Shown: piece by piece, positions 1 through 64,000 of the stretch
How positions within the stretch are numbered: the first letter of the stretch is position 1
Layout: each line of letters begins with the position of its first letter
Origin: an uncultured Eubacteriales bacterium
GTDB taxonomy: Bacteria > Bacillota > Clostridia > Christensenellales > Aristaeellaceae
Direction of reading: 5' to 3'
DNA length: 64,000 nt
Assembly (NCBI GenBank): GCA_902800625.1
Contig: CADCFG010000010.1
Coordinates: 1-64,000, forward strand
Notes under the pieces: generated by a model
The model's database searches: none
Told to the model about the DNA's origin: nothing
What the model saw: the letters and a program-made list of their open reading frames with translations, nothing else
Position numbers and translations under genes: made by a program

Positions 1-38
1 GTAGCAGGTTGAGTGAGTTTTTGTTTAACTTCTTGTCT

Positions 39-66
39 CCACCCGCATAGCGGGTGGTTTCTTGTC
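39..66 (+). terminator. Intrinsic terminator of a gene left of the window
   Basis: The arms CCACCCGC and GCGGGTGG form a perfect 8-bp stem around an ATA loop, followed by TTTCTTGTCT. It would end a plus-strand transcript entering from the left edge. The T tract is interrupted. Confidence 0.6.
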
Positions 67-100
67 TCGCTTCGCTCGACGGACTTAAGTCCATTAATAG

Positions 101-124
101 AAAGCGGCGGCCACAGGGCCGCCG
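101..124 (-). terminator. Terminator-like hairpin after the DUF1540 gene
   Basis: CGGCGGCC and GGCCGCCG pair perfectly around a 4-base loop (105-124). On the minus strand the stem is followed by CTTTCTATTAA, just past the stop codon of the small Cys-rich gene, so it probably ends that transcript. Confidence 0.5.
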
Positions 125-132
125 TTCTTGCT

Positions 133-306
133 TCACCGCCGTGAGTAGCTTCCGCACATGCTCTCGTCGTCGGGCTTGCCGCTGGCGCAGAACTCGCAGG
201 GCTCCACGCGAATGGCCCGCAGGGAGCAGTATTCCTCGTCGCCGCAGTGGTACTCGCAGCTGGACACCCGGCAGTGGATGCTGGTGTTGGGCTTTTTCTG
301 AGACAT
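133..306 (-). CDS. DUF1540 family small cysteine-rich protein
   Basis: A 57-residue protein with seven cysteines, several in short-spaced pairs (CRVSSCEYHC, CEFC), typical of DUF1540 proteins common in Clostridia. The spacing suggests a bound metal ion such as zinc, but no biochemical role is established and none is inferred here. The start at MSQKK is preferred over an ATG five codons upstream because GGGGGA lies at a suitable distance before it and nothing precedes the upstream ATG. It is divergent from the flavodiiron gene, sharing a roughly 145-bp intergenic region. Confidence 0.75.
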   Translation of the reverse strand: MSQKKPNTSIHCRVSSCEYHCGDEEYCSLRAIRVEPCEFCASGKPDDESMCGSYSRR

Positions 307-378
307 GATCCATTCCCCCATCGTTTATTTGCGCTTGGCGCAGGCTTATGCTGCCCGTTGAACCGATGGTTTATACAA

Positions 379-407
379 TTGCCAAGCGCTGGAAACTATG
401 CTATAAT
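379..407 (+). promoter_or_regulatory. Sigma-A-type promoter of the flavodiiron gene
   Basis: TTGCCA (379-384) and TATAAT (402-407) are separated by exactly 17 bp, and AAGGAGG follows just before the ATG at 453. Seen by eye; no binding-site search was made. Confidence 0.65.
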
Positions 408-452
408 CACAACAGATATTTGCGCGGATGACCGCGGATAAGGAGGAACCTC

Positions 453-2297
453 ATGCATTGCGAAAAGCGGATCACACAGGATATGTACTGGGTGGGCGGC
501 AGCGACCGGCGGCTGGCCCTGTTTGAAAACGTCTATCCCGTGCCAGGCGGCGTCTCCTACAACGCCTATCTGGTGCTGGACGAACAGACCGTGCTGCTGG
601 ACACCGTGGACAGGAGCGTCAGCGAGGTGTTCTTTGAGAACCTGGAACACCTGCTGAACGGCCGCGGCCTTGATTACCTGATCGTCAACCATATGGAGCC
701 GGACCACTGCGCCACCATGTCGGAGCTGGTGTTGCGCTATCCGGGCGTGAAGATCGTGACCAACGCCAAGGCGCTGAACATGATCAAAAACTATTTCACC
801 TTCGACATTGACAGCCGCGTGACGCTGGTCAAGGAGAAAGACACGCTCACCACCGGGCGACACACCTTCGCCTTCGTAATGGCCCCCATGGTGCACTGGC
901 CAGAGGTCATGGTCACCTATGACACCGCGGACAAGGTGCTCTACTCCGCCGACGCCTTCGGCACCTTCGGCGCGCTGAACGGCAATATCTTCGCCGACGA
1001 GGTGAACTTCGAGGCGGACTACCTGGACGAAGCCCGTCGCTATTACACCAACATCGTCGGCAAGTACGGCACCCAGGTGCAGGCGCTTTTGAAGAAGGCC
1101 GCCGGGCTCGATATCCAGATGCTCTGCCCGCTGCACGGTCCCGTATGGCGCAGGGACATCGGCTGGTTCATCGAGAAGTATCAGCTGTGGAGCAGTTATA
1201 CCCCCGAGGAGGACGGCGTGATGATCGCCTATGCCTCCGTGTACGGCCACACCGAGAACGCCGCCAACATCATCGCCAGCAAGCTGGCCGACGCGGGCGT
1301 GCGCAACGTGAAGATGTACGACGTGTCCGTCACCCACCCTTCGTACATCGTCTCCGAGGCCTTCCGGGTGAGTCACATCGTGTTCGCCTCCACCACCTAC
1401 AACGCGGGTATCTTCGTGAATATGGAGAACGCGCTGCATGACATCGTGGCCCACAATCTGCAGAACCGCACCGTTGCCATCGTGGAGAACGGCAGCTGGG
1501 CGCCCACCTCCGGCGGCCAGATGCGCGAACTGCTGGGGCGGCTCAAGAACGTGACCATCCTGGAGAGCACGCTGACGCTGAAGTCCGCGCTGAAGGACAG
1601 CCAGATGGCGGAGCTGGACGAGCTGGTGAATGCCATCGTCGACACCCTGCCGAAGGCCGAGACGATCGAGCACAAAGCCAGCGAAGCCATCGAACCCAAC
1701 GCCATGTTCAAGCTGAGCTACGGCCTGTTCGTGCTGACGGCTAAGGACGGCGACAAGGACAACGGCTGCATCATTAATACCGCGGCCCAGCTGACCAGCA
1801 ACCCCAACCGTATCACCATCGCCGTGAACAAGGGCAACTTCACCCACGACATGATCCTGAAGACCGGACTGTTCAACGTATCCGTGCTGACCACGGAGGC
1901 GCCCTTTGACATCTTCAAGTACTACGGCTTCCAGTCGGGCCGCGACGTGAACAAGTTCCCCGGCAGCGGCTTCCCCCGCAGCAAGAACGGCCTGATCTTC
2001 ATCACCGGCTGCGTGAACGCGTTTATCTCGGGCAAGGTGGTGGAGAGCCACGACTACGGCACCCACACCCTGTTCGTGGCCGACGTGACCGAGGCCCAGG
2101 TGCTCTCCAGCGCCCCCTCCGTCACCTACGCCTACTACTTCGACCATATCAAGCCCAAGCCGCCGAAGCCCGCCGAGAAGAAGGTGGGCTGGGTCTGCAA
2201 GATCTGCGGCTACGTCTACGAGGGCGAGGAGCTGCCCGCCGACTTCGTCTGCCCCCTGTGCAAGCACGGCGCGGCGGACTTTGAGAAGCTGAAATAG
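453..2297 (+). CDS. Flavodiiron protein with flavin reductase and rubredoxin domains
   Basis: A soluble 614-residue protein expected to reduce O2 (to water) or NO, protecting an anaerobe. Four modules can be read. A metallo-beta-lactamase-like diiron domain (about 1-250) carries the HxExDH ligand motif in NHMEPDHCATM and later conserved His residues (LCPLHGP). A flavodoxin FMN domain (about 255-395) begins VMIAYASVYGHTENAA. A flavin-reductase-like domain (about 410-560) begins MFKLSYGLFVLTAKDGDKDNG. A C-terminal rubredoxin (about 575-614) has the CxxC pairs CKIC and CPLC. This architecture lets NAD(P)H electrons reach the diiron site within one chain. The start is fixed by AAGGAGG. It stands alone with its own promoter and terminator. 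Choice between O2 and NO as main substrate cannot be made from sequence. Confidence 0.93.
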   Translation: MHCEKRITQDMYWVGGSDRRLALFENVYPVPGGVSYNAYLVLDEQTVLLDTVDRSVSEVFFENLEHLLNGRGLDYLIVNHMEPDHCATMSELVLRYPGVKIVTNAKALNMIKNYFTFDIDSRVTLVKEKDTLTTGRHTFAFVMAPMVHWPEVMVTYDTADKVLYSADAFGTFGALNGNIFADEVNFEADYLDEARRYYTNIVGKYGTQVQALLKKAAGLDIQMLCPLHGPVWRRDIGWFIEKYQLWSSYTPEEDGVMIAYASVYGHTENAANIIASKLADAGVRNVKMYDVSVTHPSYIVSEAFRVSHIVFASTTYNAGIFVNMENALHDIVAHNLQNRTVAIVENGSWAPTSGGQMRELLGRLKNVTILESTLTLKSALKDSQMAELDELVNAIVDTLPKAETIEHKASEAIEPNAMFKLSYGLFVLTAKDGDKDNGCIINTAAQLTSNPNRITIAVNKGNFTHDMILKTGLFNVSVLTTEAPFDIFKYYGFQSGRDVNKFPGSGFPRSKNGLIFITGCVNAFISGKVVESHDYGTHTLFVADVTEAQVLSSAPSVTYAYYFDHIKPKPPKPAEKKVGWVCKICGYVYEGEELPADFVCPLCKHGAADFEKLK

Positions 2298-2311
2298 ACG
2301 CAGGCAAAGCG

Positions 2312-2350
2312 GGAGCCGGTTTCCATTCGGAAACCGGCTCCATTTCTATG
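2312..2350. terminator. Bidirectional terminator between convergent genes
   Basis: GGAGCCGGTTTCC (2312-2324) and GGAAACCGGCTCC (2329-2341) form a perfect 13-bp stem with an ATTC loop, followed by ATTTCTAT. It separates the flavodiiron gene from the convergent flavoprotein gene. Confidence 0.8.
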
Positions 2351-3593
2351 CCTCCGCCGCGCTCCTGCCCGCCAGGGCCCCGGTGGACCAGGCGATCTGC
2401 AGGTTGAAACCGCCGGTGGCGGCGTCCACGTCGATCAGCTCCCCGGCGAAGTAGAGCCCGGGCAGGCGCTTGCTCTCCATGGTGGAGGGGTTGATGTCCT
2501 TCACGCTTACGCCGCCCCGGGTGATGATGGCCTCGTTGTAATCCCGCAGCGCCTTGGGCGTCAGCGGCACATGCTTGATGACGTTCAGCAGCGCCGCGCG
2601 CTGCTGGGCCGTCACGCCGTTCACCGGCACCGTGGGCGTCAGTCCCGCAAGCTTCACCAGCTGCTCCGCCAGGCTGTGCGGCGCAAGGCCGTCCATCACG
2701 GAGATCAGCTGCTTGCGGGACATAGCCTTGAAATCGCGCAGGAGCCGCGTGTCCAGCGTTTGATCGTCCAGGGCGGGTTTCAGGTCGATCTCCATCCGGA
2801 CGCCCGACAGGTCACCCGGAAGGCGGCTGGAGAGGGTCAGTGCCAACGGCCCGGAGATGCCGAAGTGGGTAAAGAGCATCTCGCCCATGTCGGAATACAG
2901 CTTCTTTTCCTTCTTGCCGCCCGTCTGCCAGGCCGACAGCCGCACATTCTTCAGTGAAAGCCCCGTCAGCACGCCCGGCCAGCTCTCCGCCGTCTCGATG
3001 GGCACCAGCGCGGGCAGGGTCTCCGTCACGGCGTGGCCGGTATCCTCAGCCATGTGGTAGCCGTCGCCGGTGGAGCCGGTGGAGGGATAGCTCAGCCCTC
3101 CGGTGGCCAGGATCACGGCATCCGCCGTGAGCGCTTCTCCGCCCTCAACCTTTGCGCCCGTACAGTGGCCGTCCTCGACGGTCAGCCCCTCCACGCGGGT
3201 ATTCAGGCACACGCGCACGCCCTCCCGGTCCAGGCCCCGCTTCAGCGCGCCGATCACGTCGCTGGCTTTGTCGGAGACGGGAAACACACGGTTCCCCCGC
3301 TCCACCTTCACCGGCGTGCCCAGGCCTTCCACCAGGTCCATCACGCCGCGGTTGTCCAGGTTGGCAAAGGCCGCGTACATGAAGCGCGGGTTGCGGAAGA
3401 TGTTGCGCTGGAACTCCTCCATGTCCGCTGCGTTGGTCAGGTTGCAGCGGCCCTTTCCGGTGATGTACACCTTCTTGCCCAGCTTCTCGTTACGCTCCAG
3501 CAGCGTGACGGCCGCCCCGCCCCTTGCCGCAAAGAGCGCGGCCATCATACCGGCCGCGCCTCCGCCTATAACGATGATTCGCTTCTGACTCAT
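2346..3593 (-). CDS. HI0933/YhiN-type FAD-dependent oxidoreductase
   Basis: A 415-residue flavoprotein. The N-terminus has the Rossmann FAD motif GGGAAGMMAA followed by ERNEKLGKKVYITGKGRCNLTN, which is characteristic of the HI0933 family (also called aminoacetone-oxidase-like; it includes BaiN of bile-acid-metabolising clostridia). The C-terminus has the second FAD motif GLYFAGELIDVDAATGGFNLQIAWSTG. Length is normal for the family. The physiological substrate is unknown for most members, so no pathway is assigned. It lies 12 bp after the RpiR-type regulator gene on the same strand, so the two are probably co-transcribed. Confidence 0.88.
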   Translation of the reverse strand: MSQKRIIVIGGGAAGMMAALFAARGGAAVTLLERNEKLGKKVYITGKGRCNLTNAADMEEFQRNIFRNPRFMYAAFANLDNRGVMDLVEGLGTPVKVERGNRVFPVSDKASDVIGALKRGLDREGVRVCLNTRVEGLTVEDGHCTGAKVEGGEALTADAVILATGGLSYPSTGSTGDGYHMAEDTGHAVTETLPALVPIETAESWPGVLTGLSLKNVRLSAWQTGGKKEKKLYSDMGEMLFTHFGISGPLALTLSSRLPGDLSGVRMEIDLKPALDDQTLDTRLLRDFKAMSRKQLISVMDGLAPHSLAEQLVKLAGLTPTVPVNGVTAQQRAALLNVIKHVPLTPKALRDYNEAIITRGGVSVKDINPSTMESKRLPGLYFAGELIDVDAATGGFNLQIAWSTGALAGRSAAEA

Positions 3594-3605
3594 TTCAATC
3601 CCCTG

Positions 3606-4472
3606 TCACTCGGTGGTCCTGGCCAGGTACACGTCGTACTGGCCCCAGATGCTCTCCATCTCCTCGAAGTACTCGGTCACCTCGTGCCGCCTGCGCTGGC
3701 CCAATGCCACGATCAGCGCGTTGATCAGCGACAGCGGCGCGGCAAAAGAGTCCACGAAGGAGGACATGTCGCTCTTGGCCATCAGGCAGGTGTCCGCCGT
3801 GGCGTGCAGCGGCGAGAGCGGGCCGTCGGTGATGGCGATCAGGGAAGCGCCCCGGCCGCGGGCGAACTCCATGGCCTCGATGGAGCGGGACGTATAGCGC
3901 GGGAAGGAGATGCCGATCAGCAGATCGCCCTCGCCGATGCGGGCCAGCTGCTCGAAAACGTCGCTGACGCCGCTGGTGACCACGGTCACGTTCGGGAAGA
4001 TGAAGCGCAGGTAGTGGCCGAAGAACTCGGCGATGGGTGCGGAAGCCCGAAGGCCCAGCACGTAGATGCTGCGCGCGCCGATGATCTTTTCGATGGCGTC
4101 CTCAAAGGCGTTGATGTCCATTTCGTCCAGCGTGGAGCGGATGTTCTGGATGTCCGCCTTCAGCACCTTGTTGAGCACCTGGGCGTGATCCATGTCCGAG
4201 GTCATCTCAAAGCGCTGGGATGCGGTCAGGCGGTGGCGGATCAGCTCCTGCAGCGCCTTCTGCAGGTGGGGATAGCCGCTGTAGCCCAAGGCCGCAGCGA
4301 AGCGCACGACGGTGGACTCCGAAACGCCCACGTATTCTCCCAGCTTGGAAGCCGTCATGAATACTACCTTGTCGTAGTGGGTGACGATGCACTCCGCGAT
4401 GCGGCGGTGGCTTTTTGAAAGTTTTTTCCCGCTGTGATTCAAACGCTGTATGAGCTCCTGTGCGTTGTCCAT
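3606..4472 (-). CDS. MurR/RpiR family transcriptional regulator
   Basis: A 288-residue DNA-binding regulator. The N-terminal helix-turn-helix domain (about 1-80) contains KLSKSHRRIAECIVTHYDKVVFMTASKLGEYVGVSESTVVRFA in pieces typical of HTH_6. The C-terminal half (about 125-265) is a SIS sugar-phosphate-binding domain, with IYVLGLRASAPIAEF and LIGISFPRYTSRSIEAMEFA. The start MDNAQEL is chosen over an ATG 30 codons upstream because GGAGGAT lies before it. Family members sense phosphosugars. No sugar gene is adjacent, so the ligand is unknown; the likely co-transcribed gene is the downstream flavoprotein. Confidence 0.88.
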   Translation of the reverse strand: MDNAQELIQRLNHSGKKLSKSHRRIAECIVTHYDKVVFMTASKLGEYVGVSESTVVRFAAALGYSGYPHLQKALQELIRHRLTASQRFEMTSDMDHAQVLNKVLKADIQNIRSTLDEMDINAFEDAIEKIIGARSIYVLGLRASAPIAEFFGHYLRFIFPNVTVVTSGVSDVFEQLARIGEGDLLIGISFPRYTSRSIEAMEFARGRGASLIAITDGPLSPLHATADTCLMAKSDMSSFVDSFAAPLSLINALIVALGQRRRHEVTEYFEEMESIWGQYDVYLARTTE

Positions 4473-4520
4473 CGAGCAATATCCTCCGAAATTATGATAT
4501 TTCAGGATTGAATTACTGCA

Positions 4521-4549
4521 ATTATAACCGATATAGAGCCTTTTTGCAA
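4521..4549 (-). promoter_or_regulatory. Promoter of the RpiR regulator
   Basis: On the minus strand TTGCAA and TATAAT are separated by 17 bp, about 50 bases before the regulator's ATG. A strong match to a sigma-A promoter. Confidence 0.65.
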
Positions 4550-4748
4550 GGCTGTCATGCAAATTTATGCATTATTTACTTTTGCACATGGCATTTTTAT
4601 CCGGCACGATCCCACTTTTCCATCGCAGTGAGATATAGGCGGAGTGAATAATCCGGCAATAATATATGCAAATCATAGGCAATTCGTCCTGACATGAACC
4701 ACCGCAGGAGCACATATGCTAATGTGCAATGCTGTGGGAGGTGAGCGG

Positions 4749-5693
4749 ATGGTTCGATTCAAGGTGGTTCGGGCGTCGCGGCTGCTGCTGGTAGCCGTAG
4801 TGGTACTGCTGGCGGCGGCGCTTGCGCTGATCGGCACGCGACTGCTCAGGCGGGAGCCGGAGCCCGCGGTCAGCGGAACGGCCAACCTGGTGGACGCTGT
4901 AAGCAGCGACGAGGCAAAGACCAAGGTGGTCTTTGCCTCGTCCGGCGTTGCGGAGAAGTTGCCACTGGACCCGGTCAGCACTGCAATCGAGGTGGAAATC
5001 CTATCCCGGGAACGCGCGTCGCCAGAGCCGAAGAAGGTGTTGATCTACCACACCCACACCCATGAGGCCTACGATCAGGCGCCCGGCGAAACCTATGCCG
5101 CGCTGGAGGCCTGGCGCACCACGGACGCGGATCACAGCGTGGTGCGAGTCGGCGATGAACTGGCCAGCCAGCTGCGGGCCCTGGGCTTTGAGGTCACCCA
5201 CGACACCACCGATCACGAGGGTAATTCCCTCTCCACGGCTTATACGCGCTCCATCATCACGCTGGAGAACTATGCCGAGCGCTTCGACCTCTATATCGAC
5301 CTGCACCGGGACGCCTGGGCAGATGGCGAGGAAGTCACCGTCGTCGGCGAAAACGGCGAGGCCCTCGCGCCGCTGATGCTGTTGATCGGCAACGGAAACG
5401 GCTTTGACGAAAAGCCCTATTACGCTGAGAACCTGGCCTTCGCTAGGGCGCTGGAAGCGCGGATCAACGCCATTTCACCAGGGCTGTGCAAGCCCACGCT
5501 GGTGAAGGACGGGCGCTACAACCAGCACATCGGCATATTCGCCATATTGGTTGAAGTGGGGCACAACAAAAATACGCTCAGCCAGGCGCTGAGCGCGGTA
5601 CCGCCATTGGCGGAAGGGATATGGGATCTGATGGTGAAGAACCCGGACACTGAGCTGGAAGCCATGCAGGAGGCGTTTGTGTCAGGCCGCTAA
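4749..5693 (+). CDS. SpoIIP-family peptidoglycan amidase/hydrolase
   Basis: A 314-residue membrane-anchored protein. After a short basic N-terminus, one hydrophobic segment (about 10-30, LLLVAVVVLLAAALALIG) anchors an extracytoplasmic domain. The domain contains VLIYHTHTHEAY, DLYIDLHRDAW and ILVEVGHNKNTL, the signature blocks of stage II sporulation protein P, an N-acetylmuramoyl-L-alanine amidase used in engulfment. The His and Glu residues in these blocks are the expected zinc ligands and catalytic groups. The start at MVRFK follows an ideal GGGAGGTGAG. It overlaps the convergent SRAP gene by 4 bases. Neither SpoIID nor SpoIIM is nearby, so a non-sporulation wall role remains possible. Confidence 0.85.
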   Translation: MVRFKVVRASRLLLVAVVVLLAAALALIGTRLLRREPEPAVSGTANLVDAVSSDEAKTKVVFASSGVAEKLPLDPVSTAIEVEILSRERASPEPKKVLIYHTHTHEAYDQAPGETYAALEAWRTTDADHSVVRVGDELASQLRALGFEVTHDTTDHEGNSLSTAYTRSIITLENYAERFDLYIDLHRDAWADGEEVTVVGENGEALAPLMLLIGNGNGFDEKPYYAENLAFARALEARINAISPGLCKPTLVKDGRYNQHIGIFAILVEVGHNKNTLSQALSAVPPLAEGIWDLMVKNPDTELEAMQEAFVSGR

Positions 5694-6265
5694 AAGCGCA
5701 TCGCCAGCTGCTCCGGACCCTCCGCGGCCACGTGCAGAGCGGCGCTGTTTGCGAAGAGGCGCGTCTCCCCCGCCAGCCAGCGCTTCATGGCGTCAGCGTC
5801 GGGCAGCAGCAGCGGCATGCGGTTGTGCACCGGCACGATGGCATCCACCGGCGGCTGGGTCAGCACCACGAACTGCGCGCCGCCCATGCCCACGCGCCAA
5901 AGCCCCGCCAGCCAGAATCGGCGCGAATCCGAAAGGGATATTTCGTACTTCAGCCTGTCCGATGCCCGCCACTCGTAGTAGTGGCTCGCGGGCATGGCGC
6001 AGCGCTGGTCTTGGGCCAGGGCGCGAAACATGGGCTTTTCGGCGATGGTCTCCACCCGCGCGTTGATGACCAGCCCACTGCTGGTTGGCTTCTCAAAGCC
6101 CCAACGCATGGCGCGTATCGCCGTCTCGCCGCCTTCGCTCACCAGCGCGGGTGCCTCCATGCCGGGGCAGATGTCCACGCCGCCGGACGCGTCCCGGTTC
6201 AGCGAGTCGATGTCCGCCGCGTATTCCCGCACATCGTCCGCGTCCATGAAGTATCTGCCGCACAT
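5690..6265 (-). CDS. SOS-response-associated peptidase (SRAP/YedK/HMCES family)
   Basis: A 191-residue protein beginning MCGRYF. In this family the Met is removed and Cys2 forms a covalent thiazolidine link with abasic sites in single-stranded DNA, shielding them from strand breaks. The conserved blocks ALVINARVETIAEKPMFR (here preceded by SSG), RCAMPASHYYEW and PVHNRMPLLL are all visible, giving the active-site Asn, Glu and His expected. The start is placed at the Cys2-generating Met, not the ATG seven codons upstream. Length matches the family. It converges on and slightly overlaps the SpoIIP-like gene. Confidence 0.92.
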   Translation of the reverse strand: MCGRYFMDADDVREYAADIDSLNRDASGGVDICPGMEAPALVSEGGETAIRAMRWGFEKPTSSGLVINARVETIAEKPMFRALAQDQRCAMPASHYYEWRASDRLKYEISLSDSRRFWLAGLWRVGMGGAQFVVLTQPPVDAIVPVHNRMPLLLPDADAMKRWLAGETRLFANSAALHVAAEGPEQLAMRF

Positions 6266-6329
6266 CTTTCCCAACCCCTTTCTCATAGAATGGTAATACT
6301 ATTGTAGCCGATTTGTCAAGTGATAGCGC

Positions 6330-6361
6330 TTGCAGAGCCGCCCTTTTCGTTATAATATAAT
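6330..6361 (+). promoter_or_regulatory. Possible promoter of the Spo0A-like gene
   Basis: TATAAT occurs twice in overlapping form (6351-6356 and 6356-6361). The candidate -35 element TTGCAG (6330-6335) is 15 or 20 bp away, so spacing is not ideal. An alternative sigma factor could use this site. Confidence 0.4.
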
Positions 6362-6398
6362 ACTTACAGTGTATTTTCTATTCCGGAGATGTGATTAT

Positions 6399-7118
6399 AT
6401 GGCACGGCTGTACATCGCTGACATCGATCCTGTGTTCATCCGGGGCGTGCACATGGCTCTCTCCAGCTGTCGCCGCGTGGAGATTGCCGGCGAAGCCTCC
6501 AGCGGCCGAAGGGCCCTGGATGACATTCGCCGCCTGAAGCCCGATGTGCTGCTGACGGACATACAGCTTCCGGAGATGGACGGCATTGCGCTGCTGCGGG
6601 AGGTGCGCCGCCTGCAACAGCCACCTGCGGTGATCGTATGCACCCGTTTCTTTTCCGCCGCGAGCATGGAATGGGCCTATCGCTACGGCGCAGCTTACTT
6701 CCTCTGCAAGCCTGTGGATTTTAAGAGCCTGCCTGGACTGATCCTGGACTGTGCCGCCGCAGACAACCCACTGAATACCGTTGAGGATTCAGGAGACGAC
6801 CACGCCAGCCGGGCCGCAAGCGTTCGCGCGCTGCTGGGCGAATTCGGCATCTCCCCGAAGCTGAACGGCAGCGCGTATCTGGTGGAGTCTGTGCTGAAGG
6901 CCCGGGAGGACGAGCTTCTGCTGCGCAACCTGTCCCGGGGTCTGTATTTTGAGCTGGCCCGGCAGATGGATTCCACCGTGTCCCGGGTGGAGCGCTCGCT
7001 GCGCAGTGCCATCGACGTAGCCTACCAGCGCGGCAGCCTGAGCAACCGCTTCCCTACCCGCCCCAGTAACAAGCAGTTCATCGAATACCTGCTGCGTGAA
7101 TCGGAACGGGCGGAATAA
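6399..7118 (+). CDS. Spo0A-like response regulator
   Basis: A 239-residue two-domain regulator. The receiver (about 1-120) has the phospho-acceptor Asp in DVLLTDIQLPEMDG, the acidic pair near the start (ADIDP) and a Lys in CKPVD. The C-terminal domain (about 140-235) resembles the Spo0A DNA-binding domain, with LLGEFGISPKLNGSAYL, SRVERSLRSAIDVAYQRG and PSNKQFIEYL matching its helices. The stretch between the RG and PSN blocks is about ten residues shorter than in typical Spo0A, in the region implicated in sigma-factor contact. It may be the organism's Spo0A or a divergent paralogue. The start MARLYI is chosen for the receiver fold and for GGAG upstream. Confidence 0.8.
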   Translation: MARLYIADIDPVFIRGVHMALSSCRRVEIAGEASSGRRALDDIRRLKPDVLLTDIQLPEMDGIALLREVRRLQQPPAVIVCTRFFSAASMEWAYRYGAAYFLCKPVDFKSLPGLILDCAAADNPLNTVEDSGDDHASRAASVRALLGEFGISPKLNGSAYLVESVLKAREDELLLRNLSRGLYFELARQMDSTVSRVERSLRSAIDVAYQRGSLSNRFPTRPSNKQFIEYLLRESERAE

Positions 7119-7125
7119 ATCTGTG

Positions 7126-7154
7126 TTGTAATCTCCCCCGGATTGTGTTAAACT
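7126..7154 (+). promoter_or_regulatory. Possible promoter of the uridine kinase gene
   Basis: TTGTAA (7126-7131) and TAAACT (7149-7154) are 17 bp apart, 35 bases before the ATG. The -10 element is only a partial match. Confidence 0.4.
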
Positions 7155-7188
7155 ATACGTGGTGAATACAGTTCAAGGGGGATGCGAC

Positions 7189-7803
7189 ATGCTGATTATC
7201 GGTATCTGCGGCGCCAGCGGCAGCGGCAAATCCACGCTGGCCAAGGCGCTGGCCTCGCGGCTGGAAAAGCCCTGCGTCTACCTCAAGCAGGACTCCTACT
7301 ACAAGGATCACCCGGACATGACCTATGAGGAGCGCTGCCTGATCAACTACGACGAGCCTGAGATCTTCGAGCACGACGTGCTCCGGGAGGATCTGATCAA
7401 GCTCAGGAATGGCGAGAGCATCACGGCCAAGGAGTATGATTATACCCAGCACCGCCGCTGCGACCCCGGCCAGGTGATCGAGCCGACGGACGTGGTGCTG
7501 CTGGAGGGCATCCACGTGTTCTATGACGAGCAGGTGCGCGACCTGCTGGACTTCAAGATCTATATTCAGGTGGACCCGGACGTGTGCCTGCTGCGCCGCG
7601 TGAAGCGCGATTTGCGGGACCGCGGCCGCACCATCGAAAGCGTCTACCGCCAGTACCTGGAGACCGTCAAGCCCATGTATGAAAAGCACATCCGCAACTA
7701 TGTGGAATACGCGGACCTGATCGTCGCCCGGGGCGGCAAGAACGCCCGCATCGTGGACATCCTCGCCCACTACATCAATTCCGGAATGATCGAGGCAAAA
7801 TAA
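7189..7803 (+). CDS. udk: Uridine kinase
   Basis: A 204-residue P-loop kinase that phosphorylates uridine or cytidine in pyrimidine salvage. The Walker A motif GASGSGKST sits at residues 8-16. It is followed by the family blocks YLKQDSYYKDH, NYDEPEIFEHDVL, YDYTQHRR, VVLLEGIHVFYDEQVRDLLDFKIYI and the lid-like RRVKRDLRDRGRT. AAGGGGG before the ATG at 7189 supports this start rather than one 10 codons upstream. It is monocistronic with its own terminator. Nearby phosphoribulokinase-like proteins share the fold, but the motif set and length fit uridine kinase best. Confidence 0.9.
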   Translation: MLIIGICGASGSGKSTLAKALASRLEKPCVYLKQDSYYKDHPDMTYEERCLINYDEPEIFEHDVLREDLIKLRNGESITAKEYDYTQHRRCDPGQVIEPTDVVLLEGIHVFYDEQVRDLLDFKIYIQVDPDVCLLRRVKRDLRDRGRTIESVYRQYLETVKPMYEKHIRNYVEYADLIVARGGKNARIVDILAHYINSGMIEAK

Positions 7804-7819
7804 GCATTATACACAAACA

Positions 7820-7855
7820 GGGCTTCCGCTGATGAACGGAAGCCCTTGCTTTTCC
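7820..7855. terminator. Terminator between udk and the CstA-type gene
   Basis: GGGCTTCCG (7820-7828) and CGGAAGCCC (7837-7845) form a perfect 9-bp stem with an 8-base loop, followed by TTGCTTTT. It can serve both convergent genes. Confidence 0.75.
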
Positions 7856-7863
7856 TTGCAGGC

Positions 7864-9282
7864 TTATGGCTTCTTGCCAGATGCTCTGCGCATCAGCACC
7901 ATATAGACGCCGAACATCGCAACGGCGAACACCGCACCCACCGGGTAGGCAATGCCCTGCGACAGGCCAAAGCCCTCGGATGCCATCAGGATATAGGTCA
8001 TGCTGACGGCCGACATGAACGCCGCGGGCAGCGCCGTGAGCAGCGAAGTCAAGGGCCGCCTGCCCTCCTTGACCAGGTAGGCCGTGGCCACCCACAGCGA
8101 GATCATGGCCAGGGTCTGGTTGCTCCAGGAGAAGTAGCGCCAGAGCACGTTGAAATCCAGCTGGGTCAGCACAGCGCCGACTGCCAGCAGCGGCAGCGTG
8201 ATGATGAGCCGGTTCTTGATCTTCTTCTGGTCCAGGTGGGTGATCTCCGCCAGGATCAGACGCGCGCTGCGGAAGGCCGTGTCGCCGGAGGTGATCGGGC
8301 AGACCACCACGCCGACCACCGCCAACGCGCCGCCCACCACGCCCAGCATGGTGGTGGATATCTCATATACCGTGCCAGACTGGCCCAGCGTGGAGATGGC
8401 GTTGTTCAGCACGTCCGTCGCGCCGTAGAAGGCCACACCCGCGGCCGCCCAGATCAGGGCGATCACGGACTCGGCGATCATCGCGCCGTAGAAAATACTG
8501 CGGCCCTGCTTTTCGCTGGTGATGCACTTGGCGATCATCGGCGACTGGGTGGCGTGGAAGCCGGAGATGGCGCCGCAGGCCACGGTGACGAACATGAACG
8601 GCCACACGGGCAGGCCCTGCGGATGCAGGTTGGTCAGGGTGACTTCGGGAATCCTGTAGCCGCCAAAGAATATGCCGCCCAGCACGCTCACGGCCATGAC
8701 GATCAGTATGACGCCGAAGATGGGATACAACTTGCCGATCAGCTTGTCGATGGGCAGCAGCGTGGCCAGCACATAGTACACCAGGATCACCACGATCCAG
8801 AACTTCTCGTTCAGGACCGCGGGGGTCAGCCGGGCGATCAGCGCCGCCGGGCTGTTCACGAACACGGTGCCCGTCAGCGTGAGCAGCACGATGGAGAACA
8901 CGCGCATGATCCACTTGGCCGCGCTACCCAGGTACGCGCCGGACAGCTCCGCTATGGAATCACCGCCGTGGCGGCAGGAAATCATGCCGGACATATAGTC
9001 GTGCACCGCGCCGCCCAGTATGGAGCCAAACACGATCCACAGGAACACCACCGGGCCGAAGCACGCGCCCATCAGCGCGCCGAAGATCGGGCCGGTGCCG
9101 GCGATGTTCAGAAGCTGCACAAGGAATGCCTTCCAGGGCTTCATGGGCACGCAGTCAACGCCGTCGTTGATGGCGATGGCGGGGGTCTGCCGGTCGTCCG
9201 GGCCGAACACCCGCTCGACCACCTTGCCGTACACGGCAAAGCCCACCAGAAGGACCACCAGGGCCAGTATCAGTGAAATCAA
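7864..9282 (-). CDS. Carbon starvation CstA-type membrane transporter
   Basis: A 472-residue polytopic membrane protein with about 12 hydrophobic segments. The N-terminal blocks VERVFGPDDRQTPA, KAFLVQLLNIAGTGPIFGALMGA and GAVHDYMSGMISCRHGG are diagnostic of the CstA family. Enterobacterial CstA and its paralogue BtsT take up pyruvate and possibly peptides. This is the short form, well below the roughly 700 residues of E. coli CstA, lacking the long C-terminal part. The start is TTG, supported by GGAGG about nine bases upstream. It lies 12 bp after the VanX-type dipeptidase gene, which suggests uptake of alanine or pyruvate-related products. That link is inference. Confidence 0.88.
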   Translation of the reverse strand: MISLILALVVLLVGFAVYGKVVERVFGPDDRQTPAIAINDGVDCVPMKPWKAFLVQLLNIAGTGPIFGALMGACFGPVVFLWIVFGSILGGAVHDYMSGMISCRHGGDSIAELSGAYLGSAAKWIMRVFSIVLLTLTGTVFVNSPAALIARLTPAVLNEKFWIVVILVYYVLATLLPIDKLIGKLYPIFGVILIVMAVSVLGGIFFGGYRIPEVTLTNLHPQGLPVWPFMFVTVACGAISGFHATQSPMIAKCITSEKQGRSIFYGAMIAESVIALIWAAAGVAFYGATDVLNNAISTLGQSGTVYEISTTMLGVVGGALAVVGVVVCPITSGDTAFRSARLILAEITHLDQKKIKNRLIITLPLLAVGAVLTQLDFNVLWRYFSWSNQTLAMISLWVATAYLVKEGRRPLTSLLTALPAAFMSAVSMTYILMASEGFGLSQGIAYPVGAVFAVAMFGVYMVLMRRASGKKP

Positions 9283-9294
9283 AGCTGTCGCCTC

Positions 9295-9948
9295 CTACCG
9301 CTTCAAATACTGTTCAGAAACCGGGAACTCAAAATAGGTGTCCGGGCAGGGCTCGTCCCGCAGGGAGAAGTGCCACCACTCGCAGTCGATGGGCTTGAAG
9401 CCGTTGCGGGTCATGGCGCGCTGCAGGAACATCCGATTGTCATACTGCTTCTGCGTCACGGCCCGGGAATCCGGGTGGGAAACCTCGCTGAACAGGTCAA
9501 AGGGGCTGCCCATGTCCACTTCCCTGCCCGTGCGCATGTCCAGCAGCGTCAGATCCACCGCGCTGCCCCGGCTGTGAGAGGACTGGCTGGCGATGTAGCC
9601 CTGCTTGAACAGCTCCTGCTTTTCAAGGTCGGGATAGAAATAGGGCTTCATGCGCAGGTCCAGGTCCTCGATGCCCCACAGCACGAAGTGCTTCACCGCG
9701 CAGGCGGGCCGGTAGGCGTCGAACACCTTCAGGCGATACCCCTGGGCGTTCACCTCTCCCGCCACGGCCTTCAGCGCGCGGGCCGCCTCCACCCGAAGCA
9801 GCGCCACGGGCTGCTCGTAGCCATCCACGCGGTCGCCGATGAAGTTATATGTGGAGTAGTACCGGATCTCCTGCACGATGCCGGGCACGAAATCCGCCAG
9901 CAGCACAAAGCCGGAAGAATCCATCGTCACGCTGCGCTTATAGTCCAT
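9295..9948 (-). CDS. VanX/DdpX-type D-alanyl-D-alanine dipeptidase, cytoplasmic form
   Basis: A 217-residue zinc dipeptidase without a signal peptide. The zinc-binding block SSHSRGSAVDLTL gives His125 and Asp132, and CEWWHF gives the catalytic Glu190 and third ligand His193. Arg80 in DAYRP is the conserved transition-state residue. Such enzymes split D-Ala-D-Ala, either in wall-dipeptide scavenging (DdpX) or in glycopeptide resistance (VanX). No VanA ligase, VanH or VanS is near, so scavenging is more likely. The start MDYKR follows AAAGGAC. It is part of the minus-strand operon LURP-like protein, MscS, this gene, CstA. A secreted paralogue lies at 17531-18679. Confidence 0.88.
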   Translation of the reverse strand: MDYKRSVTMDSSGFVLLADFVPGIVQEIRYYSTYNFIGDRVDGYEQPVALLRVEAARALKAVAGEVNAQGYRLKVFDAYRPACAVKHFVLWGIEDLDLRMKPYFYPDLEKQELFKQGYIASQSSHSRGSAVDLTLLDMRTGREVDMGSPFDLFSEVSHPDSRAVTQKQYDNRMFLQRAMTRNGFKPIDCEWWHFSLRDEPCPDTYFEFPVSEQYLKR

Positions 9949-9982
9949 GTCAGTACCGTCCTTTATGTATGTTGGGAATCGT

Positions 9983-10873
9983 TCAGCGCCCGTCCGCGTC
10001 CCTGGGCTGCGCCGCGTCACCGGTGTTCATCACGACGTTGACATAATCGTAGGGGATCTCGATGCCGCTCTTGTTCAGCGCCCGCCTCACACGGCAGTTG
10101 ATGTCGCTCTTGACGACCTCTGTGGGATTCTTTGGCTCATAATAAACGGTGGTGGCCATCACCAGGCTGCTGGCCGCATACTCAATGAAATACACCGGGC
10201 CGTATTCATAGCCCTCCCCCACCGGTTTGCCCGCCACGGTGTAAGGGCTGTCCTCCACGGCGCGGCGGATCACGGCCATGGCCTGATCCACGTCCGTATC
10301 GTAGGCTACGTTAAACCGAAATGGAATCGAGCGCGTCCGGGTCTCGTAGCTCAGGTTGGTGATCTTCATGCCGTTCAGCTTGCTGTTGGGCACGATGAAT
10401 TTCTGGGTGTCTATGCCCTGCAGCACGACGTGGCGAAGGGTGATGTCCTTCACGATGCCCGCCGTGCCGTCCTCCATCTCGATGCGGTCGCCCAGGTCAA
10501 AGGGCCGGGTGGCGGACATCATCAAACCGCAGATGATGTCCGCGATGACCGGCTGGGCGGCGAATCCCGCGATGGCGGCCAGCACCGTGGTCCCCTGGAA
10601 CAGCACCTTGCCGAAGGTCTGCGTCAGCGGCGAGCTCATCACCACGAACTCCACCGCCAGCAGGATCACGACAAACCGGATGATGCTCTCGACAAAGCGC
10701 AGGTTGATATTCCGCTTCTTGTCCAGCAGCTTCCTGGCCACCTTCTTTTCAAAGCGCAGCAGGAATATGACGACTATGGTCGTCACCACGGCCGTGATCA
10801 CCAGCTTGGTGGAATTCCAGAAGAGGGGATGTTGGTCGAGTACTTTTGTAAGCTCCTGCATAATGCCTCTCAT
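9983..10873 (-). CDS. MscS-family mechanosensitive ion channel
   Basis: A 296-residue protein with three N-terminal membrane segments (about 20-40, 63-83 and 92-125). The third segment is the pore-lining helix, rich in Ala and Gly (TTVLAAIAGFAAQPVIADIICG). It is followed by the beta domain DLGDRIEMEDGTAGIVKDITLRHVVLQ seen in pieces, and a C-terminal mixed domain. It would open under membrane tension to release solutes in hypo-osmotic shock. A second ATG four codons downstream (10861) is an alternative start; neither has a strong Shine-Dalgarno. Gaps of about 31-34 bp to both neighbours suggest an operon. Confidence 0.88.
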   Translation of the reverse strand: MRGIMQELTKVLDQHPLFWNSTKLVITAVVTTIVVIFLLRFEKKVARKLLDKKRNINLRFVESIIRFVVILLAVEFVVMSSPLTQTFGKVLFQGTTVLAAIAGFAAQPVIADIICGLMMSATRPFDLGDRIEMEDGTAGIVKDITLRHVVLQGIDTQKFIVPNSKLNGMKITNLSYETRTRSIPFRFNVAYDTDVDQAMAVIRRAVEDSPYTVAGKPVGEGYEYGPVYFIEYAASSLVMATTVYYEPKNPTEVVKSDINCRVRRALNKSGIEIPYDYVNVVMNTGDAAQPRDADGR

Positions 10874-10904
10874 GTGCAGGGCTCACGCGCCCCGCCCGCT
10901 TTCG

Positions 10905-11504
10905 TCAGTCGTCAGAGGACGTGGAGACGGCTGCTTGCCTTGCCTCGCGATCCTTGATCATGTGCTGCAGCGTGACGAGTATGGCGACCACCTTGTCCTC
11001 GTACTCAGGGCGATAGATGTCGATGCAGTACTTGTCATGCAGTGAAAACATCTTCTGGCCGATGACGGCGATGATGGTTCCATCGCTGTCGTACAGCTCG
11101 AAGTTCAGGGCCATGATATTGCCCTGCAGCTGCCAGCCCAGGCCCTCGATGTTGTTGACATCCTTGACGATGTGCCACAGCTCCGTGGACACCTGAAACT
11201 GAGTGCCGTCGGCCATGGTGACGAAGTGGCGCTGGTGCAGCGTCAGGATCTTCCGGCTGATGTGGGCCACGTGGTTGCCCTGGGCGTCGGTAATGTCCGT
11301 CTTGTCGTGCAGCGACGGAAACTTGGTGTTGGCCTCGTAGAGCACCCGCTCCTGCGCATCGGTGATGTCGATATGCTTGTGCAGCGTGAACACCTTCGAC
11401 GTGGTGAACAGGGAATGATCCGGTTCACCGAAGCGCGCCACGTTGTTGACGTTCGCGTCCTCGCCGGCCTCGCGGAAGCGATGGTACTTGGAAAAAACAC
11501 CCAT
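10905..11504 (-). CDS. LURP-one-related (YxjI-like) beta-barrel protein
   Basis: A 199-residue protein with repeated short blocks of the type F-x-LHxxxxITDAQ (VFTLHKHIDITDAQ, FPSLHDKTDITDAQ, ILTLHQRHFVTM, MFSLHDKYCIDIY). These match the repeated strands of the LURP-one/Tubby-like fold. Bacterial members are of unknown function; some bind lipids or scramble membranes in eukaryotes. The start MGVFSKYHRF follows AGGAGGAG; an in-frame upstream extension is not supported. It is first in an operon with the MscS channel, so a membrane-associated role is plausible but unproven. Confidence 0.75.
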   Translation of the reverse strand: MGVFSKYHRFREAGEDANVNNVARFGEPDHSLFTTSKVFTLHKHIDITDAQERVLYEANTKFPSLHDKTDITDAQGNHVAHISRKILTLHQRHFVTMADGTQFQVSTELWHIVKDVNNIEGLGWQLQGNIMALNFELYDSDGTIIAVIGQKMFSLHDKYCIDIYRPEYEDKVVAILVTLQHMIKDREARQAAVSTSSDD

Positions 11505-11647
11505 GGGTTTCTCCTCCTCATTCAAATGAGGACAACTTGCGTCGTCCAAATCTCTTCTTCCGTATTTTAGCATACTTCGACCCGCTGCGCAACCAAAATA
11601 CACTTAATTTGTCGCTTTTTACACCATTTTGCCGAATCCCACGAAGA

Positions 11648-11676
11648 ACCGCCGACGGAGAGTTTCCGTCGGCGGT
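11648..11676 (-). terminator. Terminator-like hairpin after the exported GATase-like gene
   Basis: ACCGCCGACGGA and TCCGTCGGCGGT form a perfect 12-bp stem with a 5-base loop. On the minus strand it lies 25 bases past the stop codon at 11701 and is followed by TCTTCGT, a weak T tract. Confidence 0.6.
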
Positions 11677-11700
11677 CCATTCGGATCATTCCCGGTCAGA

Positions 11701-12702
11701 TCAGGCGGCCGCGTCCAGGGCGGCCATGCCGTGGACGATGGTCTGGAAGAAGCCCAGGGCCATGTCGTAGTCCATGTAATCGCCCTTGTTCGCCGCGTCG
11801 TCCAGGTTCTTCACCAGCGCGGCTTCCGGATGGAACTGCAGGCCCACGGCGAAGGTCTTGTCGGTGCGCTCCACGGCCTCGATCATCTGAACGCCGTTCG
11901 TCTCGGTGACGCCTGTGACGCGCAGCCGGGTGTTGTCCACGTTCTTCACGGCCTGGTGGTGCCAGGAGGGGCAGCCCTCCAGAGTCTTGGTACCCACCAT
12001 GCTGAACAGCAGGGAGTCCTCCGCCACCTCCACCGCGTGGGGCGCATAGTCCCGGTAGGACTCAGGCGTGGCCTTCTGGTTGCGGTGGGTGTAGTCGTAG
12101 TCGATGGACTGTTCCTCAAACCATGTGGGGATATCCTGGATGACCTCACCGCCGGAGATCACGGACAGCATCTGCATGCCCCGGCAGAAGCCCATCACGG
12201 GAATATCATTGTCCAGGCAGTAGCTCATGGTCAGGTAGTCGGACACGTCTCGCTCGGCGTTGTAGTCCAGCTCCTCCTCGATGCCGTGCCAGGGTTCGGG
12301 CGCGTAGTAGAGGGTCGGGCTGATGTCCTCGCCGCCGGTGAACAGCACGATGCTCACGCTGCCCACGGCCTCCGCCGCGTTGGAGCCGCGCCAGGTGTTG
12401 CACCGCACGAGCTTTCCGGCGGCCTCGTCCAGCGCGCCGGTATCGGCGACGCCCGCGGTCAGCTTTCCCATGTCATCATAGGCCAAGTCGGGCGACGTGA
12501 CCTGATCCAGCATCACCCAAGTGCCGCCCGCTTCCTCCACGGAGCGGCAGATGTTGGTAAAGAACTCGGAATCGGTGTCCGCGCGCCAGGCGATGCCCAC
12601 CACGGGGCTGGTCGGAAGCGCGACGACATCGGCGGATGCTGCGCCCAAAAGCGCCGTCAGAGAGAGCAACGCCGCAAGCAGCGCGCAAATTCTTTTATTC
12701 AT
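11701..12702 (-). CDS. Exported class I glutamine amidotransferase-fold protein (peptidase C26-like)
   Basis: A 333-residue protein resembling gamma-glutamyl-GABA hydrolases (PuuD, peptidase C26). The blocks FTGGEDISPTLYY, the nucleophile elbow PVMGFCRGMQML with its Cys, and QFHPEA with the catalytic His are all present, so hydrolysis of a gamma-glutamyl bond is likely. Unusually, residues 1-24 form a clear Sec signal peptide (KR, a hydrophobic core, then ASADV), so the enzyme should act outside the membrane. AAGGGAGGA precedes the ATG. It is followed by its own hairpin and preceded by the HATPase-like gene 65 bp upstream. The substrate could be gamma-glutamyl peptides or a wall component; this is open. 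Confidence 0.82.
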   Translation of the reverse strand: MNKRICALLAALLSLTALLGAASADVVALPTSPVVGIAWRADTDSEFFTNICRSVEEAGGTWVMLDQVTSPDLAYDDMGKLTAGVADTGALDEAAGKLVRCNTWRGSNAAEAVGSVSIVLFTGGEDISPTLYYAPEPWHGIEEELDYNAERDVSDYLTMSYCLDNDIPVMGFCRGMQMLSVISGGEVIQDIPTWFEEQSIDYDYTHRNQKATPESYRDYAPHAVEVAEDSLLFSMVGTKTLEGCPSWHHQAVKNVDNTRLRVTGVTETNGVQMIEAVERTDKTFAVGLQFHPEAALVKNLDDAANKGDYMDYDMALGFFQTIVHGMAALDAAA

Positions 12703-12767
12703 GGTTCAATTCCTCCCTTGGTGTCGAGCAATGCCCCCCTCCGGGCATAGAGCCTACAATCCATCGA

Positions 12768-13391
12768 TCAGAACGTCTTTTTGATCACCAGGTCGATTCG
12801 GTCGCCCTTGACGCCCACCACCACGTCGTCCGCGATCTTGGCCACAATGGACTTCTCCAGTTCGTCCAGGGCCTCATCCACGGAATCCACGGAATCATGG
12901 GCCTGGTTCAGATCGTTGCGGTAGGTCTGCAGCGTCCAGATGGTCATCATCTCACTGCTGGGCATCATCGTGCCAGGGGTATGGACGATGCCGTAGTCCA
13001 TCGTCTGCTGGCCATAGGCGTCCATGGTGTTGCCCATGCCGCGCAGCGCGCCGGAGATCACCTCTCCCAGCTTCGCCATGAAGCCCTTGGCGGCGGCATT
13101 CTTGCCGGTGCTGGAAACGGACAGCAGCTCCTGCTTTTTGCCCGCATTCATGTCCGCGGTGGCCTCAAAGTGGATCTCACAGGCCTTGCCTTCCGCCGTG
13201 AACCAAATCTGGCCGTAGAAGTCCTCCAGCGTGGTCTTGACCATGCCCAGCGTCTCCTCCACCAACAGGTCCAGGCGCAGCGTGTCCCGCTTGTCCAGCT
13301 TGGCCTGCCAGGCAAAGTTTTCCGTAGCGTAGCGCGCCGCAGCCATGCGCTCGGCGTCGCTGTTGACCATGAATTTATCCGAAACTATCAT
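12768..13391 (-). CDS. Divergent HATPase-like regulatory protein
   Basis: A 207-residue cytoplasmic protein not recognised with certainty. Residues 33-60 (KRDTLRLDLLVEETLGMV) resemble the N-box helix of anti-sigma-type HATPases, where a conserved Glu binds magnesium. The last 25 residues (DDVVVGVKGDRIDLVIKKTF) resemble the C-terminal strands of RsbW-like domains. Between them the ATP-lid glycine motifs are replaced by about 100 residues rich in Met, Ala and Gln (TGKNAAAKGFMAKLGEVISG and onward). GGAGGAC supports the start at MIVSDKF. It lies downstream of a genuine anti-sigma ATPase and STAS gene, with a gap of 279 bp, so a partner-switching role is inferred. ATP binding is doubtful. Confidence 0.5.
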   Translation of the reverse strand: MIVSDKFMVNSDAERMAAARYATENFAWQAKLDKRDTLRLDLLVEETLGMVKTTLEDFYGQIWFTAEGKACEIHFEATADMNAGKKQELLSVSSTGKNAAAKGFMAKLGEVISGALRGMGNTMDAYGQQTMDYGIVHTPGTMMPSSEMMTIWTLQTYRNDLNQAHDSVDSVDEALDELEKSIVAKIADDVVVGVKGDRIDLVIKKTF

Positions 13392-13670
13392 TGTTAAGTC
13401 CTCCAATATCTCGCTGTTCAGATGCGTGAATCCTCTCGCTGGAGATGGAGCGGTTCCCATTCAGCGACAGGACACAGAGAGGCCCGCCTGCCGTCTGCAC
13501 CGAACGAGTAAAAATGCGCATAATGATGCCAGTCGCATCGCTGTGCGATGTAACAGCCAGCGCTCTTTCGTCCATAGCAAAGGCTGGCAACTGCATTGCG
13601 ACGGCCTGCGTCGGCGCGGGCGTTGTCATTCTTCTTCTATCGGATGCTGATCAACAGGCGCTGGTTTTGC

Positions 13671-13967
13671 TTATTCGATGTTCAGGATATCAGCGAAACC
13701 GGTGACGTCGAACACTTCGTTGACAATTTCGTTCACATGGGTTACCTTCATGCCGCCCCGATTGGCCATGATCTTGTGAGCGCTCAGCAGCACGCGCAGG
13801 CCTGCGGAAGAGATGTAGTCCAGCTTGGAGAAGTCCATCGTCAGCTCGGCGACTCCCTCCAGGCTGTTCTTGATCTCGTTCTCCAGCTCCGGCGCGGTAG
13901 TAGTGTCCAGGCGGCCCTCCAGGGCGATATTCAACGCGTTGCCGTTCAGATTCTTGGTGATCTTCAT
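13671..13967 (-). CDS. STAS-domain anti-sigma factor antagonist
   Basis: A 98-residue single-domain protein of the SpoIIAA/RsbV type. The pattern LNIALEGRLDTTTAPELENEI, then LTMDFSKLDYISSAGLRVLL and later VFDVTGF, is the complete STAS fold. Ser54 aligns with the serine phosphorylated by the partner kinase in SpoIIAA and RsbV. Unphosphorylated, such proteins bind the anti-sigma kinase and release its target. It lies 17 bp after the ATPase gene, so the pair is one translational unit. No sigma factor gene is adjacent, so the final target is unknown and need not be a sigma factor. A SpoIIE-type phosphatase at 52977-55148 could reverse the phosphorylation. Confidence 0.9.
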   Translation of the reverse strand: MKITKNLNGNALNIALEGRLDTTTAPELENEIKNSLEGVAELTMDFSKLDYISSAGLRVLLSAHKIMANRGGMKVTHVNEIVNEVFDVTGFADILNIE

Positions 13968-13984
13968 GTTCGTTTCCTCCTAAA

Positions 13985-14392
13985 TCAGATGTGTTTGTAT
14001 ATGGTCAGAACGTTCCTGCCGTCCTCATACCGATACGTCATGTTGTCCATGGTCTTCTTGACCAGGAATATGCCCAGGCCTCCGATCTCGCGTTCCTCGG
14101 CGGAGAGCGTCACGTCCGGATCGACTTTTTTCAGCGGGTCGAAGGGCATGCCGTTGTCCACGAAGGTGATGCTCGCCATGCGATCGGACGGGTCAAAGTC
14201 AAAGCGCACCGTCACTTCGCCGGTTTCGTCGCCATAGGCGTAGTGGGCAATGTTGGCGAACAGCTCGTCGATGGCCACGTCGATCTGCATCTGGGGTCGC
14301 ATGGCACAATCCAGCGCCTCCAGCTGCGCGTCGATGAATTCCGTCACCTTCGGGATGCTGTCGACAATCGCCTGTACGGTCAATTCAGTCAT
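13985..14392 (-). CDS. Anti-sigma-type serine kinase/HATPase (RsbW/SpoIIAB-like)
   Basis: A 135-residue single HATPase domain. The N-box IDVAIDELFANIAHYAY gives Glu43 and Asn47, the G1 box is FVDNGMPFDP (Asp79, Gly81) and the G2 box is GGLGIFLVKKTMD (104-116). All ATP-binding elements are intact. Proteins of this type phosphorylate a STAS antagonist on serine and sequester a sigma factor or other partner. The STAS partner gene follows directly. The gene is third in an operon that starts at a PreA-like gene and an exported HAD protein. That setting is unusual for a partner switch and gives no clear hint of the output. Confidence 0.9.
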   Translation of the reverse strand: MTELTVQAIVDSIPKVTEFIDAQLEALDCAMRPQMQIDVAIDELFANIAHYAYGDETGEVTVRFDFDPSDRMASITFVDNGMPFDPLKKVDPDVTLSAEEREIGGLGIFLVKKTMDNMTYRYEDGRNVLTIYKHI

Positions 14393-14404
14393 AGCGCCGC
14401 CTCC

Positions 14405-15820
14405 TTATTCAGCGGTGGTCTCCTCCACGGGCACGCGGTCCTCCGCCAAGTCCTCCAGCCAGTGGAACTCGCCGGTCTTGACCACTTCTTCGCCGTAGAT
14501 GGTCTTCCAGTCGTTGGCCATTGAGATCACGTTGTAGCCGCTGCCTTCCCACTTCTCGCGAAGCTCGGCCGCCTTTTCGGCGTTGCCGTAGTCGCGCACC
14601 TCGTCGTCCGCGATCAGCATGAAGGCCGCACTCTTGTAGACGTTGTTGTTGATGGTGTAGTTGTGCATGCTCACATCGCCGCCGGAATTGCCGAAGGACA
14701 GCACCGGCTGGCGGCCGATCTCCTGGGCGATCTGCAGCACTTTGTTGGTCTTCAGGTTCTTGATGAGCAGGTGATCCGTGCGGACGATGTCGTCGTTCAC
14801 GTTGAACACATAGTCCAGGCCATCCGCATCGCCCTGGTTCGTAGCCTCCAGCTGCACGTCCATGCCGATGATGTTCTCATAGGGAATCTCCACCATGCCC
14901 TCGATGAACACGCGGCAGATGAAGCGGTCGCTGCCGGAGCAGACAAAGCACTTGAAGCCGTAGTCCTGCAGGTACTCGATGACCTCCACCATGGGCAGGT
15001 AGAAGGAATCAGCATAGGTCATGCCCTCGAAGCCGTCCACCTCGCGCACCAACTCGCGGGTGACGAAGTCGGAGAACTCGCCCAGTGTCATGCCCGCATA
15101 GGCGCGGGCCGCGTGGGTGGCGTGCAGCATGTCCATGTGGTCCGGGAAGGACTTGTCCAGCGCATGGTCACGAAGCATGCGGCCGAACTCCAGCATCTCG
15201 GCATCCGGCTGATAGCTCTCGTCCGTCAGGATGCGGCGGGCAAGCAGGTAGTACTCCAGATAGGTGGGGTACAGCTCGCCCATCAGCGTGCCATCCATGT
15301 CGAACACAGCGATGCGGTCCATCTCCGGGATGAAGTTGGGCGACTCATCGTCGGTCACGTCCTCCACGTAGTCGATCAGCGTGTTCAGCGCCGGGGCGTC
15401 CTCGTTCCAGAACTCGAAGGCGTCCTCGTACTCGACGTCCTCTTCGTCCAGGGCCTCGATCTCCTCGGCTTCAACATCTTCGTTGTCGATCTCCGGCTCA
15501 GCGGGATCGTTTTCCATCAGGTCGTCCGAGGCGGTATTGCCGTCAGTGGTCTCCTCCACCTCAGCCCCTTCCTCAGCCGCAGGCTCCACTGCCACAGGCT
15601 CCTCAGCCACGGGCTCCTCAGCGGCGGGTTCTTCCACAGCGGTTTCCTCCGCAGCGGTTTCCTCCGCAGCGGTTTCCTCCGCAGCGGTTTCCTCCGCCAC
15701 AGTCTCCTCAACCGCCGGCTCTGTCGCGGTTTCCTCCGCAATGGCAAAGCCCGTCAGCATCGACAACGCCAACACCAGGGCAACCAGCAGGGATGCCAGG
15801 GAAATCCTGTTCTTTTTCAT
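14405..15820 (-). CDS. Exported HAD-superfamily phosphatase with acidic repeat linker
   Basis: A 471-residue protein. Residues 1-28 are a Sec signal peptide ending GFAIAEE. Residues about 30-130 are a low-complexity Glu/Ala/Pro/Val region made of EETAA-type repeats, probably an extended linker through the wall. From about 168 on lies a HAD phosphatase domain with the nucleophile motif VFDMDGTL, a Ser in CFVCSGS (motif II), and FGNSGGDVSM (motif IV). This matches phosphoserine-phosphatase-like secreted acid phosphatases. The substrate is unknown; phosphate release outside the cell is the natural inference. It follows the PreA-like gene by 30 bp and precedes the anti-sigma ATPase by 12 bp, so it is translated from the same transcript. 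Confidence 0.82.
   Translation of the reverse strand: MKKNRISLASLLVALVLALSMLTGFAIAEETATEPAVEETVAEETAAEETAAEETAAEETAVEEPAAEEPVAEEPVAVEPAAEEGAEVEETTDGNTASDDLMENDPAEPEIDNEDVEAEEIEALDEEDVEYEDAFEFWNEDAPALNTLIDYVEDVTDDESPNFIPEMDRIAVFDMDGTLMGELYPTYLEYYLLARRILTDESYQPDAEMLEFGRMLRDHALDKSFPDHMDMLHATHAARAYAGMTLGEFSDFVTRELVREVDGFEGMTYADSFYLPMVEVIEYLQDYGFKCFVCSGSDRFICRVFIEGMVEIPYENIIGMDVQLEATNQGDADGLDYVFNVNDDIVRTDHLLIKNLKTNKVLQIAQEIGRQPVLSFGNSGGDVSMHNYTINNNVYKSAAFMLIADDEVRDYGNAEKAAELREKWEGSGYNVISMANDWKTIYGEEVVKTGEFHWLEDLAEDRVPVEETTAE
15638..15697 (-). repeat. Tandem 15-bp repeat, four copies, in the HAD gene
   Basis: The 15-base unit AGCGGTTTCCTCCGC is repeated four times without change. It encodes the five-residue repeat of Ala, Glu, Glu, Thr and Ala in the acidic linker. 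Identical copies suggest recent slipped-strand expansion and probable length variation between strains. Confidence 0.9.
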
Positions 15821-15850
15821 ATGACATGCTCCTATGTTGTTATTTATCTT

Positions 15851-17359
15851 TCAGCGCTTCCCGGGGGATACGCGCCTTCGACCGGGGGTGATGGCTCGCT
15901 GGGGACAGACCAGCAGGCACAAATGGCAGCCCACGCATTTCCTGCCGTCAAGCACGGGGCGTCGCTGCCCATTCAGGCGGATGGCCTGGTGGCCGCCGTC
16001 TGCGCAGGAGATCACGCACCGTCCACAGCCGACGCACCTGTCGCGATTGAACCTTGGATAGAGCACCGTGTCCCGCTCCAGGGAGTCCGTGGTAGCGCTC
16101 AGGGAATCCAGCCCAAGGCCCACGGCTTCCCGGACGCTGCCAAAGCCCTTTTCCGCCAGGTAGAGGTTCAGGCCTTCCTTCAGATCGTCGATGATCCGAT
16201 AGCCGTACTGCATGACAGCGGTGGTCACCTGGATCGAGCCGCCGCCCATCAGGATGAACTCCAGGGCGTCCCGCCAGGTTTCCACACCGCCCATGGCGCT
16301 GATGTGCATGCCGTTCAGCGAGGGGTTCTGGCCAAGCTCCGCGATAAATCGCAGGGCGATGGGCTTCACGGCGCTGCCACTGTAGCCGCCCACGGCGCTG
16401 TGGCCGTGCACGGCGGGTCTGGAAACGAAGGTGTGCAGGTCGACGCCCACCACCGACTTGATGGTGTTGATGGCGGCGATGCCATCCGCGCCGCCACGCC
16501 TTGCTGCCTCGGCGGCGGGGCTCATGCTGGCCACGTTGGGCGTCAGCTTCGCCAGCACTGGAATGCCGCAGGCGCGCTTGGCCGCGGCGGTGAACCGCTC
16601 CACCAGTTCCGGCACCTGGCCGATGTCCGAGCCCAGGCCTCCCTCGGCCATGTTGGGGCAGGAGAAATTCAGCTCCACCGCATCCGCGCCGTTTTCCTCG
16701 CACAGCCGCGCCAGCGTCCCCCATTCAGCCTCATCCTGGCCCATGATGGAGGCGAGGATGAACTTGGAGGGATAATTCGACTTCAGCCGCTGGAATACCT
16801 CCATATTCTCTTCGACGCTGTGGTCGGAAAGCTGTTCGATGTTCTTGAAGCCGACGAATCCGCCACCGTCACCCTCCAGGGCGGAGAAGCGGGGCGAGGC
16901 TTCGTGGATGTCCAGCGTGCAGATGGTCTTGAAGCAAGCCCCTGCCCAACCGGCTTCAAAGGCCCGGGCGCACATATCGTAGGTGCTGGCCACCACGGAG
17001 GAGGACAGCAGGAACGGGTTTTCAAGCTCAACGCCGCACAGGTCGCACTTCAGGCGGCTCTCGTCCGGGGGCAGCGCCGTCTCAACCTTCGGCTTCACCT
17101 CGGCGTAAAGCCGATTCACCAGGCCCTGGACAGGAACCTCGCCCGGGCGCACGCAAGCCCTCTGGCAGGGGGCGTCACAGTCCGCGCAGGGGTTTGCCTC
17201 CGGCAGGCGGCTTGCCATGCCCTGTTCATTTCCAAACCAGAGTCCGCGCAGCAGCCGGGAGGGTGCAAACCTTCCGCAGGCCCCGTCGCAGGGGGCGTCG
17301 CCGCACAGCGCGCAGCGGATCATATCACTCCGCCGGATGACGGGTTCATTTTGGATCAT
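15851..17359 (-). CDS. PreA-like dihydropyrimidine dehydrogenase subunit with extra N-terminal Cys clusters
   Basis: A 502-residue enzyme. The central region (about 100-400) is a dihydroorotate-dehydrogenase-type FMN barrel, with VELENPFLLSSS, VELNFSCPNMAEGG carrying the catalytic Cys loop, and KLTPNV. The C-terminus holds two ferredoxin clusters, CVGCGRCVISCADGGHQAI and CVGCHLCLLVCP, as in PreA and mammalian DPD, which reduce uracil or thymine. Unusually the first 100 residues add two more Cys sets (16, 19, 24, 28 and 58, 61, 65, 69). The second set resembles the cluster domain of PreT/GltD-type subunits. No PreT partner gene is adjacent. Start options are 17359 (GGAG nine bases upstream) and 17323 (GGAG four bases upstream). 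Confidence 0.82.
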   Translation of the reverse strand: MIQNEPVIRRSDMIRCALCGDAPCDGACGRFAPSRLLRGLWFGNEQGMASRLPEANPCADCDAPCQRACVRPGEVPVQGLVNRLYAEVKPKVETALPPDESRLKCDLCGVELENPFLLSSSVVASTYDMCARAFEAGWAGACFKTICTLDIHEASPRFSALEGDGGGFVGFKNIEQLSDHSVEENMEVFQRLKSNYPSKFILASIMGQDEAEWGTLARLCEENGADAVELNFSCPNMAEGGLGSDIGQVPELVERFTAAAKRACGIPVLAKLTPNVASMSPAAEAARRGGADGIAAINTIKSVVGVDLHTFVSRPAVHGHSAVGGYSGSAVKPIALRFIAELGQNPSLNGMHISAMGGVETWRDALEFILMGGGSIQVTTAVMQYGYRIIDDLKEGLNLYLAEKGFGSVREAVGLGLDSLSATTDSLERDTVLYPRFNRDRCVGCGRCVISCADGGHQAIRLNGQRRPVLDGRKCVGCHLCLLVCPQRAITPGRRRVSPGKR

Positions 17360-17456
17360 GTGCACTCGTCTCCATACCTTGGTCAACGGCACAAAACGGG
17401 AAGCGTTATCGACATACCCGCTCCATCCCGTTCAGGGTCCATTTGTTCTCCTACTC

Positions 17457-17485
17457 ATGATAGGTGAATGTTCGACGATTGTCAA
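17457..17485 (-). promoter_or_regulatory. Promoter of the PreA-HAD-anti-sigma-STAS operon
   Basis: On the minus strand TTGACA and TATCAT are exactly 17 bp apart, about 100 bases before the PreA-like start. This is the best promoter seen between 31 kb and 12 kb on this strand. Confidence 0.65.
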
Positions 17486-17489
17486 GCAG

Positions 17490-17515
17490 AAATCGATGCC
17501 GCAGGCTCGATTTTT
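17490..17515 (-). terminator. Weak hairpin after the secreted VanX-like gene
   Basis: AAATCGA and TCGATTT pair over 7 bp around a 10-base loop, followed on the minus strand by TCTGCTTG. It may end the peptidase transcript just before the PreA promoter, but the stem is weak. Confidence 0.3.
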
Positions 17516-17530
17516 CGTGCCGTCCCACCG

Positions 17531-18679
17531 TCAGCCCACGTTCTCGTCGTTGCCCATGGTCAGGGTGTGATCCCGCAGGTTTTCCCAAGCCAGCCGGTTC
17601 AGCGGGTCATACATCACCTCATCCATGGTCTCGGCCGCGCCGGCGTCCTCGAACACGGCCCGGTTGGCTTCGTAGTCCTCCAGGCAGTCGTCCAGCAGCG
17701 AGCGCACGGCGTTGAAGCCCTCCAGCGCGCGCGCCTGGGTGTCCGCGTCCAGAGACTCGAAGGCCGCGAAAATGTTTTCATGCAGGTTCACCATCTCCGG
17801 GTCCCACAGGCCGTGATCCATGGCGAAGGCGCATATGTTGGCGGCCGCCTGGGCGGTCTTCAGGGACGCGCCTGCCGTACCTGCCTCCAGATTCGCCAGC
17901 GTGCCGAAGTAGTCCTGCGCCAATTCATCGACAGACGGCGCCTCCAGCGCGCCCGCTTCCACGACATCCGACACCACTGAATCGCTGTTCACCGGGAAGG
18001 TGAAATAGGTGTCCGGGAAGGGCTCGTCCGCCAGGGTGAAGTGCCACCACTCCTCCGCCAGGGGCTTGAAGCCGTGGGCAAGCATGGCCTCGCGCAGGAT
18101 CATGCGGTTGGCGTACTGCTCCTCGGTGATGCCGGTATAGTCCGGATGGGACAGCTCGCCGAAGTAGTCGAAGGTGCCGCCCATGTCCACTTCCTTCTCG
18201 GTGGTCATGTCAAACAGCGTCAGGTCCACGGTGCTGCCCCGGCTGTGCCCGGAGTGTTCGGCGATGTAGCCCTGGGGAAACAGCACGTCCTTGTCCAGCT
18301 CCGGATAGAAGTATTCCTTCATGCGCACGTCGTCCATGTCCAGCGCCCAGTTCATGAAGTCCGTCACCGCCATCTGGGGGCGGTAGGCGTCGTAGATCTT
18401 CAGCCGGTAGCCCTGGCTGACCACGTCGTCGCTCACTTCGCGCAGCGCCTGGGCAGCCTCCTTCGTCAGGAAGGCCAGCGGCTCTTCGTAGCCGTCGATG
18501 CGGTCGCCCACGAAGTTGTAGGTGGAATAGTAGCGGATCTCCAGGATCGCATCCGGCACGGCCTCGCTCAGAAGCACGAAATCCGAAGCGTCGCTTGAGA
18601 GAGTCACGTCCTCAGCCAGCGCGGCAAAGCCGCCCAGCAGCGCCAGGCACAGCGTCAGCACCAGTATGCGTTTCATCAT
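17531..18679 (-). CDS. Secreted VanX-type D,D-dipeptidase with C-terminal helical extension
   Basis: A 382-residue protein. Residues 1-23 form a signal peptide ending AALAED. Residues 30-230 are a VanX-family zinc dipeptidase: SGHSRGSTVDLTL gives His145 and Asp152, EEWWHF gives Glu210 and His213, and Arg100 lies in DAYRP. The remaining 150 residues (233-382) are predicted helical, acidic and without recognised motif. The catalytic core closely resembles the cytoplasmic paralogue at 9295-9948, sharing EIRYYSTYNF and DAYRP blocks. An exported VanX would release D-Ala from wall dipeptides outside the cell. AAGGAGGAG supports the start at MMKRI. It lies 35 bp after the M4 peptidase gene. Confidence 0.85.
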   Translation of the reverse strand: MMKRILVLTLCLALLGGFAALAEDVTLSSDASDFVLLSEAVPDAILEIRYYSTYNFVGDRIDGYEEPLAFLTKEAAQALREVSDDVVSQGYRLKIYDAYRPQMAVTDFMNWALDMDDVRMKEYFYPELDKDVLFPQGYIAEHSGHSRGSTVDLTLFDMTTEKEVDMGGTFDYFGELSHPDYTGITEEQYANRMILREAMLAHGFKPLAEEWWHFTLADEPFPDTYFTFPVNSDSVVSDVVEAGALEAPSVDELAQDYFGTLANLEAGTAGASLKTAQAAANICAFAMDHGLWDPEMVNLHENIFAAFESLDADTQARALEGFNAVRSLLDDCLEDYEANRAVFEDAGAAETMDEVMYDPLNRLAWENLRDHTLTMGNDENVG

Positions 18680-18714
18680 GTTGATCTCCTCCTTAATCGC
18701 GTTGCTCAATTGGT

Positions 18715-21282
18715 TTATGCCGCGTCGGCGGGGTGTTCGTCCATTTCCTCCGTGATCATGTCGGTCTCCCCTGACACTTCATCCTCCGCAGGGGTTTCCT
18801 TGGGCCGGGACAGCCGCGGCTGGGGAATCTCCTCCTCTTCCACGTCCCCGCTGAACATATCCGAGATCACCGGCCGGATGTCCGCCAGCCCCGCAGTGGG
18901 CAGCTCGTTGACCGCGCCTCCCTTGATCTGGTACAGGAAGAGGCGCAGGATATTCTCCAGGCTGTAATCGTTGCCGATCTCATCGATCACCTGATTGATA
19001 TAGGCCTCCGTCTCCGGGCTGATCTCGACTTCGCCGTCCTCCGTGTCGCCCTCGACCTCCAGCTGTTCAGGCATCGCGCCGATGTCGAACCAGGTGCCGG
19101 CAATGCAGGCGAGCACGTGAGCGTCGTCCAGGTCGTCGGTCTTCATGTTGTAGACGCCGTGGAACAGCACCGGCACCGCATGGCCCGGGACGCACACCAT
19201 GCGCATGGTGCGCCCGTCCTGGCCTGCGTTGGTGCTGGCGAAGTAAAACGCGCCCTTAAGGTGCCCTATGAGCCACTCCAGGAGCTCCACATCTATGTTC
19301 GCAAGGCTGTCCGTCTCCTCGTCCGGGCTGCCGAACAGCAGGCCTGCGAGCGCGCCGAACAGGCCGCCCTCTCCGCTTTCGGAGTCGTCCAGCTTATTTT
19401 GCAGGAAGGGAGGGAGCACGCTGTAGTCGCCGGACAGCACCTGGAAGAATATGTCGCTCACCGTTCCGACCAGCTTGTTCACGTCCACGCTGAACACATA
19501 GAGGATCCACTGTTCGTCGTCGAAGATTTCGTTCTCCGGCAGCGTGAGGGTCAACAGCGCCCGGTCGTCATCGAACACCTCCGGCATCTGGTCCACGCCC
19601 AGGCGGGTGGCGTCCAGCGCCCGGCGCAGCTCAACATCGTACTTATCAAGCCCCGAGGCCCGCAGCGCCCAGGGCAGCAGCTCGGCCAGCTGGGGATAGT
19701 CCGTGCCCGGCACCATGGCGCAGTCCACGGTGAACCAGAAGCTGCGGCCCTCCTCAAGGGTCATGCCGCCCTTTTCATACAGCCGCCAGGCCAGATAGTT
19801 CAGAAGCGATGAATTGCTGTGCACGCCGCCCTGGTCGTTCAACACGGTGGGCGTTCGCACGCCGGGCACATAATACACGTCCCAGGTGAACTCCGGCTGC
19901 TGGAACTCGTGGGGATCGCTCATGCTGCGAACCTGCGTCGTGCTCTTATCCCCCAGCGTCCAGGTGGCGTCCGGCTCCATCATCATTTGGCAGGTCTTGC
20001 CCTGGATGTCGCTGATGGCCTCGTTGATGGCGCCGTAGTCGTTCATGTAGGCGGTGTAGGTCATCACAGAATCGGTTACGCAGTGGGTGTACTCATGGGC
20101 CAGCACGTCCAGGCACTGGGAATAGTCGTTGCCATAGCTGGCCAGGAAGACCTGCCAGCCCAGGTAGCCGCCCACATAAGCCGCGTTGTCCACGGGCTTG
20201 TGGTCGATGTCGCAGTAGTTGTTCAGGATCAGGATCGGCGTGTCCAGGCCGTCCCCGCCCGACCAGCCGATGGCCTTGTAGTAGTCATAGGCCTTGCAGT
20301 AGTTGTACAGGCTCAGCAGGCCCACCTGGTCCCACTGGCGGTTGTCCGGGCTGTAGGCCAGCGTGACCCGGCCGCCGCCGTAGAGGAAATCCCAGCAGTC
20401 GGCCACGACAATCCTGCGCTCGATGTTGCCCAGGTAGTACATGCCGGTGCGCTTGTCGCGCATCACGGTGACGGTCAGCTCCTTCTCGCCGCCGGTGGAC
20501 AGGTCCACATAGCCGGTGTAGTCAACCGGCTCCATGAACTCGAACACATAGCTGGCGTCAAAGCCGCTGACGCCGGCCTCGTCGCCGGGCATGATGGTGG
20601 GCAGGCTGTACAGGTATTCGCCGGAAAGCGTCACGTAGTGGGCCAGGTACGGCAGGTTGGAGGACTTAGGCTGATTGTTTTCCGGATTGTCGGTGTAAAC
20701 GACCCAGACCCAGCGGCTGCCCCCGTCGTCCTCGGCCTCCACGTCGATCTCCAGCGCCATGGGCAGGATCATCCGGTCGGTAAAGCCCTCAATCACGGCC
20801 GGCGTCTGCTGCCGCGTCCGGTTGGCATGATCCAGCACCAGTGCTTCCGCCTCTTCGGCGGAAATGCCCTCGCCCTGCTCCGCCTCGGGCAGGTCGGACA
20901 CGATGCTGCTGGTGAGGCCCAGCATTCGGCCGTCCCCATCGGCGATGACCTTCACGGCCCCGCCCAGCACGGTGGCGTTGTCATACATCTGTTGGAACAC
21001 GTAATAGCGGTTGCCGCAGGCGTCCGTCAGCGTGCGCCAGGGTTCCAGTTTAGTGCGCCCGTCGCCGCCCAGCTGGTCCATCGCGCCATCCACCACGCGG
21101 CCGGCGGCGTCCATGTCGGCCACGGGGGTGTCCACAGTCGCGCCATCGATCAGCGTCACACGACCGTCATGTTCATAGACAATGGGGCTTGCAGCTTCCT
21201 CTGCCGACACGGTCAGCGGCATCGCGCTGATCAACAGGCACAGCACAAGAGCAGCCGACAGTAATCTCTTGATTTTGCACAT
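18715..21282 (-). CDS. Secreted M4-family (thermolysin-like) metallopeptidase
   Basis: An 855-residue exported zinc endopeptidase. A signal peptide (1-27, ending TVSAEE) precedes an FTP/PepSY-like propeptide (about 30-200). The catalytic domain has the zinc motif HEYTH at 396-400 and the third ligand Glu421 in GAINEAISD. The later block GGVHSNSSLLNYLAWRLYE supplies the catalytic His region. The C-terminal 250 residues are acidic and unlike classical thermolysin, and the protein ends with a Glu-rich stretch. It would degrade extracellular protein for peptide uptake. Gene order with the VanX-like and C11 peptidases and an amino-acid ABC importer supports that role. Confidence 0.9.
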   Translation of the reverse strand: MCKIKRLLSAALVLCLLISAMPLTVSAEEAASPIVYEHDGRVTLIDGATVDTPVADMDAAGRVVDGAMDQLGGDGRTKLEPWRTLTDACGNRYYVFQQMYDNATVLGGAVKVIADGDGRMLGLTSSIVSDLPEAEQGEGISAEEAEALVLDHANRTRQQTPAVIEGFTDRMILPMALEIDVEAEDDGGSRWVWVVYTDNPENNQPKSSNLPYLAHYVTLSGEYLYSLPTIMPGDEAGVSGFDASYVFEFMEPVDYTGYVDLSTGGEKELTVTVMRDKRTGMYYLGNIERRIVVADCWDFLYGGGRVTLAYSPDNRQWDQVGLLSLYNYCKAYDYYKAIGWSGGDGLDTPILILNNYCDIDHKPVDNAAYVGGYLGWQVFLASYGNDYSQCLDVLAHEYTHCVTDSVMTYTAYMNDYGAINEAISDIQGKTCQMMMEPDATWTLGDKSTTQVRSMSDPHEFQQPEFTWDVYYVPGVRTPTVLNDQGGVHSNSSLLNYLAWRLYEKGGMTLEEGRSFWFTVDCAMVPGTDYPQLAELLPWALRASGLDKYDVELRRALDATRLGVDQMPEVFDDDRALLTLTLPENEIFDDEQWILYVFSVDVNKLVGTVSDIFFQVLSGDYSVLPPFLQNKLDDSESGEGGLFGALAGLLFGSPDEETDSLANIDVELLEWLIGHLKGAFYFASTNAGQDGRTMRMVCVPGHAVPVLFHGVYNMKTDDLDDAHVLACIAGTWFDIGAMPEQLEVEGDTEDGEVEISPETEAYINQVIDEIGNDYSLENILRLFLYQIKGGAVNELPTAGLADIRPVISDMFSGDVEEEEIPQPRLSRPKETPAEDEVSGETDMITEEMDEHPADAA

Positions 21283-21418
21283 GATCTTTCACGCTTCCTT
21301 TTACGGGTTTGTTTGGCTTCCGAATCAGATGTAAACGAAGTTGTGGATGTCAGCGGTGTTTTCGGTGAACCGGATCACACCCGCCGCTTCATCAGGGAGA
21401 CTGCAGAACCAAGGGGAA

Positions 21419-22294
21419 TCAGTGCTTCTCAACCGGGTTGAAGCACCCGGCCAGCCGCACGCCCTCCATGGCGCGGCCTGCGTCCAGCTGTTCCCTCGTG
21501 ACGCCGCCTTTATTCTCAACCTCTATCACATAGTGATAGCTGCCCAGCGCGCTGCCCTCGGGCCGATCGTGGAGGGCCACCAGTTCCAGCCCGGCTTTGT
21601 GAAGCTCGACGATGATGTCGTCGATGCGACTGGCTTCGCAGGTGGCCACGAGCACCGCCCGGGTCAAACCCTCCCCTTCGCCCATCTGGCGGGAGAGCAC
21701 ATAGAAGCGGGTCTTGTTGGCATCGGTGATCTGCACGTTTTCCGCCAGCACCTGAAGGCCGTACAGCGCAGCGGCTCCCGGCGCGGCGACGGCGGCGATG
21801 GTCCCATCCCCCGTCTCGGCCACGTAGCTGGCCGCGGCGGCGGTGCTGGCCATCTCCAGGGTGTCGGCGTCGGGCAGGTGCTCCGAGCGCCATTTCTCGC
21901 TTTGGGTCAGGCCCTGGGCGTGGGAACAGACGGTTTTGATGCTCTCGAGCGACGCTCCGGGTACGCCCATGAGCGTCTGGCTGATGGGCAGGATCACCTC
22001 GCCCACCACGAAGGCGTCTTCCGCAGCGATCAGCGCATCCACGTAGTTCACCACCGCGCCGCCCACGGTGTTCTCCTGGGGAATCACGGCGAAATCCGCC
22101 GCGCCGGTGAGCAGGTCGTCGATGGCGTCGTTCACCGTCTCCCGGGGATTCAGCGCCTCGCCGCCGGTGAAATAGAATTGCGCGGCTTCTTCGGTGTAGG
22201 TGCCCGCCGGGCCCAGGTAGCTGACGGTCTGGGCGAGACCCCCCGTGCCCAACAGCGCCAGGCACAGGGCCAACGCCACGATCCTTGTGCGCAT
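21419..22294 (-). CDS. Exported prephenate-dehydratase-like protein with ACT domain
   Basis: A 291-residue protein. The body matches prephenate dehydratase: VSYLGPAGTYTEEAA, ADFAVIPQENTVGGAV, CSHAQGLTQSEKW and the Thr-Arg-Phe block NKTRFYVL. A C-terminal ACT domain contains HDRPEGSALGSYHYVIEVE, equivalent to the ESRP phenylalanine-binding region. The enzyme normally makes phenylpyruvate in the cytoplasm. Here residues 1-22 form a signal peptide (RTR, hydrophobic core, GLAQT), so it should be extracytoplasmic. The fold is also that of periplasmic binding proteins, so it might bind an aromatic compound instead. It follows the amino-acid ABC ATPase gene by 31 bp. A GTG two codons upstream is an alternative start. 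Confidence 0.8.
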   Translation of the reverse strand: MRTRIVALALCLALLGTGGLAQTVSYLGPAGTYTEEAAQFYFTGGEALNPRETVNDAIDDLLTGAADFAVIPQENTVGGAVVNYVDALIAAEDAFVVGEVILPISQTLMGVPGASLESIKTVCSHAQGLTQSEKWRSEHLPDADTLEMASTAAAASYVAETGDGTIAAVAAPGAAALYGLQVLAENVQITDANKTRFYVLSRQMGEGEGLTRAVLVATCEASRIDDIIVELHKAGLELVALHDRPEGSALGSYHYVIEVENKGGVTREQLDAGRAMEGVRLAGCFNPVEKH

Positions 22295-22325
22295 AGTCAC
22301 ATCTTCCTTTCCTTTTTCAGAGGCT

Positions 22326-23417
22326 TTATGTGTGTCTGATGCGAAGCACGAGCCGGTTGGGCAGCTCCTCGCCCGCCTGCCAGGTATGCTCCATGCTCTC
22401 GGTCATGCCCTTCAGCACCGCCAGGGACAGGTCGCCGTCCGGCGCGGTCACGTCCATGCAGGGTCCGGCATAGCGTATCGTCCACTCCGCGCTCTCCGCG
22501 GCCTCGGAATACTCGCAGACGGCCTGGACGCGCGGGGTTTCCAGCGCGGGCACCAGCAGCTGCGTGGCCTCCTCGAACACCAGCTGCACGCGGCCGGCCA
22601 GCTTCGGCGCAATCTGGTTCCTGTTGCACCAGGCAACGATCTCCCCCGCCATGCCCAGGAAATCCCAGTCGCGGCTCTCGATGTTCAGCTCCAACACCTT
22701 GAGCCTTCGCACGAACCGCCGCGTTTTTTCCCGCAGGGGCTTGTCGAAGATCTGCTCCGGGCTGCCGTCCTCGTAGACGCCGCCCTCGTCCATGTAAAAC
22801 ACCCGGTTGGAGATCGCCCTGGCGAAGTTCATCTCGTGGGTGACGATCATCATGGTCTTGCCGGTCTGCGCCAAGCCCCTTATGACCGCCTGCACTTCCC
22901 CCACCATCGTGGGATCCAGCGCGCTGGTGGGCTCGTCCAGCAGGATCACGTCCGGATCCATGGCCAGCGTGCGCGCGATGGCGATGCGCTGCTTCTGCCC
23001 GCCGGACAGCTCGTCCGGGTAATTCAGCGCCTTTTCCGCCAGGCCCACCATGCGCAGCAACTGCATGCCGGTGTCGTAGGCTTCCTGCTTCGATACACCC
23101 AGCAGGTCCATGGGCGCCAGCATGATATTCTCGATCACCGTCTTGTGCCCGAACAGGTTGAAGGACTGGAACACCATGCCCATCTTCTGCCGAACTCTAT
23201 TCATGTCACACTTTGGATCCGTGATCTCCACGCCGTCCACCCAGATCTTCCCCGCCGTGGGCTTCTCCAGCTGGTTGATGCAGCGCAGCAGCGTGCTCTT
23301 GCCCGTGCCGGAGGGGCCGATGACGGAGATGACGTCGCCGTCGTGGATCTCGACGCTCACGTCCTTCAGCGGCGTGACGTTCGGATACTCTTTCTTCAGG
23401 TGCTCAATCCGGATCAT
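22326..23417 (-). CDS. Polar amino-acid ABC ATPase with extra C-terminal HATPase-like domain
   Basis: A 363-residue protein. Residues 1-240 are a GlnQ/HisP-type ATPase: Walker A GPSGTGKST (34-42), signature LSGGQKQR (137-144), Walker B VILLDEP (157-163) and switch His194. This would energise the fused receptor-permease encoded immediately upstream, with which the gene overlaps by 14 bases. Residues 241-363 are not part of a normal GlnQ. The block GRVQLVFEEATQLLVP (275-290) resembles the N-box helix of anti-sigma HATPases, and the last strands resemble their C-terminus (LPNRLVLRIRH). Glycine-rich ATP-lid motifs are missing, so it may be a binding or regulatory tail. Confidence 0.88.
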   Translation of the reverse strand: MIRIEHLKKEYPNVTPLKDVSVEIHDGDVISVIGPSGTGKSTLLRCINQLEKPTAGKIWVDGVEITDPKCDMNRVRQKMGMVFQSFNLFGHKTVIENIMLAPMDLLGVSKQEAYDTGMQLLRMVGLAEKALNYPDELSGGQKQRIAIARTLAMDPDVILLDEPTSALDPTMVGEVQAVIRGLAQTGKTMMIVTHEMNFARAISNRVFYMDEGGVYEDGSPEQIFDKPLREKTRRFVRRLKVLELNIESRDWDFLGMAGEIVAWCNRNQIAPKLAGRVQLVFEEATQLLVPALETPRVQAVCEYSEAAESAEWTIRYAGPCMDVTAPDGDLSLAVLKGMTESMEHTWQAGEELPNRLVLRIRHT

Positions 23418-26406
23418 CGGTCTTCACCCCCTTCAGGATGTCTGCGGGTTTGCGGCGCTTCGGATTGAAATCAATGGCGATGCGCCCGATCACAAAGCCG
23501 ATCAGCCCCTCCAACAGGAAGTAGATGATCGTCACCGCGATCAGCGGGAAGAAGGCTTCGTAGGTGCGGCTGCGCACGATGTCGCCCATCTTGGTCAGGT
23601 CCTGCACGGCAATGTAGCCCACGATGGCCGTGGCCTTGATGAGGCCCACGATCTCGCCCCTGTAGGCGGGCAGCACGTGGGGCAGGGCCTGGGGCAGCAC
23701 GATCTTGAAGAAGGTGCGCCGATCGGAATAGCCCAGGGCGCAGGCAGCCTCGTACTGGCCGTTGTCCACCGCGCCGACGCCCATCTTCAAAAGCCCGAAC
23801 ACCGCCGCGCCGAAGGTGAGCGTAAAGCCGATCACCGCCACGGCAATGCCGCTGATGGCCACCGAACCGAAGATGATGTAGTAGAGTATCATCAAAAGCA
23901 CAACCATGGGCATGCCCTGCACCAGCCACATGGAAAACCGTGTGACTGAGTTCGCCACGGGGTTGCCGCCCCTGCACAGCATGAATACGGCGAAGCCCAG
24001 GGCCGTGCCGAACAGGATGGAGAACAGCGTGATCAGCAGCGTGGTCAGAACGCCGTCCGCAAACAGCCTCCAGCGGTCCTCGCGGATGAAAGTCTTGTTG
24101 AAGCTCGATACGATGCCGTCCCGGGAGGAACCCTCCGCTGTCGCTTCTGAAGCCTCAGCCTTGGCTGTCCGCACGATGAGCACAAAGGCCGCCGGGCAGT
24201 ATTCCACGAAATCGACGGATTGCGCCCGTTCATCCGTGATGATGATGCTGCCCGCGCCGATGTCAGCCTTTCCCGATTGCACCGCGGCCAGTATGGCGGA
24301 GAACTCCATGCCGGTAAACTCCACCTTCACATCCAGCTCCCGAGCGATCATCAGGATGATCTCCAGATCAAAGCCCTTCAGCTCGCCGTCTGCCCCGACA
24401 TAGCTCATCGGCTCCAGCGTGTCGCAGACCGCTGCCCGAACCGTTCCGTTCGCACCGGCCCAGTCCTGTTCAGGCAGGACTTTGGCGCTGTCGTCCGCCC
24501 CGGTCCACTTCTCCCAGGCCTTCTGAATCTCGGATTTGGGAATGGCGTCATAGGTCGTCCGCCACTGGTCCCTGCGGATATCGTCCTTGGCAAACGCGAT
24601 GCCGAAGGCGCCGTCCCGGAGGCTCTGGGGGAACAGCGCGAGGTCCGGGTCTCGGTTGAGCGCCAGCTGTCCGACGGCGTTGTTCATCAGGAAGGCGTCC
24701 GTCTTTTGGGCCTTCAGCGCCTGGATCATATCCGGGGTGCTGTTGAAGAAGGTGAACTCGCCCACGTCCGGGGCCTTGCTCTTCACCAGCTCTTCAAAGG
24801 GCGCGCCGGTGAGCATGGAGACGGTCTTGCCGGAGAGATCGGAGAATTCGGTGTACTCCGGTCGAACGCCCGACGCGGCGGCGTCCCGGGTATTCTTCAG
24901 CACCACAGCCACCGTGCCGCCGGAAAAATTCGGTTCGGAAAACAGCACGCTCTCCGCGCGCTCCGGGGTGATGCTGATGCCGGCCGCCGCGAAATCGCAC
25001 TTGCCAGTCTGGACCGCGGGCAGGATGCCGTCGAAGTTCATGTCCACGATTTCCAGGCCATACCCGGCATATTCGCAGAACAGGGCGGCGAGCTCCATAT
25101 CATAGCCCACCACCTTGCCGTCGCGCACATATTCAAACGGCGCGTAGCCCGACTCCGTCGCCAGACGAAGCGTGCCGTTTTCAGCGCTCAGGGAAGCGAG
25201 GTCCGGCATGGTCTTCGCCGTCTCGTCCTCGCCGAACCACTTGGCTGAAAGCCGATCCAGTTCCCCCTCGGGAAGTTGATGAAGGAAGGCGTTGAACTGA
25301 TCCCTCAGGCTCTCCCCCGCCTCACTCTTGGGAAACACGAGCGCAAACTCATAGCTGTCCAGATACTCCGGCAGCCAGGTTACCCGGTCGCTCTCCCGCA
25401 TCAGGATCTGGGCCACCGGCTCGTCGACCACGAACGCATCGATCTTCTGTCCGGTGAGCGCCGCTACCAGGTCGGCCTTGCCGTTGTAGTACTCCACCTG
25501 GGCTTCCGGCAGCTTCTCCGTGACCATCGCATCGAAGCTGGCGCCGGTCTGCACGCCGATGCGCCTGCCGTTCAGCTGGGCCAGGGATGTGAAGGCGCCA
25601 TCCGCGCTTGCGGTGGCCTCCGCCTCGCCCCGCACCATCACGCCGATCTTCTCCTCGTACAGCAAATCGGAGAAGGGCAGCGCTTCGGCGCGCTCGGGCG
25701 TTATGTTCAGGTTCGCCATCACGCAGTCCACGTCGCCGGTCACCGCCGCGGAGGTGATGGCGCCGTAGTCATAGACCTTGAACTCCAGTTCAGCGCCGAG
25801 CCACGTGGCAAAGCGCCGCGCCAGCTCGATGTCGTAGCCCGACAGCCCCGTGCCGATATAGTAGCTGTAGGGCGGCACGATGCCGGAGGTGCCCACCGTC
25901 AGGTGAATGTCCGAGGTCTCGGGCACGGGAATGTCCGGCATGGTCTCCTCGCCCTGGATCACCCAGCGGGTGTACATGTCGTCCAGCGTTCCGTCTGTGC
26001 GGATTTCATCAATGAATTGGTTGAGTTTGCCCGTGAAATCCGGGATCTTCGTCACCGGCGAGATGCCCACGGCGATGCGCACCGGCTCGCCCAGGGTTTC
26101 GTCCAGCAATCGAACGCCCTGCAGGCCGCTCTCGATGGCGACGCGCATCTGGTTGTAATCGTAGATAAAGGCGTCGATCTTGCCCTGGGCGACGGCCTGA
26201 TAACCGGAGGGCTTGTCGGTGAAATATTCGATCCTGGCCCTGGGGAACTGCCCCCGGGCAATGCCCTCGGCGGCGCTGCCCTGGTCGACGCCGATCCTCA
26301 CGCCCGGGTCGTCCAGCCAGGAAAGCGTCCCGGCTTCGCCCTCCGCGCAAGCCGCAGCGCCCAACGCAAGCAGCATCGCAAGCAGGAGCGCAAATCTCTT
26401 CAGCAT
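23404..26406 (-). CDS. Fused amino-acid receptor-permease: two complete and two half SBP domains plus permease
   Basis: A 1000-residue ABC importer component. A signal segment (1-22) is followed by extracytoplasmic family 3 solute-binding modules. Residues 30-158 resemble only the second lobe of such a receptor. Residues 166-392 and 411-636 are complete receptors, each with the PERAE block (NITPERAEALPFS, SITPERAESVLFS). Residues 652-748 hold only a first lobe (ITDERAQSVDF). Residues 780-980 are the permease with about five membrane helices and the EAA loop YEAACALGYSDRRTFFKIVLPQALP that contacts the ATPase. Start 26406 is preferred (AAAAGG nine bases upstream); 26412 is possible. It would form a homodimer with the ATPase downstream, carrying several binding sites per pore. 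Confidence 0.88.
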   Translation of the reverse strand: MLKRFALLLAMLLALGAAACAEGEAGTLSWLDDPGVRIGVDQGSAAEGIARGQFPRARIEYFTDKPSGYQAVAQGKIDAFIYDYNQMRVAIESGLQGVRLLDETLGEPVRIAVGISPVTKIPDFTGKLNQFIDEIRTDGTLDDMYTRWVIQGEETMPDIPVPETSDIHLTVGTSGIVPPYSYYIGTGLSGYDIELARRFATWLGAELEFKVYDYGAITSAAVTGDVDCVMANLNITPERAEALPFSDLLYEEKIGVMVRGEAEATASADGAFTSLAQLNGRRIGVQTGASFDAMVTEKLPEAQVEYYNGKADLVAALTGQKIDAFVVDEPVAQILMRESDRVTWLPEYLDSYEFALVFPKSEAGESLRDQFNAFLHQLPEGELDRLSAKWFGEDETAKTMPDLASLSAENGTLRLATESGYAPFEYVRDGKVVGYDMELAALFCEYAGYGLEIVDMNFDGILPAVQTGKCDFAAAGISITPERAESVLFSEPNFSGGTVAVVLKNTRDAAASGVRPEYTEFSDLSGKTVSMLTGAPFEELVKSKAPDVGEFTFFNSTPDMIQALKAQKTDAFLMNNAVGQLALNRDPDLALFPQSLRDGAFGIAFAKDDIRRDQWRTTYDAIPKSEIQKAWEKWTGADDSAKVLPEQDWAGANGTVRAAVCDTLEPMSYVGADGELKGFDLEIILMIARELDVKVEFTGMEFSAILAAVQSGKADIGAGSIIITDERAQSVDFVEYCPAAFVLIVRTAKAEASEATAEGSSRDGIVSSFNKTFIREDRWRLFADGVLTTLLITLFSILFGTALGFAVFMLCRGGNPVANSVTRFSMWLVQGMPMVVLLMILYYIIFGSVAISGIAVAVIGFTLTFGAAVFGLLKMGVGAVDNGQYEAACALGYSDRRTFFKIVLPQALPHVLPAYRGEIVGLIKATAIVGYIAVQDLTKMGDIVRSRTYEAFFPLIAVTIIYFLLEGLIGFVIGRIAIDFNPKRRKPADILKGVKTDDPD

Positions 26407-26461
26407 ACACATACACCTTTTTTGAATCATCGGTCGGGAAGACTCATATTCTATTGCTTTC

Positions 26462-26467
26462 ATTATA
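26462..26467 (-). promoter_or_regulatory. Likely -10 element of the amino-acid transporter operon
   Basis: TATAAT on the minus strand, about 56 bases before the start codon. No clear -35 element is found at standard spacing, so an activator may be needed. Confidence 0.4.
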
Positions 26468-26659
26468 CCAGCCAGGGCGTTCAAAACCGTAACAGCGGAT
26501 TGCGAGGCCCACGGGTGTTTCGCGATCTGCGGGATTTTTCGCTTTCTCCTGACCCGCGAAGGGCGCGCCCTTCGGTCGGTTCCAGGCCCCAATCGCATCC
26601 GTTGACGCTGCCGCAGGGACACATGCCGCGGTTTCCTCTATGATCTTAACACGGGGCGC

Positions 26660-26677
26660 GTCACAGAACTGTCACAC
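26660..26677 (-). promoter_or_regulatory. Candidate regulator site, copy 1 of a shared 17-mer
   Basis: On the minus strand GTGTGACAGTTCTGTGA (26661-26677) is identical to the sequence at 31250-31266. It contains the direct repeat TGTGACA-N4-TGTGACG with an 11-bp period, the arrangement bound by OmpR/PhoB-type regulators. It lies about 255 bases upstream of the amino-acid transporter start, in a 289-bp gap with no gene. Confidence 0.4.
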
Positions 26678-26695
26678 GGCGTCGGGCGGCGATTT

Positions 26696-28810
26696 TCAGG
26701 GTTCAAATGGCGAGCTCGCTTCCCGGAGACTGACCCAGTCGCCGTCCTCCCATTCCATATCCTCCCGGAAGGTCATCTTCTCGCCGTCCCAGTGGATTTC
26801 GATCATTTCGGCAAAGGTTTGGCGCAGGAACACGTCGTCGATCTCGTATTGCAGGTAGTAGGTGCCCGGGGGCAGCGGGATCTCCTGCACGTCCAGGCTG
26901 CGATACATCGACAGCGCCTTGCTGAATTGGTAGTCCGCGCTGCCGTAGATGGGATAGAGCAGCTGGTACTCCTGTCCGGTCAGCGCGGACAGCGGCCTCA
27001 CGCTGCGGTTCAGCAGCGCGCTGTTCTCCTCATAGCCTTCCCACATGCCATAGACCTCGTAGTCATTGATCCTCGACTCGCCCTGGTCAACAACATAATT
27101 CGTATGGCGTCCGCAGCGCAGCATACACACCTTGGAATCGATCATCACCGGAATGTTGTACAGCTTTTCGACGTAATTGGTCTGGACCAGATCCATGCAG
27201 ATCAGCTCGCCATCGATGGACGGCCAGTGCATGGGGTCTCCCGCGCGCCGGATCAGGCCGGTATTCTCGCTTGACTGTGTGGACTCGTAAATGCAGTCTG
27301 TGCGGCCCAGGTACATGAGCTCGCCCGTCTCCTCATTCAAGCGATACAGACTATAGAAGGCATTGTCCGTGTTCTCGTATGTATCAAAGTCGATCTCCAT
27401 TGCCGGCATGCCGTCCGCACACAGGATTCTGCGCACCCTTACGTCAAAAGCATCCACGCTGTCGACATCCGGCAGGCGCTTCGCGGAATCATATACCCAG
27501 TCCGGGGCAGTCCAGTCTGAGATGCTGTCGATGAAGGCAAGGTAATGCGGCGCGGGGTAGTTCATGGCATAGATATCCAGCTGCTCCGCAGTAAATACGG
27601 CCGGATAGCAGAAGGTCAGTCCCATGGCTTCACTGCGCCCCGGACCGCGCACACAGTATTCCACCGCGTCCGTCAGCGCCTGAAGCATCCTGTTGCGCAG
27701 TCTGAACCGCGTGAAGATGGGCAGGTCCTCATTAAGAAGGAAGCTCCCCAGGTCCCGCATGTTGAACGGATCCTCTCCGTATTCCCTTGAGTGGAAAAGC
27801 GCCCTCACATAGACATTGGCAACGCTGGGATAGTTCAGTATCGCGTTGCCCACTTCGCTGAACAGCTCTTCAGTGGCATCCACCAGCGCGTCAATTTTGC
27901 TCAGATCGATCACCGACCACGTGAGGTTGGCCTTGTTCGCGGTCGAAGCATGGTTGGCGTACTTGACGGCAGTGGTGTCGCAGACCATTCGGCTCAGGAA
28001 TTCACCGTCGCACTCCGCGTAGGCAAGCAGCTGCTGCATCCAGTCCCCCACGGCAGTACCCTCTCCGGGCACGTTTTCCTCTGAGGCCACCATCCAATCG
28101 GCGTAATCCTTGAGATTCCACGCCGTCTCCAGGTTGGCCATCAGGCAGGCGTCGATGATAATGGTGTCGAAGTGCGCCCCGCCGTCCTCAAGCGCCTGCT
28201 TCAGTTCGTACAGGTACATGATGTCATTGTCGAACAGCTCGTCGATGAACAGGCCCGAGCGCGCCCCGTCGCCGTGATCCCACAGCACCAGTGCGTACTT
28301 TTTTGCGGGCCGTGTCTCGACGCCCCAGCGGATGAAGTCCGCCAGCGTTTCCGGGTCGGCCATGCTCGCCAGCGGCACGGTCTCAAGCAGGTTGTACCCA
28401 AAGGAGAAGCCGTCCTCGGTATACTTCTCGTCCGAAATGGTGTCATAACTCCAGCGCTGCAGAGCCTTCGGGTCGATGTCCAGACCAGCTTCTTCTCCAT
28501 GCCACTCCTTGCTGCCGCCGGTCTCGATGAGCACGTTGACCTTTCCCTTTTTCTCAAGCATGCCGCTGTCCACGCTGGCGCCATCTGAACGGACGTAATC
28601 CGCCATGAAGTTGGCCAGGTAGTATGTCTTGCCGATCTCCTCCAGGTTGGTGGAGGCATAGCTGTACTTGCTCTCGAGGTCTGAGCCGCAGAAGTAGAAC
28701 AGTACCGTCCACTCGTCCTCTTCCTCCGGAGCCGCTTCGGCGGTGGCCGCCGCGCCGCAGAGGATCAGCAGCAGCACCGCTGACAGGAGTATCAGAATCG
28801 TCTTTTTCAA
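26696..28810 (-). CDS. Secreted clostripain-family (C11) cysteine peptidase, copy A
   Basis: A 704-residue exported peptidase. The signal peptide (1-26) ends ATAEA. The caspase-like fold is shown by DEWTVLFYFCGSDLES (33-48), the catalytic His179 in LVLWDHGDGARSG and the catalytic Cys222 in IIIDACLMANLETAW. Clostripain-type enzymes cleave after Arg or Lys and often self-activate. The C-terminal 350 residues lack known motifs but are shared with copy B. The start codon is TTG, supported by GGAGGTG six bases upstream. It lies 30 bp after copy B, so the two are co-transcribed. Role: extracellular protein breakdown; maturation of secreted proteins is an alternative. Confidence 0.9.
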   Translation of the reverse strand: MKKTILILLSAVLLLILCGAAATAEAAPEEEDEWTVLFYFCGSDLESKYSYASTNLEEIGKTYYLANFMADYVRSDGASVDSGMLEKKGKVNVLIETGGSKEWHGEEAGLDIDPKALQRWSYDTISDEKYTEDGFSFGYNLLETVPLASMADPETLADFIRWGVETRPAKKYALVLWDHGDGARSGLFIDELFDNDIMYLYELKQALEDGGAHFDTIIIDACLMANLETAWNLKDYADWMVASEENVPGEGTAVGDWMQQLLAYAECDGEFLSRMVCDTTAVKYANHASTANKANLTWSVIDLSKIDALVDATEELFSEVGNAILNYPSVANVYVRALFHSREYGEDPFNMRDLGSFLLNEDLPIFTRFRLRNRMLQALTDAVEYCVRGPGRSEAMGLTFCYPAVFTAEQLDIYAMNYPAPHYLAFIDSISDWTAPDWVYDSAKRLPDVDSVDAFDVRVRRILCADGMPAMEIDFDTYENTDNAFYSLYRLNEETGELMYLGRTDCIYESTQSSENTGLIRRAGDPMHWPSIDGELICMDLVQTNYVEKLYNIPVMIDSKVCMLRCGRHTNYVVDQGESRINDYEVYGMWEGYEENSALLNRSVRPLSALTGQEYQLLYPIYGSADYQFSKALSMYRSLDVQEIPLPPGTYYLQYEIDDVFLRQTFAEMIEIHWDGEKMTFREDMEWEDGDWVSLREASSPFEP

Positions 28811-28840
28811 TCAAACACCTCCAGATTGTCTCGTGCCGGA

Positions 28841-30943
28841 TTACGGATTGCGCAGGTCCTTCAGATCCACCCAGTCCTCGTCGTCCCACTGCTCCGCACC
28901 AGGGAAGGTCATGTTCTGGCCGTCCCACTGGATTTCGATGCGGTCCAGCACGGTCCTGCGCATGAACAGATCGTCGACCTCGTATTCCAGATAGTAGGTG
29001 CCGGCAGGAACCGGGATCTCGTCAACGTCCAGCGCCCGATACATCGTCAGCGGTTCGCTGGCTTGATAATCGGTCTTGCCGCTCTTTTCCGTGCCGTCGA
29101 TGGGATACAGCAGCCGATACTCCCGCCCGGACAGCTTGGACAGCGGCTCCACGCTGCGGTTCAGCAGCGTGCTGTTCTCGTCGTAGCCCTCCCACAGTCC
29201 GTAAATCTCGTATTCCTGCTTCGCATTGCCTTCGTCGTCGTAATTGATGTCGCGGCCGCAGCGCAGCAGGCAGGTCTTTGAATCGAGCTGCACCGGCACG
29301 TTGTACAGTTTCTTCGTGAATACCTCTTTCAGGAAGTCCATGCAGATCAGCTGCCCGTCGATGGCCGGCCAGTGCATGGGATCGTTCGCCCGCCAGATCT
29401 GGCCCGTGAAGTCTTCCGTAGATTCAAAGCCGCAGTTTGTGCGGCCCAGCTTCAGCACCTCGCCCGTCTCTTCGTCCTTTTGGTAAAGCGTATAGTAGAC
29501 ATTGTCGAGGTTCGGCTCCGGGCTGTGGAACATGACGCCGGGCATGCCGGTCTCGCTTATCTTCCTTTTGATTTGGATCTTCAACTCCTCGATGTCGTCG
29601 ATCTCCGGCAGGCGCTCCACGCTGTCGTACACCCAGTCCGGCGCGGTCCAGGGCGATACGGCGTCAATATAGGCAAGGTACACGGGAATGGGAAAGTTCT
29701 TGGCGTAGACGTCCAGCTCTTCATCGTCAAACTCCATCGGATAGCAGAATGTCAGGCCCCGGGCCTCGGCGCGGCCCGCGCCGCGCACGCAGTAATCCAC
29801 GGCGTCGGAAAGGGCCTTCACCGCTGCGTTGCGCATGGCCAAATCCGTATAATACACCATGTTGCGGTTGTAGATCAGGCTGCCAAGGTCCCGCATGTTC
29901 TGCTGGCCGTCGCCGTACTCGTTGGCTTCGAAGATCATCCGCGTAAACAGGTTGGACGATTCAGAATTGTCCCTCAACGTGTCCCCCACCGTCTGGAAAA
30001 AGCTTTCAAAGGACTTGACCACCGCGTCCACCCTGGAAAGGTTCACCACCGACCAGGTGAGAACCGACCTGGCCTCCTCCGACTCCTCGTTGGCATACTT
30101 GATGCTGGTGGTGTCGCACACGCAGCGGCCCAGCCATTCCCCGTCGCACTCCGGATAGCAGATCAGCTCCTGCATCCATTCGCCGATGGCGGTGCCCTTG
30201 CCGGGCACGACCTCCTCTGAGGCCACCATCCAGTCGGCGGAGTCCTTCAGGTTCCAGGCCGTCTCGAGGTTGGCCATCAGGCAGGCGTCGATGATCACAG
30301 CGTCGAAATGGGTTCCGCCGTCCGCAAGCGCCTGTTTCAGCTCATAGAGGTACATGGTATCCTTGTCGAACAGCTCGTCGATAAAAAGGCCGCTGCGCGC
30401 GCCGTCGCCGTGGTCCCAAAGCACAAGCGCATACTTCTTTGCGGGATAGTTCTCCGCGGCCCAGCGGACATAATCTGAGAGCGTGCCGGAATCGGCCATG
30501 CTCGCCAGCGGCAGCGTTTCCTCCAGTTCAAAACCGTCGCCCTTGTCCCCACCCATGCCGCCGTAGGGATACATGGCATAGTGCCAGCGCTGCAGGGCAC
30601 CAGGGTCGATGTCCATGCGCAGATCATAGGTGTGCCACTGGCTGCAGCCCCCGGTCTGCAGGACGATGTTGACCTCGCCGAACCGGCCGTCGTTCTCCCC
30701 GGTCATGGGCTCAATGCCATTGTTCATCATATCGAAATAATTGATTGGAACGCCAACGCCTGCGAGCTCCTCCAGGTTGCCGGTGGCATAGGCATACTTG
30801 CTCTCCAGGTCGGAGCCGCAGACGTAGAGCATCACCGTCCACTCGTCCAGGTCGTCTTCGACGCCCTCCGCCATCGCCGACGCGCCGCAAAGGAGCGTCA
30901 GCAGGAGAACCCCCGCCGTCAGTGTCAAGGCAATATTTCTCAT
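28841..30943 (-). CDS. Secreted clostripain-family (C11) cysteine peptidase, copy B
   Basis: A 700-residue paralogue of copy A, similar over its full length. The signal peptide (1-26) ends AMAEG. The catalytic His178 is in LVLWDHGDGARSG and Cys221 in VIIDACLMANLETAW. The surrounding block of about 60 residues is almost identical to copy A, whereas the 70-140 region differs and contains GGMGGDKGDG. The start at 30943 is set by AAGGGGATTAAC; the reading frame is open far upstream, but that stretch is non-coding in character. The two copies probably differ in substrate preference. The gene is divergent from the peptide-export operon across a 394-bp gap. Confidence 0.9.
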   Translation of the reverse strand: MRNIALTLTAGVLLLTLLCGASAMAEGVEDDLDEWTVMLYVCGSDLESKYAYATGNLEELAGVGVPINYFDMMNNGIEPMTGENDGRFGEVNIVLQTGGCSQWHTYDLRMDIDPGALQRWHYAMYPYGGMGGDKGDGFELEETLPLASMADSGTLSDYVRWAAENYPAKKYALVLWDHGDGARSGLFIDELFDKDTMYLYELKQALADGGTHFDAVIIDACLMANLETAWNLKDSADWMVASEEVVPGKGTAIGEWMQELICYPECDGEWLGRCVCDTTSIKYANEESEEARSVLTWSVVNLSRVDAVVKSFESFFQTVGDTLRDNSESSNLFTRMIFEANEYGDGQQNMRDLGSLIYNRNMVYYTDLAMRNAAVKALSDAVDYCVRGAGRAEARGLTFCYPMEFDDEELDVYAKNFPIPVYLAYIDAVSPWTAPDWVYDSVERLPEIDDIEELKIQIKRKISETGMPGVMFHSPEPNLDNVYYTLYQKDEETGEVLKLGRTNCGFESTEDFTGQIWRANDPMHWPAIDGQLICMDFLKEVFTKKLYNVPVQLDSKTCLLRCGRDINYDDEGNAKQEYEIYGLWEGYDENSTLLNRSVEPLSKLSGREYRLLYPIDGTEKSGKTDYQASEPLTMYRALDVDEIPVPAGTYYLEYEVDDLFMRRTVLDRIEIQWDGQNMTFPGAEQWDDEDWVDLKDLRNP

Positions 30944-31193
30944 GTTAATCCCCTTCACGTCCTTTCGGGTTTCCATGTCTTGGGAATGAAACGCGCTGCC
31001 ATACGGTGGCACCAATACTCCCATACTATAAAATCCCTTTATATTATACCACATCGCTTCGATTCTGACATCCCCCTTCCAAGGGATATTTGAAAAAATA
31101 TGCCTGAAGCCCCGCTCCGGCACCAGGTTGCGGCATATTCGTAACCAGATGATGGCAAACCCGTGAAATCTGAGCCTGCAAGGGCCAATTCGC

Positions 31194-31224
31194 TTGACAA
31201 ACCGGCTGCCGCATATAGTATAAT
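31194..31224 (+). promoter_or_regulatory. Promoter of the peptide-export operon
   Basis: A perfect TTGACA (31194-31199) and perfect TATAAT (31219-31224), with a long 19-bp spacer. The long spacer is typical of promoters that depend on an activator or DNA twisting for full strength. Confidence 0.55.
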
Positions 31225-31237
31225 CAGGATTGGGAAT

Positions 31238-31266
31238 TGTCACGCGTGAGTGTGACAGTTCTGTGA
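31238..31266 (+). promoter_or_regulatory. Candidate operator: inverted repeat and copy 2 of the shared 17-mer
   Basis: TGTCAC (31238-31243) and GTGACA (31252-31257) form an inverted repeat, and GTGTGACAGTTCTGTGA (31250-31266) is the same 17-mer as at 26661-26677. It lies just downstream of the predicted transcription start, a position suited to repression or to a leader RNA structure. Confidence 0.4.
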
Positions 31267-31337
31267 TAAAAGGCATGATACAATATGCCCGTAACCAAGC
31301 AAAACCAGTCGACAACATAAAAATGGAGGGTATGAAA

Positions 31338-31631
31338 ATGAGCAACGAGATCAACGAGCTGAACCTGGAAGAGCTGGAGGAAGTCACGGGCGGCAAGAAG
31401 AAGGATGACGTGCATGACCTGAAGAACTTTGTCACCGCGAAGGTGAGCGTCCCCAAGGGTACCTACCTGGTAATGCAGAAGACCGCGGGCGGCGCGTTCA
31501 TGTCCATCAAGTACAAGGACGGCGACAGCATCAAGGTCAACCAGAACTTCCTGGAGAAGGGCTATCTGCTGGCCTACTCCCCCGCCAAGGACAAGTACGG
31601 CTACGTGGACGCCAAGTACGTGCGCTTCTGA
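31338..31631 (+). CDS. Double-glycine-leader secreted protein with SH3-like cargo
   Basis: A 97-residue precursor. Residues 1-19, MSNEINELNLEELEEVTGG, are a typical leader for C39-peptidase exporters: acidic, with the conserved Leu/Glu pattern (LNLEELEEVTGG) and cleavage after Gly-Gly. The predicted released cargo of 78 residues starts KKKDD. It has alternating strands VTAKVSVPKGTYLVM and SIKYKDGDSIKV and ends GYVDAKYVRF, resembling bacterial SH3-type wall- or peptide-binding domains. It contains no Cys and few Ser/Thr, so it is not a lanthipeptide or thiopeptide substrate. The start follows GGAGGG at seven bases. It is first in the export operon. Function may be bacteriocin, adhesin or signal; undetermined. 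Confidence 0.75.
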   Translation: MSNEINELNLEELEEVTGGKKKDDVHDLKNFVTAKVSVPKGTYLVMQKTAGGAFMSIKYKDGDSIKVNQNFLEKGYLLAYSPAKDKYGYVDAKYVRF

Positions 31632-31729
31632 GATGATCGGAAGGCCGCCACGGTCGAACGCGTATCCATGCTTTTGATCCGGTTGCGGCGTCCAAAAGCC
31701 AAACAAACATACTCACCCAAGGCCAATGC

Positions 31730-31753
31730 GTGGCGGGGCTGGTGCCTCGCCAC
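31730..31753 (+). other. Intercistronic hairpin after the precursor gene
   Basis: GTGGCGGGGC and GCCTCGCCAC pair over 10 bp (one G-U) around a TGGT loop. There is no T tract. It may stabilise the upstream message or attenuate, so that the precursor is made in excess over the exporter. Confidence 0.45.
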
Positions 31754-31807
31754 ATGTTGGCGTTAAAAGGAAAAACTGTTTTCTATCATATCATTGGAGG
31801 CAGATCC

Positions 31808-32239
31808 ATGCAGAGCCAGCTGTTCAGGAAAAAGAGCGTGGAGCCCATTTCGTCCCCGGAGCAATTGCAGGATTACATGCGGGTGGCCAGTCCTGGCATC
31901 TGGATGGTGCTGGCAGCGGTGATCGTGCTGCTGGCCGGGCTGTTGGTGGCTTCGGCGCTGGTGAAGGTGGAGACGACAATATCCGCGAAAGGAGTCCTTG
32001 ACGAAGCGGGCACCACCATCGTGATGAAACTAACGACCCGGGCAGGCGAGGACGTGCGCGAGGGCATGACCGTGCGCGTGGGCGGTCGGAGCGGCCGCGT
32101 GGACTACGCATACCAGGGCGGCAGCATCGTGAATGTCACCGCCTCGCTGGACAATTCCGGCGAGGCGCTGCCCGCGGGCGTTTACGATGTGCAAATCGTC
32201 ACCGAAACCCTGAGCCCCATCAGCTTCCTGCTGAACTGA
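31808..32239 (+). CDS. Short HlyD/NHLM-type secretion membrane protein
   Basis: A 143-residue protein. The N-terminus QLFRKKSVEPISSPEQLQDYMRVASPG followed by a single membrane helix (about 31-53) matches the start of HlyD-like proteins in NHLM bacteriocin export systems. Such proteins normally run to several hundred residues with a coiled-coil arm and a beta-barrel domain. Here only about 90 extracytoplasmic residues follow, with beta-rich character (VEGMTVRVGG-like turn at 84-93, then VNVTASLDNSGEALPAGVYDVQIV). It therefore looks like a reduced adaptor suited to a single-membrane cell. The start is set by GGAGG. It is seven codons-worth of sequence before the exporter gene, in a tight operon. 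Confidence 0.7.
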   Translation: MQSQLFRKKSVEPISSPEQLQDYMRVASPGIWMVLAAVIVLLAGLLVASALVKVETTISAKGVLDEAGTTIVMKLTTRAGEDVREGMTVRVGGRSGRVDYAYQGGSIVNVTASLDNSGEALPAGVYDVQIVTETLSPISFLLN

Positions 32240-32254
32240 CGGGAGGTGCGACGC

Positions 32255-34435
32255 TTGCCTTCCGTTAAGGTCAAACAGCCCCTCAGTCGGGGCGTGGCAC
32301 GGGTGCCCGTGGTCATGCAGATGGAAGCGCTGGAGTGCGGTGCGGCCTGCCTGGCCATGGTGATGGCCTGGTACCAGAAGTGGGTGCCGCTGGAGGTCGT
32401 GCGCGTGGACTGCGGCGTGTCCCGGGACGGCTCCAACGCCAAGAACATCATGCTGGCCGCGAAGCACCACGGCTTCGAGGTGCACGGCTATCGGATGGAG
32501 CTGGATGCACTGAAAGAAAACGCCACCTTTCCCTGCATCATCCACTGGGAATTCGACCACTTCGTAGTGTTGGATGGCTTCAGTGGCGGAAAAGCAGTGC
32601 TGAATGATCCGGCCCGGGGCATCGTGAAGGTGCCCATGGAGCAGTTTGACCGTGCCTTCACAGGCATCGTCATCACATTCAAGCCCTCCGCTGATTTCGT
32701 TCCCTCCGGCAAGCGCAAGAGCACGCTGGCCTTTGCCCGCAGGCGCCTGCACGGCGCAGGCGCGGCGGCGACCTTCGTGGCGCTGACCACCGTCATATCC
32801 TACCTGTTCGAGGTCATCAACCCGGCCATGTCCCGGGTATTCTTCGACCGGCTGCTGACCGGCCGCAACCCGGATTGGCTGCGCCCCTTCATCGGTTTGA
32901 TGGCGCTTTTGTGCGCGGTTCAGCTGATCGTGGAATGGACCCGAACGGTCTATTCCCTGAAGATCAACGGAAAGCTGGCCGTGGTGGGCAGCACTTCCTT
33001 CATGTGGAAGGTGCTGGGCCTGCCCATGGACTTCTTCTCCCAGCGCATGGCAGGCGACATCCTGCAGCGGCAGAGCACCAACGCCACCATCGCAGGCGCC
33101 CTGGTTCAGACCATCGCGCCGCTGCTGTTGAACACCGTCATGATGGTGTTCTATCTGGTGCTGATGCTGCGGCACAGCCTGGCGATGACCCTGATCGGCC
33201 TCATCTCCATCGCCGCGAACCTGCTGGTGGCCCAGTATATCTCCGTGCGCCGGATCAACCTGACGCGGGTCCAGGCACGGGACGAGGGCAAGCTGGCGTC
33301 AGCGACGCTGGCGGGCATCAGCATGACCGAGACCATCAAGGCAAGCGGCGCGGAAAACGGCTTCTTCCGCAAGTGGGCGGGCTATCAGGCCTCCGTAAAC
33401 GCCCAGTCGGTGAAATATGCGCGCATGAACGCCCGGGTAGGGCTGATCCCGTCTCTGATCAACACCACTGCCAATTACCTGGTGCTGTTCGCGGGCGTGC
33501 GGCTGGCCATGGACGGCCACTTTACCCTGGGCGCCATCGCGCTGTTCCAGGGCCTTTTGAGTGCCTTCACCGGCCCGGCCCAGACATTGATCGGCGCCAG
33601 CCAGACCATTCAGGAGATGCGCACGCAGATGGAGCGGGTGGAGGACGTGCTGCAATACCCCTCGGATCCCAACGTACGCTTTGATGCCATCGGCGAGGAC
33701 ATAGACTGTGCCAAGCTGAGGGGCAATGTGGAATTGAAGCACGTCACCTTCGGCTACTCCCGCCTGGGCAAACCCGTCATCTCCGACTTTTCCCTGAACA
33801 TCCGCTCCGGCGAGCGCGTGGCAATCGTGGGCGCCAGCGGCTGCGGCAAGTCCACGCTGTCCAAGCTGATCTCCGGCCTCTACCGGCCCTGGGAGGGCGA
33901 GATCCTGTTTGACGGCAGGCCCGTGTCCGACATCCCCCGCCCCGTGTTCACCGGTTCCCTGGCCGTGGTGGATCAGGATATCATACTCTTTGAGGACACC
34001 ATTGCCAACAACATCCGCATGTGGGATAACTCCATCGAGGACTACGAGGTAATCCTCGCGGCCCGGGACGCCCAGATCCACGACGACATCCTTCAACGCC
34101 CCGGCGGCTATCAGAACCGCCTGACCGAGAACGGGCGTGACCTGTCCGGCGGCCAGCGGCAGCGGCTGGAGATCGCCCGGGTGCTGGCCCAGGACCCCTC
34201 CATCATCATACTGGACGAGGCCACCAGCGCCCTGGACGCCAAGACTGAATTCGACGTGGTGAAGGCCATCCAGGACCGGGGCATCACAACCATCGTCATC
34301 GCCCACCGCCTGTCCACCATCCGCGACTGCGACCATATCATCGTGCTGGACAAGGGCGTGGTGGTGGAGAGCGGGACGCACGAGGAGCTGTTTGCCCTCG
34401 GCGGCGTTTATGCGAAGCTGGTCACCAGCGACTGA
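32255..34435 (+). CDS. NHLM-type peptidase-containing ABC exporter (C39 leader peptidase, permease, ATPase)
   Basis: A 726-residue exporter. The C39 domain (1-140) has the catalytic Cys28 in MQMEALECGAACLAM, oxyanion Gln22, His102 in HWEFDHFVVLDGF and Asp118 in LNDPARG. All are intact, so it should remove double-glycine leaders. A six-helix membrane domain follows (about 160-450). The ATPase (about 480-726) has Walker A GASGCGKST, signature LSGGQRQRLEIAR and Walker B IIILDEATSALD. Family members export peptides whose leaders end in Gly-Gly, matching the precursor encoded at the start of the operon. The start is taken as TTG at 32255, seven bases after GGGAGGT; GTG at 32246 overlaps that ribosome site and is less likely. 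Confidence 0.92.
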   Translation: MPSVKVKQPLSRGVARVPVVMQMEALECGAACLAMVMAWYQKWVPLEVVRVDCGVSRDGSNAKNIMLAAKHHGFEVHGYRMELDALKENATFPCIIHWEFDHFVVLDGFSGGKAVLNDPARGIVKVPMEQFDRAFTGIVITFKPSADFVPSGKRKSTLAFARRRLHGAGAAATFVALTTVISYLFEVINPAMSRVFFDRLLTGRNPDWLRPFIGLMALLCAVQLIVEWTRTVYSLKINGKLAVVGSTSFMWKVLGLPMDFFSQRMAGDILQRQSTNATIAGALVQTIAPLLLNTVMMVFYLVLMLRHSLAMTLIGLISIAANLLVAQYISVRRINLTRVQARDEGKLASATLAGISMTETIKASGAENGFFRKWAGYQASVNAQSVKYARMNARVGLIPSLINTTANYLVLFAGVRLAMDGHFTLGAIALFQGLLSAFTGPAQTLIGASQTIQEMRTQMERVEDVLQYPSDPNVRFDAIGEDIDCAKLRGNVELKHVTFGYSRLGKPVISDFSLNIRSGERVAIVGASGCGKSTLSKLISGLYRPWEGEILFDGRPVSDIPRPVFTGSLAVVDQDIILFEDTIANNIRMWDNSIEDYEVILAARDAQIHDDILQRPGGYQNRLTENGRDLSGGQRQRLEIARVLAQDPSIIILDEATSALDAKTEFDVVKAIQDRGITTIVIAHRLSTIRDCDHIIVLDKGVVVESGTHEELFALGGVYAKLVTSD

Positions 34436-34452
34436 GAAAGGAGGCGCTCTGA

Positions 34453-36645
34453 ATGGGTTGGTTTGACGAACAGATCAGACAACGGATACAACACGACGAA
34501 AACACCTTCGAGGACGCCTTCGAGCAGGTGGCAGCGTCAGTGCTGGGCAGCCGTACGGCGGCGCGCCTCAAGGACGAGCGCCTGGTCGCCCGGGAGGCGC
34601 TGGACGAGATTCTGAAATACTATCACAAGAAGCCCGTGGATATACCGGAGGACATCACGGACGTGAACGACCAGCTGGAGTACGCGCTGCGGCCCCTGGG
34701 CATGATGACCCGGGACGTGGAGCTGACGGAGGGCTGGTACAGGGACGCCTACGGGCCGATGCTGGGCTTCCTGAAGGACAGCGGCGCGGCGGTGGCCCTG
34801 CTGCCGGGAGCGCTGAGCGGCTACACCTTCCGCGACCCGGCCACCGGCGAACGGGTGCGGGTGAATCGCAGGACGGCGAAGCGGCTGGAGCTGGAGGCTC
34901 TGTGCTTCTACCAGCCCCTGCCCATGAAAAAGCTGGGCATCCCGGATCTGTTGCTGTACATGAAGAAGTGCGTCTCCGCCGGGGACATCGCCCTGATCGT
35001 GCTGTCCATGCTGGCTGTGACGCTGGTGGGGCTGATCGAGCCGAGGGTCTACCAGGCCATCACCGGGCCGGTGCTCAAGAGCAAGAGCGCGTCCATGCTC
35101 ATCGGCATGGCGGTGTTCCTGTTGTGCGCCGCGGTGGCATCGGAGCTGATCAACGTGGTCAGCGACCTGCTGACAGAGCGGCTCACCACCAAGACATCGC
35201 TGGCGGTGGAGTCTGCCGTGATGATGCGCATACTCTCCCTGCCGGTCAGCTTCTTCCGGCAGTTCGCCTCCGGAGAGCTGTCCAGCCACGCGGACTCGGT
35301 GGGCTCGCTGTGCGACATGATGCTCAGCAGCGTGATGTCCATCGGGCTGACCAGCCTGCTGTCGCTGATCTACATCGGCGAGATCTTCCGCTTTGCGCCG
35401 CTGCTGGTTTGGCCGTCCATACTCATCATCATCGTCACCGTGAGCGTGAGCCTGGCCGTCTCCCTTGCCCAGATCGGCATCACCCGAAGGAAGATGAAGC
35501 TGGCCGCCCAGGAGAGCGGCATGAGCTACGCCATGGTCAGCGGCATCCAGAAGATCAAGCTGTCCGGCTCGGAAAAGCGCGCCTTCGCCCGCTGGGCGCG
35601 GCTCTACGCCCAGAATACAGAGCTGGAGTACAATCCCCCGACCTTCATCAAGCTGAGCAGCGTGATCACGCTGGGCATCTCCCTGGTTGGCAACATCGCA
35701 CTGTACTACCTGTCTGTGCGCTCCGGCGTCGATCCCAGCCAGTACTACGGCTTCACCGCCGCCTACGGCCGTGTGATGGGCGCGTTCACCGCCCTGGCCG
35801 GCATCGCCATATCCGCCGCGTCCATACGCCCGATCCTTGAGATGGCGGAGCCGATCCTGAAGACCGAGCCAGAGATCACTGCGAATAAGGAGCAGGCGCG
35901 GCAGGTGTCCGGCAGTATCGAACTGAGCCACGTCACCTTCCGCTACGAGCCGGACACTCCCGACGTGCTCACCGACCTGTCGCTGAAGATCAAAGCCGGA
36001 GAATACGTGGCCATCGTTGGGCGCACCGGCTGCGGCAAGTCCACTCTGGTGAGGCTGCTGCTGGGGTTTGAAAAGCCCCAGCGGGGCTCGGTGCTTTACG
36101 ACGGCCGGGACCTGGCGGGCATCGACCCCCGCTCCCTGCGCCGGAACATGGGCGTGGTCATCCAGAATGGCCAGCTGATGCAGGGCGACATATTCTCCAA
36201 CATCACGCTTTCAGCGCCTTGGCTGACGGTGGACGCAGCCTGGGAGGCAGCCGAGACAGCGGGCATCGCCGACGACATAAGGGATATGCCCATGGGCATG
36301 CAGACCATGATCTCCGAGGGCCAGGGCGGCATCTCCGGCGGGCAGAAGCAGCGGCTTCTGATCGCCCGGGCCATCGCCCCCAAGCCCCGCATACTGATCC
36401 TGGACGAGGCCACCAGCGCGCTGGACAACGTGACCCAGAAGCAGGTGTCCGAGGCGCTGGATCGGCTGAAATGCACCCGCGTCGTCATCGCCCACCGGCT
36501 GTCCACCATCCGCAACTGCGACCGCATCCTGGTGATGGACAGGGGCGCGATCATCGAGGACGGCACCTACGATCAGTTGATCGCAAAGAAAGGCGCGTTT
36601 GCCGACCTGGTCGCCCGCCAGCGGCTGGACGCGGGAGAGAACTGA
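34453..36645 (+). CDS. Second NHLM-type ABC transporter (permease-ATPase)
   Basis: A 730-residue half transporter. The first 165 residues are a soluble cytoplasmic region with no C39 catalytic Cys, as in the partner ABC proteins of NHLM systems, though shorter than usual. Six membrane helices follow (about 175-460). The ATPase has Walker A GRTGCGKST, signature ISGGQKQRLLIAR and Walker B ILILDEATSALD, so it can hydrolyse ATP. In NHLM loci this protein probably pairs with the C39-bearing half to make a heterodimer. AAAGGAGG lies before the ATG and the gap from the first exporter gene is only 17 bp. Confidence 0.88.
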   Translation: MGWFDEQIRQRIQHDENTFEDAFEQVAASVLGSRTAARLKDERLVAREALDEILKYYHKKPVDIPEDITDVNDQLEYALRPLGMMTRDVELTEGWYRDAYGPMLGFLKDSGAAVALLPGALSGYTFRDPATGERVRVNRRTAKRLELEALCFYQPLPMKKLGIPDLLLYMKKCVSAGDIALIVLSMLAVTLVGLIEPRVYQAITGPVLKSKSASMLIGMAVFLLCAAVASELINVVSDLLTERLTTKTSLAVESAVMMRILSLPVSFFRQFASGELSSHADSVGSLCDMMLSSVMSIGLTSLLSLIYIGEIFRFAPLLVWPSILIIIVTVSVSLAVSLAQIGITRRKMKLAAQESGMSYAMVSGIQKIKLSGSEKRAFARWARLYAQNTELEYNPPTFIKLSSVITLGISLVGNIALYYLSVRSGVDPSQYYGFTAAYGRVMGAFTALAGIAISAASIRPILEMAEPILKTEPEITANKEQARQVSGSIELSHVTFRYEPDTPDVLTDLSLKIKAGEYVAIVGRTGCGKSTLVRLLLGFEKPQRGSVLYDGRDLAGIDPRSLRRNMGVVIQNGQLMQGDIFSNITLSAPWLTVDAAWEAAETAGIADDIRDMPMGMQTMISEGQGGISGGQKQRLLIARAIAPKPRILILDEATSALDNVTQKQVSEALDRLKCTRVVIAHRLSTIRNCDRILVMDRGAIIEDGTYDQLIAKKGAFADLVARQRLDAGEN

Positions 36646-36663
36646 TATTCCGGAGGGATCGAC

Positions 36664-37158
36664 ATGGCACATCCGTACATCAACAGAGCGCTGTACGACG
36701 CGATCGTCCGCTTTGACGGGGACGAGTCCGCCCAGGAGGCCTATTACCGCATCATGGATTCCACCGTCCTTCGCAGCGGGCGGGAAATGACCGTGCGCTC
36801 GCAGGTGCTGCGTGCCTACGCGATGCTGTTCTGCGACGACTTCATGCTCGCTCCCGGCCATCAGGCCGGCCCGGACGAGGTGGAGGCCACCGCCGACCGG
36901 CTGTACACCGGCGAGACGGGCTTTGACCCGGCCCACTGGTACCGCATGGGCCATCACTTCCCCGTCATCGACGAGGACAACTACGACCGCTTCGCCGCCC
37001 TGGTGATCTCAGACCTGAGCGCCGGGCCGCTGCACGATTCCATGCTCTCCGGCGGCGACATGCTGCTGGTGGGCGAACCGGATCCGCTGCACATGACCCC
37101 GGAACAGCGCCGCAACCAGCAAGTGCGCCCCGTGGACCTGAAGGAGGGCTTGCTGTGA
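36664..37158 (+). CDS. Orphan protein of the export operon, unknown function
   Basis: A 164-residue soluble protein with no recognised domain. There is no signal peptide or membrane segment. The sequence is rich in Met, Asp, His and aromatic residues (FDPAHWYRMGHHFPVIDEDNYDRFAALVISDL). The N-terminal half is probably helical (ALYDAIVRFDGDESAQEAYYRIMD). It contains one Cys. GGAGGG precedes the ATG, and the stop overlaps the start of the regulator gene in GTGA, showing translational coupling. Its place between exporter and regulator suggests a substrate-targeting, immunity or regulatory role. None of these can be chosen from sequence. Confidence 0.7.
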   Translation: MAHPYINRALYDAIVRFDGDESAQEAYYRIMDSTVLRSGREMTVRSQVLRAYAMLFCDDFMLAPGHQAGPDEVEATADRLYTGETGFDPAHWYRMGHHFPVIDEDNYDRFAALVISDLSAGPLHDSMLSGGDMLLVGEPDPLHMTPEQRRNQQVRPVDLKEGLL

Positions 37159-37967
37159 CCATACTGTTGCTGGAACGGGACGCCGGCGTGCTTCACAGGC
37201 TTCAGAAGCTGGTCGCATCGCTGCGCCCGGAGGCGGAGCTGCTCGCCTTCACGGACAGCCCGTCCGCCCTTGCCGCGGCGAGGAAGAAGGAGATCGATGC
37301 GGCGTTTCTCTCGGCAGCCATGCCGGAGCTGAGCGGCCTGGATCTGGGCCGTTACCTGAAGGACATGTACCCGCAGGTGAACCTGATCTTCCTGTCGGAC
37401 GGCGCGGATCACGCCATGAGCGCCCTCTCGCTGCACGCCAGCGGCTATGTGCTTCGTCCCGCGGAGGAAGGCGCCCTGCGGATGGAGCTGGACGACCTGC
37501 GCCACCCCGCGCCGCAGGAATCCGGCAAGCGGGTATTCGCCCAGACCTTTGGCAACTTCGAGCTGTTCGTGGACGGCCAGCCCGTGGCCTTCAAGTACAC
37601 CCGCACGAAGGAGATCGTGGCGCTGCTGGTGAACAACCGGGGCGCGCAGACCACCAACGGCGAGATCATCGCCGCGCTGTGGGAGGACGACGGCGACCCT
37701 GAGAAGAAGGCCTCTTACCTGAGCAACCTGCGCCAGGATCTGCAAAACACCATGACAAAGCTCAAGCTGAGCGGCATCATCGTCAAGCAGCGGGGCAGCC
37801 TGGGCATCGCGGCGGACAGGATCGAGTGCGACCTTTACGACTGGCTGGCCAAAAAGAAAGCGTCCAGATACCAATACCTGGGCGATTATATGAACCAGTA
37901 CAGCTGGGCGGAGACGCTGCACGCCGAGCTGGACGAGATTAACTGGGCGATGGAGGACGGGGATTAA
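37155..37967 (+). CDS. Response-regulator-like transcription factor with degenerate receiver
   Basis: A 270-residue protein. Residues 1-120 have the receiver fold: acidic ERD near the start, LSDG, and a Pro after VLR near the C-terminus. The phospho-acceptor position in DAAFLSAAMPELSG is Ser53 instead of Asp, so ordinary phosphorylation is not expected. Residues about 130-225 form a winged-helix domain (GNFELFVDGQPVAFKYTRTKEIVALLVNN, then EIIAALWEDD and SNLRQDLQNTM) like those of BTAD/SARP-type and OmpR-like regulators. It is last in the export operon and likely controls it, possibly through the direct repeat upstream. GTG start, coupled to the preceding gene. Confidence 0.8.
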   Translation: MTILLLERDAGVLHRLQKLVASLRPEAELLAFTDSPSALAAARKKEIDAAFLSAAMPELSGLDLGRYLKDMYPQVNLIFLSDGADHAMSALSLHASGYVLRPAEEGALRMELDDLRHPAPQESGKRVFAQTFGNFELFVDGQPVAFKYTRTKEIVALLVNNRGAQTTNGEIIAALWEDDGDPEKKASYLSNLRQDLQNTMTKLKLSGIIVKQRGSLGIAADRIECDLYDWLAKKKASRYQYLGDYMNQYSWAETLHAELDEINWAMEDGD

Positions 37968-37990
37968 ATCCCCGTCCTCCATCTTTTTTC
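37949..37990 (+). terminator. Terminator of the export operon with the stop codon in its loop
   Basis: A perfect 16-bp stem (37949-37964 with 37968-37983) encloses a 3-base loop TAA, which is the stop codon of the regulator gene. It is followed by TTTTTT (37984-37989). The left arm is coding sequence. Confidence 0.92.
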
Positions 37991-38033
37991 CCATTCAATC
38001 CGGTTTGCACCGGAAAGCAGTATCGTTTGTCGA

Positions 38034-41000
38034 TCAGCCCTTTTGGCCGATGCGCTCCGTCAGGAAGCGGTCGAACTGCTCCGGCGGCACGGGCCTGGAG
38101 AAGTAGTAGCCCTGCACATAATCGCAGCCCAGCTCCCGCAGGGCAAGGTACTGTTCCTCGGTCTCCACACCTTCTGCCACCACTGGAACGTTCAGGTACT
38201 TGGCGATGTCGATGATCAGTTCGATCATGCGCACGTCCTTCTTCTCGCCAAAGGCGCTGCGCACAAAGCTCATATCCAGCTTCAACACATCAATGGGCAG
38301 GTTGGACAGCATGCCCAGGGACGAATAGCCGGCGCCGAAATCGTCCATTTCGATGCGGAAGCCCATGCCCACGCTGCGCAGCTCCCGGGCCATCAGGATC
38401 ACCTGGTCGGAATCGCCGGTGTAGGCCGACTCCGTGATCTCCAGTATCAGGTCCTCCGCCTGCAGCCGGTTGCTTTCCAGGATGTCCGTGAAGATGCTCT
38501 TCAGGTTGGGCGTGAGCATATCGATGCGGGACACGTTCACCGACACCGGGATGGATAAGCCGAAGCGGTCCTTCCAGGCGCGGATCTGGGCGGCCGTCGT
38601 GCGCCAGACGAACTCGTCCAGCTGCAGGATCAAGCCGTTGTCCTCCAGCAGCGGAATGAACACGCCGGGGCTGATCAGGCCCAGCTCGGGATGGTCCCAG
38701 CGCACCAGCGCCTCCGCGCCGGAGAGCACGGGCGTTTCGCCGCGGATGTCGAACTTCGGCTGAAAGTACACCTTGAAGCAGTTGTCCTTCAGCGAGGTGC
38801 GGAAGTCCTCCAGCAGGTGCTCGCGGAACAGGTCGGCCTTGTGCATCTCGTCGTCGTAGATGCCCACGGCCTTCAGGTGCCCGGACCTGACGGTGTTGGC
38901 CGCCGTGCGGGCGTAGTCGAAACGGCGTTCGATCTCCAGCGTCTTGTCCACGTTCATATAGACGCCCATGCGCAGCCGCACGCGGTTCGCCGCGCCTTCC
39001 TCGCCGCCCACATCCTCGGCAATGCGGTCCAGCAGCGCCTCGTAATTCTCCTTGTGGGGGCCGTAGATGAAGAAGATGTCCGCGCTCCTGCGGCAGGCGA
39101 CGGCGCCGATGTCCCTGGAAACTTGGCGGATGCGGTCGCCGACGCGGCTCAGCACGCCGTCGCCGTACTGCTTGCCATAGCGCTCGTTGATCATGTGGAA
39201 GTGGCTGATGTCCACCACCATGGCATCCATGGGCATGTCGGTGTAGTGCTGGTCATAGAGGCGCACATAGCGCAGGAAGTAATCCAGGTTCAAGAGCTTC
39301 GTCAAGCTGTCGCGCTCGGTGGAATGAATGATGTTCCGCTTCTCGGAAAGCTCGATGCAGCGGTTGGCCCGGGCGCGCACGATCTCCCAGGAGGGATAGG
39401 GCTTGGGAATAAAGTCCATAGCGCCCAGCTTCAGGCACTCCACCTCGGCGCTCTGGTCCGCCGTCAGCACGATGAACGGAATGTCCTTCAGCTCCGGAGC
39501 CTCCCGCATGACCTTAAGGACTTCCATGCCGGTCATGCCGGGCATCTGTAGATCCAGCATCACCAGGGCCAGCTCATCCTTGTGTGTCTTCATCTGCTCC
39601 AGCGCCTCGGAGCCGTCGGAGGCGTACAGCAGGTCGTAGGCGTCCTCAAGCATGTTGCCCAGCATCATCAGGTTGACGGCCTCGTCCTCCACGATCAGCA
39701 CGTGGCGCTTTAAGTGCATGACCTCAGACTCGTCCACCATGGGGATGATGGCTTTTGCCTCCTCCTCGAAGCTGTCGCGGGTAGCGGCACCCAGGCTCTT
39801 GAGCAGCTGTTTCTCCTCATACATCAGCCCGTCGGCGCGCTCAAACACGGCGTGATAGTCCCTGTCCTCGCCCGCCCTGTATTCCGACAGTCCGCCGGAG
39901 ACCACCACGCCGCCGCTTCCAATGTTGACCACGGAGCGGTCGTGCAGCGCCAGCAGCAGTTCCTTTCGGATGACGAAGTCCCGACCCGTGAGAATGACCA
40001 CGAATTCATCTCCGCCGATGCGATAGACAGGGCTATGCTGGAAGATATCGCAGATCATCTCAAAAGCCTTGCGGATATACTCGTCGCCCGCTTTGTGGCC
40101 AAGGGTGTCGTTGATCTTTTTCAATCCGTTCACGTCGCAGACCACCACTGCAAATTTCTCGGCGGTCCCTGCGTCGATCTTTTCGTCGATCTCCTTCTCC
40201 CGCTGCAGATAGGCATGCTTGCTCTTCGCGCCGGTCATGGGGTCCTTGAAGGCGGTCTCCCGGGCGGCGTCGCGCTCCTCCACCGCCTTGGATTCCCACT
40301 TCTGCATGGACAGGTGGTTGATCAGCATCGCGGCAAGAGCCATGATGAACAGGCCCGATATCAGCAGCGAATTCATGGCGTTGGTCCGGTGGACCTGGTT
40401 GATCTGGCTCTGCATGAAGGCATCTTCCGACGCCTGTCCGGCATAGTGCTCCTGCACGGCGTAGATGGCATCGTTGGTGGTCCGCTCGTCCACTCGACCG
40501 GACCAGATCATCGCCATGAACACCACCAGCGCCAGCAGCGCGATCCACACGATGATGGCCTTGCCGAAGCGGCGGGCATTGTCCTTGCGGATGATGCGGC
40601 GGAAGTAGAAGAAGCCGATCACCGTCCAGACCATGAACAGTATGTAGGTCTCTGTCGCCAGCATGTCGTCGCCAAAGAGGCTTGGGAACAGAAGGTATAC
40701 GCTGAACGCCAGCATCACGGCCAGACCGACGACTCCCGTGACAGCCTCCCGGCGGTGCTTCTGCTGCCTGGCAACCTTCAGCGCCGCAGCGGACACGAAG
40801 CCATAGAGCATCGTGGCGCCCAGGGTGGTCACGTCCACGATCCAGCCGATGGCCGTCCTGCCGATAAACGGAATCAGGCAGCTGAATCCCGCGACAAGCA
40901 GCATGGCGTTGGCGGGGATGTGCTTGTCGTTCAGTACAGCTATGCGCCCCGGCAGGATGCCATCCCGGGCCGTGGCGAAGAACAGGCGGCTCAGCGCGCG

Positions 41001-41972
41001 CAGGTTGCCGATCAGGCTGGTGAGCACCAGAGACAACAGCGAAGCCATCAGTGCCGCCACGCCGAAGTCGCCCAGGTAGTAATGGGCGGCATAGAACGCG
41101 GGCAGGCCCTCGATGCCGGAGTAGCTGTCCAGGTTGCGTATGTACTCCAGCCAGCTGGAGCAATCCGCGGGATAGGCCGAGATGCTCAGCAGTGTGACGA
41201 ACACATAGATGGCGGTGGAGGTCAGCACCGAGATCACCAGGATCCTGTGCAATCGGTCCCTTTTGAAGTTGAATTCCTCCGCCGAATGGGTGATGCTCTC
41301 AAAGCCGATGAAGGCCCAGGGCGATATGAAGGCGATTTGAAGCGTCTGGGAGAAGGCGCTCCTGTCCGGCAGGAAGGCCGGCGTCCAGCTGACCTTGAGC
41401 CCCGCCGCGGCCACGGCAAAGCACAGCGTGATGCCCAGGGTGAACACGGTCACCAGCAATACCATCATCTGCGCGGACAACCGGTTGCTTCGGACGCAGA
41501 GCGCCGTCACCGCCGCGATGGCCCCAAGGGTCAGCAGGGCCTCGCCCAGGTACACCTCATAGCCGAATACCGTTAACAGGTAGCCAAACTTGAACGTGTC
41601 CCCGATGAAGAACCGGGCAAACAGCGGCAGGCTGGTGGCGTTTGCCCAGAACATGGCGATGTAAGTCAGGCTTAAAAACCAAAACACCAGGAAGGCGCGG
41701 TCGTAACCGAACACCTCCTTGGTGTAGTCATATATTCCGCCCGAACTGGGATACCGATCGGCCATGTAATAGAAATTCCGGCAGATGACCAGCATCACCG
41801 CCATGCCGATGAGCAGGCCGAAGATGCTGCCGAGGGGGCCGGCCTGGGCCAGATAGGTATTGCTGGTGACCACCAGCGAACCCCAGCCGACGCTGGTACC
41901 CACCGCCAGGGCCCAAACCGAGGCCGGCGAGAGACTGGGCCTCAGGCCCGTATTCTGATTCTGTTCCGACAT
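38034..41972 (-). CDS. APC-type amino-acid permease fused to GGDEF-REC-GGDEF-EAL
   Basis: A 1312-residue membrane protein. Residues about 15-440 form an APC-superfamily amino-acid permease of 11-12 helices (SVGWGSLVVTSNTYLAQAGPLGS, GGIYDYTKEVFGYD, WAFIGFESITHSAEEF). Two more helices and a loop follow, then an intact GGDEF domain with CDVNGLKKIND and RIGGDEFVV. Next comes a receiver with VMLDLQMPG, then a second cyclase domain whose motif has decayed to SADIF. The last 250 residues are an EAL phosphodiesterase domain with EALVRWDHPE, DDFGAGYSSL and VAEGVETEEQ. It should make or break c-di-GMP in response to a ligand and to phosphorylation. It is last of a five-gene operon. Confidence 0.85.
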   Translation of the reverse strand: MSEQNQNTGLRPSLSPASVWALAVGTSVGWGSLVVTSNTYLAQAGPLGSIFGLLIGMAVMLVICRNFYYMADRYPSSGGIYDYTKEVFGYDRAFLVFWFLSLTYIAMFWANATSLPLFARFFIGDTFKFGYLLTVFGYEVYLGEALLTLGAIAAVTALCVRSNRLSAQMMVLLVTVFTLGITLCFAVAAAGLKVSWTPAFLPDRSAFSQTLQIAFISPWAFIGFESITHSAEEFNFKRDRLHRILVISVLTSTAIYVFVTLLSISAYPADCSSWLEYIRNLDSYSGIEGLPAFYAAHYYLGDFGVAALMASLLSLVLTSLIGNLRALSRLFFATARDGILPGRIAVLNDKHIPANAMLLVAGFSCLIPFIGRTAIGWIVDVTTLGATMLYGFVSAAALKVARQQKHRREAVTGVVGLAVMLAFSVYLLFPSLFGDDMLATETYILFMVWTVIGFFYFRRIIRKDNARRFGKAIIVWIALLALVVFMAMIWSGRVDERTTNDAIYAVQEHYAGQASEDAFMQSQINQVHRTNAMNSLLISGLFIMALAAMLINHLSMQKWESKAVEERDAARETAFKDPMTGAKSKHAYLQREKEIDEKIDAGTAEKFAVVVCDVNGLKKINDTLGHKAGDEYIRKAFEMICDIFQHSPVYRIGGDEFVVILTGRDFVIRKELLLALHDRSVVNIGSGGVVVSGGLSEYRAGEDRDYHAVFERADGLMYEEKQLLKSLGAATRDSFEEEAKAIIPMVDESEVMHLKRHVLIVEDEAVNLMMLGNMLEDAYDLLYASDGSEALEQMKTHKDELALVMLDLQMPGMTGMEVLKVMREAPELKDIPFIVLTADQSAEVECLKLGAMDFIPKPYPSWEIVRARANRCIELSEKRNIIHSTERDSLTKLLNLDYFLRYVRLYDQHYTDMPMDAMVVDISHFHMINERYGKQYGDGVLSRVGDRIRQVSRDIGAVACRRSADIFFIYGPHKENYEALLDRIAEDVGGEEGAANRVRLRMGVYMNVDKTLEIERRFDYARTAANTVRSGHLKAVGIYDDEMHKADLFREHLLEDFRTSLKDNCFKVYFQPKFDIRGETPVLSGAEALVRWDHPELGLISPGVFIPLLEDNGLILQLDEFVWRTTAAQIRAWKDRFGLSIPVSVNVSRIDMLTPNLKSIFTDILESNRLQAEDLILEITESAYTGDSDQVILMARELRSVGMGFRIEMDDFGAGYSSLGMLSNLPIDVLKLDMSFVRSAFGEKKDVRMIELIIDIAKYLNVPVVAEGVETEEQYLALRELGCDYVQGYYFSRPVPPEQFDRFLTERIGQKG

Positions 41973-42121
41973 TGGCAGCGCTCCCCTTCCCATTACATGA
42001 GGCTGTTGATCGTCCTTGCCTTGTCCCATCCTCTCACAGTATACGCGTTTCAACTGCTTCTTGCCCGGCGCATCCGCGGGCCACGCGTTCCGACAGATTC
42101 CGCCAGTGCCAATGCTCCCGC

Positions 42122-45460
<3,339 letters not shown>

Positions 45461-45501
45461 GGGATGAATCATGCTCCTTTCGCCGGAAGCCAGGCGTTGG
45501 T

Positions 45502-45870
45502 TCAATTCTGTTCGTATTGGTGGACGCCCTCTACCGCCCTGCGATACAGCGCCTTGATCTCATCCAGCTTTTCCTTCACCTGGTCGTCCGTCATGGTGCG
45601 CGGGTTGCCCGGTCGGAACTCCTCGGCGATATCCGACGCCAGGTCGGACAGCTTCTTCAGGCCCAGGTTGCCGCACATACCCTTGGACGCGTGGGCCGCG
45701 TCGAACATCTGCGCGGGATCCATGGCCTCGCCCGCCGCGATCAGCTGCTCCACCACGCTGCCTTTCGTCAGCTTGCGGATGTGCTTGTCCATCAGCTTTT
45801 CCACGCGCAGCACCCGCAGCGCTTGGTCGTAATCGCCGCCGATGATCTCATACAATTCCTTAAGCGTCAT
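45502..45870 (-). CDS. HPt-domain phosphotransfer protein
   Basis: A 122-residue helical protein. The block DAAHASKGMCGNLGL carries the phospho-accepting His of Hpt domains, followed by the expected second helix of the four-helix bundle. It would shuttle phosphate between the receivers of the hybrid kinases and those of the GGDEF-EAL proteins in the same operon. GGGGATAGACC precedes the ATG at 45870; a TTG one codon upstream is an alternative. It lies only a few bases after the REC-GGDEF-EAL gene. Confidence 0.85.
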   Translation of the reverse strand: MTLKELYEIIGGDYDQALRVLRVEKLMDKHIRKLTKGSVVEQLIAAGEAMDPAQMFDAAHASKGMCGNLGLKKLSDLASDIAEEFRPGNPRTMTDDQVKEKLDEIKALYRRAVEGVHQYEQN

Positions 45871-45876
45871 CAAGGT

Positions 45877-47571
45877 CTATCCCCTTTCAACGTTCATTTC
45901 CCGCTCGATCAGCGCCTCGAAGGCCTCGGCCGGCAGCGGCCGGGAGAAATAGTAGCCCTGCACCAGATCGCAGTCGGCGTCCTTCAGCAGATTCAGCTGG
46001 CCCGCGGTTTCCACGCCCTCGGCCACCACCCGCAGCTTCAAATACCGGGCGATGTCCAGGATCAGCTTCACCAGCCGCATATCCGTGGCGCTGGATTCGA
46101 TGTTGCGCACGAACTTCATGTCCATCTTCAATACGTCCAGCGGCATGCCCGAGAGCATGTTCAGCGACGAATAGCCGCTTCCGAAGTCGTCCATCTCGAT
46201 CTCAAAGCCCAGCTGACGCAGATCGCGCACCGTCTCCAGCAGCTCGCCGGCGTTCTCGGTGTAGGCGGATTCCGTGATTTCCAGCTTCATGTCCTTGAAA
46301 TCCAGGCCGTTCTCCTCGATGATCCGGGCCAGCCGATCCACCAGCGTGGGGTCGAACACGTCCGCCCGGGACAGGTTCACGGATACCGGCAGCTTTATGC
46401 CGTACTTGTCGCGCCAGCGCACGATCTGCTGTGCCGCCTCCTGCCAGACATAGCTGTCCACCACGCTGATCAGGCCGTTGCCCTCGAACAGCGGCACGAA
46501 GTCGCCGGGTGAAATCATGCCCAGTTCCGGGTGGTTCCAGCGAATCAGCGCCTCCGCGCTGCTCAGCCGGGGCGGATCGCACTGGATGTCGTACTTGGGC
46601 TGGTAGTAGACGGTGAGCTGCCGCTCCTCCACCGCGCTCCTCAGGTCATTCAGCAGCCGCTGGTTCAGAAGCTCCCGCTTGCGCATGTCCTCGTCGTAGA
46701 TCTTCAGCGGGTTCTGGTAGTCGCCCCGGGCCATGTTGCAGGCCGCACGGGCGCAGTCGAACAGGAACGTCGGGTCCGCCCCCTCCTGCCAGGGCTTCAC
46801 GCCCATGCGCAGGTGCACGCTGACGTTGGGGGAAATGCCGTTGACCCTGCTCTGGAACCGATCCAGCAATGCCTGGTAATCTTCCTGCGGGGCGCAGTAA
46901 AAGGCGAAGCGATCCCCCTCGAAGCGGGTGGCGATGCCCTGGCTCTCCGACAGGAACGCGCGGATCTCCGCGCCGATCACGCGGATCAAATCGTCGCCGA
47001 ACTCCCGTCCGTTGACGGCGTTGATGGTGTGGAACTGCTCGATGTTCATCACCACGGCGTCCAGTTTGAGTCCCGGCGTGTAGTGGAACAGCCTGTGAGC
47101 GTATTCAAAGAAGAAGTTGCGGCTGTAGAGCATGGTGAGCCGGTCGTGCTCGGCGGCGGAGATCAGCTGGCGGCCCTCGCTGAGCTCGATGATCCTGGCC
47201 ACGCGGGCGGTAATCACCTCGGGCACATCGAAGGGCTTGGTGATGAAGTCGGACGCGCCCAGCTGCAGGGCCTTCAGTTCCGCTTTCTTTTCCGCGGTCA
47301 GCACGATGACGGGAATGTGGTTCAGGTGCTCGTCGGCATTCACCCGCTTCAGCACCTCAAAGCCGTCCATCACAGGCATCATCAGGTCCAGCAGCACCAC
47401 GGAGAGGCTGTCCACGTGGCTTTCGATGGCCTCGAGGGCCTGCGCGCCGTTTTCGGCATATATGATTTCATAGTCGTCCTCCAGGATCACGCCCAGCGCG
47501 TCCCGGTTGATCTCCTGGTCGTCCACCACCAGGATCAGCTTTGGCTTTTGTATCTGCTTGGATTGGATCAT
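45877..47571 (-). CDS. REC-GGDEF-EAL protein (c-di-GMP phosphodiesterase candidate)
   Basis: A 564-residue soluble protein. The receiver (about 10-130) has its Asp in VVLLDLMMPVMDG and Lys in FITKPFD. A cyclase-like domain (about 150-290) has lost the GGDEF motif, reading FEGDRFAFY, so it is probably not catalytic and may bind GTP. The EAL domain (about 310-560) keeps EALIRWNHPE, the Asn in VNLSRADVF, ITESAYTE, DDFGSGYSSL and VAEGVETAGQ, so c-di-GMP hydrolysis is likely. Phosphorylation by a kinase of the same operon should control it. It starts 6 bp after the end of the hybrid kinase gene. The domain order is the same as the C-terminal part of the permease fusion at 38034. Confidence 0.88.
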   Translation of the reverse strand: MIQSKQIQKPKLILVVDDQEINRDALGVILEDDYEIIYAENGAQALEAIESHVDSLSVVLLDLMMPVMDGFEVLKRVNADEHLNHIPVIVLTAEKKAELKALQLGASDFITKPFDVPEVITARVARIIELSEGRQLISAAEHDRLTMLYSRNFFFEYAHRLFHYTPGLKLDAVVMNIEQFHTINAVNGREFGDDLIRVIGAEIRAFLSESQGIATRFEGDRFAFYCAPQEDYQALLDRFQSRVNGISPNVSVHLRMGVKPWQEGADPTFLFDCARAACNMARGDYQNPLKIYDEDMRKRELLNQRLLNDLRSAVEERQLTVYYQPKYDIQCDPPRLSSAEALIRWNHPELGMISPGDFVPLFEGNGLISVVDSYVWQEAAQQIVRWRDKYGIKLPVSVNLSRADVFDPTLVDRLARIIEENGLDFKDMKLEITESAYTENAGELLETVRDLRQLGFEIEMDDFGSGYSSLNMLSGMPLDVLKMDMKFVRNIESSATDMRLVKLILDIARYLKLRVVAEGVETAGQLNLLKDADCDLVQGYYFSRPLPAEAFEALIEREMNVERG

Positions 47572-47577
47572 AGGATA

Positions 47578-49092
47578 TCAATCCTCTTTTCCCTTGCCAT
47601 TGTTTATCCATTTGCCCAGCGCGGCATAGAGCTTGTCCGCGTCCACGGGCTTGACCAGGTGGTCGTTCATGCCCGCCTGCAGGGAGTTCTGCACGTCGCT
47701 CTCGTAGGCGTTCGCCGTCAGGGCGATGATGGGCACCTTTTTCGCGTCGGAGCGGTCCAGCGCGCGGATGCGCCGCGCCGCCTCCATGCCGTCCATCACC
47801 GGCATACGCAGATCCATCAGGATCGCGTCATAGTAATCCATTTCGGACGCCGCCACCCGGTCCACGGCGGCCTGCCCGTTGTCGGCGGTATCGCAGGCCA
47901 CATCCTCCAGCTCCAGCAGGTCGGAGACGATCTCGACATTCCCGGCCATGTCGTCCACCACCAGCACGCGCCGCCCAGCAAGGCATGTGGACGGAGTTTC
48001 TTCCGGACCGACCGCTTCGTTTTCAAGCGTCTCGACATTCCCGCTGTCCTCCGAAACGGACCGACGCATCGGCAGGGCGATGGTGAAGGTGGAGCCCTCG
48101 CCCTTGCGGCTATCGATCCCGATCGTGCCGCCCATGTGGGTTACGAAGGCTTTGGCCACCGGCAGGCCGATGCCGCTGCCGCCGAAGCGGTTGGTGAAGC
48201 TGGCGTCCTCCTGGGCGAAGGCCTCGAAGATCCTGGGCAGGAAGGCCTCGTCGATGCCCACGCCGGTGTCCGAGACGATGAAGCGCATATCGACGACGCC
48301 ATCCCTCGCCTCCGTGGATTCCACGTCAAACTGCACCGTTCCCGGGGCGTCGGTGAATTTCACGGCGTTGTCCAGCAGGCACATCAGCGCCTGCTTCAAT
48401 CGCGCGGCGTCACCGGTATACTCTCCCCGGGCAGCCTCGGCGAAATGGCTCTGATAGGTCAGCCCTTTCTCCTCGCACATCGCGCCGGCGAGGACGTCGA
48501 CCTGCTCCATCGCCTCTCTGAGCGAAAAGGGCTCGCTGTGAATCACCAGCTCGCCGCTCTCGATCTGCTGCATGTCCAGCATGCCGTTGATCAGATCGGA
48601 CAGGTGATGGGCGCTGGCGCCGATCTTTTCCAGGTGCTGCCGGGTCTCTCCGTGCAGGTCTGGGTTTTTCAGTGCCAGGGTGTTCTGCCCAAGGATCACG
48701 TTCATGGGCGTGCGCATCTCGTGGCTGACGGTGGCCAGAAAGCTGGCCTTGACGCGGTTGCTCTGTTCGGCGGCCAGCAGCTCCGCCTCCAGGTGCTCGA
48801 CCTCAAACACCTTTTGGATGATGGAGCTGATCAGGCGAACCATTACGAACACGAATATGCTGCCGCCGAAGAGTATCCCTGCGACCAGGAGATCCGGCCT
48901 TCCGAAGAAGCCCACCATCAGATAGCCCAGCAGGAAGGAGACGAGCAGCGCGATGGGAATATCGAGGATGCGGCTGCCCCAGCGCCACAGCTTCATGCCG
49001 CGAATGTAGCGGGCAAACCGAACAAAGCCGATGATGTTGTAGACCATCAGCGCGCTTCCCAGGTACACCATGGCGTATATGGCCCAGGTCAT
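47578..49092 (-). CDS. Membrane hybrid histidine kinase with C-terminal receiver
   Basis: A 504-residue protein. Three or four membrane helices (about 5-100) carry no obvious external sensor domain. A short coiled coil leads to the dimerisation domain with the phospho-His in FLATVSHEMRTPMN. The HATPase has DNAVKFTD, DTGVGIDE and GGSGIGLPVAK. The receiver (about 380-495) has its Asp in AILMDLRMPVMDG. The start is set nine bases after GGGGGGAGGG; an ATG three codons upstream abuts that site. It is first in the five-gene signalling operon and lacks the permease module found in the paralogous kinase. Confidence 0.88.
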   Translation of the reverse strand: MTWAIYAMVYLGSALMVYNIIGFVRFARYIRGMKLWRWGSRILDIPIALLVSFLLGYLMVGFFGRPDLLVAGILFGGSIFVFVMVRLISSIIQKVFEVEHLEAELLAAEQSNRVKASFLATVSHEMRTPMNVILGQNTLALKNPDLHGETRQHLEKIGASAHHLSDLINGMLDMQQIESGELVIHSEPFSLREAMEQVDVLAGAMCEEKGLTYQSHFAEAARGEYTGDAARLKQALMCLLDNAVKFTDAPGTVQFDVESTEARDGVVDMRFIVSDTGVGIDEAFLPRIFEAFAQEDASFTNRFGGSGIGLPVAKAFVTHMGGTIGIDSRKGEGSTFTIALPMRRSVSEDSGNVETLENEAVGPEETPSTCLAGRRVLVVDDMAGNVEIVSDLLELEDVACDTADNGQAAVDRVAASEMDYYDAILMDLRMPVMDGMEAARRIRALDRSDAKKVPIIALTANAYESDVQNSLQAGMNDHLVKPVDADKLYAALGKWINNGKGKED

Positions 49093-49176
49093 TGAGCGCA
49101 TCCCTCCCCCCTGTCGTCAGCTTGGCAGCAGGTCGAGCCTATTTTGAACGTATACACCGCCAACTATCCATTTATA

Positions 49177-49205
49177 ATAATACCACATTTCTCCCTTGCG
49201 TGCAA
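49177..49205 (-). promoter_or_regulatory. Promoter of the five-gene signalling operon
   Basis: On the minus strand TTGCAC and TATTAT are 17 bp apart, about 85 bases before the kinase start. Confidence 0.55.
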
Positions 49206-49250
49206 TAAGTAATCGCGCTTTCATAGGCTTTCCATAGCGTTTCTTCCCCA

Positions 49251-49279
49251 TTGACGAAAGGCTGCTTGGCGCCTATAAT
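49251..49279 (+). promoter_or_regulatory. Promoter of the PAS-GGDEF gene
   Basis: TTGACG (49251-49256) and TATAAT (49274-49279) are 17 bp apart, 119 bases before the ATG. Confidence 0.65.
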
Positions 49280-49398
49280 AATAGTTAACAGAATCACCCG
49301 AATCGTTACAGAGTACATAAACTGCGCGGGCTTATGGTCCCGCCTTCCGGAGCATCCGGAGGACGGGCAGGGACCTTACCGGGAGTGAGGCGAATAGC

Positions 49399-50670
49399 AT
49401 GAACACGATACTGTTGATCGCGGAAAGCCCCTCGATCTTGGAATACTTCACAGAGGCGCTCTCCCCTTGCTTTTCCTTGCGCTGCGCGTGCACCGAGGAA
49501 GAGGGCTTGCGCGCCTTCGACGGGGACGGTCGGGGCGTGGACGCCGTGCTGATCGAGCTGGCCCTGGCCCGAAGGAACCGCTTTGCCTTCGAACCCGGTT
49601 TCAGGAAGCGCGCCTCCTTTTCAGCGACCCCCATGATCGCCATATCCACCGCGCTGCCCACGCAGGAGGACATGGACTGCATCGAAAACGGGTTTTATGA
49701 CCTGATCCCCGTGCAAGCGCCTCCGGAGCTGATCCGGAAGCGGATCGACAACGCCATCAGCGCCAGCGACTCCCTGTCCTTCTCCCAGCTGGAGAAGATG
49801 CTCAAGCAGCTGCCTGCCTGCGTCTTCCTGAAGGACAAGGATTGCCGCTATGTCTTCTCCACCCAGTACTGGCGCCACATCAACACCGGCGGCGACCCGA
49901 ACTGGACCATTCGCGGAAAGACCGACCTGGACATCCGCAGGGATCGGGTTAACGCCCTGAAGGCGCTGGCGGCCGACCAGCATATCCTGGAGACCGGCGA
50001 GGGCACCGATTACGTCATCGAGGAGAATGAGGACGGCATCCGGGAATACCTGCAGCTGATCAAGCGGCCCGTGTACGACGACGAAGGCAACGTCAACGGG
50101 ATCATCGCGCTGATCAACAACATCACAGACTACCAGCTTCTGAAGATGGAATTGGAAAAGCGCGCCAAAACGGACGCGCTGACCGGGCTTCTGAACAAGC
50201 AGGCCGCCCAGGACCTTGCGCATATGCTGCTCTCTTCCTCCAAGAACAGGGAGGAGCGCTGTGCGCTTCTGATGATCGATGTGGACCTGTTCAAGCAGGT
50301 GAACGACCGCTTCGGCCACGCCGAGGGCGACCGGGCGCTGGCGGAGGTGGGGCGGATCATCAGCAACAATTGCCGGGGCATGGACGTGGCCGGCCGGATC
50401 GGCGGCGACGAGTTCATGGTGTTCATGCACGGCATCGACGCCACCGAAAACGCGCTGCAGCTGGGCGCGCGCCTGTCCGCGCAGGTGGAACACGCCTTCC
50501 GGGGCGACAGACTGGAAGGCCAGGTTTCGCTGTCCATCGGCGCAGCCGTATCCCCCGACCACGGCAGCGATTTCGACGCCCTGTTCAAATCCGCCGACAC
50601 CGCTCTGTATGAAGTAAAGAAGAACGGCAGGAACGCAGTGAGAATGTACGCGCAGGGTAACGAAGCGTGA
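49399..50670 (+). CDS. Diguanylate cyclase with degenerate receiver and PAS domain
   Basis: A 423-residue soluble protein. Residues 1-120 have receiver-like character, but the Asp position in DAVLIELALARR is Glu, which could mimic the phosphorylated state. A PAS domain follows (about 130-250; LPACVFLKDKDCRYVFSTQYWR, then RPVYDDEGNVNGIIALINNITDY). The GGDEF domain (about 260-420) is intact, with DALTGLLNKQ, MIDVDLFKQVNDRFGHAEGD and RIGGDEFMVF. It should synthesise c-di-GMP in response to a PAS ligand. It is divergent from the c-di-GMP operon, so both probably act on the same pool. Confidence 0.88.
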   Translation: MNTILLIAESPSILEYFTEALSPCFSLRCACTEEEGLRAFDGDGRGVDAVLIELALARRNRFAFEPGFRKRASFSATPMIAISTALPTQEDMDCIENGFYDLIPVQAPPELIRKRIDNAISASDSLSFSQLEKMLKQLPACVFLKDKDCRYVFSTQYWRHINTGGDPNWTIRGKTDLDIRRDRVNALKALAADQHILETGEGTDYVIEENEDGIREYLQLIKRPVYDDEGNVNGIIALINNITDYQLLKMELEKRAKTDALTGLLNKQAAQDLAHMLLSSSKNREERCALLMIDVDLFKQVNDRFGHAEGDRALAEVGRIISNNCRGMDVAGRIGGDEFMVFMHGIDATENALQLGARLSAQVEHAFRGDRLEGQVSLSIGAAVSPDHGSDFDALFKSADTALYEVKKNGRNAVRMYAQGNEA

Positions 50671-50710
50671 GGGCTTGACGAGCCCGACGATCGCGCCGCG
50701 TTGAACCGCG

Positions 50711-50740
50711 AAAACGGACGCCGTGCAGGCGTCCGTTTTT
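50711..50740. terminator. Terminator between the cyclase gene and glgB
   Basis: AAAACGGACGCC (50711-50722) and GGCGTCCGTTTT (50728-50739) form a 12-bp stem with a GTGCA loop and T/A flanks on both sides. It can serve both convergent genes. Confidence 0.8.
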
Positions 50741-50755
50741 GCGTTCAATGACAGC

Positions 50756-52774
50756 CTACCACTCCACCTTCTGCAGCGCCACGCCGCAGCGGCAGGGCAG
50801 GTAGATCTGGATGCCGTAGCCGAATTCGGTGTCACGGGCATGGTAGACAAAATCCATGTCGGTGCGGCTCTGGCCGCCGAAGGGCCAGTCGTCGGTGGAC
50901 AGTACCACCCGGTAGCCGCCCGGCCCGGTGACGCGGCAGTTGATAAATACGTTCTCCTGGCTCCATGTGGGGTGCAGGTTGAAGGCGTACAGCAGCCCGC
51001 CGCGCTCGAAGATCAGCAGCTTTCGCCCGTTGTCAATCCACAGGCTCTCGGCAGGGCCGGAGCAGTGCACCCTGCGGGTGTTCATCAGATAGGTCATCGA
51101 GCGGTCAAAGGCCGCCAGCCAGTCGAATTTCATGTCCCCGTTCTGAACCAGCGACCACTGGCGCCGGGCGTAATGGTAGCTCCAGTTGTTGCCCTCCCGT
51201 GGAAAGTCGATCCACTCAGGATGGCCGAACTCGTTGCCCATGAAGTTCAGGTAGCCGTTGGCCGCCGTGGCGCAGGTCAGGAAGCGGATGACCTTGTGCA
51301 TGTCGATGGCCCTGTCCATGGTGGGGCTGTGGTATTCCTTCTTCATGCCGTCGTACATCTCCGCGTCCGCCAGCCGGAACATCAGCGTCTTGTCCCCCAC
51401 CATGGCCTGGTCGTGGGATTCGGCATAGCCGATGCTCATCTCGCCGGGGCGGCCGGAGGTCAGCTCGTGCCACAGGTAGTGCATATTCCAGTCGTCCTGC
51501 ATGGTGTCCTTCACCAGCTTGATCCAGATGTCCGGGATGCCCATGGCGAGCCGATAGTCGAAGCCCACGCCGCCATACTCCAGCGGCAGGCACATGCCCG
51601 GGAAGCCGCTCATGTCCTCGGCGACGGTCATGGCCTTGGGGTTGTAGTCGTGGATCAGCTCGTTGGCCAGCATCAGGTAGATGCGCCCGTCCACGTTGGT
51701 GTTCACGGAGAACATGGAGGGATAGCCGGCAAAGCCGTTCAGGCCGTGATCCTCATACATGATGGAGGTAACGCCGTCGAAGCGGAAGCCGTCGAAGTGG
51801 AACTCCTCCATCCAGTACTTGAGATTCGACAACAGGAAGTGCAGCACCTCGTGCTTGGAGTAGTCGAAGATGCGGGTCTTCCAGCCCGCGTGCCAGCCGC
51901 GTTCACCTTCGTGGAAATACTGATAATCCGTGCCGTCCAGCTGGTTGAGCCCCTCGCCGATGTTCGGACAGGCATGGCTGTGCACCACGTCCAACAGCAC
52001 CGAGATGCCCATGCCGTGGGCCTTGTTGATCAGGTATTTCAAATCCTCCGGCGTGCCATAGCGGTGGGACGGCGCAAAGAAGTTGGTCACCTGATAGCCG
52101 AAGGAGGCGTAGTAGGGGTGCTCCTGGATGGCCATCAGCTGTATGGTGTTGTAGCCCGCGCCCTTGATCCAGTCGAGGGTATTGTCCGCGAACTCCCGAT
52201 AGGTGCCGATGTGGCCGTGCTCCTGGGCCATGCCGATATGGGCCTCGTAGATCATCGGCGATTCAGGACGCTGCTGGCGGAAGTAGCCCCAGTCTGTCCA
52301 GTCGAAGGGCTCGTCCGGCATCCAGATCTGGCCGCAGAGGGTCTCGGTGGACATATCCATCACGCAGCGGGTCATGTAGGCGGGGATGCGCTCGAAGCTG
52401 GTCCCCTGCCGGCCCACCAGCAGCTTGATGAACTGACCGTGCTTGAGGGCGTCCCAGCCTTCCAGCTCGATCTCCCACACGCCGCCGCCGATGTGTTTGA
52501 GCGGGTATTCCCACTTCGCCCAGAAATTGAAGTCGCCCGTCAGCCAGGCCGCGTCCGCGCCGGGCAGCCACTCCCGGAACACCCAGCCGGTCTCGGTACG
52601 GTGGAAGCCGAAATAGCGATGGCCGTTGGCGAAGTCACAGAGGGTGCGCCACTCGTTCAGCGACCAGCGGCGGTCATTGAACCGGTCGAGGTGCATCCTG
52701 ATCTCCCCGGCATAAGGGGTCAGGGTCGGGTCCTTCTCCATCAGCAGCCACAGTGCGTTGTCGACGTGAATCAT
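50756..52774 (-). CDS. glgB: 1,4-alpha-glucan (glycogen) branching enzyme, GH13_8-like
   Basis: A 672-residue enzyme that makes alpha-1,6 branches in glycogen. An N-terminal CBM48-like domain (about 60-150; GWVFREWLPGADAAWLTGDFNFW seen in part) precedes the GH13 barrel. The catalytic Asp is in GFRFDGVTSI, the acid-base Glu in MTVAEDMSG and the third Asp in AESHDQA. DVVHSHACPN is conserved region I. These sequences match the eukaryotic-type branching enzymes (GH13_8), more than the classical bacterial GlgB. No other glycogen genes are nearby. GGAGG precedes the ATG. Confidence 0.9.
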   Translation of the reverse strand: MIHVDNALWLLMEKDPTLTPYAGEIRMHLDRFNDRRWSLNEWRTLCDFANGHRYFGFHRTETGWVFREWLPGADAAWLTGDFNFWAKWEYPLKHIGGGVWEIELEGWDALKHGQFIKLLVGRQGTSFERIPAYMTRCVMDMSTETLCGQIWMPDEPFDWTDWGYFRQQRPESPMIYEAHIGMAQEHGHIGTYREFADNTLDWIKGAGYNTIQLMAIQEHPYYASFGYQVTNFFAPSHRYGTPEDLKYLINKAHGMGISVLLDVVHSHACPNIGEGLNQLDGTDYQYFHEGERGWHAGWKTRIFDYSKHEVLHFLLSNLKYWMEEFHFDGFRFDGVTSIMYEDHGLNGFAGYPSMFSVNTNVDGRIYLMLANELIHDYNPKAMTVAEDMSGFPGMCLPLEYGGVGFDYRLAMGIPDIWIKLVKDTMQDDWNMHYLWHELTSGRPGEMSIGYAESHDQAMVGDKTLMFRLADAEMYDGMKKEYHSPTMDRAIDMHKVIRFLTCATAANGYLNFMGNEFGHPEWIDFPREGNNWSYHYARRQWSLVQNGDMKFDWLAAFDRSMTYLMNTRRVHCSGPAESLWIDNGRKLLIFERGGLLYAFNLHPTWSQENVFINCRVTGPGGYRVVLSTDDWPFGGQSRTDMDFVYHARDTEFGYGIQIYLPCRCGVALQKVEW

Positions 52775-52909
52775 GGGTAAGCCTCCTCCATTGCGATGGT
52801 CAGTGTCACTGTTCCTGCGCGGCAGTGTTCACACCTATTCTGTCATACATTGCCATTCTTTGCAATAGGTTACAGTGAAATTCTTTTATATTATTTTCCC
52901 GCCGTGGTC

Positions 52910-52938
52910 TTGAAATCGCGCCCAGGTTAATGTATCAT
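52910..52938 (+). promoter_or_regulatory. Promoter of the SpoIIE-type phosphatase gene
   Basis: TTGAAA (52910-52915) and TATCAT (52933-52938) are 17 bp apart, 38 bases before the ATG. Confidence 0.55.
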
Positions 52939-52976
52939 AATAATATGATTCCATTATAGGGCATCGGAGGCAGGCA

Positions 52977-55148
52977 ATGAAAAAGATACGGAACATCGTC
53001 CTTGGCGGCATCCAGCAAAAGGTATTCAACCTGGTGCTGTTCGTAATCATACTGATGATGGCGGCCTATACGGCGGTCATCATCCACCAGGCCGGGCGCA
53101 TCGGCAGCCTGGTGACGGAGACCAATGAGAAGCAGAAGCAGTCCATCTCCGCCACATCCCAGATGACGATGGACGCCGTGATCTCCCAGAGCATGGGCCA
53201 GAGCACCCAGATGGAGGCCTATATCGCCAACGACCTTTTCGAGGGCCTGGCGGACACGGTGAATATGCTGGGCGACTACGCGGGCAACATCTTCCGCGAT
53301 CCAGAGGGCTACACTGCCCAGCCCTACGCCCTGCCCGATCCCGCACGGGAGGGCGAGATCACCGTGCAGCTGCTGGCGGAGGAAGGACTGGACCTTACCA
53401 ACGCGGAGCTTTCCGGAAAGCTGGGGCTCGTCGCCAATATGTCCGACATGATGAAGGCGCTGTACGCCAACGGCAACGTGAACTCCTGCTACATCGCCCT
53501 GCCCGACGGCGCGATGCTGCTGGCGGACGACCACTCCGCGGCGAAGTTCGGCGAGGACGGCACGCTGACGCCCATCCCCATCCGCGAGCGGGACTGGTAC
53601 AGGGGCGCGAAGGAGGCCGGCCATCTGTTCTATACCGACGTGGTACAGGACGTGTTCACCGGGCAGATCGGCATCATGTGCGCGCTGCCGGTGTACCAGG
53701 GCAACCAGCTGGCCGCCGTGGTGGGTGCGGACCTGTTCCTGGACAACATGGCCGATTCCATCTCCCGTACCGCCCGCAACGGCTCGTTCACCTTCATCGT
53801 GAACCAGTACGGCCACGTGGTGTTCTCTCCGTTGACGGAAGGCACACTGCGCGTGCGCGAGCCCTTCGAGGCACAGGACCTGCGCACCTCCGATGAGGAC
53901 GGACTCGGCGCGTTCATGGAACAGGCGCTGATGGGCGTCACCGACGTGACGGCAGTGACGGTGGACGGCGTTGCCTACTACATGGTGGGCGCACCTGTGG
54001 AAGCCGTGGGCTGGACGGTGGTTTCCGCTGTCAGCCAGGAAGCAGCCAACTCCCCGACGGTCATGATGGAGCAGCAGTACGACGACATACTGGCTGAAGC
54101 GCAGAGCGCTTTCACCGATGGCCTCGGCAGTGCCAGGGCCACCATCCTGGTGCTGCTGGGCGTGATCCTGGTGATGGGCGTCACCGGCGCGCTGGTGCTG
54201 TCCAAGCGCATCGTCAAGCCCCTGGGCATCATGACGGAGAAGGTGCAGTCCCTGGGCGGCAACAACCTGCAGTTCATCATGGAGGACGCCTACCGCACGG
54301 GAGACGAGATCGAGGTGCTGGCGGATTCCTTCGCCACGCTGTCGGCCAGGACGCTGCAATACGTGGACCAGGTGCAGCGGGTCACCGCCGAGAAGGAACG
54401 CATTGGCGCGGAGCTGAACATGGCCACGGACATCCAGGCCAGCCAGCTGCCCCGGCTGTTCCCCGCCTTCCCGAACCGGCCGGAGTTTGACGTGTACGCC
54501 AGCATGACCCCTGCCAAGGAGGTGGGCGGCGACTTCTACGACTTCTTCCTGGTGGACGACAACCACATCGGCCTCGTGATGGCGGACGTGTCCGGCAAGG
54601 GCGTGCCCGCGGCGCTGTTAATGATGATCTCCCGGGTGCTGATCAAGTCCCACCTGCAAAACGGCGAGACCCCCGGCGAGGCGCTGGAAAACGTGAACGA
54701 CCAGCTGTGCGAGGGCAACGACGCGGAACTCTTCGTCACCGTCTGGCTGGCCGTGCTGGAGATCTCCACCGGCAAGGGCGTGGCCGCCAACGCGGGCCAC
54801 GAGCATCCCACCATCCGCCGCGCCGGCGGGCAGTACGAGCTGGTCACCTACCGCCACTCCCCCGCCGTGGCCACCATGGAGGGCATCCCCTACAAGGAGC
54901 ACACATTTGAGATGCGGCCCGGCGACAGCCTGTTCGTGTACACGGACGGCGTGGCCGAGGCCACGAACGCGGATAACGAGCTGTTCGGCACGGATCGCAT
55001 GCTTAAGGCTCTGAATCGCGATCCCGACGCCGATCCCGAGTGCGTGCTGCGCAATGTGATGGAAAGCATCAACGCCTTCGTGGCCGGTGCGGAGCAGTTC
55101 GACGACATCACGATGCTCTGCCTGAAGTACATCGGGCCGAAGAAATAG
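52977..55148 (+). CDS. Cache-HAMP-SpoIIE membrane serine phosphatase
   Basis: A 723-residue signalling protein. A helix at about 15-35 and another at about 385-405 bracket a 350-residue extracytoplasmic Cache-type sensor (IPIRERDWYRGAKEAG, YTDVVQDVFTGQIGIMCALPVY). A HAMP linker follows (KRIVKPLGIMTEKVQSLGG). The PP2C-like SpoIIE domain (about 480-720) has the metal-binding blocks VGGDFYDFFLVDDNHIG, MADVSGKGVPAAL and SLFVYTDGVAEATN. It should dephosphorylate a STAS-domain antagonist. The only STAS gene in the window is at 13671-13967, an untested but attractive partner. GGAGG precedes the ATG. The gene is monocistronic. Confidence 0.9.
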   Translation: MKKIRNIVLGGIQQKVFNLVLFVIILMMAAYTAVIIHQAGRIGSLVTETNEKQKQSISATSQMTMDAVISQSMGQSTQMEAYIANDLFEGLADTVNMLGDYAGNIFRDPEGYTAQPYALPDPAREGEITVQLLAEEGLDLTNAELSGKLGLVANMSDMMKALYANGNVNSCYIALPDGAMLLADDHSAAKFGEDGTLTPIPIRERDWYRGAKEAGHLFYTDVVQDVFTGQIGIMCALPVYQGNQLAAVVGADLFLDNMADSISRTARNGSFTFIVNQYGHVVFSPLTEGTLRVREPFEAQDLRTSDEDGLGAFMEQALMGVTDVTAVTVDGVAYYMVGAPVEAVGWTVVSAVSQEAANSPTVMMEQQYDDILAEAQSAFTDGLGSARATILVLLGVILVMGVTGALVLSKRIVKPLGIMTEKVQSLGGNNLQFIMEDAYRTGDEIEVLADSFATLSARTLQYVDQVQRVTAEKERIGAELNMATDIQASQLPRLFPAFPNRPEFDVYASMTPAKEVGGDFYDFFLVDDNHIGLVMADVSGKGVPAALLMMISRVLIKSHLQNGETPGEALENVNDQLCEGNDAELFVTVWLAVLEISTGKGVAANAGHEHPTIRRAGGQYELVTYRHSPAVATMEGIPYKEHTFEMRPGDSLFVYTDGVAEATNADNELFGTDRMLKALNRDPDADPECVLRNVMESINAFVAGAEQFDDITMLCLKYIGPKK

Positions 55149-55269
55149 AGGGCATTGCTATCCCGGCAGGCCGTTGGGAAGGCCCGCAATGCAAGGAAGC
55201 GAGCTTGCAAAAAAGGGAGCCAACACCGTAGTAAGTGACCGCTTTTTGCGAGTGATGCTGACACAGCAA

Positions 55270-55313
55270 GCAAAAATCTCTGCCGACTTCTTTTCGTCAG
55301 CAGAGATTTTTGC
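55270..55313. terminator. Bidirectional terminator after the phosphatase gene
   Basis: GCAAAAATCTCTGC (55270-55283) and GCAGAGATTTTTGC (55300-55313) are perfect 14-bp arms with A and T tracts inside the stem ends. It lies between the convergent phosphatase and ABC permease genes. The rest of the 199-bp gap (55149-55347) shows no gene. Confidence 0.75.
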
Positions 55314-55347
55314 GTTTGCGGGCTTTATCAGCGGTCTGAAGCGGATG

Positions 55348-56976
55348 TCAGGCATGACCTGGCTTCCGCTTTCCCATGTCATTCCGCCTGGCAAGCGCCA
55401 TGACGCGCCAGTAGCTCAGCGCTGCCAGCAGCGTTGCCGCCGCGGTAAAGATCAGCGCCAGCAGCAGGCGGTTCATGCGCAGGCCCAGTACGACCGACAC
55501 CACGGCCAGACCCATCACCACGAACATATTGGGCAGCATGTAGATGGCCACTGCCGCGCCCTGCTTGATGACCTCGATCTCGTTCTCCCAGTCCAGGCGC
55601 ATGTGTCTGACGCCGCAGACGCAGCCCCAGGCCGTGGAGAACGCGCACAGCGCGAGGCCCAGCAGCAGGTAGAGCGCCGTCTCGATCGCCGGGACCTTCC
55701 CCGCCACGCAAAGGCACAACGTGGAGAAGGCCATGAACGGCACCGTCATCGCCATGTTGTAGAGCATCTTGCCCTGGTACACGGTTTTTTTCTCGAGGGG
55801 CAGACTCTGGAGGATCCAGTAGTTTTTGCCCTCCAGGGACGGCGAGCAGGCCGTTGTAGCCACCATGCCGATGAAGAAATAAACAATGAACGGGATGGCA
55901 GGATGGAGCATGGCGGGGTCGACGGGCGCGTCATGGGTGACCATGTTGATGATCCGTTCCGGGCCGATGATCAGCGTCAGAAGGCCCACCAGCGCCGAGA
56001 GGATCACGCCGATGCCAGCGTTGACCAGATAGGCGGTGGAGCCGGTCATGCGCCGGAATTCCTTGAAGGCGATGGCGCACACCACGCCGCGCTGCTTCTG
56101 GGCGGACATCCTGAACCGCCGCGCCGCCGCGTGGGATTTCAGCGCGGAATTGATGCTGCGGTAGGACCGGCCCACCACGGCAAACACCGCCGCAAACAGC
56201 GCGATGCTCACCCCCGCCAGCAGCAGCATGGACGACACGCTGCCCTTCGTGACGGCGTCCGCGAACCAGCCCGCGGGCAGGTAGACGCCGGATGCGCCGC
56301 CGCTGATCGCCGAGGCCGCCTGAAGCGTGTACTCAATTCTGTCGTTGCGGACCAGGTCCTCGATGACAAAGCGCAGCGAGAAGGCGGCGAGGGTGAAGAT
56401 CAGCGTGAGCACCGTCTGGATGACGTTGGTCCTGCGGAAACCGGCGCTGATCCGGGCGATCAAGAAGCCCAGGAAGGACGCGATCAGCATCGGGATCAGC
56501 GGCAATAGCAGCGACAGCACGATCCACACCGGGTAGATCACCCAGGAGGGCCGGGCGTACACGCCGTAGCCGATCAGCATGGCCAGGGAAATGCTGACAT
56601 ACCAGGCCAGGCTCTTGATGTACATGTACAGGAACTTGCAGCCCGCCACGGTCCCGGACTCAAGGGGCAGCGACATCAGCATGTCGTATTCCCTGAAGTT
56701 GAACAGGTAGCCGTTGGTCTTGAACAGCGTGAACACGAAGGCGAGGGCGCTGATCATCAGCGCGCACATCTCGGGCACGGCGCGGATGAGTCCGATCCTC
56801 CCGAAGCCGATGCACATGGCCGCGCACAGGGCCATCAGCATGGCGTACAGCACGACCACGCCGACGGCGCTGCCGATGATGCGGCGGCGCTTCTTCTTGT
56901 CCGTGGAATGCCTGCGGATGTTCCGGCCGCTGGTGGACAGCAGCAGGGTCCTGAGCAGCACGATGCCGTTATTCAT
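55348..56976 (-). CDS. ABC-2-type transporter permease
   Basis: A 542-residue polytopic membrane protein with about 12 hydrophobic segments in two halves. Features such as YLFNFREYDMLMSLPLESGTVAGCKFLYMY and EGKNYWILQSLPLEKKTVYQGKMLYN are repeated in each half and are typical of large ABC-2 permeases of Clostridia. The C-terminus is short and basic. Its start overlaps the end of the ATPase gene by 8 bases, which marks the pair as one export system. The substrate cannot be read from sequence; drug, peptide or lipid export are all possible. Confidence 0.8.
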   Translation of the reverse strand: MNNGIVLLRTLLLSTSGRNIRRHSTDKKKRRRIIGSAVGVVVLYAMLMALCAAMCIGFGRIGLIRAVPEMCALMISALAFVFTLFKTNGYLFNFREYDMLMSLPLESGTVAGCKFLYMYIKSLAWYVSISLAMLIGYGVYARPSWVIYPVWIVLSLLLPLIPMLIASFLGFLIARISAGFRRTNVIQTVLTLIFTLAAFSLRFVIEDLVRNDRIEYTLQAASAISGGASGVYLPAGWFADAVTKGSVSSMLLLAGVSIALFAAVFAVVGRSYRSINSALKSHAAARRFRMSAQKQRGVVCAIAFKEFRRMTGSTAYLVNAGIGVILSALVGLLTLIIGPERIINMVTHDAPVDPAMLHPAIPFIVYFFIGMVATTACSPSLEGKNYWILQSLPLEKKTVYQGKMLYNMAMTVPFMAFSTLCLCVAGKVPAIETALYLLLGLALCAFSTAWGCVCGVRHMRLDWENEIEVIKQGAAVAIYMLPNMFVVMGLAVVSVVLGLRMNRLLLALIFTAAATLLAALSYWRVMALARRNDMGKRKPGHA

Positions 56977-57703
56977 CGCCGTCCGCCTCCAAAAACGCCT
57001 CTTCCAGGGAATGGCCCTCGGTCAATTCCTCCATGGTGCCGGAGGCGATGATCCGACCATGTTTGATGATGGCCACCTTGTTGCACAGCTTCTCTGCCAC
57101 GTCAAGAACGTGGGTGGAGAAGAATATGGCCGTGCCGTTCTGGCACATTTCGCGCATGATCTCCTTCAGCGTGAAGGTGGCCTTGGGGTCCAGGCCCACG
57201 AAGGGCTCGTCCAGCACCAGCAGCCGGGGCTTGTGGATCAGCGCGGAGATGATGGCCAGCTTCTGCTTCATGCCGTGGGAATAGGCGCCGATGAGGTCGC
57301 CCAGGTCCCTGGTGATCTCAAACAGGTCCGCGTACCTGCGGATGCTCTGCTCCCGCTCCCGGGCGTCGATTGAGAACACGTCCGCCACGAAGTTCAGGTA
57401 CTGTATGCCGGTCAGGTTCTCGTACAGGTCAGGGTTGTCCGGGATATAGGCGGTCACGCGCTTGCACGCCATGGGCTCGTCCTTCACGGAATGGCCGTCG
57501 ATGAAGATGTCGCCCTCGGTGAAGTCCAGCACACCCACCACGGCGCGAATGGTGGTGGACTTGCCGGCGCCGTTGTGGCCGATGAAGCCATAGATGTCCC
57601 CGCCCATGACGGTGAGGTTCACGTCGTCCACGGCCTTCTTCCCGGCACCGTAGGATTTGGAATAGTGCCTGATCTCAAGCATCACGTTGTCGTTGGTGCG
57701 CAA
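56969..57703 (-). CDS. ABC transporter ATPase of an export system
   Basis: A 244-residue ATPase of the CcmA/DRR type. Walker A is GHNGAGKST, and the short signature region is GAYSHGMKQKLAIISALIHKPRLLVLDEPFVGLDP, holding a SHGMKQK variant of the LSGGQ motif and Walker B. The H-loop is FFSTHVLDVAEKLC. The start is taken as TTG at 57703, nine bases after AAAGGAG; an ATG at 57682 (MLEIRHY) is the alternative. It energises the permease encoded downstream. Confidence 0.9.
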   Translation of the reverse strand: MRTNDNVMLEIRHYSKSYGAGKKAVDDVNLTVMGGDIYGFIGHNGAGKSTTIRAVVGVLDFTEGDIFIDGHSVKDEPMACKRVTAYIPDNPDLYENLTGIQYLNFVADVFSIDAREREQSIRRYADLFEITRDLGDLIGAYSHGMKQKLAIISALIHKPRLLVLDEPFVGLDPKATFTLKEIMREMCQNGTAIFFSTHVLDVAEKLCNKVAIIKHGRIIASGTMEELTEGHSLEEAFLEADGDE

Positions 57704-57759
57704 CGAAGCTCACTCCTTTGATCGATGGTCGCCTGGCGCCTTTTGCGCCGCGCAGCATT

Positions 57760-57788
57760 ATCATAGCGCACATCACCCTGTTGTTCAA
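57760..57788 (-). promoter_or_regulatory. Promoter of the ABC export pair
   Basis: On the minus strand TTGAAC and TATGAT are 17 bp apart, about 57 bases before the ATPase start. Confidence 0.55.
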
Positions 57789-57872
57789 GGCCTGTCGCTT
57801 CAATTGTCACCAGGCTCGTTCCATTTGTCGGCAAAATCATCCAAAAAGTTTTCCGACATGGCCTGATAGGAC

Positions 57873-57902
57873 TGGACACCTGGCCCGGTAAGCTGATATA
57901 AT
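57873..57902 (+). promoter_or_regulatory. Promoter of the GGDEF-GAF gene
   Basis: TGGACA (57873-57878) and TATAAT (57897-57902) are 18 bp apart, 60 bases before the ATG. Confidence 0.5.
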
Positions 57903-57961
57903 GATAATGGTATATATCCGTATATCCAACTTGTTTCAAAACAGCAGGAGTATTAGAACAC

Positions 57962-59032
57962 ATGTACACAAAGGAACAGCTTGCTAAATACGAGTATTTC
58001 GACGAAGCGCTGGGCAGGCGGGAAGTTTCCAACGTGCTGGATCCGCTGACGGGGCTGATTTCCCGGCAGTACATACTGGGGTTCGCCCGCTGGCTGATCG
58101 AAAAGGGCATCCCTTTTACCTTCGGCATGCTGGATCTGGACAACTTCAAGTTCGTCAACGACGCCTACGGCCACCACGCCGGCGACCGGGTGCTGATCCG
58201 CGTGGCGGAAGGGCTGATCGACTATCTGGACGGCTGCGGCATCGCCGGGCGGTTCGGCGGCGACGAATTCCTGTGGATCAACCTGCGCGACCGGGAGTAC
58301 GCGGACAAGAAAGCCTTTCTGGCGGAATTGTACGTCAGCGAGCGGGTGGTGCGCCGGAACGTGGCGTTGGAGGACTGCGCTCCGTTCATCACCGGCACCG
58401 TTGGCTGCGCCACCTTCCCCGACGACGCCGGGGACTACGACAGCCTGTTCGCCATGATCGACAAGGCGCTATACCGCGGCAAGAGCAAGGGTCGCAACTG
58501 CTATATCATCTATGTGAAGGAAAAGCACGCCGACATCGACATCCATCGCATCGCCCGCAAGGGCGTGTACACCACCATGTGCAACGTGGTACGGATGTTT
58601 GAAATGGTGCCGGGCATGGTAAACAGGCTGCACTCTGTGGCACCGGTGCTGATGGATGAGCTGCGGCTGACGGAGGTCTATTATATCGGCGGGGATCGCG
58701 TGATGCGGGCCGTGCGCACCCAGGGCGTGGCGGAACCGGTTCCGGACATCGACAACCTGATGAGCGACGAGCTGTTCACCGCCAACAGCCTGGAGGAGGT
58801 GGAGGCGCGCTGTCCCGCCTTCTGCAATGTGCTGAAAAAGCGCGAGGTGGAATCGCTGATGGTGGTGCGCGTGGGTATGGACAATGCAGTGGCCGACGGC
58901 TATCTGGTGTGTGCCGAGCCCCACAGCCTGCGCATCTGGCAGGAGGATGAGTGCGCTGTGATGTTCTTCCTGGCGAAACTGATCGCCGCCCGGATCCGCA
59001 TCGACGGTGAAACGCTGGGCGATCGAGTATAA
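57962..59032 (+). CDS. Diguanylate cyclase with C-terminal GAF-like domain
   Basis: A 356-residue soluble protein. The N-terminal GGDEF domain (about 20-180) is intact, with DPLTGLISRQY, MLDLDNFKFVNDAYGHHAGD and RFGGDEFLW. The C-terminal half (about 195-350) has GAF-like strands (LRLTEVYYIGGDRVMRAVRTQG, VESLMVVRVGMDNAVADGYLVC) and may bind a small ligand. Domain order is reversed from the usual sensor-then-cyclase layout. No Shine-Dalgarno is evident beyond AGGAG 13 bases upstream. It is monocistronic with its own terminator. Confidence 0.85.
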   Translation: MYTKEQLAKYEYFDEALGRREVSNVLDPLTGLISRQYILGFARWLIEKGIPFTFGMLDLDNFKFVNDAYGHHAGDRVLIRVAEGLIDYLDGCGIAGRFGGDEFLWINLRDREYADKKAFLAELYVSERVVRRNVALEDCAPFITGTVGCATFPDDAGDYDSLFAMIDKALYRGKSKGRNCYIIYVKEKHADIDIHRIARKGVYTTMCNVVRMFEMVPGMVNRLHSVAPVLMDELRLTEVYYIGGDRVMRAVRTQGVAEPVPDIDNLMSDELFTANSLEEVEARCPAFCNVLKKREVESLMVVRVGMDNAVADGYLVCAEPHSLRIWQEDECAVMFFLAKLIAARIRIDGETLGDRV

Positions 59033-59041
59033 TTTACAACA

Positions 59042-59077
59042 GGCCTTGGTCTATATAGACCAAGGTTTGTTTATTGT
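59042..59077 (+). terminator. Terminator of the GGDEF-GAF gene
   Basis: CCTTGGTCTA (59044-59053) and TAGACCAAGG (59056-59065) are perfect 10-bp arms of a palindrome with a TA centre, followed by TTTGTTTATT. A third copy of the left arm occurs at 59091-59100. Confidence 0.7.
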
Positions 59078-59135
59078 GGATTCAAACCGACCTTGGTCTA
59101 AAGTAAATTATTGTCTTAACGTTCACGACTAATTG

Positions 59136-59164
59136 TTGACACAACAAACAGACGATGATATAAT
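59136..59164 (+). promoter_or_regulatory. Perfect consensus sigma-A promoter of the sugar ABC operon
   Basis: TTGACA (59136-59141) and TATAAT (59159-59164) with exactly 17 bp between them. The predicted transcription start is near 59171, about 77 bases before the first gene. Confidence 0.8.
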
Positions 59165-59247
59165 CCTATTGATGCATAGGGTTTTTTTTTGCAATTTATG
59201 AGACTTTTTTGTCAACCCATAAGGATTTTCGCGCTGGAGGTGGGCGT

Positions 59248-59841
59248 TTGAAGGGACAGCGGACTGTACAGCAGTATCGGTCAACGGACCTCGCGATGTT
59301 CGCCGTCATGCTGGCGGTGTTCGAGTCGCTGGTGGTCGTCGCTGCACGCCGCTGGTTCCCCAACGAACCCTACACCGTGTCCGTGACCCCCGCCATCACC
59401 TGCATCGTGCTGATGCGCTGGGGCCCATGGGCAGGCATCCACGCGGCCCTGGGCGGCGCGGTGTTCTGCCTGGTGTCCGGCGCTCGGCCGGCGCACTACG
59501 CCGTATATATCATCGGCAACCTGCTGTCGCTGGGGGCGCTGGGATTGATCCGGGCATGGACGCCCGAGGGCATCCGCGGAAGCGTGTCTAAATCCCTGCT
59601 GCTGGCGCTGTGCGTGACGCTTGCGATGCAGCTGGGCCGGGCCATCGTCTCCGTGGCCACGGGGGCTCCCCCAGCTTCAGCGCTGGGCTTTTTCACCACC
59701 GACGCGATCACGCTGCTGTTCACGCTGGTGTTGATCTGGATCGTCCGTCGGCTGGACGGCATGTTTGAGGAACAAAACCACTACCTGCAAAGGCTTCACC
59801 GGCAGGAAGAAGAGGAAAGAGGAGGATTATATGAGAGATAA
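59248..59841 (+). CDS. Six-helix membrane protein resembling an ECF transporter S component
   Basis: A 197-residue membrane protein with five or six hydrophobic segments (about 15-35, 40-60, 65-85, 90-110, 125-145 and 155-180). The layout and the block AITCIVLMRWGPWAGIHAALGGAVFCLVSG resemble substrate-binding S components of ECF vitamin or sugar transporters. This is a fold-level impression only. The start is taken as TTG at 59248, five to six bases after GGAGGTGGG. It is first in the sugar ABC operon and overlaps the LplB gene by 11 bases, so the two are translationally coupled. Confidence 0.55.
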   Translation: MKGQRTVQQYRSTDLAMFAVMLAVFESLVVVAARRWFPNEPYTVSVTPAITCIVLMRWGPWAGIHAALGGAVFCLVSGARPAHYAVYIIGNLLSLGALGLIRAWTPEGIRGSVSKSLLLALCVTLAMQLGRAIVSVATGAPPASALGFFTTDAITLLFTLVLIWIVRRLDGMFEEQNHYLQRLHRQEEEERGGLYER

Positions 59842-60889
59842 GGGAGCGGATTTTCTGATTTATGATCAGGCCAGCGGCGCTTATCGCGAAAGTCCCGAAC
59901 AGATGGTGCGCGACGATGTGGAGAAGCACTACTGGCTGCACGTGGGCCGCACGATCCTCAAGGATTGGCGCCTCTACCTAATGCTGCTGCCCACCATCCT
60001 GGTCTTCCTGTTCTGGCGCTACCTGCCCATGTACGAGCTGCTGGGCGCATTCAAGGTGGGCGACCAGGTGAAGAGCGTGTCGGAGCAGTACTTCGCGGGC
60101 TTTTCCTATTTCAAGACCCTGCTGGTCGGCGGCGGCACCGGCGGTCTTTCCCTGGAGTTCTGGAGGGCGCTGCGCAACACGTTCCTGCTGAGCTTCTACG
60201 GCCTGTGCTTCGGCTTCCCGATGCCGATCATACTGGCGCTGTTCTTCAACGAGGTGCGCTCCAATATCGCCCGCAGCGTGTACCAGGTGCTCACCTACCT
60301 GCCCAAGTTCATGTCCACCGTCGTCATGACCTCTCTGGTGATGATGCTGGTGAAGCAAGGCTCGCTGACCAGCGGCGCGGGCATCGTGTCCCGCTTCCTG
60401 GCGCGCATCGGGCTGATCTCCGAGGAGATGGCCAACGCGGGCCTTCTGAACAACCCCAACTTCTTCCGCGGCATCTACCAGATCAGCGGCATCTGGGAGA
60501 CGGCGGGCTACGACAGCATTGTGTTCTTCGCGGCCATCATCGCCATCTCCCCCACCAGCTACGAGGCGGCGCAGATCGACGGCGCGGGCAAGATGGCGCA
60601 GATGCGCTACGTGGTGCTGCCCAGCATCCTTTCCACCATCGTGATCATGCTGATCATGCGCATCGGCTCGCTGCTCAACATCGGCTATGAAAAGGTGCTG
60701 CTGCTGTACAACAACAACACCTACGTGACCGCCGACGTGGTCTCCACCTTCGCCCAGCGCTACGGCCTGGCCGGCGCCCAGAAGGGCATCGCCTCCGCGG
60801 CGGAAATGATGAATAACGTGGTGGGCATGCTGCTGGTCATCGGCGCGAACACGGTCGCCCGCAAGGCGAGCAATGTGTCGCTGTATTAA
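59831..60889 (+). CDS. LplB-type sugar ABC transporter permease
   Basis: A 352-residue inner-membrane subunit with six helices. The EAA loop SYEAAQIDGAGKMAQMRYVVLPSILSTI near the C-terminus contacts the ATPase. The N-terminal cytoplasmic stretch of about 40 residues and the blocks LYLMLLPTILVFLFWRYLPMY and FYGLCFGFPMPIILALFFNEV are typical of LplB/YteP-like permeases, which import oligosaccharides, often plant or wall polysaccharide fragments. The start MRDKGAD follows AGGAGGATTAT. It works with the LplC-type subunit and the binding protein downstream. No ATPase is encoded in this window; such systems often share a general MsmX-type ATPase. Confidence 0.9.
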   Translation: MRDKGADFLIYDQASGAYRESPEQMVRDDVEKHYWLHVGRTILKDWRLYLMLLPTILVFLFWRYLPMYELLGAFKVGDQVKSVSEQYFAGFSYFKTLLVGGGTGGLSLEFWRALRNTFLLSFYGLCFGFPMPIILALFFNEVRSNIARSVYQVLTYLPKFMSTVVMTSLVMMLVKQGSLTSGAGIVSRFLARIGLISEEMANAGLLNNPNFFRGIYQISGIWETAGYDSIVFFAAIIAISPTSYEAAQIDGAGKMAQMRYVVLPSILSTIVIMLIMRIGSLLNIGYEKVLLLYNNNTYVTADVVSTFAQRYGLAGAQKGIASAAEMMNNVVGMLLVIGANTVARKASNVSLY

Positions 60890-60904
60890 AGGAGGGATTC
60901 AGTC

Positions 60905-61795
60905 GTGAAAAGAAAGCTTGAAGCCTCCGAGCTGATCTTCAAGATCATCAGCTATACGCTATTGACGGTGTTCGCCCTGGGCTGCCTGTACCCGTTCGTA
61001 TACGCGGTCTCGGCCTCCATCAGCGGCCGCCACGCCGTGGACTACGGCGAGGTGGTGCTGTTCCCCAAGGACGTGCAGTTCGACGCCTTCCGAAGGATGT
61101 TCAACGACAACATGTTCTGGAACAGCTATTCCAACACGCTGTTCTTGACGGTCTACGGCACGGTATGGGCGCTGGGTGTGGCCATACTGGGCGCCTACGC
61201 GCTGAGCAAGAAGCGGCTGCTGTTCCGCAAGTTCTTCAACTTCTATCTGGTGTTTACCATGTGGTTCTCCGCGGGCATTGTGCCCCAGTACCTGAACTAC
61301 CTGGCCACCAAGAAGGTGTTCAACGGCATCGGCATCATGGACGACAAGTGGCTGGTGGTCATCGCCATGGGCATGGCGGCCATGAACATCATCCTGCTGC
61401 GCAACGCCTTTGAAAACGTGCCCAGCGAGATCGAGGAAGCCGCCATCGTGGACGGCGCCACGGAGTTCGGCGTATTGAGCAAGGTGTTCATCCCAATGAG
61501 CAAATCCACCATCGCCACCGTCGCCCTGTTCTTTGCCATCTCCCGCTGGAACGGCTATTTCTGGGCGCGCCAGATGATCTCCAACGCCCACGAGCATCCC
61601 CTGCAGGTGTTCATACGATTGACGCTGGAGGACTACACGAATTCGGAGACCATGGCCGGCTGGAACGAGGTGTACGCCTCGGATTCGGTGATCTACGCAC
61701 TGATCGTGTGCTCCATCGTGCCGATCCTGATCATCTATCCCTTTATCCAGAAGTACTTCGCCAAAGGCACCAATGCCGGCGGTGTGAAGGAATAA
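60905..61795 (+). CDS. LplC/YtcP-type sugar ABC transporter permease
   Basis: A 296-residue membrane subunit with six helices. Blocks such as GCLYPFVYAVSASISGRHAVDYGEV, FTMWFSAGIVPQYLN and the EAA loop EIEEAAIVDGATEFGVLSKVFIPMSKSTIATV match the second permease of LplABC-type importers. It pairs with the LplB-type protein encoded 15 bp upstream. Family substrates are oligosaccharides. GGAGG precedes the start at GTGAAAAGA.. with AAAGGAGGG upstream, so translation probably begins at the GTG at 60905. Confidence 0.9.
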   Translation: MKRKLEASELIFKIISYTLLTVFALGCLYPFVYAVSASISGRHAVDYGEVVLFPKDVQFDAFRRMFNDNMFWNSYSNTLFLTVYGTVWALGVAILGAYALSKKRLLFRKFFNFYLVFTMWFSAGIVPQYLNYLATKKVFNGIGIMDDKWLVVIAMGMAAMNIILLRNAFENVPSEIEEAAIVDGATEFGVLSKVFIPMSKSTIATVALFFAISRWNGYFWARQMISNAHEHPLQVFIRLTLEDYTNSETMAGWNEVYASDSVIYALIVCSIVPILIIYPFIQKYFAKGTNAGGVKE

Positions 61796-61815
61796 TATGA
61801 AGGAGGAACCCCCAC

Positions 61816-63873
61816 ATGAAGAAACTTCTGTCTGTCCTGCTGGCCCTCGCGATGCTGCTTGGCTGCGCCGCGATGGCCGAAGGTACCGTGCTGCGCATGG
61901 CCACCGGCTACAACAGCACCAAGACCGGCATCGCCTTTGACGCCGAGACGGCGGGCAGCGGCGTGACGCTGGCCGACGGCAACACCTACAACACCGGCGA
62001 CCTGAAGCCCACCTGGGTGGAAATGGAGAAGATCCTGGACGTCAAGTTCGAGGACAAGTACCAGGGCAACAGCGCCGCCAAGGAGTTCGAGTTCTGGAAG
62101 GACCGCCTGAACGAGGTCGACATGATCAGCGGCACCGCCGCCACGCTGTCCGAGTACGGCGAGGCCGGCAGCCTGGTCAACCTGGCCGAATACCTGGACC
62201 AGATGCCCAACTTCAAGGCCTATCTGGAAGCCAACCCCATCGTGCGCCTGTCCATCACCGGCAACACCTCCACCGGCGCCATCTACTTCAGCCCCTACTT
62301 CGACGGTGTCAACGACATCGAGCGCATGCCCCTGATGCGCGTGGACTGGGTGCAGAAGCTGCTGGACGGCGAGGGTGAGTTCACCGCCGACGCCTGCAAT
62401 AACCTGGCTCCCGTGGTCTACGAGCCCTACATGCCCACCAGCGGCTCCATCGAGATCGAAACCGTGACCCTGGACGGCACCGGCACCGAGACCGTCACCA
62501 AGAACTACGACGCCTTCGGCAATGTCGTGGCGATCATGAATGATGCGGGCGAACTCACCGGCGTGGACGCTGTGAACCTGCTGCGCAACTACATCGACGC
62601 CGCCTACGACGGCTACTATGGCACCGAGCGGTCCAACCTGTTCATCGGCCAGAATGCCGCCTGGGACGCCGACGAGATGGTCGCCCTGCTGCGCTGCGTC
62701 GTGGCCAACCCCCAGACCCTCAACGGCACCGATTCCGTACAGGGCCTGTTCACCCGCGAGGAGAACAACAACCAGCGCCGCGTGGATATGATCCGCCTGG
62801 CCGGCCACCTGTTCGGCGTGCGCGGCATGGAGTCCCGCCAGGACTACCTGTATGTCGGCGCTGACAATGAGCTGCATGACGCCCGTCAGGACGTGGCCGC
62901 CTATGAGGCCATGGGCCGCATGCACGCCATGGTGGAAGAGGGGCTGATTTCCAAGGCGTTCATCGACGCTTCCGAGGAGAACAGCGGCACCTACCTGGAG
63001 AACGACATGGGCTTCATGTCCTACGACTACAACCAGACCCAGACCATCATGAACGCCACCAAGCTGCAGGAAGGCGAAAAGTACATGGCCGTGATGGTTC
63101 CCGTGGCGCGCTGGTATGACGGCACCGACGAGAACGGCGTGTACATGCGCTTCACCGAGTCCTGGCGCTCTGTCAAGACCGACGGCTGGGCCATCTCCAA
63201 GGCCGGCGTAGAGGGCGACGAGGCCAAGCTGAACGCCGCCCTGGCGCTGATCGATTACGCCTTCTCCGAGCAGGGCCAGATCCTGATGAGCTATGGCCCC
63301 GACGCCTTCATCAAGACCAAGGACGACGGCTCCTACGAGACCTTCGTCTTCAATGGCAAGGAGATGCCCGTCATCGCCGACGCCACCTATGAAGAGCTGT
63401 GGGAGAAGGCCAGCGGCAACTACACCAACTATGCCCGCATGTACCTGGGCTCCACCCTGTCCTTCGCCAAGAGCCAGGCCTTCGAATATCAGTGCACCCA
63501 CGAGGTCGGCAAGGAAGGCGCGGGCCACATCTCCGTGGCCATCGGCCTGGGCACCATCAAGCATCCCGAGTTGGCCCTCGCCGAGAACCCCTGGTACACC
63601 TCCGTGCCCACCGTGCTGCCCAACACCAAGGTGGAAAACGACGAGCTGAACAGCTACACCGAGCTGACCGCCAACGGCAAGTTCGGCCTGGGCAAGGACG
63701 GCGAGAACGCGTTCGTGAACCTGATCGTGAACGGCTTCACCCTGGACGGCATGACCTCTCCCGAAGCGGCCGCGCAGACCGTTGACACCGACTGGTACGG
63801 CTATGACTACCTGCTGCTGAAGGGCGACGCCTGGGCTCGCCTGCTGGATTACTACACCAGCCTCGCCGAATAA
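61816..63873 (+). CDS. Extracellular solute-binding protein of an LplA/LipO-type sugar importer
   Basis: A 685-residue exported receptor. The N-terminus has a lipobox-like LLGCAAMAEG at 17-26; Cys20 could be lipidated, or cleavage could follow AMA. The mature protein has the large family 1 receptor layout of LplA-like proteins, with an N-lobe beginning VLRMATGYNSTKTG and Trp/Tyr-rich sugar-binding segments. Its length is above the 500-550 of most LplA proteins, because of an insertion around 190-260. AAGGAGGAAC precedes the ATG. It follows the two permease genes by 20 bp, and the hairpin after its stop suggests it is made in excess. Confidence 0.88.
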   Translation: MKKLLSVLLALAMLLGCAAMAEGTVLRMATGYNSTKTGIAFDAETAGSGVTLADGNTYNTGDLKPTWVEMEKILDVKFEDKYQGNSAAKEFEFWKDRLNEVDMISGTAATLSEYGEAGSLVNLAEYLDQMPNFKAYLEANPIVRLSITGNTSTGAIYFSPYFDGVNDIERMPLMRVDWVQKLLDGEGEFTADACNNLAPVVYEPYMPTSGSIEIETVTLDGTGTETVTKNYDAFGNVVAIMNDAGELTGVDAVNLLRNYIDAAYDGYYGTERSNLFIGQNAAWDADEMVALLRCVVANPQTLNGTDSVQGLFTREENNNQRRVDMIRLAGHLFGVRGMESRQDYLYVGADNELHDARQDVAAYEAMGRMHAMVEEGLISKAFIDASEENSGTYLENDMGFMSYDYNQTQTIMNATKLQEGEKYMAVMVPVARWYDGTDENGVYMRFTESWRSVKTDGWAISKAGVEGDEAKLNAALALIDYAFSEQGQILMSYGPDAFIKTKDDGSYETFVFNGKEMPVIADATYEELWEKASGNYTNYARMYLGSTLSFAKSQAFEYQCTHEVGKEGAGHISVAIGLGTIKHPELALAENPWYTSVPTVLPNTKVENDELNSYTELTANGKFGLGKDGENAFVNLIVNGFTLDGMTSPEAAAQTVDTDWYGYDYLLLKGDAWARLLDYYTSLAE

Positions 63874-63894
63874 TCGGCCAATCGACCTAATCTG

Positions 63895-63925
63895 CCTCCC
63901 CTCCCGCCCTCCGGCGGGAGGGAGG
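63895..63925 (+). other. Intercistronic hairpin after the binding-protein gene
   Basis: CTCCCGCC (63901-63908) and GGCGGGAG (63913-63920) form an 8-bp stem, extendable by two pairs. No T tract follows, so it is more likely an mRNA stabiliser or partial attenuator than a full terminator. Confidence 0.5.
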
Positions 63926-63958
63926 CACCCTTACACTCTTGGATCGGGGGAGTTCGAC

Positions 63959-64000
63959 ATGTATAAGAAACAGATGAAGCTGCAGCGCATCGCGTGCTTT
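63959..64000 (+). CDS. Start of a further gene, cut by the window edge
   Basis: ATG at 63959 follows GGGGGAG and opens a reading frame to the edge (14 residues, MYKKQMKLQRIACF). Being in the sugar operon it is probably a signal-peptide protein or another transporter part; too short to identify. Confidence 0.5.
   Translation, partial: MYKKQMKLQRIACF

Follow-up and report, generated by a model that had tools for sequence, protein, structure and literature searches.

An apparently exported prephenate dehydratase family in bacteria of the ruminant gut

Background

Shikimate-pathway enzymes outside the cytoplasm are already known, namely the AroQ-gamma chorismate mutases, the periplasmic cyclohexadienyl dehydratase (CDT) PheC, and fusions of chorismate mutase (CM) with CDT (PMC10520331). 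These exported enzymes are a puzzle, since their substrates are thought to be intracellular. What appears to be new here is that the exported family belongs to PF00800, the prephenate dehydratase (PDT) family of PheA, in bacteria. In the literature that we searched, in which subscription journals are thinly covered, no report of PF00800 export in bacteria was found; with the same coverage, an exact-phrase search on exported bacterial PDT found no paper, and titles and abstracts on the rumen and PDT held nothing on export. The preliminary description of the locus had held that PheA-type enzymes are cytoplasmic. This is nearly true, the exception being EqPdt of the powdery mildew Erysiphe quercicola, which is unconventionally secreted (PMC11980547).

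With the canonical PDT/PheA enzymes (PF00800; 3mwb, 6vh5, 2qmx, and Escherichia coli PheA), the exported proteins share the fold, the PDT-ACT domain order, and the catalytic residues. They differ in having a Sec or lipoprotein signal, in the replacement of the GALV and ESRP motifs, in the lack of a CM domain, in forming one clade outside the canonical enzymes compared, and in scoring below the cut-off of the NCBIfam equivalog. Like the exported CM-CDT fusions and PheC, they would be extracytoplasmic shikimate-pathway dehydratases that duplicate an intracellular enzyme, sometimes with transport genes nearby and without feedback inhibition, which was shown experimentally for the CM-CDT fusions (PMC10520331) and is deduced for the proteins studied here. 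However, PheC/CDT is a different family, and the CM-CDT fusions occur in Proteobacteria, whereas the exported PF00800 proteins occur in Bacillota and Chloroflexota, come without an exported chorismate mutase, and are far commoner (290 loci versus nine species).

EqPdt resembles the present proteins in acting outside its producer, in its altered ESRP motif, and in the absence of feedback inhibition (presumed in our case), but it is fungal, has no signal peptide, and acts in plant cells together with a chorismate mutase that is also secreted (PMC11980547). GqqA of Komagataeibacter europaeus (7alz/7am0) has the same PDT-ACT scaffold and was reported to act on extracellular-type signals; it differs in its reported additional acylase activity and its partly changed catalytic residues (PMC8192741), and it is not closer to the present proteins in sequence than other PDTs are.

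Methods

The window is the whole analysed stretch of 64,000 nucleotides from an uncultured Eubacteriales bacterium (contig CADCFG010000010.1). Close orthologues of its exported PDT were sought in 100 related genomes, and further relatives in GTDB contigs by a scan of one genome per species. The scan gave 290 relatives; the wider set comprises the best 80 of these 290 (60-92% identity), and the habitat figures cover these 80. Export was called by a fixed home-made rule, applied to the best 80 and to ten canonical controls. For the active site, the alignment of the exported proteins included E. coli PheA and ten canonical enzymes; E. coli E232 was outside the residue comparison, as there was no reliable alignment at that position.

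Results and discussion

The gene and its export signal

The features of the locus are listed in Table 1. As the preliminary description had stated, the 291-residue open reading frame combines a PF00800 match with a Sec signal. The signal peptide with its predicted cleavage point is MRTRIVALALCLALLGTGGLA/QTV; the n-region MRTR carries a charge of +2, the core is uncharged and hydrophobic (mean Kyte-Doolittle value of 3.18 over the best 10 residues), and the cleavage site is G-L-A/Q. The PDT domain starts 3 residues past this site, so that a complete PDT follows the signal directly.

Table 1. Features of the exported PDT locus in the window
Feature	Position	Strand	Basis or remark
Whole exported PDT gene, 291 aa	21419..22294	-	ATG at 22294; stop codon ends at 21419
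Putative ribosome-binding site, AAGGAAAGGAAG	22303..22314	-	purine-rich, 8 nt before the ATG; read from sequence
Sec-type signal peptide, residues 1-21, predicted cleavage GLA/QTV	22232..22294	-	type conserved in relatives
PDT (PBP-like) catalytic domain, residues 24-203	21686..22225	-	PF00800, 173.9 bits
ACT-like domain, effector motifs replaced	21428..21661	-	AF2 model alignment to 3mwb and motif comparison
ABC ATPase, polar amino-acid importer type, upstream of PDT (31-bp gap)	22326..23417	-	profile matches; also beside L054, L069, L084, L121, L088
Three SBP_bac_3 domains fused to importer permease (BPD_transp_1)	23404..26406	-	also L054, L069, L084, L088, L107, L121
Exported M4 (thermolysin-like) peptidase, downstream	18715..21282	-	also adjoins exported PDT in L054, L059
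Exported M15 D-Ala-D-Ala dipeptidase	17531..18709	-	78% identity over 244 aa to the L107 fusion
Exported HAD-type phosphatase	14405..15820	-	homologues fused N- or C-terminally to exported PDT elsewhere

The earlier claim of a clear Sec signal was borne out by comparison. All 22 proteins from the genus and family, that is, the window PDT and 21 orthologues, carry an export signal, and by our rule, which requires an n-, h-, and c-region or a lipobox, 75 of the best 80 wider relatives are positive, against none of the ten canonical controls. Among the 80, 41 signals were of the signal-peptidase-I type and 34 had a lipobox; in one protein, the hydrophobic segment had no clear site, and the other four (L072, L106, L112, and L122) failed the rule, although their N-termini are signal-like by eye. 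Four proteins assigned to signal peptidase I by the rule (L096, L105, L128, and L130) look lipoprotein-like by eye. Neither the window PDT nor its relatives thus fall among the cytoplasmic PheA proteins, which are without an export signal.

Translation from an internal start had been named as the observation that would overturn the description; the protein would then be an ordinary cytoplasmic PheA paralogue and its hydrophobic N-terminus an annotation artefact. In-frame GTG and TTG codons do lie within the hydrophobic core, and they are the only alternative starts short of Met109, which is the next in-frame ATG and lies deep within the PDT domain. A start that bypasses the hydrophobic segment would therefore have to be a TTG inside that segment, without a visible ribosome-binding site, whereas the upstream ATG has one. 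Moreover, the signals of the 22 close and 75 wider relatives are conserved by type and not by sequence, lipoboxes occur in relatives, and other relatives have different exported domains fused N-terminally. An internal start is hardly credible on this evidence, and we strongly infer from the sequences that the window PDT is exported by the Sec system and then cleaved by signal peptidase I.

Members, habitat, and spread of the family

The 21 further copies, 69-92% identical, come from 20 of the 100 related genomes searched and belong to the genus of the window genome and three sister genera; ordinary CM-PDTs in related genomes are 22-38% identical and clearly apart from them. By their record titles, the best 80 of the 290 relatives come from Clostridiales/Christensenellaceae, Lachnospiraceae, Erysipelotrichaceae (Solobacterium), Oscillospiraceae, and Chloroflexota/Anaerolineaceae. 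At least 56 of these 80 have ruminant-linked titles, with a RUG isolate name (presumably a rumen catalogue genome), a ruminant organ (goat, sheep, cattle, roe deer, or water deer), or 'Reindeer'; from the titles of the rest, no habitat is evident. When about 390 genomes of the class and about 400 of the phylum were sampled evenly, no member at E<1e-70 was found other than that of the window genome; thus, the family is rare outside its niche. Genome G004 has two exported copies, at L039:7222-9345 (+) and L043:8873-9778 (-), one of which is fused to a histidine phosphatase. The family apparently consists of undescribed surface or secreted versions of PF00800 in bacteria from the guts of cattle, sheep, goats, and deer.

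In the phylogenetic tree, the exported proteins grouped in one clade (SH-aLRT 100), which a long branch separates from the sampled canonical CM-PDTs. The Chloroflexota sequences grouped together (93) inside a Clostridia-dominated branch, and those of Lachnospirales and Erysipelotrichales were scattered (16 and 5 label changes); this nesting and scattering indicate gene transfer between families and between phyla, although the tree came from a rapid search, its outgroup branches are long, and its organisms are named from MAG titles, so that its finer placements are not trustworthy. Spread on known phage or plasmid records was considered and dropped: viral contigs contained no relatives of the exported PDT, and plasmid records gave matches below 60% identity, of which the ten listed were at 33-36%.

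The housekeeping enzyme is usually retained beside the exported one. The second PDT of the window genome is an ordinary CM-PDT fusion of 380 residues without a signal, whose gene overlaps the end of the chorismate synthase gene by a few bases and contains the only CM_2-type chorismate mutase domain found in the genome. Such a CM-PDT is kept in 18 of the 20 carriers checked; the exported copy stands alone in G001 (95% complete) and G018 (89% complete), where incomplete assemblies may account for the missing gene. Among 16 carriers (the window genome and 15 others), no exported chorismate mutase was found, and we rejected such an enzyme as the source of substrate: in the 15, the CM matches are the CM domain of the CM-PDT, except for a second CM in G036, which has no signal at its N-terminus. 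Taken as a full pathway, the extracytoplasmic phenylalanine route that was one of two possibilities put forward earlier lacks support, given this absence and the presence of the cytoplasmic CM-PDT.

The dehydratase domain

The PF00800 match scores 173.9 bits against a cut-off of 25.2 and covers profile positions 1-179 of 181; a search of the genome gave a PDT match at the same coordinates. The score for the NCBIfam prephenate dehydratase equivalog PRK11898, 185.3 bits, is below its cut-off of 219, and identity to solved full-length PDTs is about 23-31%. No SBP_bac_3 match was found in the PDT protein at E 0.001, which sets it apart from PheC/cyclohexadienyl dehydratase.

The claim that all dehydratase blocks are kept, including Thr-Arg-Phe, was confirmed: the motifs YLGPAGTYTE, IPQENT, SHAQGLTQ, STAAAA, and NKTRF are all present, and E74, N75, S124, Q131, T195, R196, and F197 (window numbering) are invariant in 84 of 84 exported proteins. 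In the alignment, the positions of E. coli PheA E159, N160, S208, Q215, and T278 (of TRF) are identical in all 84 exported and all 11 canonical proteins; we take N160, S208, Q215, and T278 to be catalytic or substrate positions of the E. coli P-protein. E159 of that protein is a substrate-binding position (PMC8192741). The exported genes are under purifying selection (dN/dS of 0.03-0.26 in 10 of 11 pairs, the outlier of 0.53 being a pair with almost no differences). As the active site is intact and selection is purifying, dehydratase activity has most likely been retained, and the exported PDT is likely to be catalytically competent. A distinction between prephenate and arogenate specificity by the alanine of the plant PAC domain was set aside, as even plants offer exceptions to this rule.

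The AF2 model of the window PDT has a mean pLDDT of 85, and its nearest folds are solved PDTs and GqqA (Z 17.1-22.8). A changed function on the PDT scaffold outside the cell, such as an AHL acylase or another signal-quenching hydrolase, was also weighed. GqqA, a PDT homologue reported to have both AHL acylase and PDT activity (PMC8192741), is among the fold matches with Z 21.7, a surface location would suit quorum quenching, and 57 positions conserved in the exported family are unlike the canonical consensus. Nevertheless, of four catalytic positions in E. coli, GqqA has kept just two (PMC8192741), whereas those compared are kept here, and the window PDT scores no closer to GqqA (63 bits) than to other PDTs (114 bits for 3mwb). 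We regard a change of function as quite improbable.

The ACT-like domain

The ACT domain reported in the preliminary description is kept as a fold but not in its effector motifs. Residues 22-289 of the model align with 3mwb (Z 22.8, VIA-align), while Pfam ACT was not detected in the window PDT, so that the domain was found by structure only. GALV is lost, and the ESRP position reads H242-D243-R244-P245-E246-G247. Throughout the exported family, GALV is replaced mostly by [NSD]-R-I-D and ESRP by an almost invariant H-D-R-P followed by E-G-S; C219 is likewise invariant. The protein thus has the ACT fold without the GALV and ESRP that mark Phe-regulated PheA-type enzymes. A PDT with an altered ESRP is desensitised to aromatic amino acids according to PMC11980547, which cites work on Buchnera and E. 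coli. With both motifs replaced, phenylalanine probably does not inhibit the exported enzymes, their feedback having been lost or retargeted; the residues conserved in their stead hint at another effector or at a structural role. The idea that C219, H242, D243, and H254 form a metal site in the ACT pocket was discarded, as H254 varies among the wider relatives.

Neighbouring genes and the binding-protein alternative

The preliminary description placed the gene in one transcript with an amino-acid importer. The common strand, the short gap to the ABC ATPase gene, and the lack of a terminator-like sequence in that gap are in keeping with this, but the importer neighbour is absent from most loci of the best 80 of 290. 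Importers of this type, 41-95% identical, lie within four genes of an exported PDT in L054 and L069 (Clostridia) and in L084, L088, L107, and L121 (Chloroflexota), and the order of importer and PDT differs among loci. Because the window ATPase has no second genome copy above 54% identity, adjacency in 6 of 80 loci exceeds chance expectation, although the comparison is informal and the loci are not all independent. A conserved importer operon was rejected as the key to function, since it is confined to the window, L033/L054, L069, and the Chloroflexota loci L084, L088, L107, and L121. Regulation of the PDT gene by RNA was likewise rejected, as no T-box or riboswitch was matched by Rfam in the window.

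The importer bears on the other possibility put forward earlier, a receptor for aromatic acids: the protein might bind or sense prephenate, phenylpyruvate, or another aromatic acid outside the cell for transport or signalling, and any catalysis would be a side effect or would have been lost. The PDT domain shares its fold with type II periplasmic binding proteins, and the second tier of fold matches (Z 8-9.7) consists mostly of binding proteins and ATP phosphoribosyltransferases, including the substrate-binding proteins ModA, PtxB, and BvgS VFT2 (Z 8-9). About 34 of 80 relatives are lipoprotein-like, many with linkers, which is the usual form of Gram-positive binding proteins, an amino-acid ABC importer adjoins the window PDT and that of six of the 80 other loci, and exported CM-CDT fusions have been proposed to act in signalling (PMC10520331). 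However, the 84 sequences show no variation in the catalytic Thr of TRF or in the other active-site residues, fusions to phosphatases and a peptidase are unusual for a binding protein, and the importer already has three SBP domains. We consider a binding or sensing protein unlikely. The two earlier possibilities thus fared differently, the extracytoplasmic dehydratase being better supported than the receptor by the invariance of all key residues.

Exported M4, M15, C11, and HAD enzymes accompany the exported PDT in some loci. The HAD phosphatase of the window, whose Pfam score is weak and just below the cut-off, forms a set with an anti-sigma/STAS-like trio at 12768-15820 (minus strand), and the same set (57-78% identity) adjoins exported PDT in L067 and L068. 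Two adjacent exported C11 (clostripain-family) peptidases are found at 26696-30976 (minus strand), and a second M15 D-Ala-D-Ala dipeptidase domain, with no obvious signal in the called frame, at 9295-9948 (minus strand).

Other parts of the window also contain genes of note. Two large AA_permease_2 fusions at 38034-45460 (minus strand), one with GGDEF, response regulator, and EAL domains and the other with a histidine kinase and response regulators, look like transporter-sensors. At 31323-37967 (plus strand), a gene for a small protein with 'LEELEEVTGGKK', resembling a double-glycine leader, lies upstream of one for an ABC protein whose N-terminus is C39-like and of further ABC and regulator genes; by eye, this is similar to a bacteriocin or RiPP export locus.

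Fusions

Some exported PDTs are fused to other exported enzymes and would thereby be held on the outer side of the membrane. A HAD phosphatase precedes the PDT in L042/L062, L066, and L081 and follows it in L050/L077, L084, L090, and L107, the last also with an M15 dipeptidase; a histidine phosphatase (His_Phos_2) is fused in L039/L078, a tyrosine-phosphatase family (Y_phosphatase3) in L106, and a GH3 hydrolase in L103. Extensions of L079, L112, and L125 had no Pfam match. The involvement of three phosphatase superfamilies, and of HAD in both orders, implies that fusion to exported proteins occurred repeatedly and independently. Recurrent N- or C-terminal fusion to five hydrolase families, with no fixed partner across gene neighbourhoods, might point to a mobile accessory module with a mainly structural or targeting part in secreted hydrolases. 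Yet at least 65 of the best 80 relatives are without a long extension, so that most stand alone, and the active site is invariant; such a module has little probability in our estimation. The diversity of partners (phosphatases, peptidase, and glycosidase) indicates no single pathway. With its lipoproteins, its fusions, and its intact catalytic residues, a whole exported family stands behind the initial proposal of an exported PheA-type dehydratase.

Conclusions

We consider it fairly probable, judging from sequence comparisons, that the window gene encodes an extracytoplasmic prephenate/arogenate dehydratase, a member of a horizontally spread, secreted or membrane-anchored PF00800 family of ruminant-gut bacteria. 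After Sec export, the protein would be cleaved by signal peptidase I, or lipidated in the lipoprotein branch. It would convert prephenate to phenylpyruvate, or arogenate to phenylalanine, by decarboxylation and dehydration, as its residues suggest, with phenylalanine feedback lost or retargeted through the exchange of GALV and ESRP for a different conserved set.

Substrate supply is the weak point of this reading, as prephenate is no obvious extracellular nutrient. With no exported chorismate mutase in the 16 carriers, prephenate or arogenate would have to come from lysed cells. More speculatively, the enzyme could scavenge these compounds from lysed microbes or plant cells, or serve in sensing, and the aromatic product might be taken up by general amino-acid or keto-acid uptake or, in certain genomes, through the amino-acid ABC importer encoded next to the gene. 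The companion peptidases, D-Ala-D-Ala dipeptidase, and phosphatases would plausibly suit a feeder on cell debris. We propose tentatively, as a possibility short of probable, that an active dehydratase on the surface of many unrelated ruminant-gut bacteria turns prephenate or plant arogenate set free in the gut into phenylpyruvate or phenylalanine; this would be a scavenging or signalling step that is shared by lateral transfer and has no described bacterial counterpart.

A dehydratase family different from those known to be exported thus appears to be exported in many species of one ecosystem and two phyla, as a secreted protein, a lipoprotein, and part of multi-enzyme fusions, and its active site is unaltered. 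Among the carriers, Oribacterium sp. C9 and Lachnospiraceae bacterium JC7 are possibly in culture, as their titles denote isolate genomes. Annotation and flux models that equate every PF00800 match with phenylalanine biosynthesis may mislead for carrier genomes. The exported PDTs offer a large natural data set for the role of free prephenate and arogenate outside cells.

What the first reader, a model, noticed from the sequence alone, without database searches (positions are those of the whole stretch)
38034..49092. Five-gene phosphorelay and c-di-GMP operon built on amino-acid permease-like sensors
Seen: two proteins begin with a complete APC-type permease and continue into either a histidine kinase with two receivers or GGDEF-REC-GGDEF-EAL. 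A separate hybrid kinase, a REC-GGDEF-EAL protein and an HPt protein complete the set. Known: transporter-kinase fusions exist (for example SLC5-type CbrA/CrbS kinases), but APC permeases fused to c-di-GMP enzymes are not a family I know. Inference: amino-acid binding or transport controls phosphate flow through HPt to set c-di-GMP.
Basis: partly seen in the sequence, partly recalled or inferred. Interest (0 to 1): 0.82.

Follow-up and report, generated by a model that had tools for sequence, protein, structure and literature searches.

The report
Permease-shaped sensors driving c-di-GMP signalling
A gut-type bacterium carries a cluster of signalling genes in which proteins shaped like amino-acid transporters are joined in one chain to enzymes that make or break the messenger c-di-GMP or start a phosphate relay; the design recurs in related bacteria and probably lets a small external molecule set the messenger level.

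Summary
The five genes are real, all on the minus strand (49101 to 38034): hybrid kinase, REC-GGDEF*-EAL (GGDEF* degenerate), HPt, APC-permease/kinase/REC/REC, APC-permease/GGDEF/REC/GGDEF*/EAL. The fusions are not assembly joins: 51 distinct ORFs with the whole last domain string were aligned, one on a 3.86-Mb isolate contig. The module is a 12-helix APC fold plus a TM hairpin without Pfam match; in relatives it also carries GGDEF alone or HD-GYP. Genes 1-4 form a conserved unit: all 10 rows of the gene-4 clade, from at least two families, keep the order, with phospho-acceptor residues intact. Gene 5 is adjacent in 4 of the 10; its halves also occur as neighbouring separate genes. Best reading: a two-input switch, ligand gating cyclase and kinase, relay through HPt gating the phosphodiesterases. 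Ligand unknown: Trp replaces GkApcT Thr43 in 119 of 120 modules and the GkApcT Lys191 position is hydrophobic, so 'amino acid' and 'transport' stay guesses. Ten library searches listed no paper on such fusions. New variant of the transporter-receptor kind.

The parts
47578..49101 (-). Gene 1: hybrid histidine kinase P0005 (N-terminal TM helices, HisKA, HATPase, REC), 507 aa
   Evidence: His 11/11 and REC Asp 11/11 in homologues
45877..47571 (-). Gene 2: REC, degenerate GGDEF, EAL protein P0004, 564 aa; predicted phospho-gated c-di-GMP phosphodiesterase
   Evidence: REC Asp and the EAL residues looked at 12/12
45502..45873 (-). Gene 3: HPt phosphotransfer protein P0003 (frame from TTG; ATG at 45870), 123 aa
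   Evidence: Pfam Hpt E 2.7e-7; His, Lys, Gly, Asn of the motif 12/12; one of 2 Hpt matches in the genome
42122..45505 (-). Gene 4: APC permease module, TM hairpin, HisKA, HATPase, REC, REC (P0002), 1127 aa; likely start ATG at 45472
   Evidence: model m319f9098d6ea
38034..42053 (-). Gene 5: APC permease module, TM hairpin, GGDEF, REC, degenerate GGDEF, EAL (P0001), 1339 aa; likely start ATG at 41972
   Evidence: model m4bec66322319
40245..41948 (-). APC plus hairpin module of gene 5 as modelled (first row of alignment A1)
42989..45427 (-). APC, hairpin and kinase core of gene 4 as modelled (first row of alignment A2)
37949..37983 (+). Terminator-like hairpin (16 pairs) just beyond the stop of gene 5; its T-run is on the + strand
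   Evidence: consensus match only

Best explanation
A two-input c-di-GMP switch built on transporter-shaped receptors. (1) The APC module of genes 4 and 5 binds a small solute (identity unknown; an amino acid or amine is the default guess). (2) Its open/closed change is passed to a pair of extra TM helices with a short outside stalk; the second helix runs unbroken into the cytoplasm, so that it can re-set a kinase dimer (gene 4) or a GGDEF dimer (gene 5). (3) Kinases 1 and 4 phosphorylate their own REC domains, which pass phosphate through the HPt of gene 3 to the REC domains of gene 2 and of the second half of gene 5. (4) Phosphorylation sets the EAL phosphodiesterases there. Gene 5 thus joins a ligand-gated cyclase and a phospho-gated phosphodiesterase in one chain. 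Shown here: gene and domain order, conserved catalytic and phospho-acceptor residues, APC fold by model and profile, a conserved gene core, separate-gene versions of the two halves of gene 5. Inferred: ligand binding, signal passage through the hairpin, direction of phosphate flow, sign of control, enzyme activity.
For: Domains. In 51 distinct ORFs with the whole gene-5 domain string (4 of them reach a contig end and one, L047, lacks the first helices): G-G-D-E 51/51 and F 50/51 in the first GGDEF; REC Asp, Thr, Lys 51/51; EAL residues looked at 49-51 of 51 with only gaps as exceptions, save one position that is K, R or V; TM1 GWG 50/51 with one gap. Core: all 10 rows of the gene-4 clade (SH-aLRT 95, quick tree) have genes 1-3 upstream in the same order; HPt His 12/12, gene-2 REC Asp 12/12, gene-4 His and last REC Asp 10/10, gene-1 His and Asp 11/11. 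Within the fetched stretches the flanking genes of the window are shared only with the near relative L043, apart from three weak partial matches. Models: APC fold, and in gene 4 one helix 517-607 (module numbering) from the stalk through TM14 to the phospho-His helix. Seven of 40 APC-GGDEF ORFs (six distinct loci) are directly followed by a REC-GGDEF*-EAL gene, the halves of gene 5 as neighbours. L103 has REC-GGDEF*-EAL, HPt, APC-GGDEF in a row.
Against: No activity, binding or phosphotransfer could be tested. The genome has 24 GGDEF matches and further hybrid kinases (for example two in L001), so the HPt could serve other partners; a second HPt sits beside another REC-GGDEF*-EAL gene. Gene 5 is adjacent to the core in only 4 of the 10 core loci (window, L045, L051, L065), so its link to this HPt is weaker than that of gene 2. 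No PilZ match was found and the riboswitch search was uninformative, so the target of c-di-GMP here is unknown. TM1 Trp and the hydrophobic residue at the coupling-Lys position speak against ordinary amino-acid transport. The hairpin is modelled with modest confidence (blocks of pLDDT 59-73, 48-69 near the turn) and only as a single chain.
Confidence: 0.6

Rival explanations
1. True transceptor: the APC module still transports its solute and the outputs report flux through it, as CbrA transports histidine while carrying a kinase.
For: APC fold complete over 12 helices; TM1, TM3, TM6 and GRxAxxWIVDVT residues invariant in 18/18 rows of A1 at most of those positions; unfused relatives with the same TM1 GWG exist (L155). 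CbrA precedent: PMC7096432 (abstract seen).
Against: Lys191 of GkApcT aligns with a hydrophobic position of the profile and Thr43 with Trp (the TM5 alignment is uncertain at this distance); the Ks-Amt5 precedent lost transport on becoming a sensor (PMC5764959, passages).
Confidence: 0.3
2. The APC module is a membrane anchor or a sensor of membrane state (ion gradient, turgor), not of a solute; outputs are set by the REC domains alone.
For: No ligand known; roles such as gradient or turgor sensing were proposed for SSS-domain kinases (PMC7918813, passages). The APC-GGDEF form has no REC domain of its own, so this fits gene 5 better than that form.
Against: Residues of TM1, TM3, TM6 and the GRxAxxWIVDVT stretch are invariant in A1 although 15 of its 17 other rows are only 38-53% identical to the window's, and the module is kept while the output changes, which a mere anchor would not need.
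Confidence: 0.15
3. A loose signalling island: the five genes are neighbours of convenience and the HPt serves kinases elsewhere.
For: Gene 5 often sits apart; only two Hpt matches in the genome, which may be hubs.
Against: Genes 1-4 keep their order in 10 of 10 clade members from at least two families, while flanks change.
Confidence: 0.12
4. Assembly join of separate permease and kinase or cyclase genes.
For: The window is from a 64-contig draft genome.
Against: Relatives at 77-84% identity in other genomes have the same open frame; 51 distinct ORFs with the whole string; an isolate contig of 3.86 Mb carries one (L128).
Confidence: 0.01

Closest known systems
SLC5/STAC histidine kinases (CbrA, CrbS/MxtR)
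   Same: A LeuT-fold transporter domain N-terminal to a histidine kinase, in CrbS with a REC domain; proposed nutrient sensing (PMC7918813, passages).
   Different: There the transporter is of the SSS family (13 TM) with STAC and PAS domains; here it is an APC permease (12 TM) with a TM hairpin, and outputs also include GGDEF, EAL and HD-GYP.
Ks-Amt5 ammonium sensor histidine kinase
   Same: A transporter fold turned into a receptor fused to a kinase (PMC5764959, passages).
   Different: Amt fold in a trimer, kinase output only.
Yeast amino-acid transceptors such as Gap1
   Same: Amino-acid permease that signals (seen only as reference titles in PMC11109136).
   Different: No fused enzyme domains (recalled).
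5TMR receptors of S-component-like fold
   Same: A transporter-related membrane sensor combined with HK, GGDEF or EAL outputs (PMC11109136, passages).
   Different: A different membrane fold, with five TM helices by its name.
Hybrid-kinase, HPt, REC-EAL phosphorelays
   Same: HK-REC to HPt to REC-EAL wiring, as recalled for Pseudomonas PvrSR/RocSAR-type systems.
   Different: Here one kinase and one cyclase-phosphodiesterase bear an APC permease.

Membership tests
APC superfamily (AA_permease_2) fold | APC sequence profile and 12-TM LeuT-type fold | tested here: met
   Pfam E 1.2e-31 and 1.5e-20; Foldseek best AdiC 3ob6 E 1e-12; VIA Z 37.3 over 420 residues, rmsd 3.0, to y+LAT1 8xyj
APC amino-acid transporters (ApcT/CAT type) | small residue (Ser/Thr) in TM1 G-x-G that takes the substrate carboxylate (role recalled) | tested here: not met
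   Trp in 119 of 120 modules, Phe in 1, against T43 of 5oqt
APC amino-acid transporters (ApcT/CAT type) | TM5 lysine for proton coupling (GkApcT K191; role recalled) | tested here: not met
   aligned profile position is hydrophobic; alignment of TM5 is uncertain at about 20% identity
APC amino-acid transporters (ApcT/CAT type) | transport activity | not testable with these tools
   needs uptake assay
SLC5/STAC histidine kinases | SSS (SLC5) transporter domain | tested here: not met
   Pfam lists AA_permease families and no SSF match at E up to 0.01
SLC5/STAC histidine kinases | STAC linker domain | tested here: inconclusive
   no Pfam match in the linker; whether this library holds a STAC model was not checked
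Amt-type sensor kinases (Ks-Amt5) | Amt/Rh domain | tested here: not met
   no such Pfam match at E up to 0.01
Diguanylate cyclase (gene 5, first GGDEF) | intact GG[DE]EF and metal/nucleotide residues | tested here: met
   G-G-D-E 51/51, F 50/51; D, N, G, D of the upstream motif 51/51
EAL phosphodiesterase (genes 2 and 5) | catalytic E/N/D/K residues of the EAL domain (positions recalled) | tested here: met
   gene 2: residues looked at 12/12; gene 5: 49-51 of 51, the rest gaps, save one position that is K/R/V
Multistep phosphorelay | phospho-acceptor His-Asp-His-Asp series | tested here: met
   (first REC of gene 4 missing in 3 of 10)
Multistep phosphorelay | actual phosphotransfer among the parts | not testable with these tools
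   needs purified proteins

The most novel reading that the evidence does not exclude
The APC-plus-hairpin module is a general, exchangeable receptor class of gut and rumen Bacillota: one permease-shaped ligand sensor swapped among kinase, cyclase, cyclase-phosphodiesterase and HD-GYP outputs. Gene 5 is a single polypeptide in which the external ligand gates c-di-GMP synthesis while a phosphorelay, itself ligand-gated through the sister receptor of gene 4, gates its breakdown.
Probability: 0.45. Interest if true: 0.82.

Novelty: new variant of a known kind. Interest (0 to 1): 0.68.

Why it matters
A family that plugs an APC permease straight into c-di-GMP enzymes would make transporter-to-messenger signalling directly testable: one module, several outputs, unfused sister permeases as controls, and a conserved phosphorelay core. 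It would also give a handle on what sets c-di-GMP in uncultured rumen Clostridia.

Tried and rejected
Assembly join: rejected. STAC or Amt sensor-kinase membership: rejected on the transporter domain. Filing the module under a named transporter family: the NCBIfam matches of the fused proteins (BcaP, TIGR00909) are far below their cut-offs. Fold of the hairpin: the second-look fold search spans residues 1-462 only, so nothing is claimed about relatives of the hairpin. c-di-GMP target: no PilZ match in the own genome while 5 of 14 controls rang; no c-di-GMP-I riboswitch match, but no control rang, so uninformative; no Rfam match at gathering threshold in the window; no tRNA. Promoter scan: no site on the minus strand reached the threshold, uninformative. 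Wider draws: open frames over 700 aa with a module match in 7 of 391 (class, E up to 1e-60), 3 of 297 (order, 1e-90), 4 of 398 (phylum, 1e-90) and 7 of 70 genomes with any match in family f15 (1e-90), so the design is uncommon outside certain lineages; in the own-family draw 117 of 150 genomes had no match. The one-clade test of all kinase-type modules was made on a group chosen after seeing the tree. Literature: ten full-text searches listed no paper whose title or abstract start reports APC permeases fused to GGDEF, EAL or HD-GYP; seven of them listed only the top 10-15 of more papers, most subscription papers are not in the library, and protein-database annotations were not searched.
Full report
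What is there. Five minus-strand ORFs run from 49101 down to 38034. Their Pfam content is HisKA-HATPase-REC (P0005), REC-GGDEF-EAL (P0004), Hpt (P0003), AA_permease_2-HisKA-HATPase-REC-REC (P0002) and AA_permease_2-GGDEF-REC-GGDEF-EAL (P0001). Genes 1 to 3 are 3-6 bases apart; taking the ATG starts that have ribosome-site-like sequence before them (my reading), gene 4 starts about 29 bases after gene 3 and gene 5 about 149 bases after gene 4. No terminator-like site was found between genes 4 and 5; a strong one lies just beyond gene 5, with its T-run on the other strand. The GGDEF of gene 2 and the second GGDEF of gene 5 are degenerate.

Not an artefact. In the own genus, 18 of 28 genomes have a match that covers gene 5 from residue 56 or earlier to 1334 or later; in 16 of them it is free of in-frame stops (G086 and G146 have stops). 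In the family draw, 33 of 150 genomes match the permease part at E up to 1e-3, and by my count of that list 19 of 150 have such a match in an open frame over 650 aa. In those 80 loci, 85 ORFs hold an APC domain: 47 APC-hairpin-GGDEF-REC-GGDEF*-EAL (4 of them reach a contig end), 29 APC-hairpin-GGDEF, 3 APC-hairpin-HK-REC-REC, 1 APC-HK-REC and 5 with no output recognised by that profile set. Three of the five are HD-GYP fusions (L110, L124, L125; Pfam HD_5 for L124, L125 and L147); the other two are split frames (L071, L137). The records are mostly MAGs, many with rumen or gut sites in their titles, and their taxon names are uncertain. L128 is on a 3.86-Mb contig titled Lachnospiraceae bacterium AC2029; L125 is Ruminococcus sp. 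YE71. Wider draws show that the design is uncommon: open frames over 700 aa in 7 of 391 (class), 3 of 297 (order) and 4 of 398 genomes (phylum), own genome included.

The module. Alignment A1 (18 rows) keeps W12, G17, G21-W22-G23, W101-A-N-x-T, the TM6 W-A-[FY]-x-G-F-E stretch and GR-x-A-x-x-WIVDVT invariant, while the other rows are 38-82% identical to the window's, 15 of 17 at 38-53%. The model of the gene-5 module (568 aa, pLDDT 81, pTM 0.83) matches AdiC, LAT, CAT and GkApcT structures over residues 1-462; by sequence the best solved relatives are GkApcT 6f34 and 5oqt, E about 4e-15. After TM12 come helices 466-503 and 509-567 (module numbering), modelled with modest confidence (pLDDT 59-73 in those blocks); hydropathy puts TM13 at 499-517 and TM14 at 560-578 of P0001, with 42 residues between. 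Pfam has no match in that stretch. In the model of gene 4 with its kinase core (813 aa, pLDDT 83, pTM 0.67) a single helix spans 517-607, from outside stalk through TM14 to the helix with the invariant phospho-His H590. A rigid link from receptor to output is therefore plausible. That is inference from single-chain models; the dimer was not modelled.

Ligand site. By the alignment, GkApcT G42-T43-G44 falls on G-W-G, F231 on the TM6 Trp, and K191 on a hydrophobic position. TM1 has Trp in 119 of 120 modules and Phe in one; the TM6 Trp was found by pattern in 114 of 120, the pattern missing the other 6. The roles of T43, F231 and K191 are recalled. Unfused permeases with the same GWG exist (L155), so the Trp marks the subfamily and not the fusion. 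Whether the ligand is an amino acid, and whether the module transports, remains open.

The conserved core. A quick tree of 120 modules (135 before removal of near copies) puts the gene-4 module in a clade of 10 kinase-type rows (SH-aLRT 95). All 10 loci have HK-REC, REC-GGDEF*-EAL and HPt upstream in the same order and strand: window, L045, L051, L052, L056, L059, L060 (own family), L150, L154 (family f15) and L065 (named MAG). L043, a close relative, has the same but its APC-kinase is cut by a contig end. None of the kinase-type loci outside that clade showed an HPt beside the module, though several of those stretches end at contig ends. In the nine other core loci the proteins of genes 1-4 are about 45-82% identical to the window's, while proteins flanking the set in the window were found within the fetched stretches only in L043, apart from weak partial matches in L056, L060 and L150. 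Residues: HPt His 12/12; gene-2 REC Asp 12/12 and EAL residues looked at 12/12; gene-4 His and last REC Asp 10/10, first REC Asp 7 of 10 (gap in 3); gene-1 His and Asp 11/11 (L043 and L103 are counted where they have the gene). Gene 5 directly follows the core in the window, L045, L051 and L065 only.

Where gene 5 comes from. Its second half is 45% identical to gene 2. Seven of 40 APC-GGDEF ORFs are directly followed by a REC-GGDEF*-EAL gene, and four more have one upstream; the 40 include a few contigs seen twice, and L098 and L148 are one of these, so six followers are distinct. Gene 5 looks like a fusion of such neighbours, which suggests that the ligand-gated cyclase and the phospho-gated phosphodiesterase act as a pair.

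Domain swapping. With labels corrected by hand (HD-GYP for three rows, two split frames restored to their class), the first output domain needs 6 changes on the tree among 87 GGDEF, 23 HK and 6 HD-GYP rows, 4 rows without output left out. A single clade of all kinase-type rows is rejected (p-AU 3e-51), with the reservation that the group was chosen after seeing the tree. The own genome holds a third fusion, APC-HK-REC on contig 7 (L001), whose module falls among GGDEF-type modules with moderate support (80-90).

Genome context. The genome has 24 GGDEF matches, two Hpt matches, no PilZ match, and no c-di-GMP-I riboswitch match in a search whose controls also stayed silent. The c-di-GMP target is unknown.

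Compared with what is known. SSS-family transporter kinases CbrA and CrbS have a STAC linker (PMC7918813, passages); CbrA transports histidine (PMC7096432, abstract) and is called a rare transceptor (PMC13022988, passages). Ks-Amt5 is an Amt transporter turned sensor kinase without transport (PMC5764959, passages). 5TMR receptors with a transporter-related fold carry GGDEF, EAL or kinase outputs (PMC11109136, passages). The present family works like these but was not found to belong to any: the transporter domain is APC, and outputs include c-di-GMP enzymes. Ten library searches listed no paper whose title or abstract start reports such fusions; a term search in a review on c-di-GMP evolution found no 'permease' (PMC10333796).

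Noticed in passing
L001 5695-8568 (own genome contig 7, 108.7 kb): Third APC-hairpin-kinase-REC fusion of the genome, directly followed by a HisKA-HATPase-REC-REC protein.
   Followed up: partly
L061 7294-9006 (own genome contig 5): 571-aa APC protein that ends after two more hydrophobic stretches with no output domain, with the VDVTT motif changed to MELTS, divergent from a degenerate-GGDEF-EAL gene of 807 aa.
   Followed up: partly
L162 2360-5716 (own genome contig 33): The genome's second HPt, directly after a REC-GGDEF*-EAL gene and before an OmpR-like/BTAD transcription regulator: a possible sister relay.
   Followed up: partly
L103 400-4715: REC-GGDEF*-EAL, HPt, then APC-GGDEF in the place where the core has APC-kinase.
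   Followed up: partly
L110, L124, L125, L145, L147, L153: APC modules joined to HD-GYP-type phosphodiesterase domains (Pfam HD_5 for three of them).
   Followed up: partly
L142, L143 (family f114): Pairs of neighbouring APC-kinase proteins of 815-848 aa, with a weak or unrecognised HisKA part in some.
   Followed up: no
window 28841-36645: Clostripain-family peptidase and two ABC proteins, one with a C39 peptidase domain: looks like a peptide exporter locus.
   Followed up: no
window 49399-50670 and 57962-59032: Two more GGDEF proteins beside the cluster, the first with PAS and divergent from gene 1.
   Followed up: no
L047 (G086 contig 63) around 8052: An in-frame stop inside the APC part of a gene-5 relative, next to an APC-GGDEF gene.
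   Followed up: no
L052 12305-14101: A degenerate-GGDEF-EAL ORF of 599 aa follows the four-gene core where the window has gene 5.
   Followed up: no
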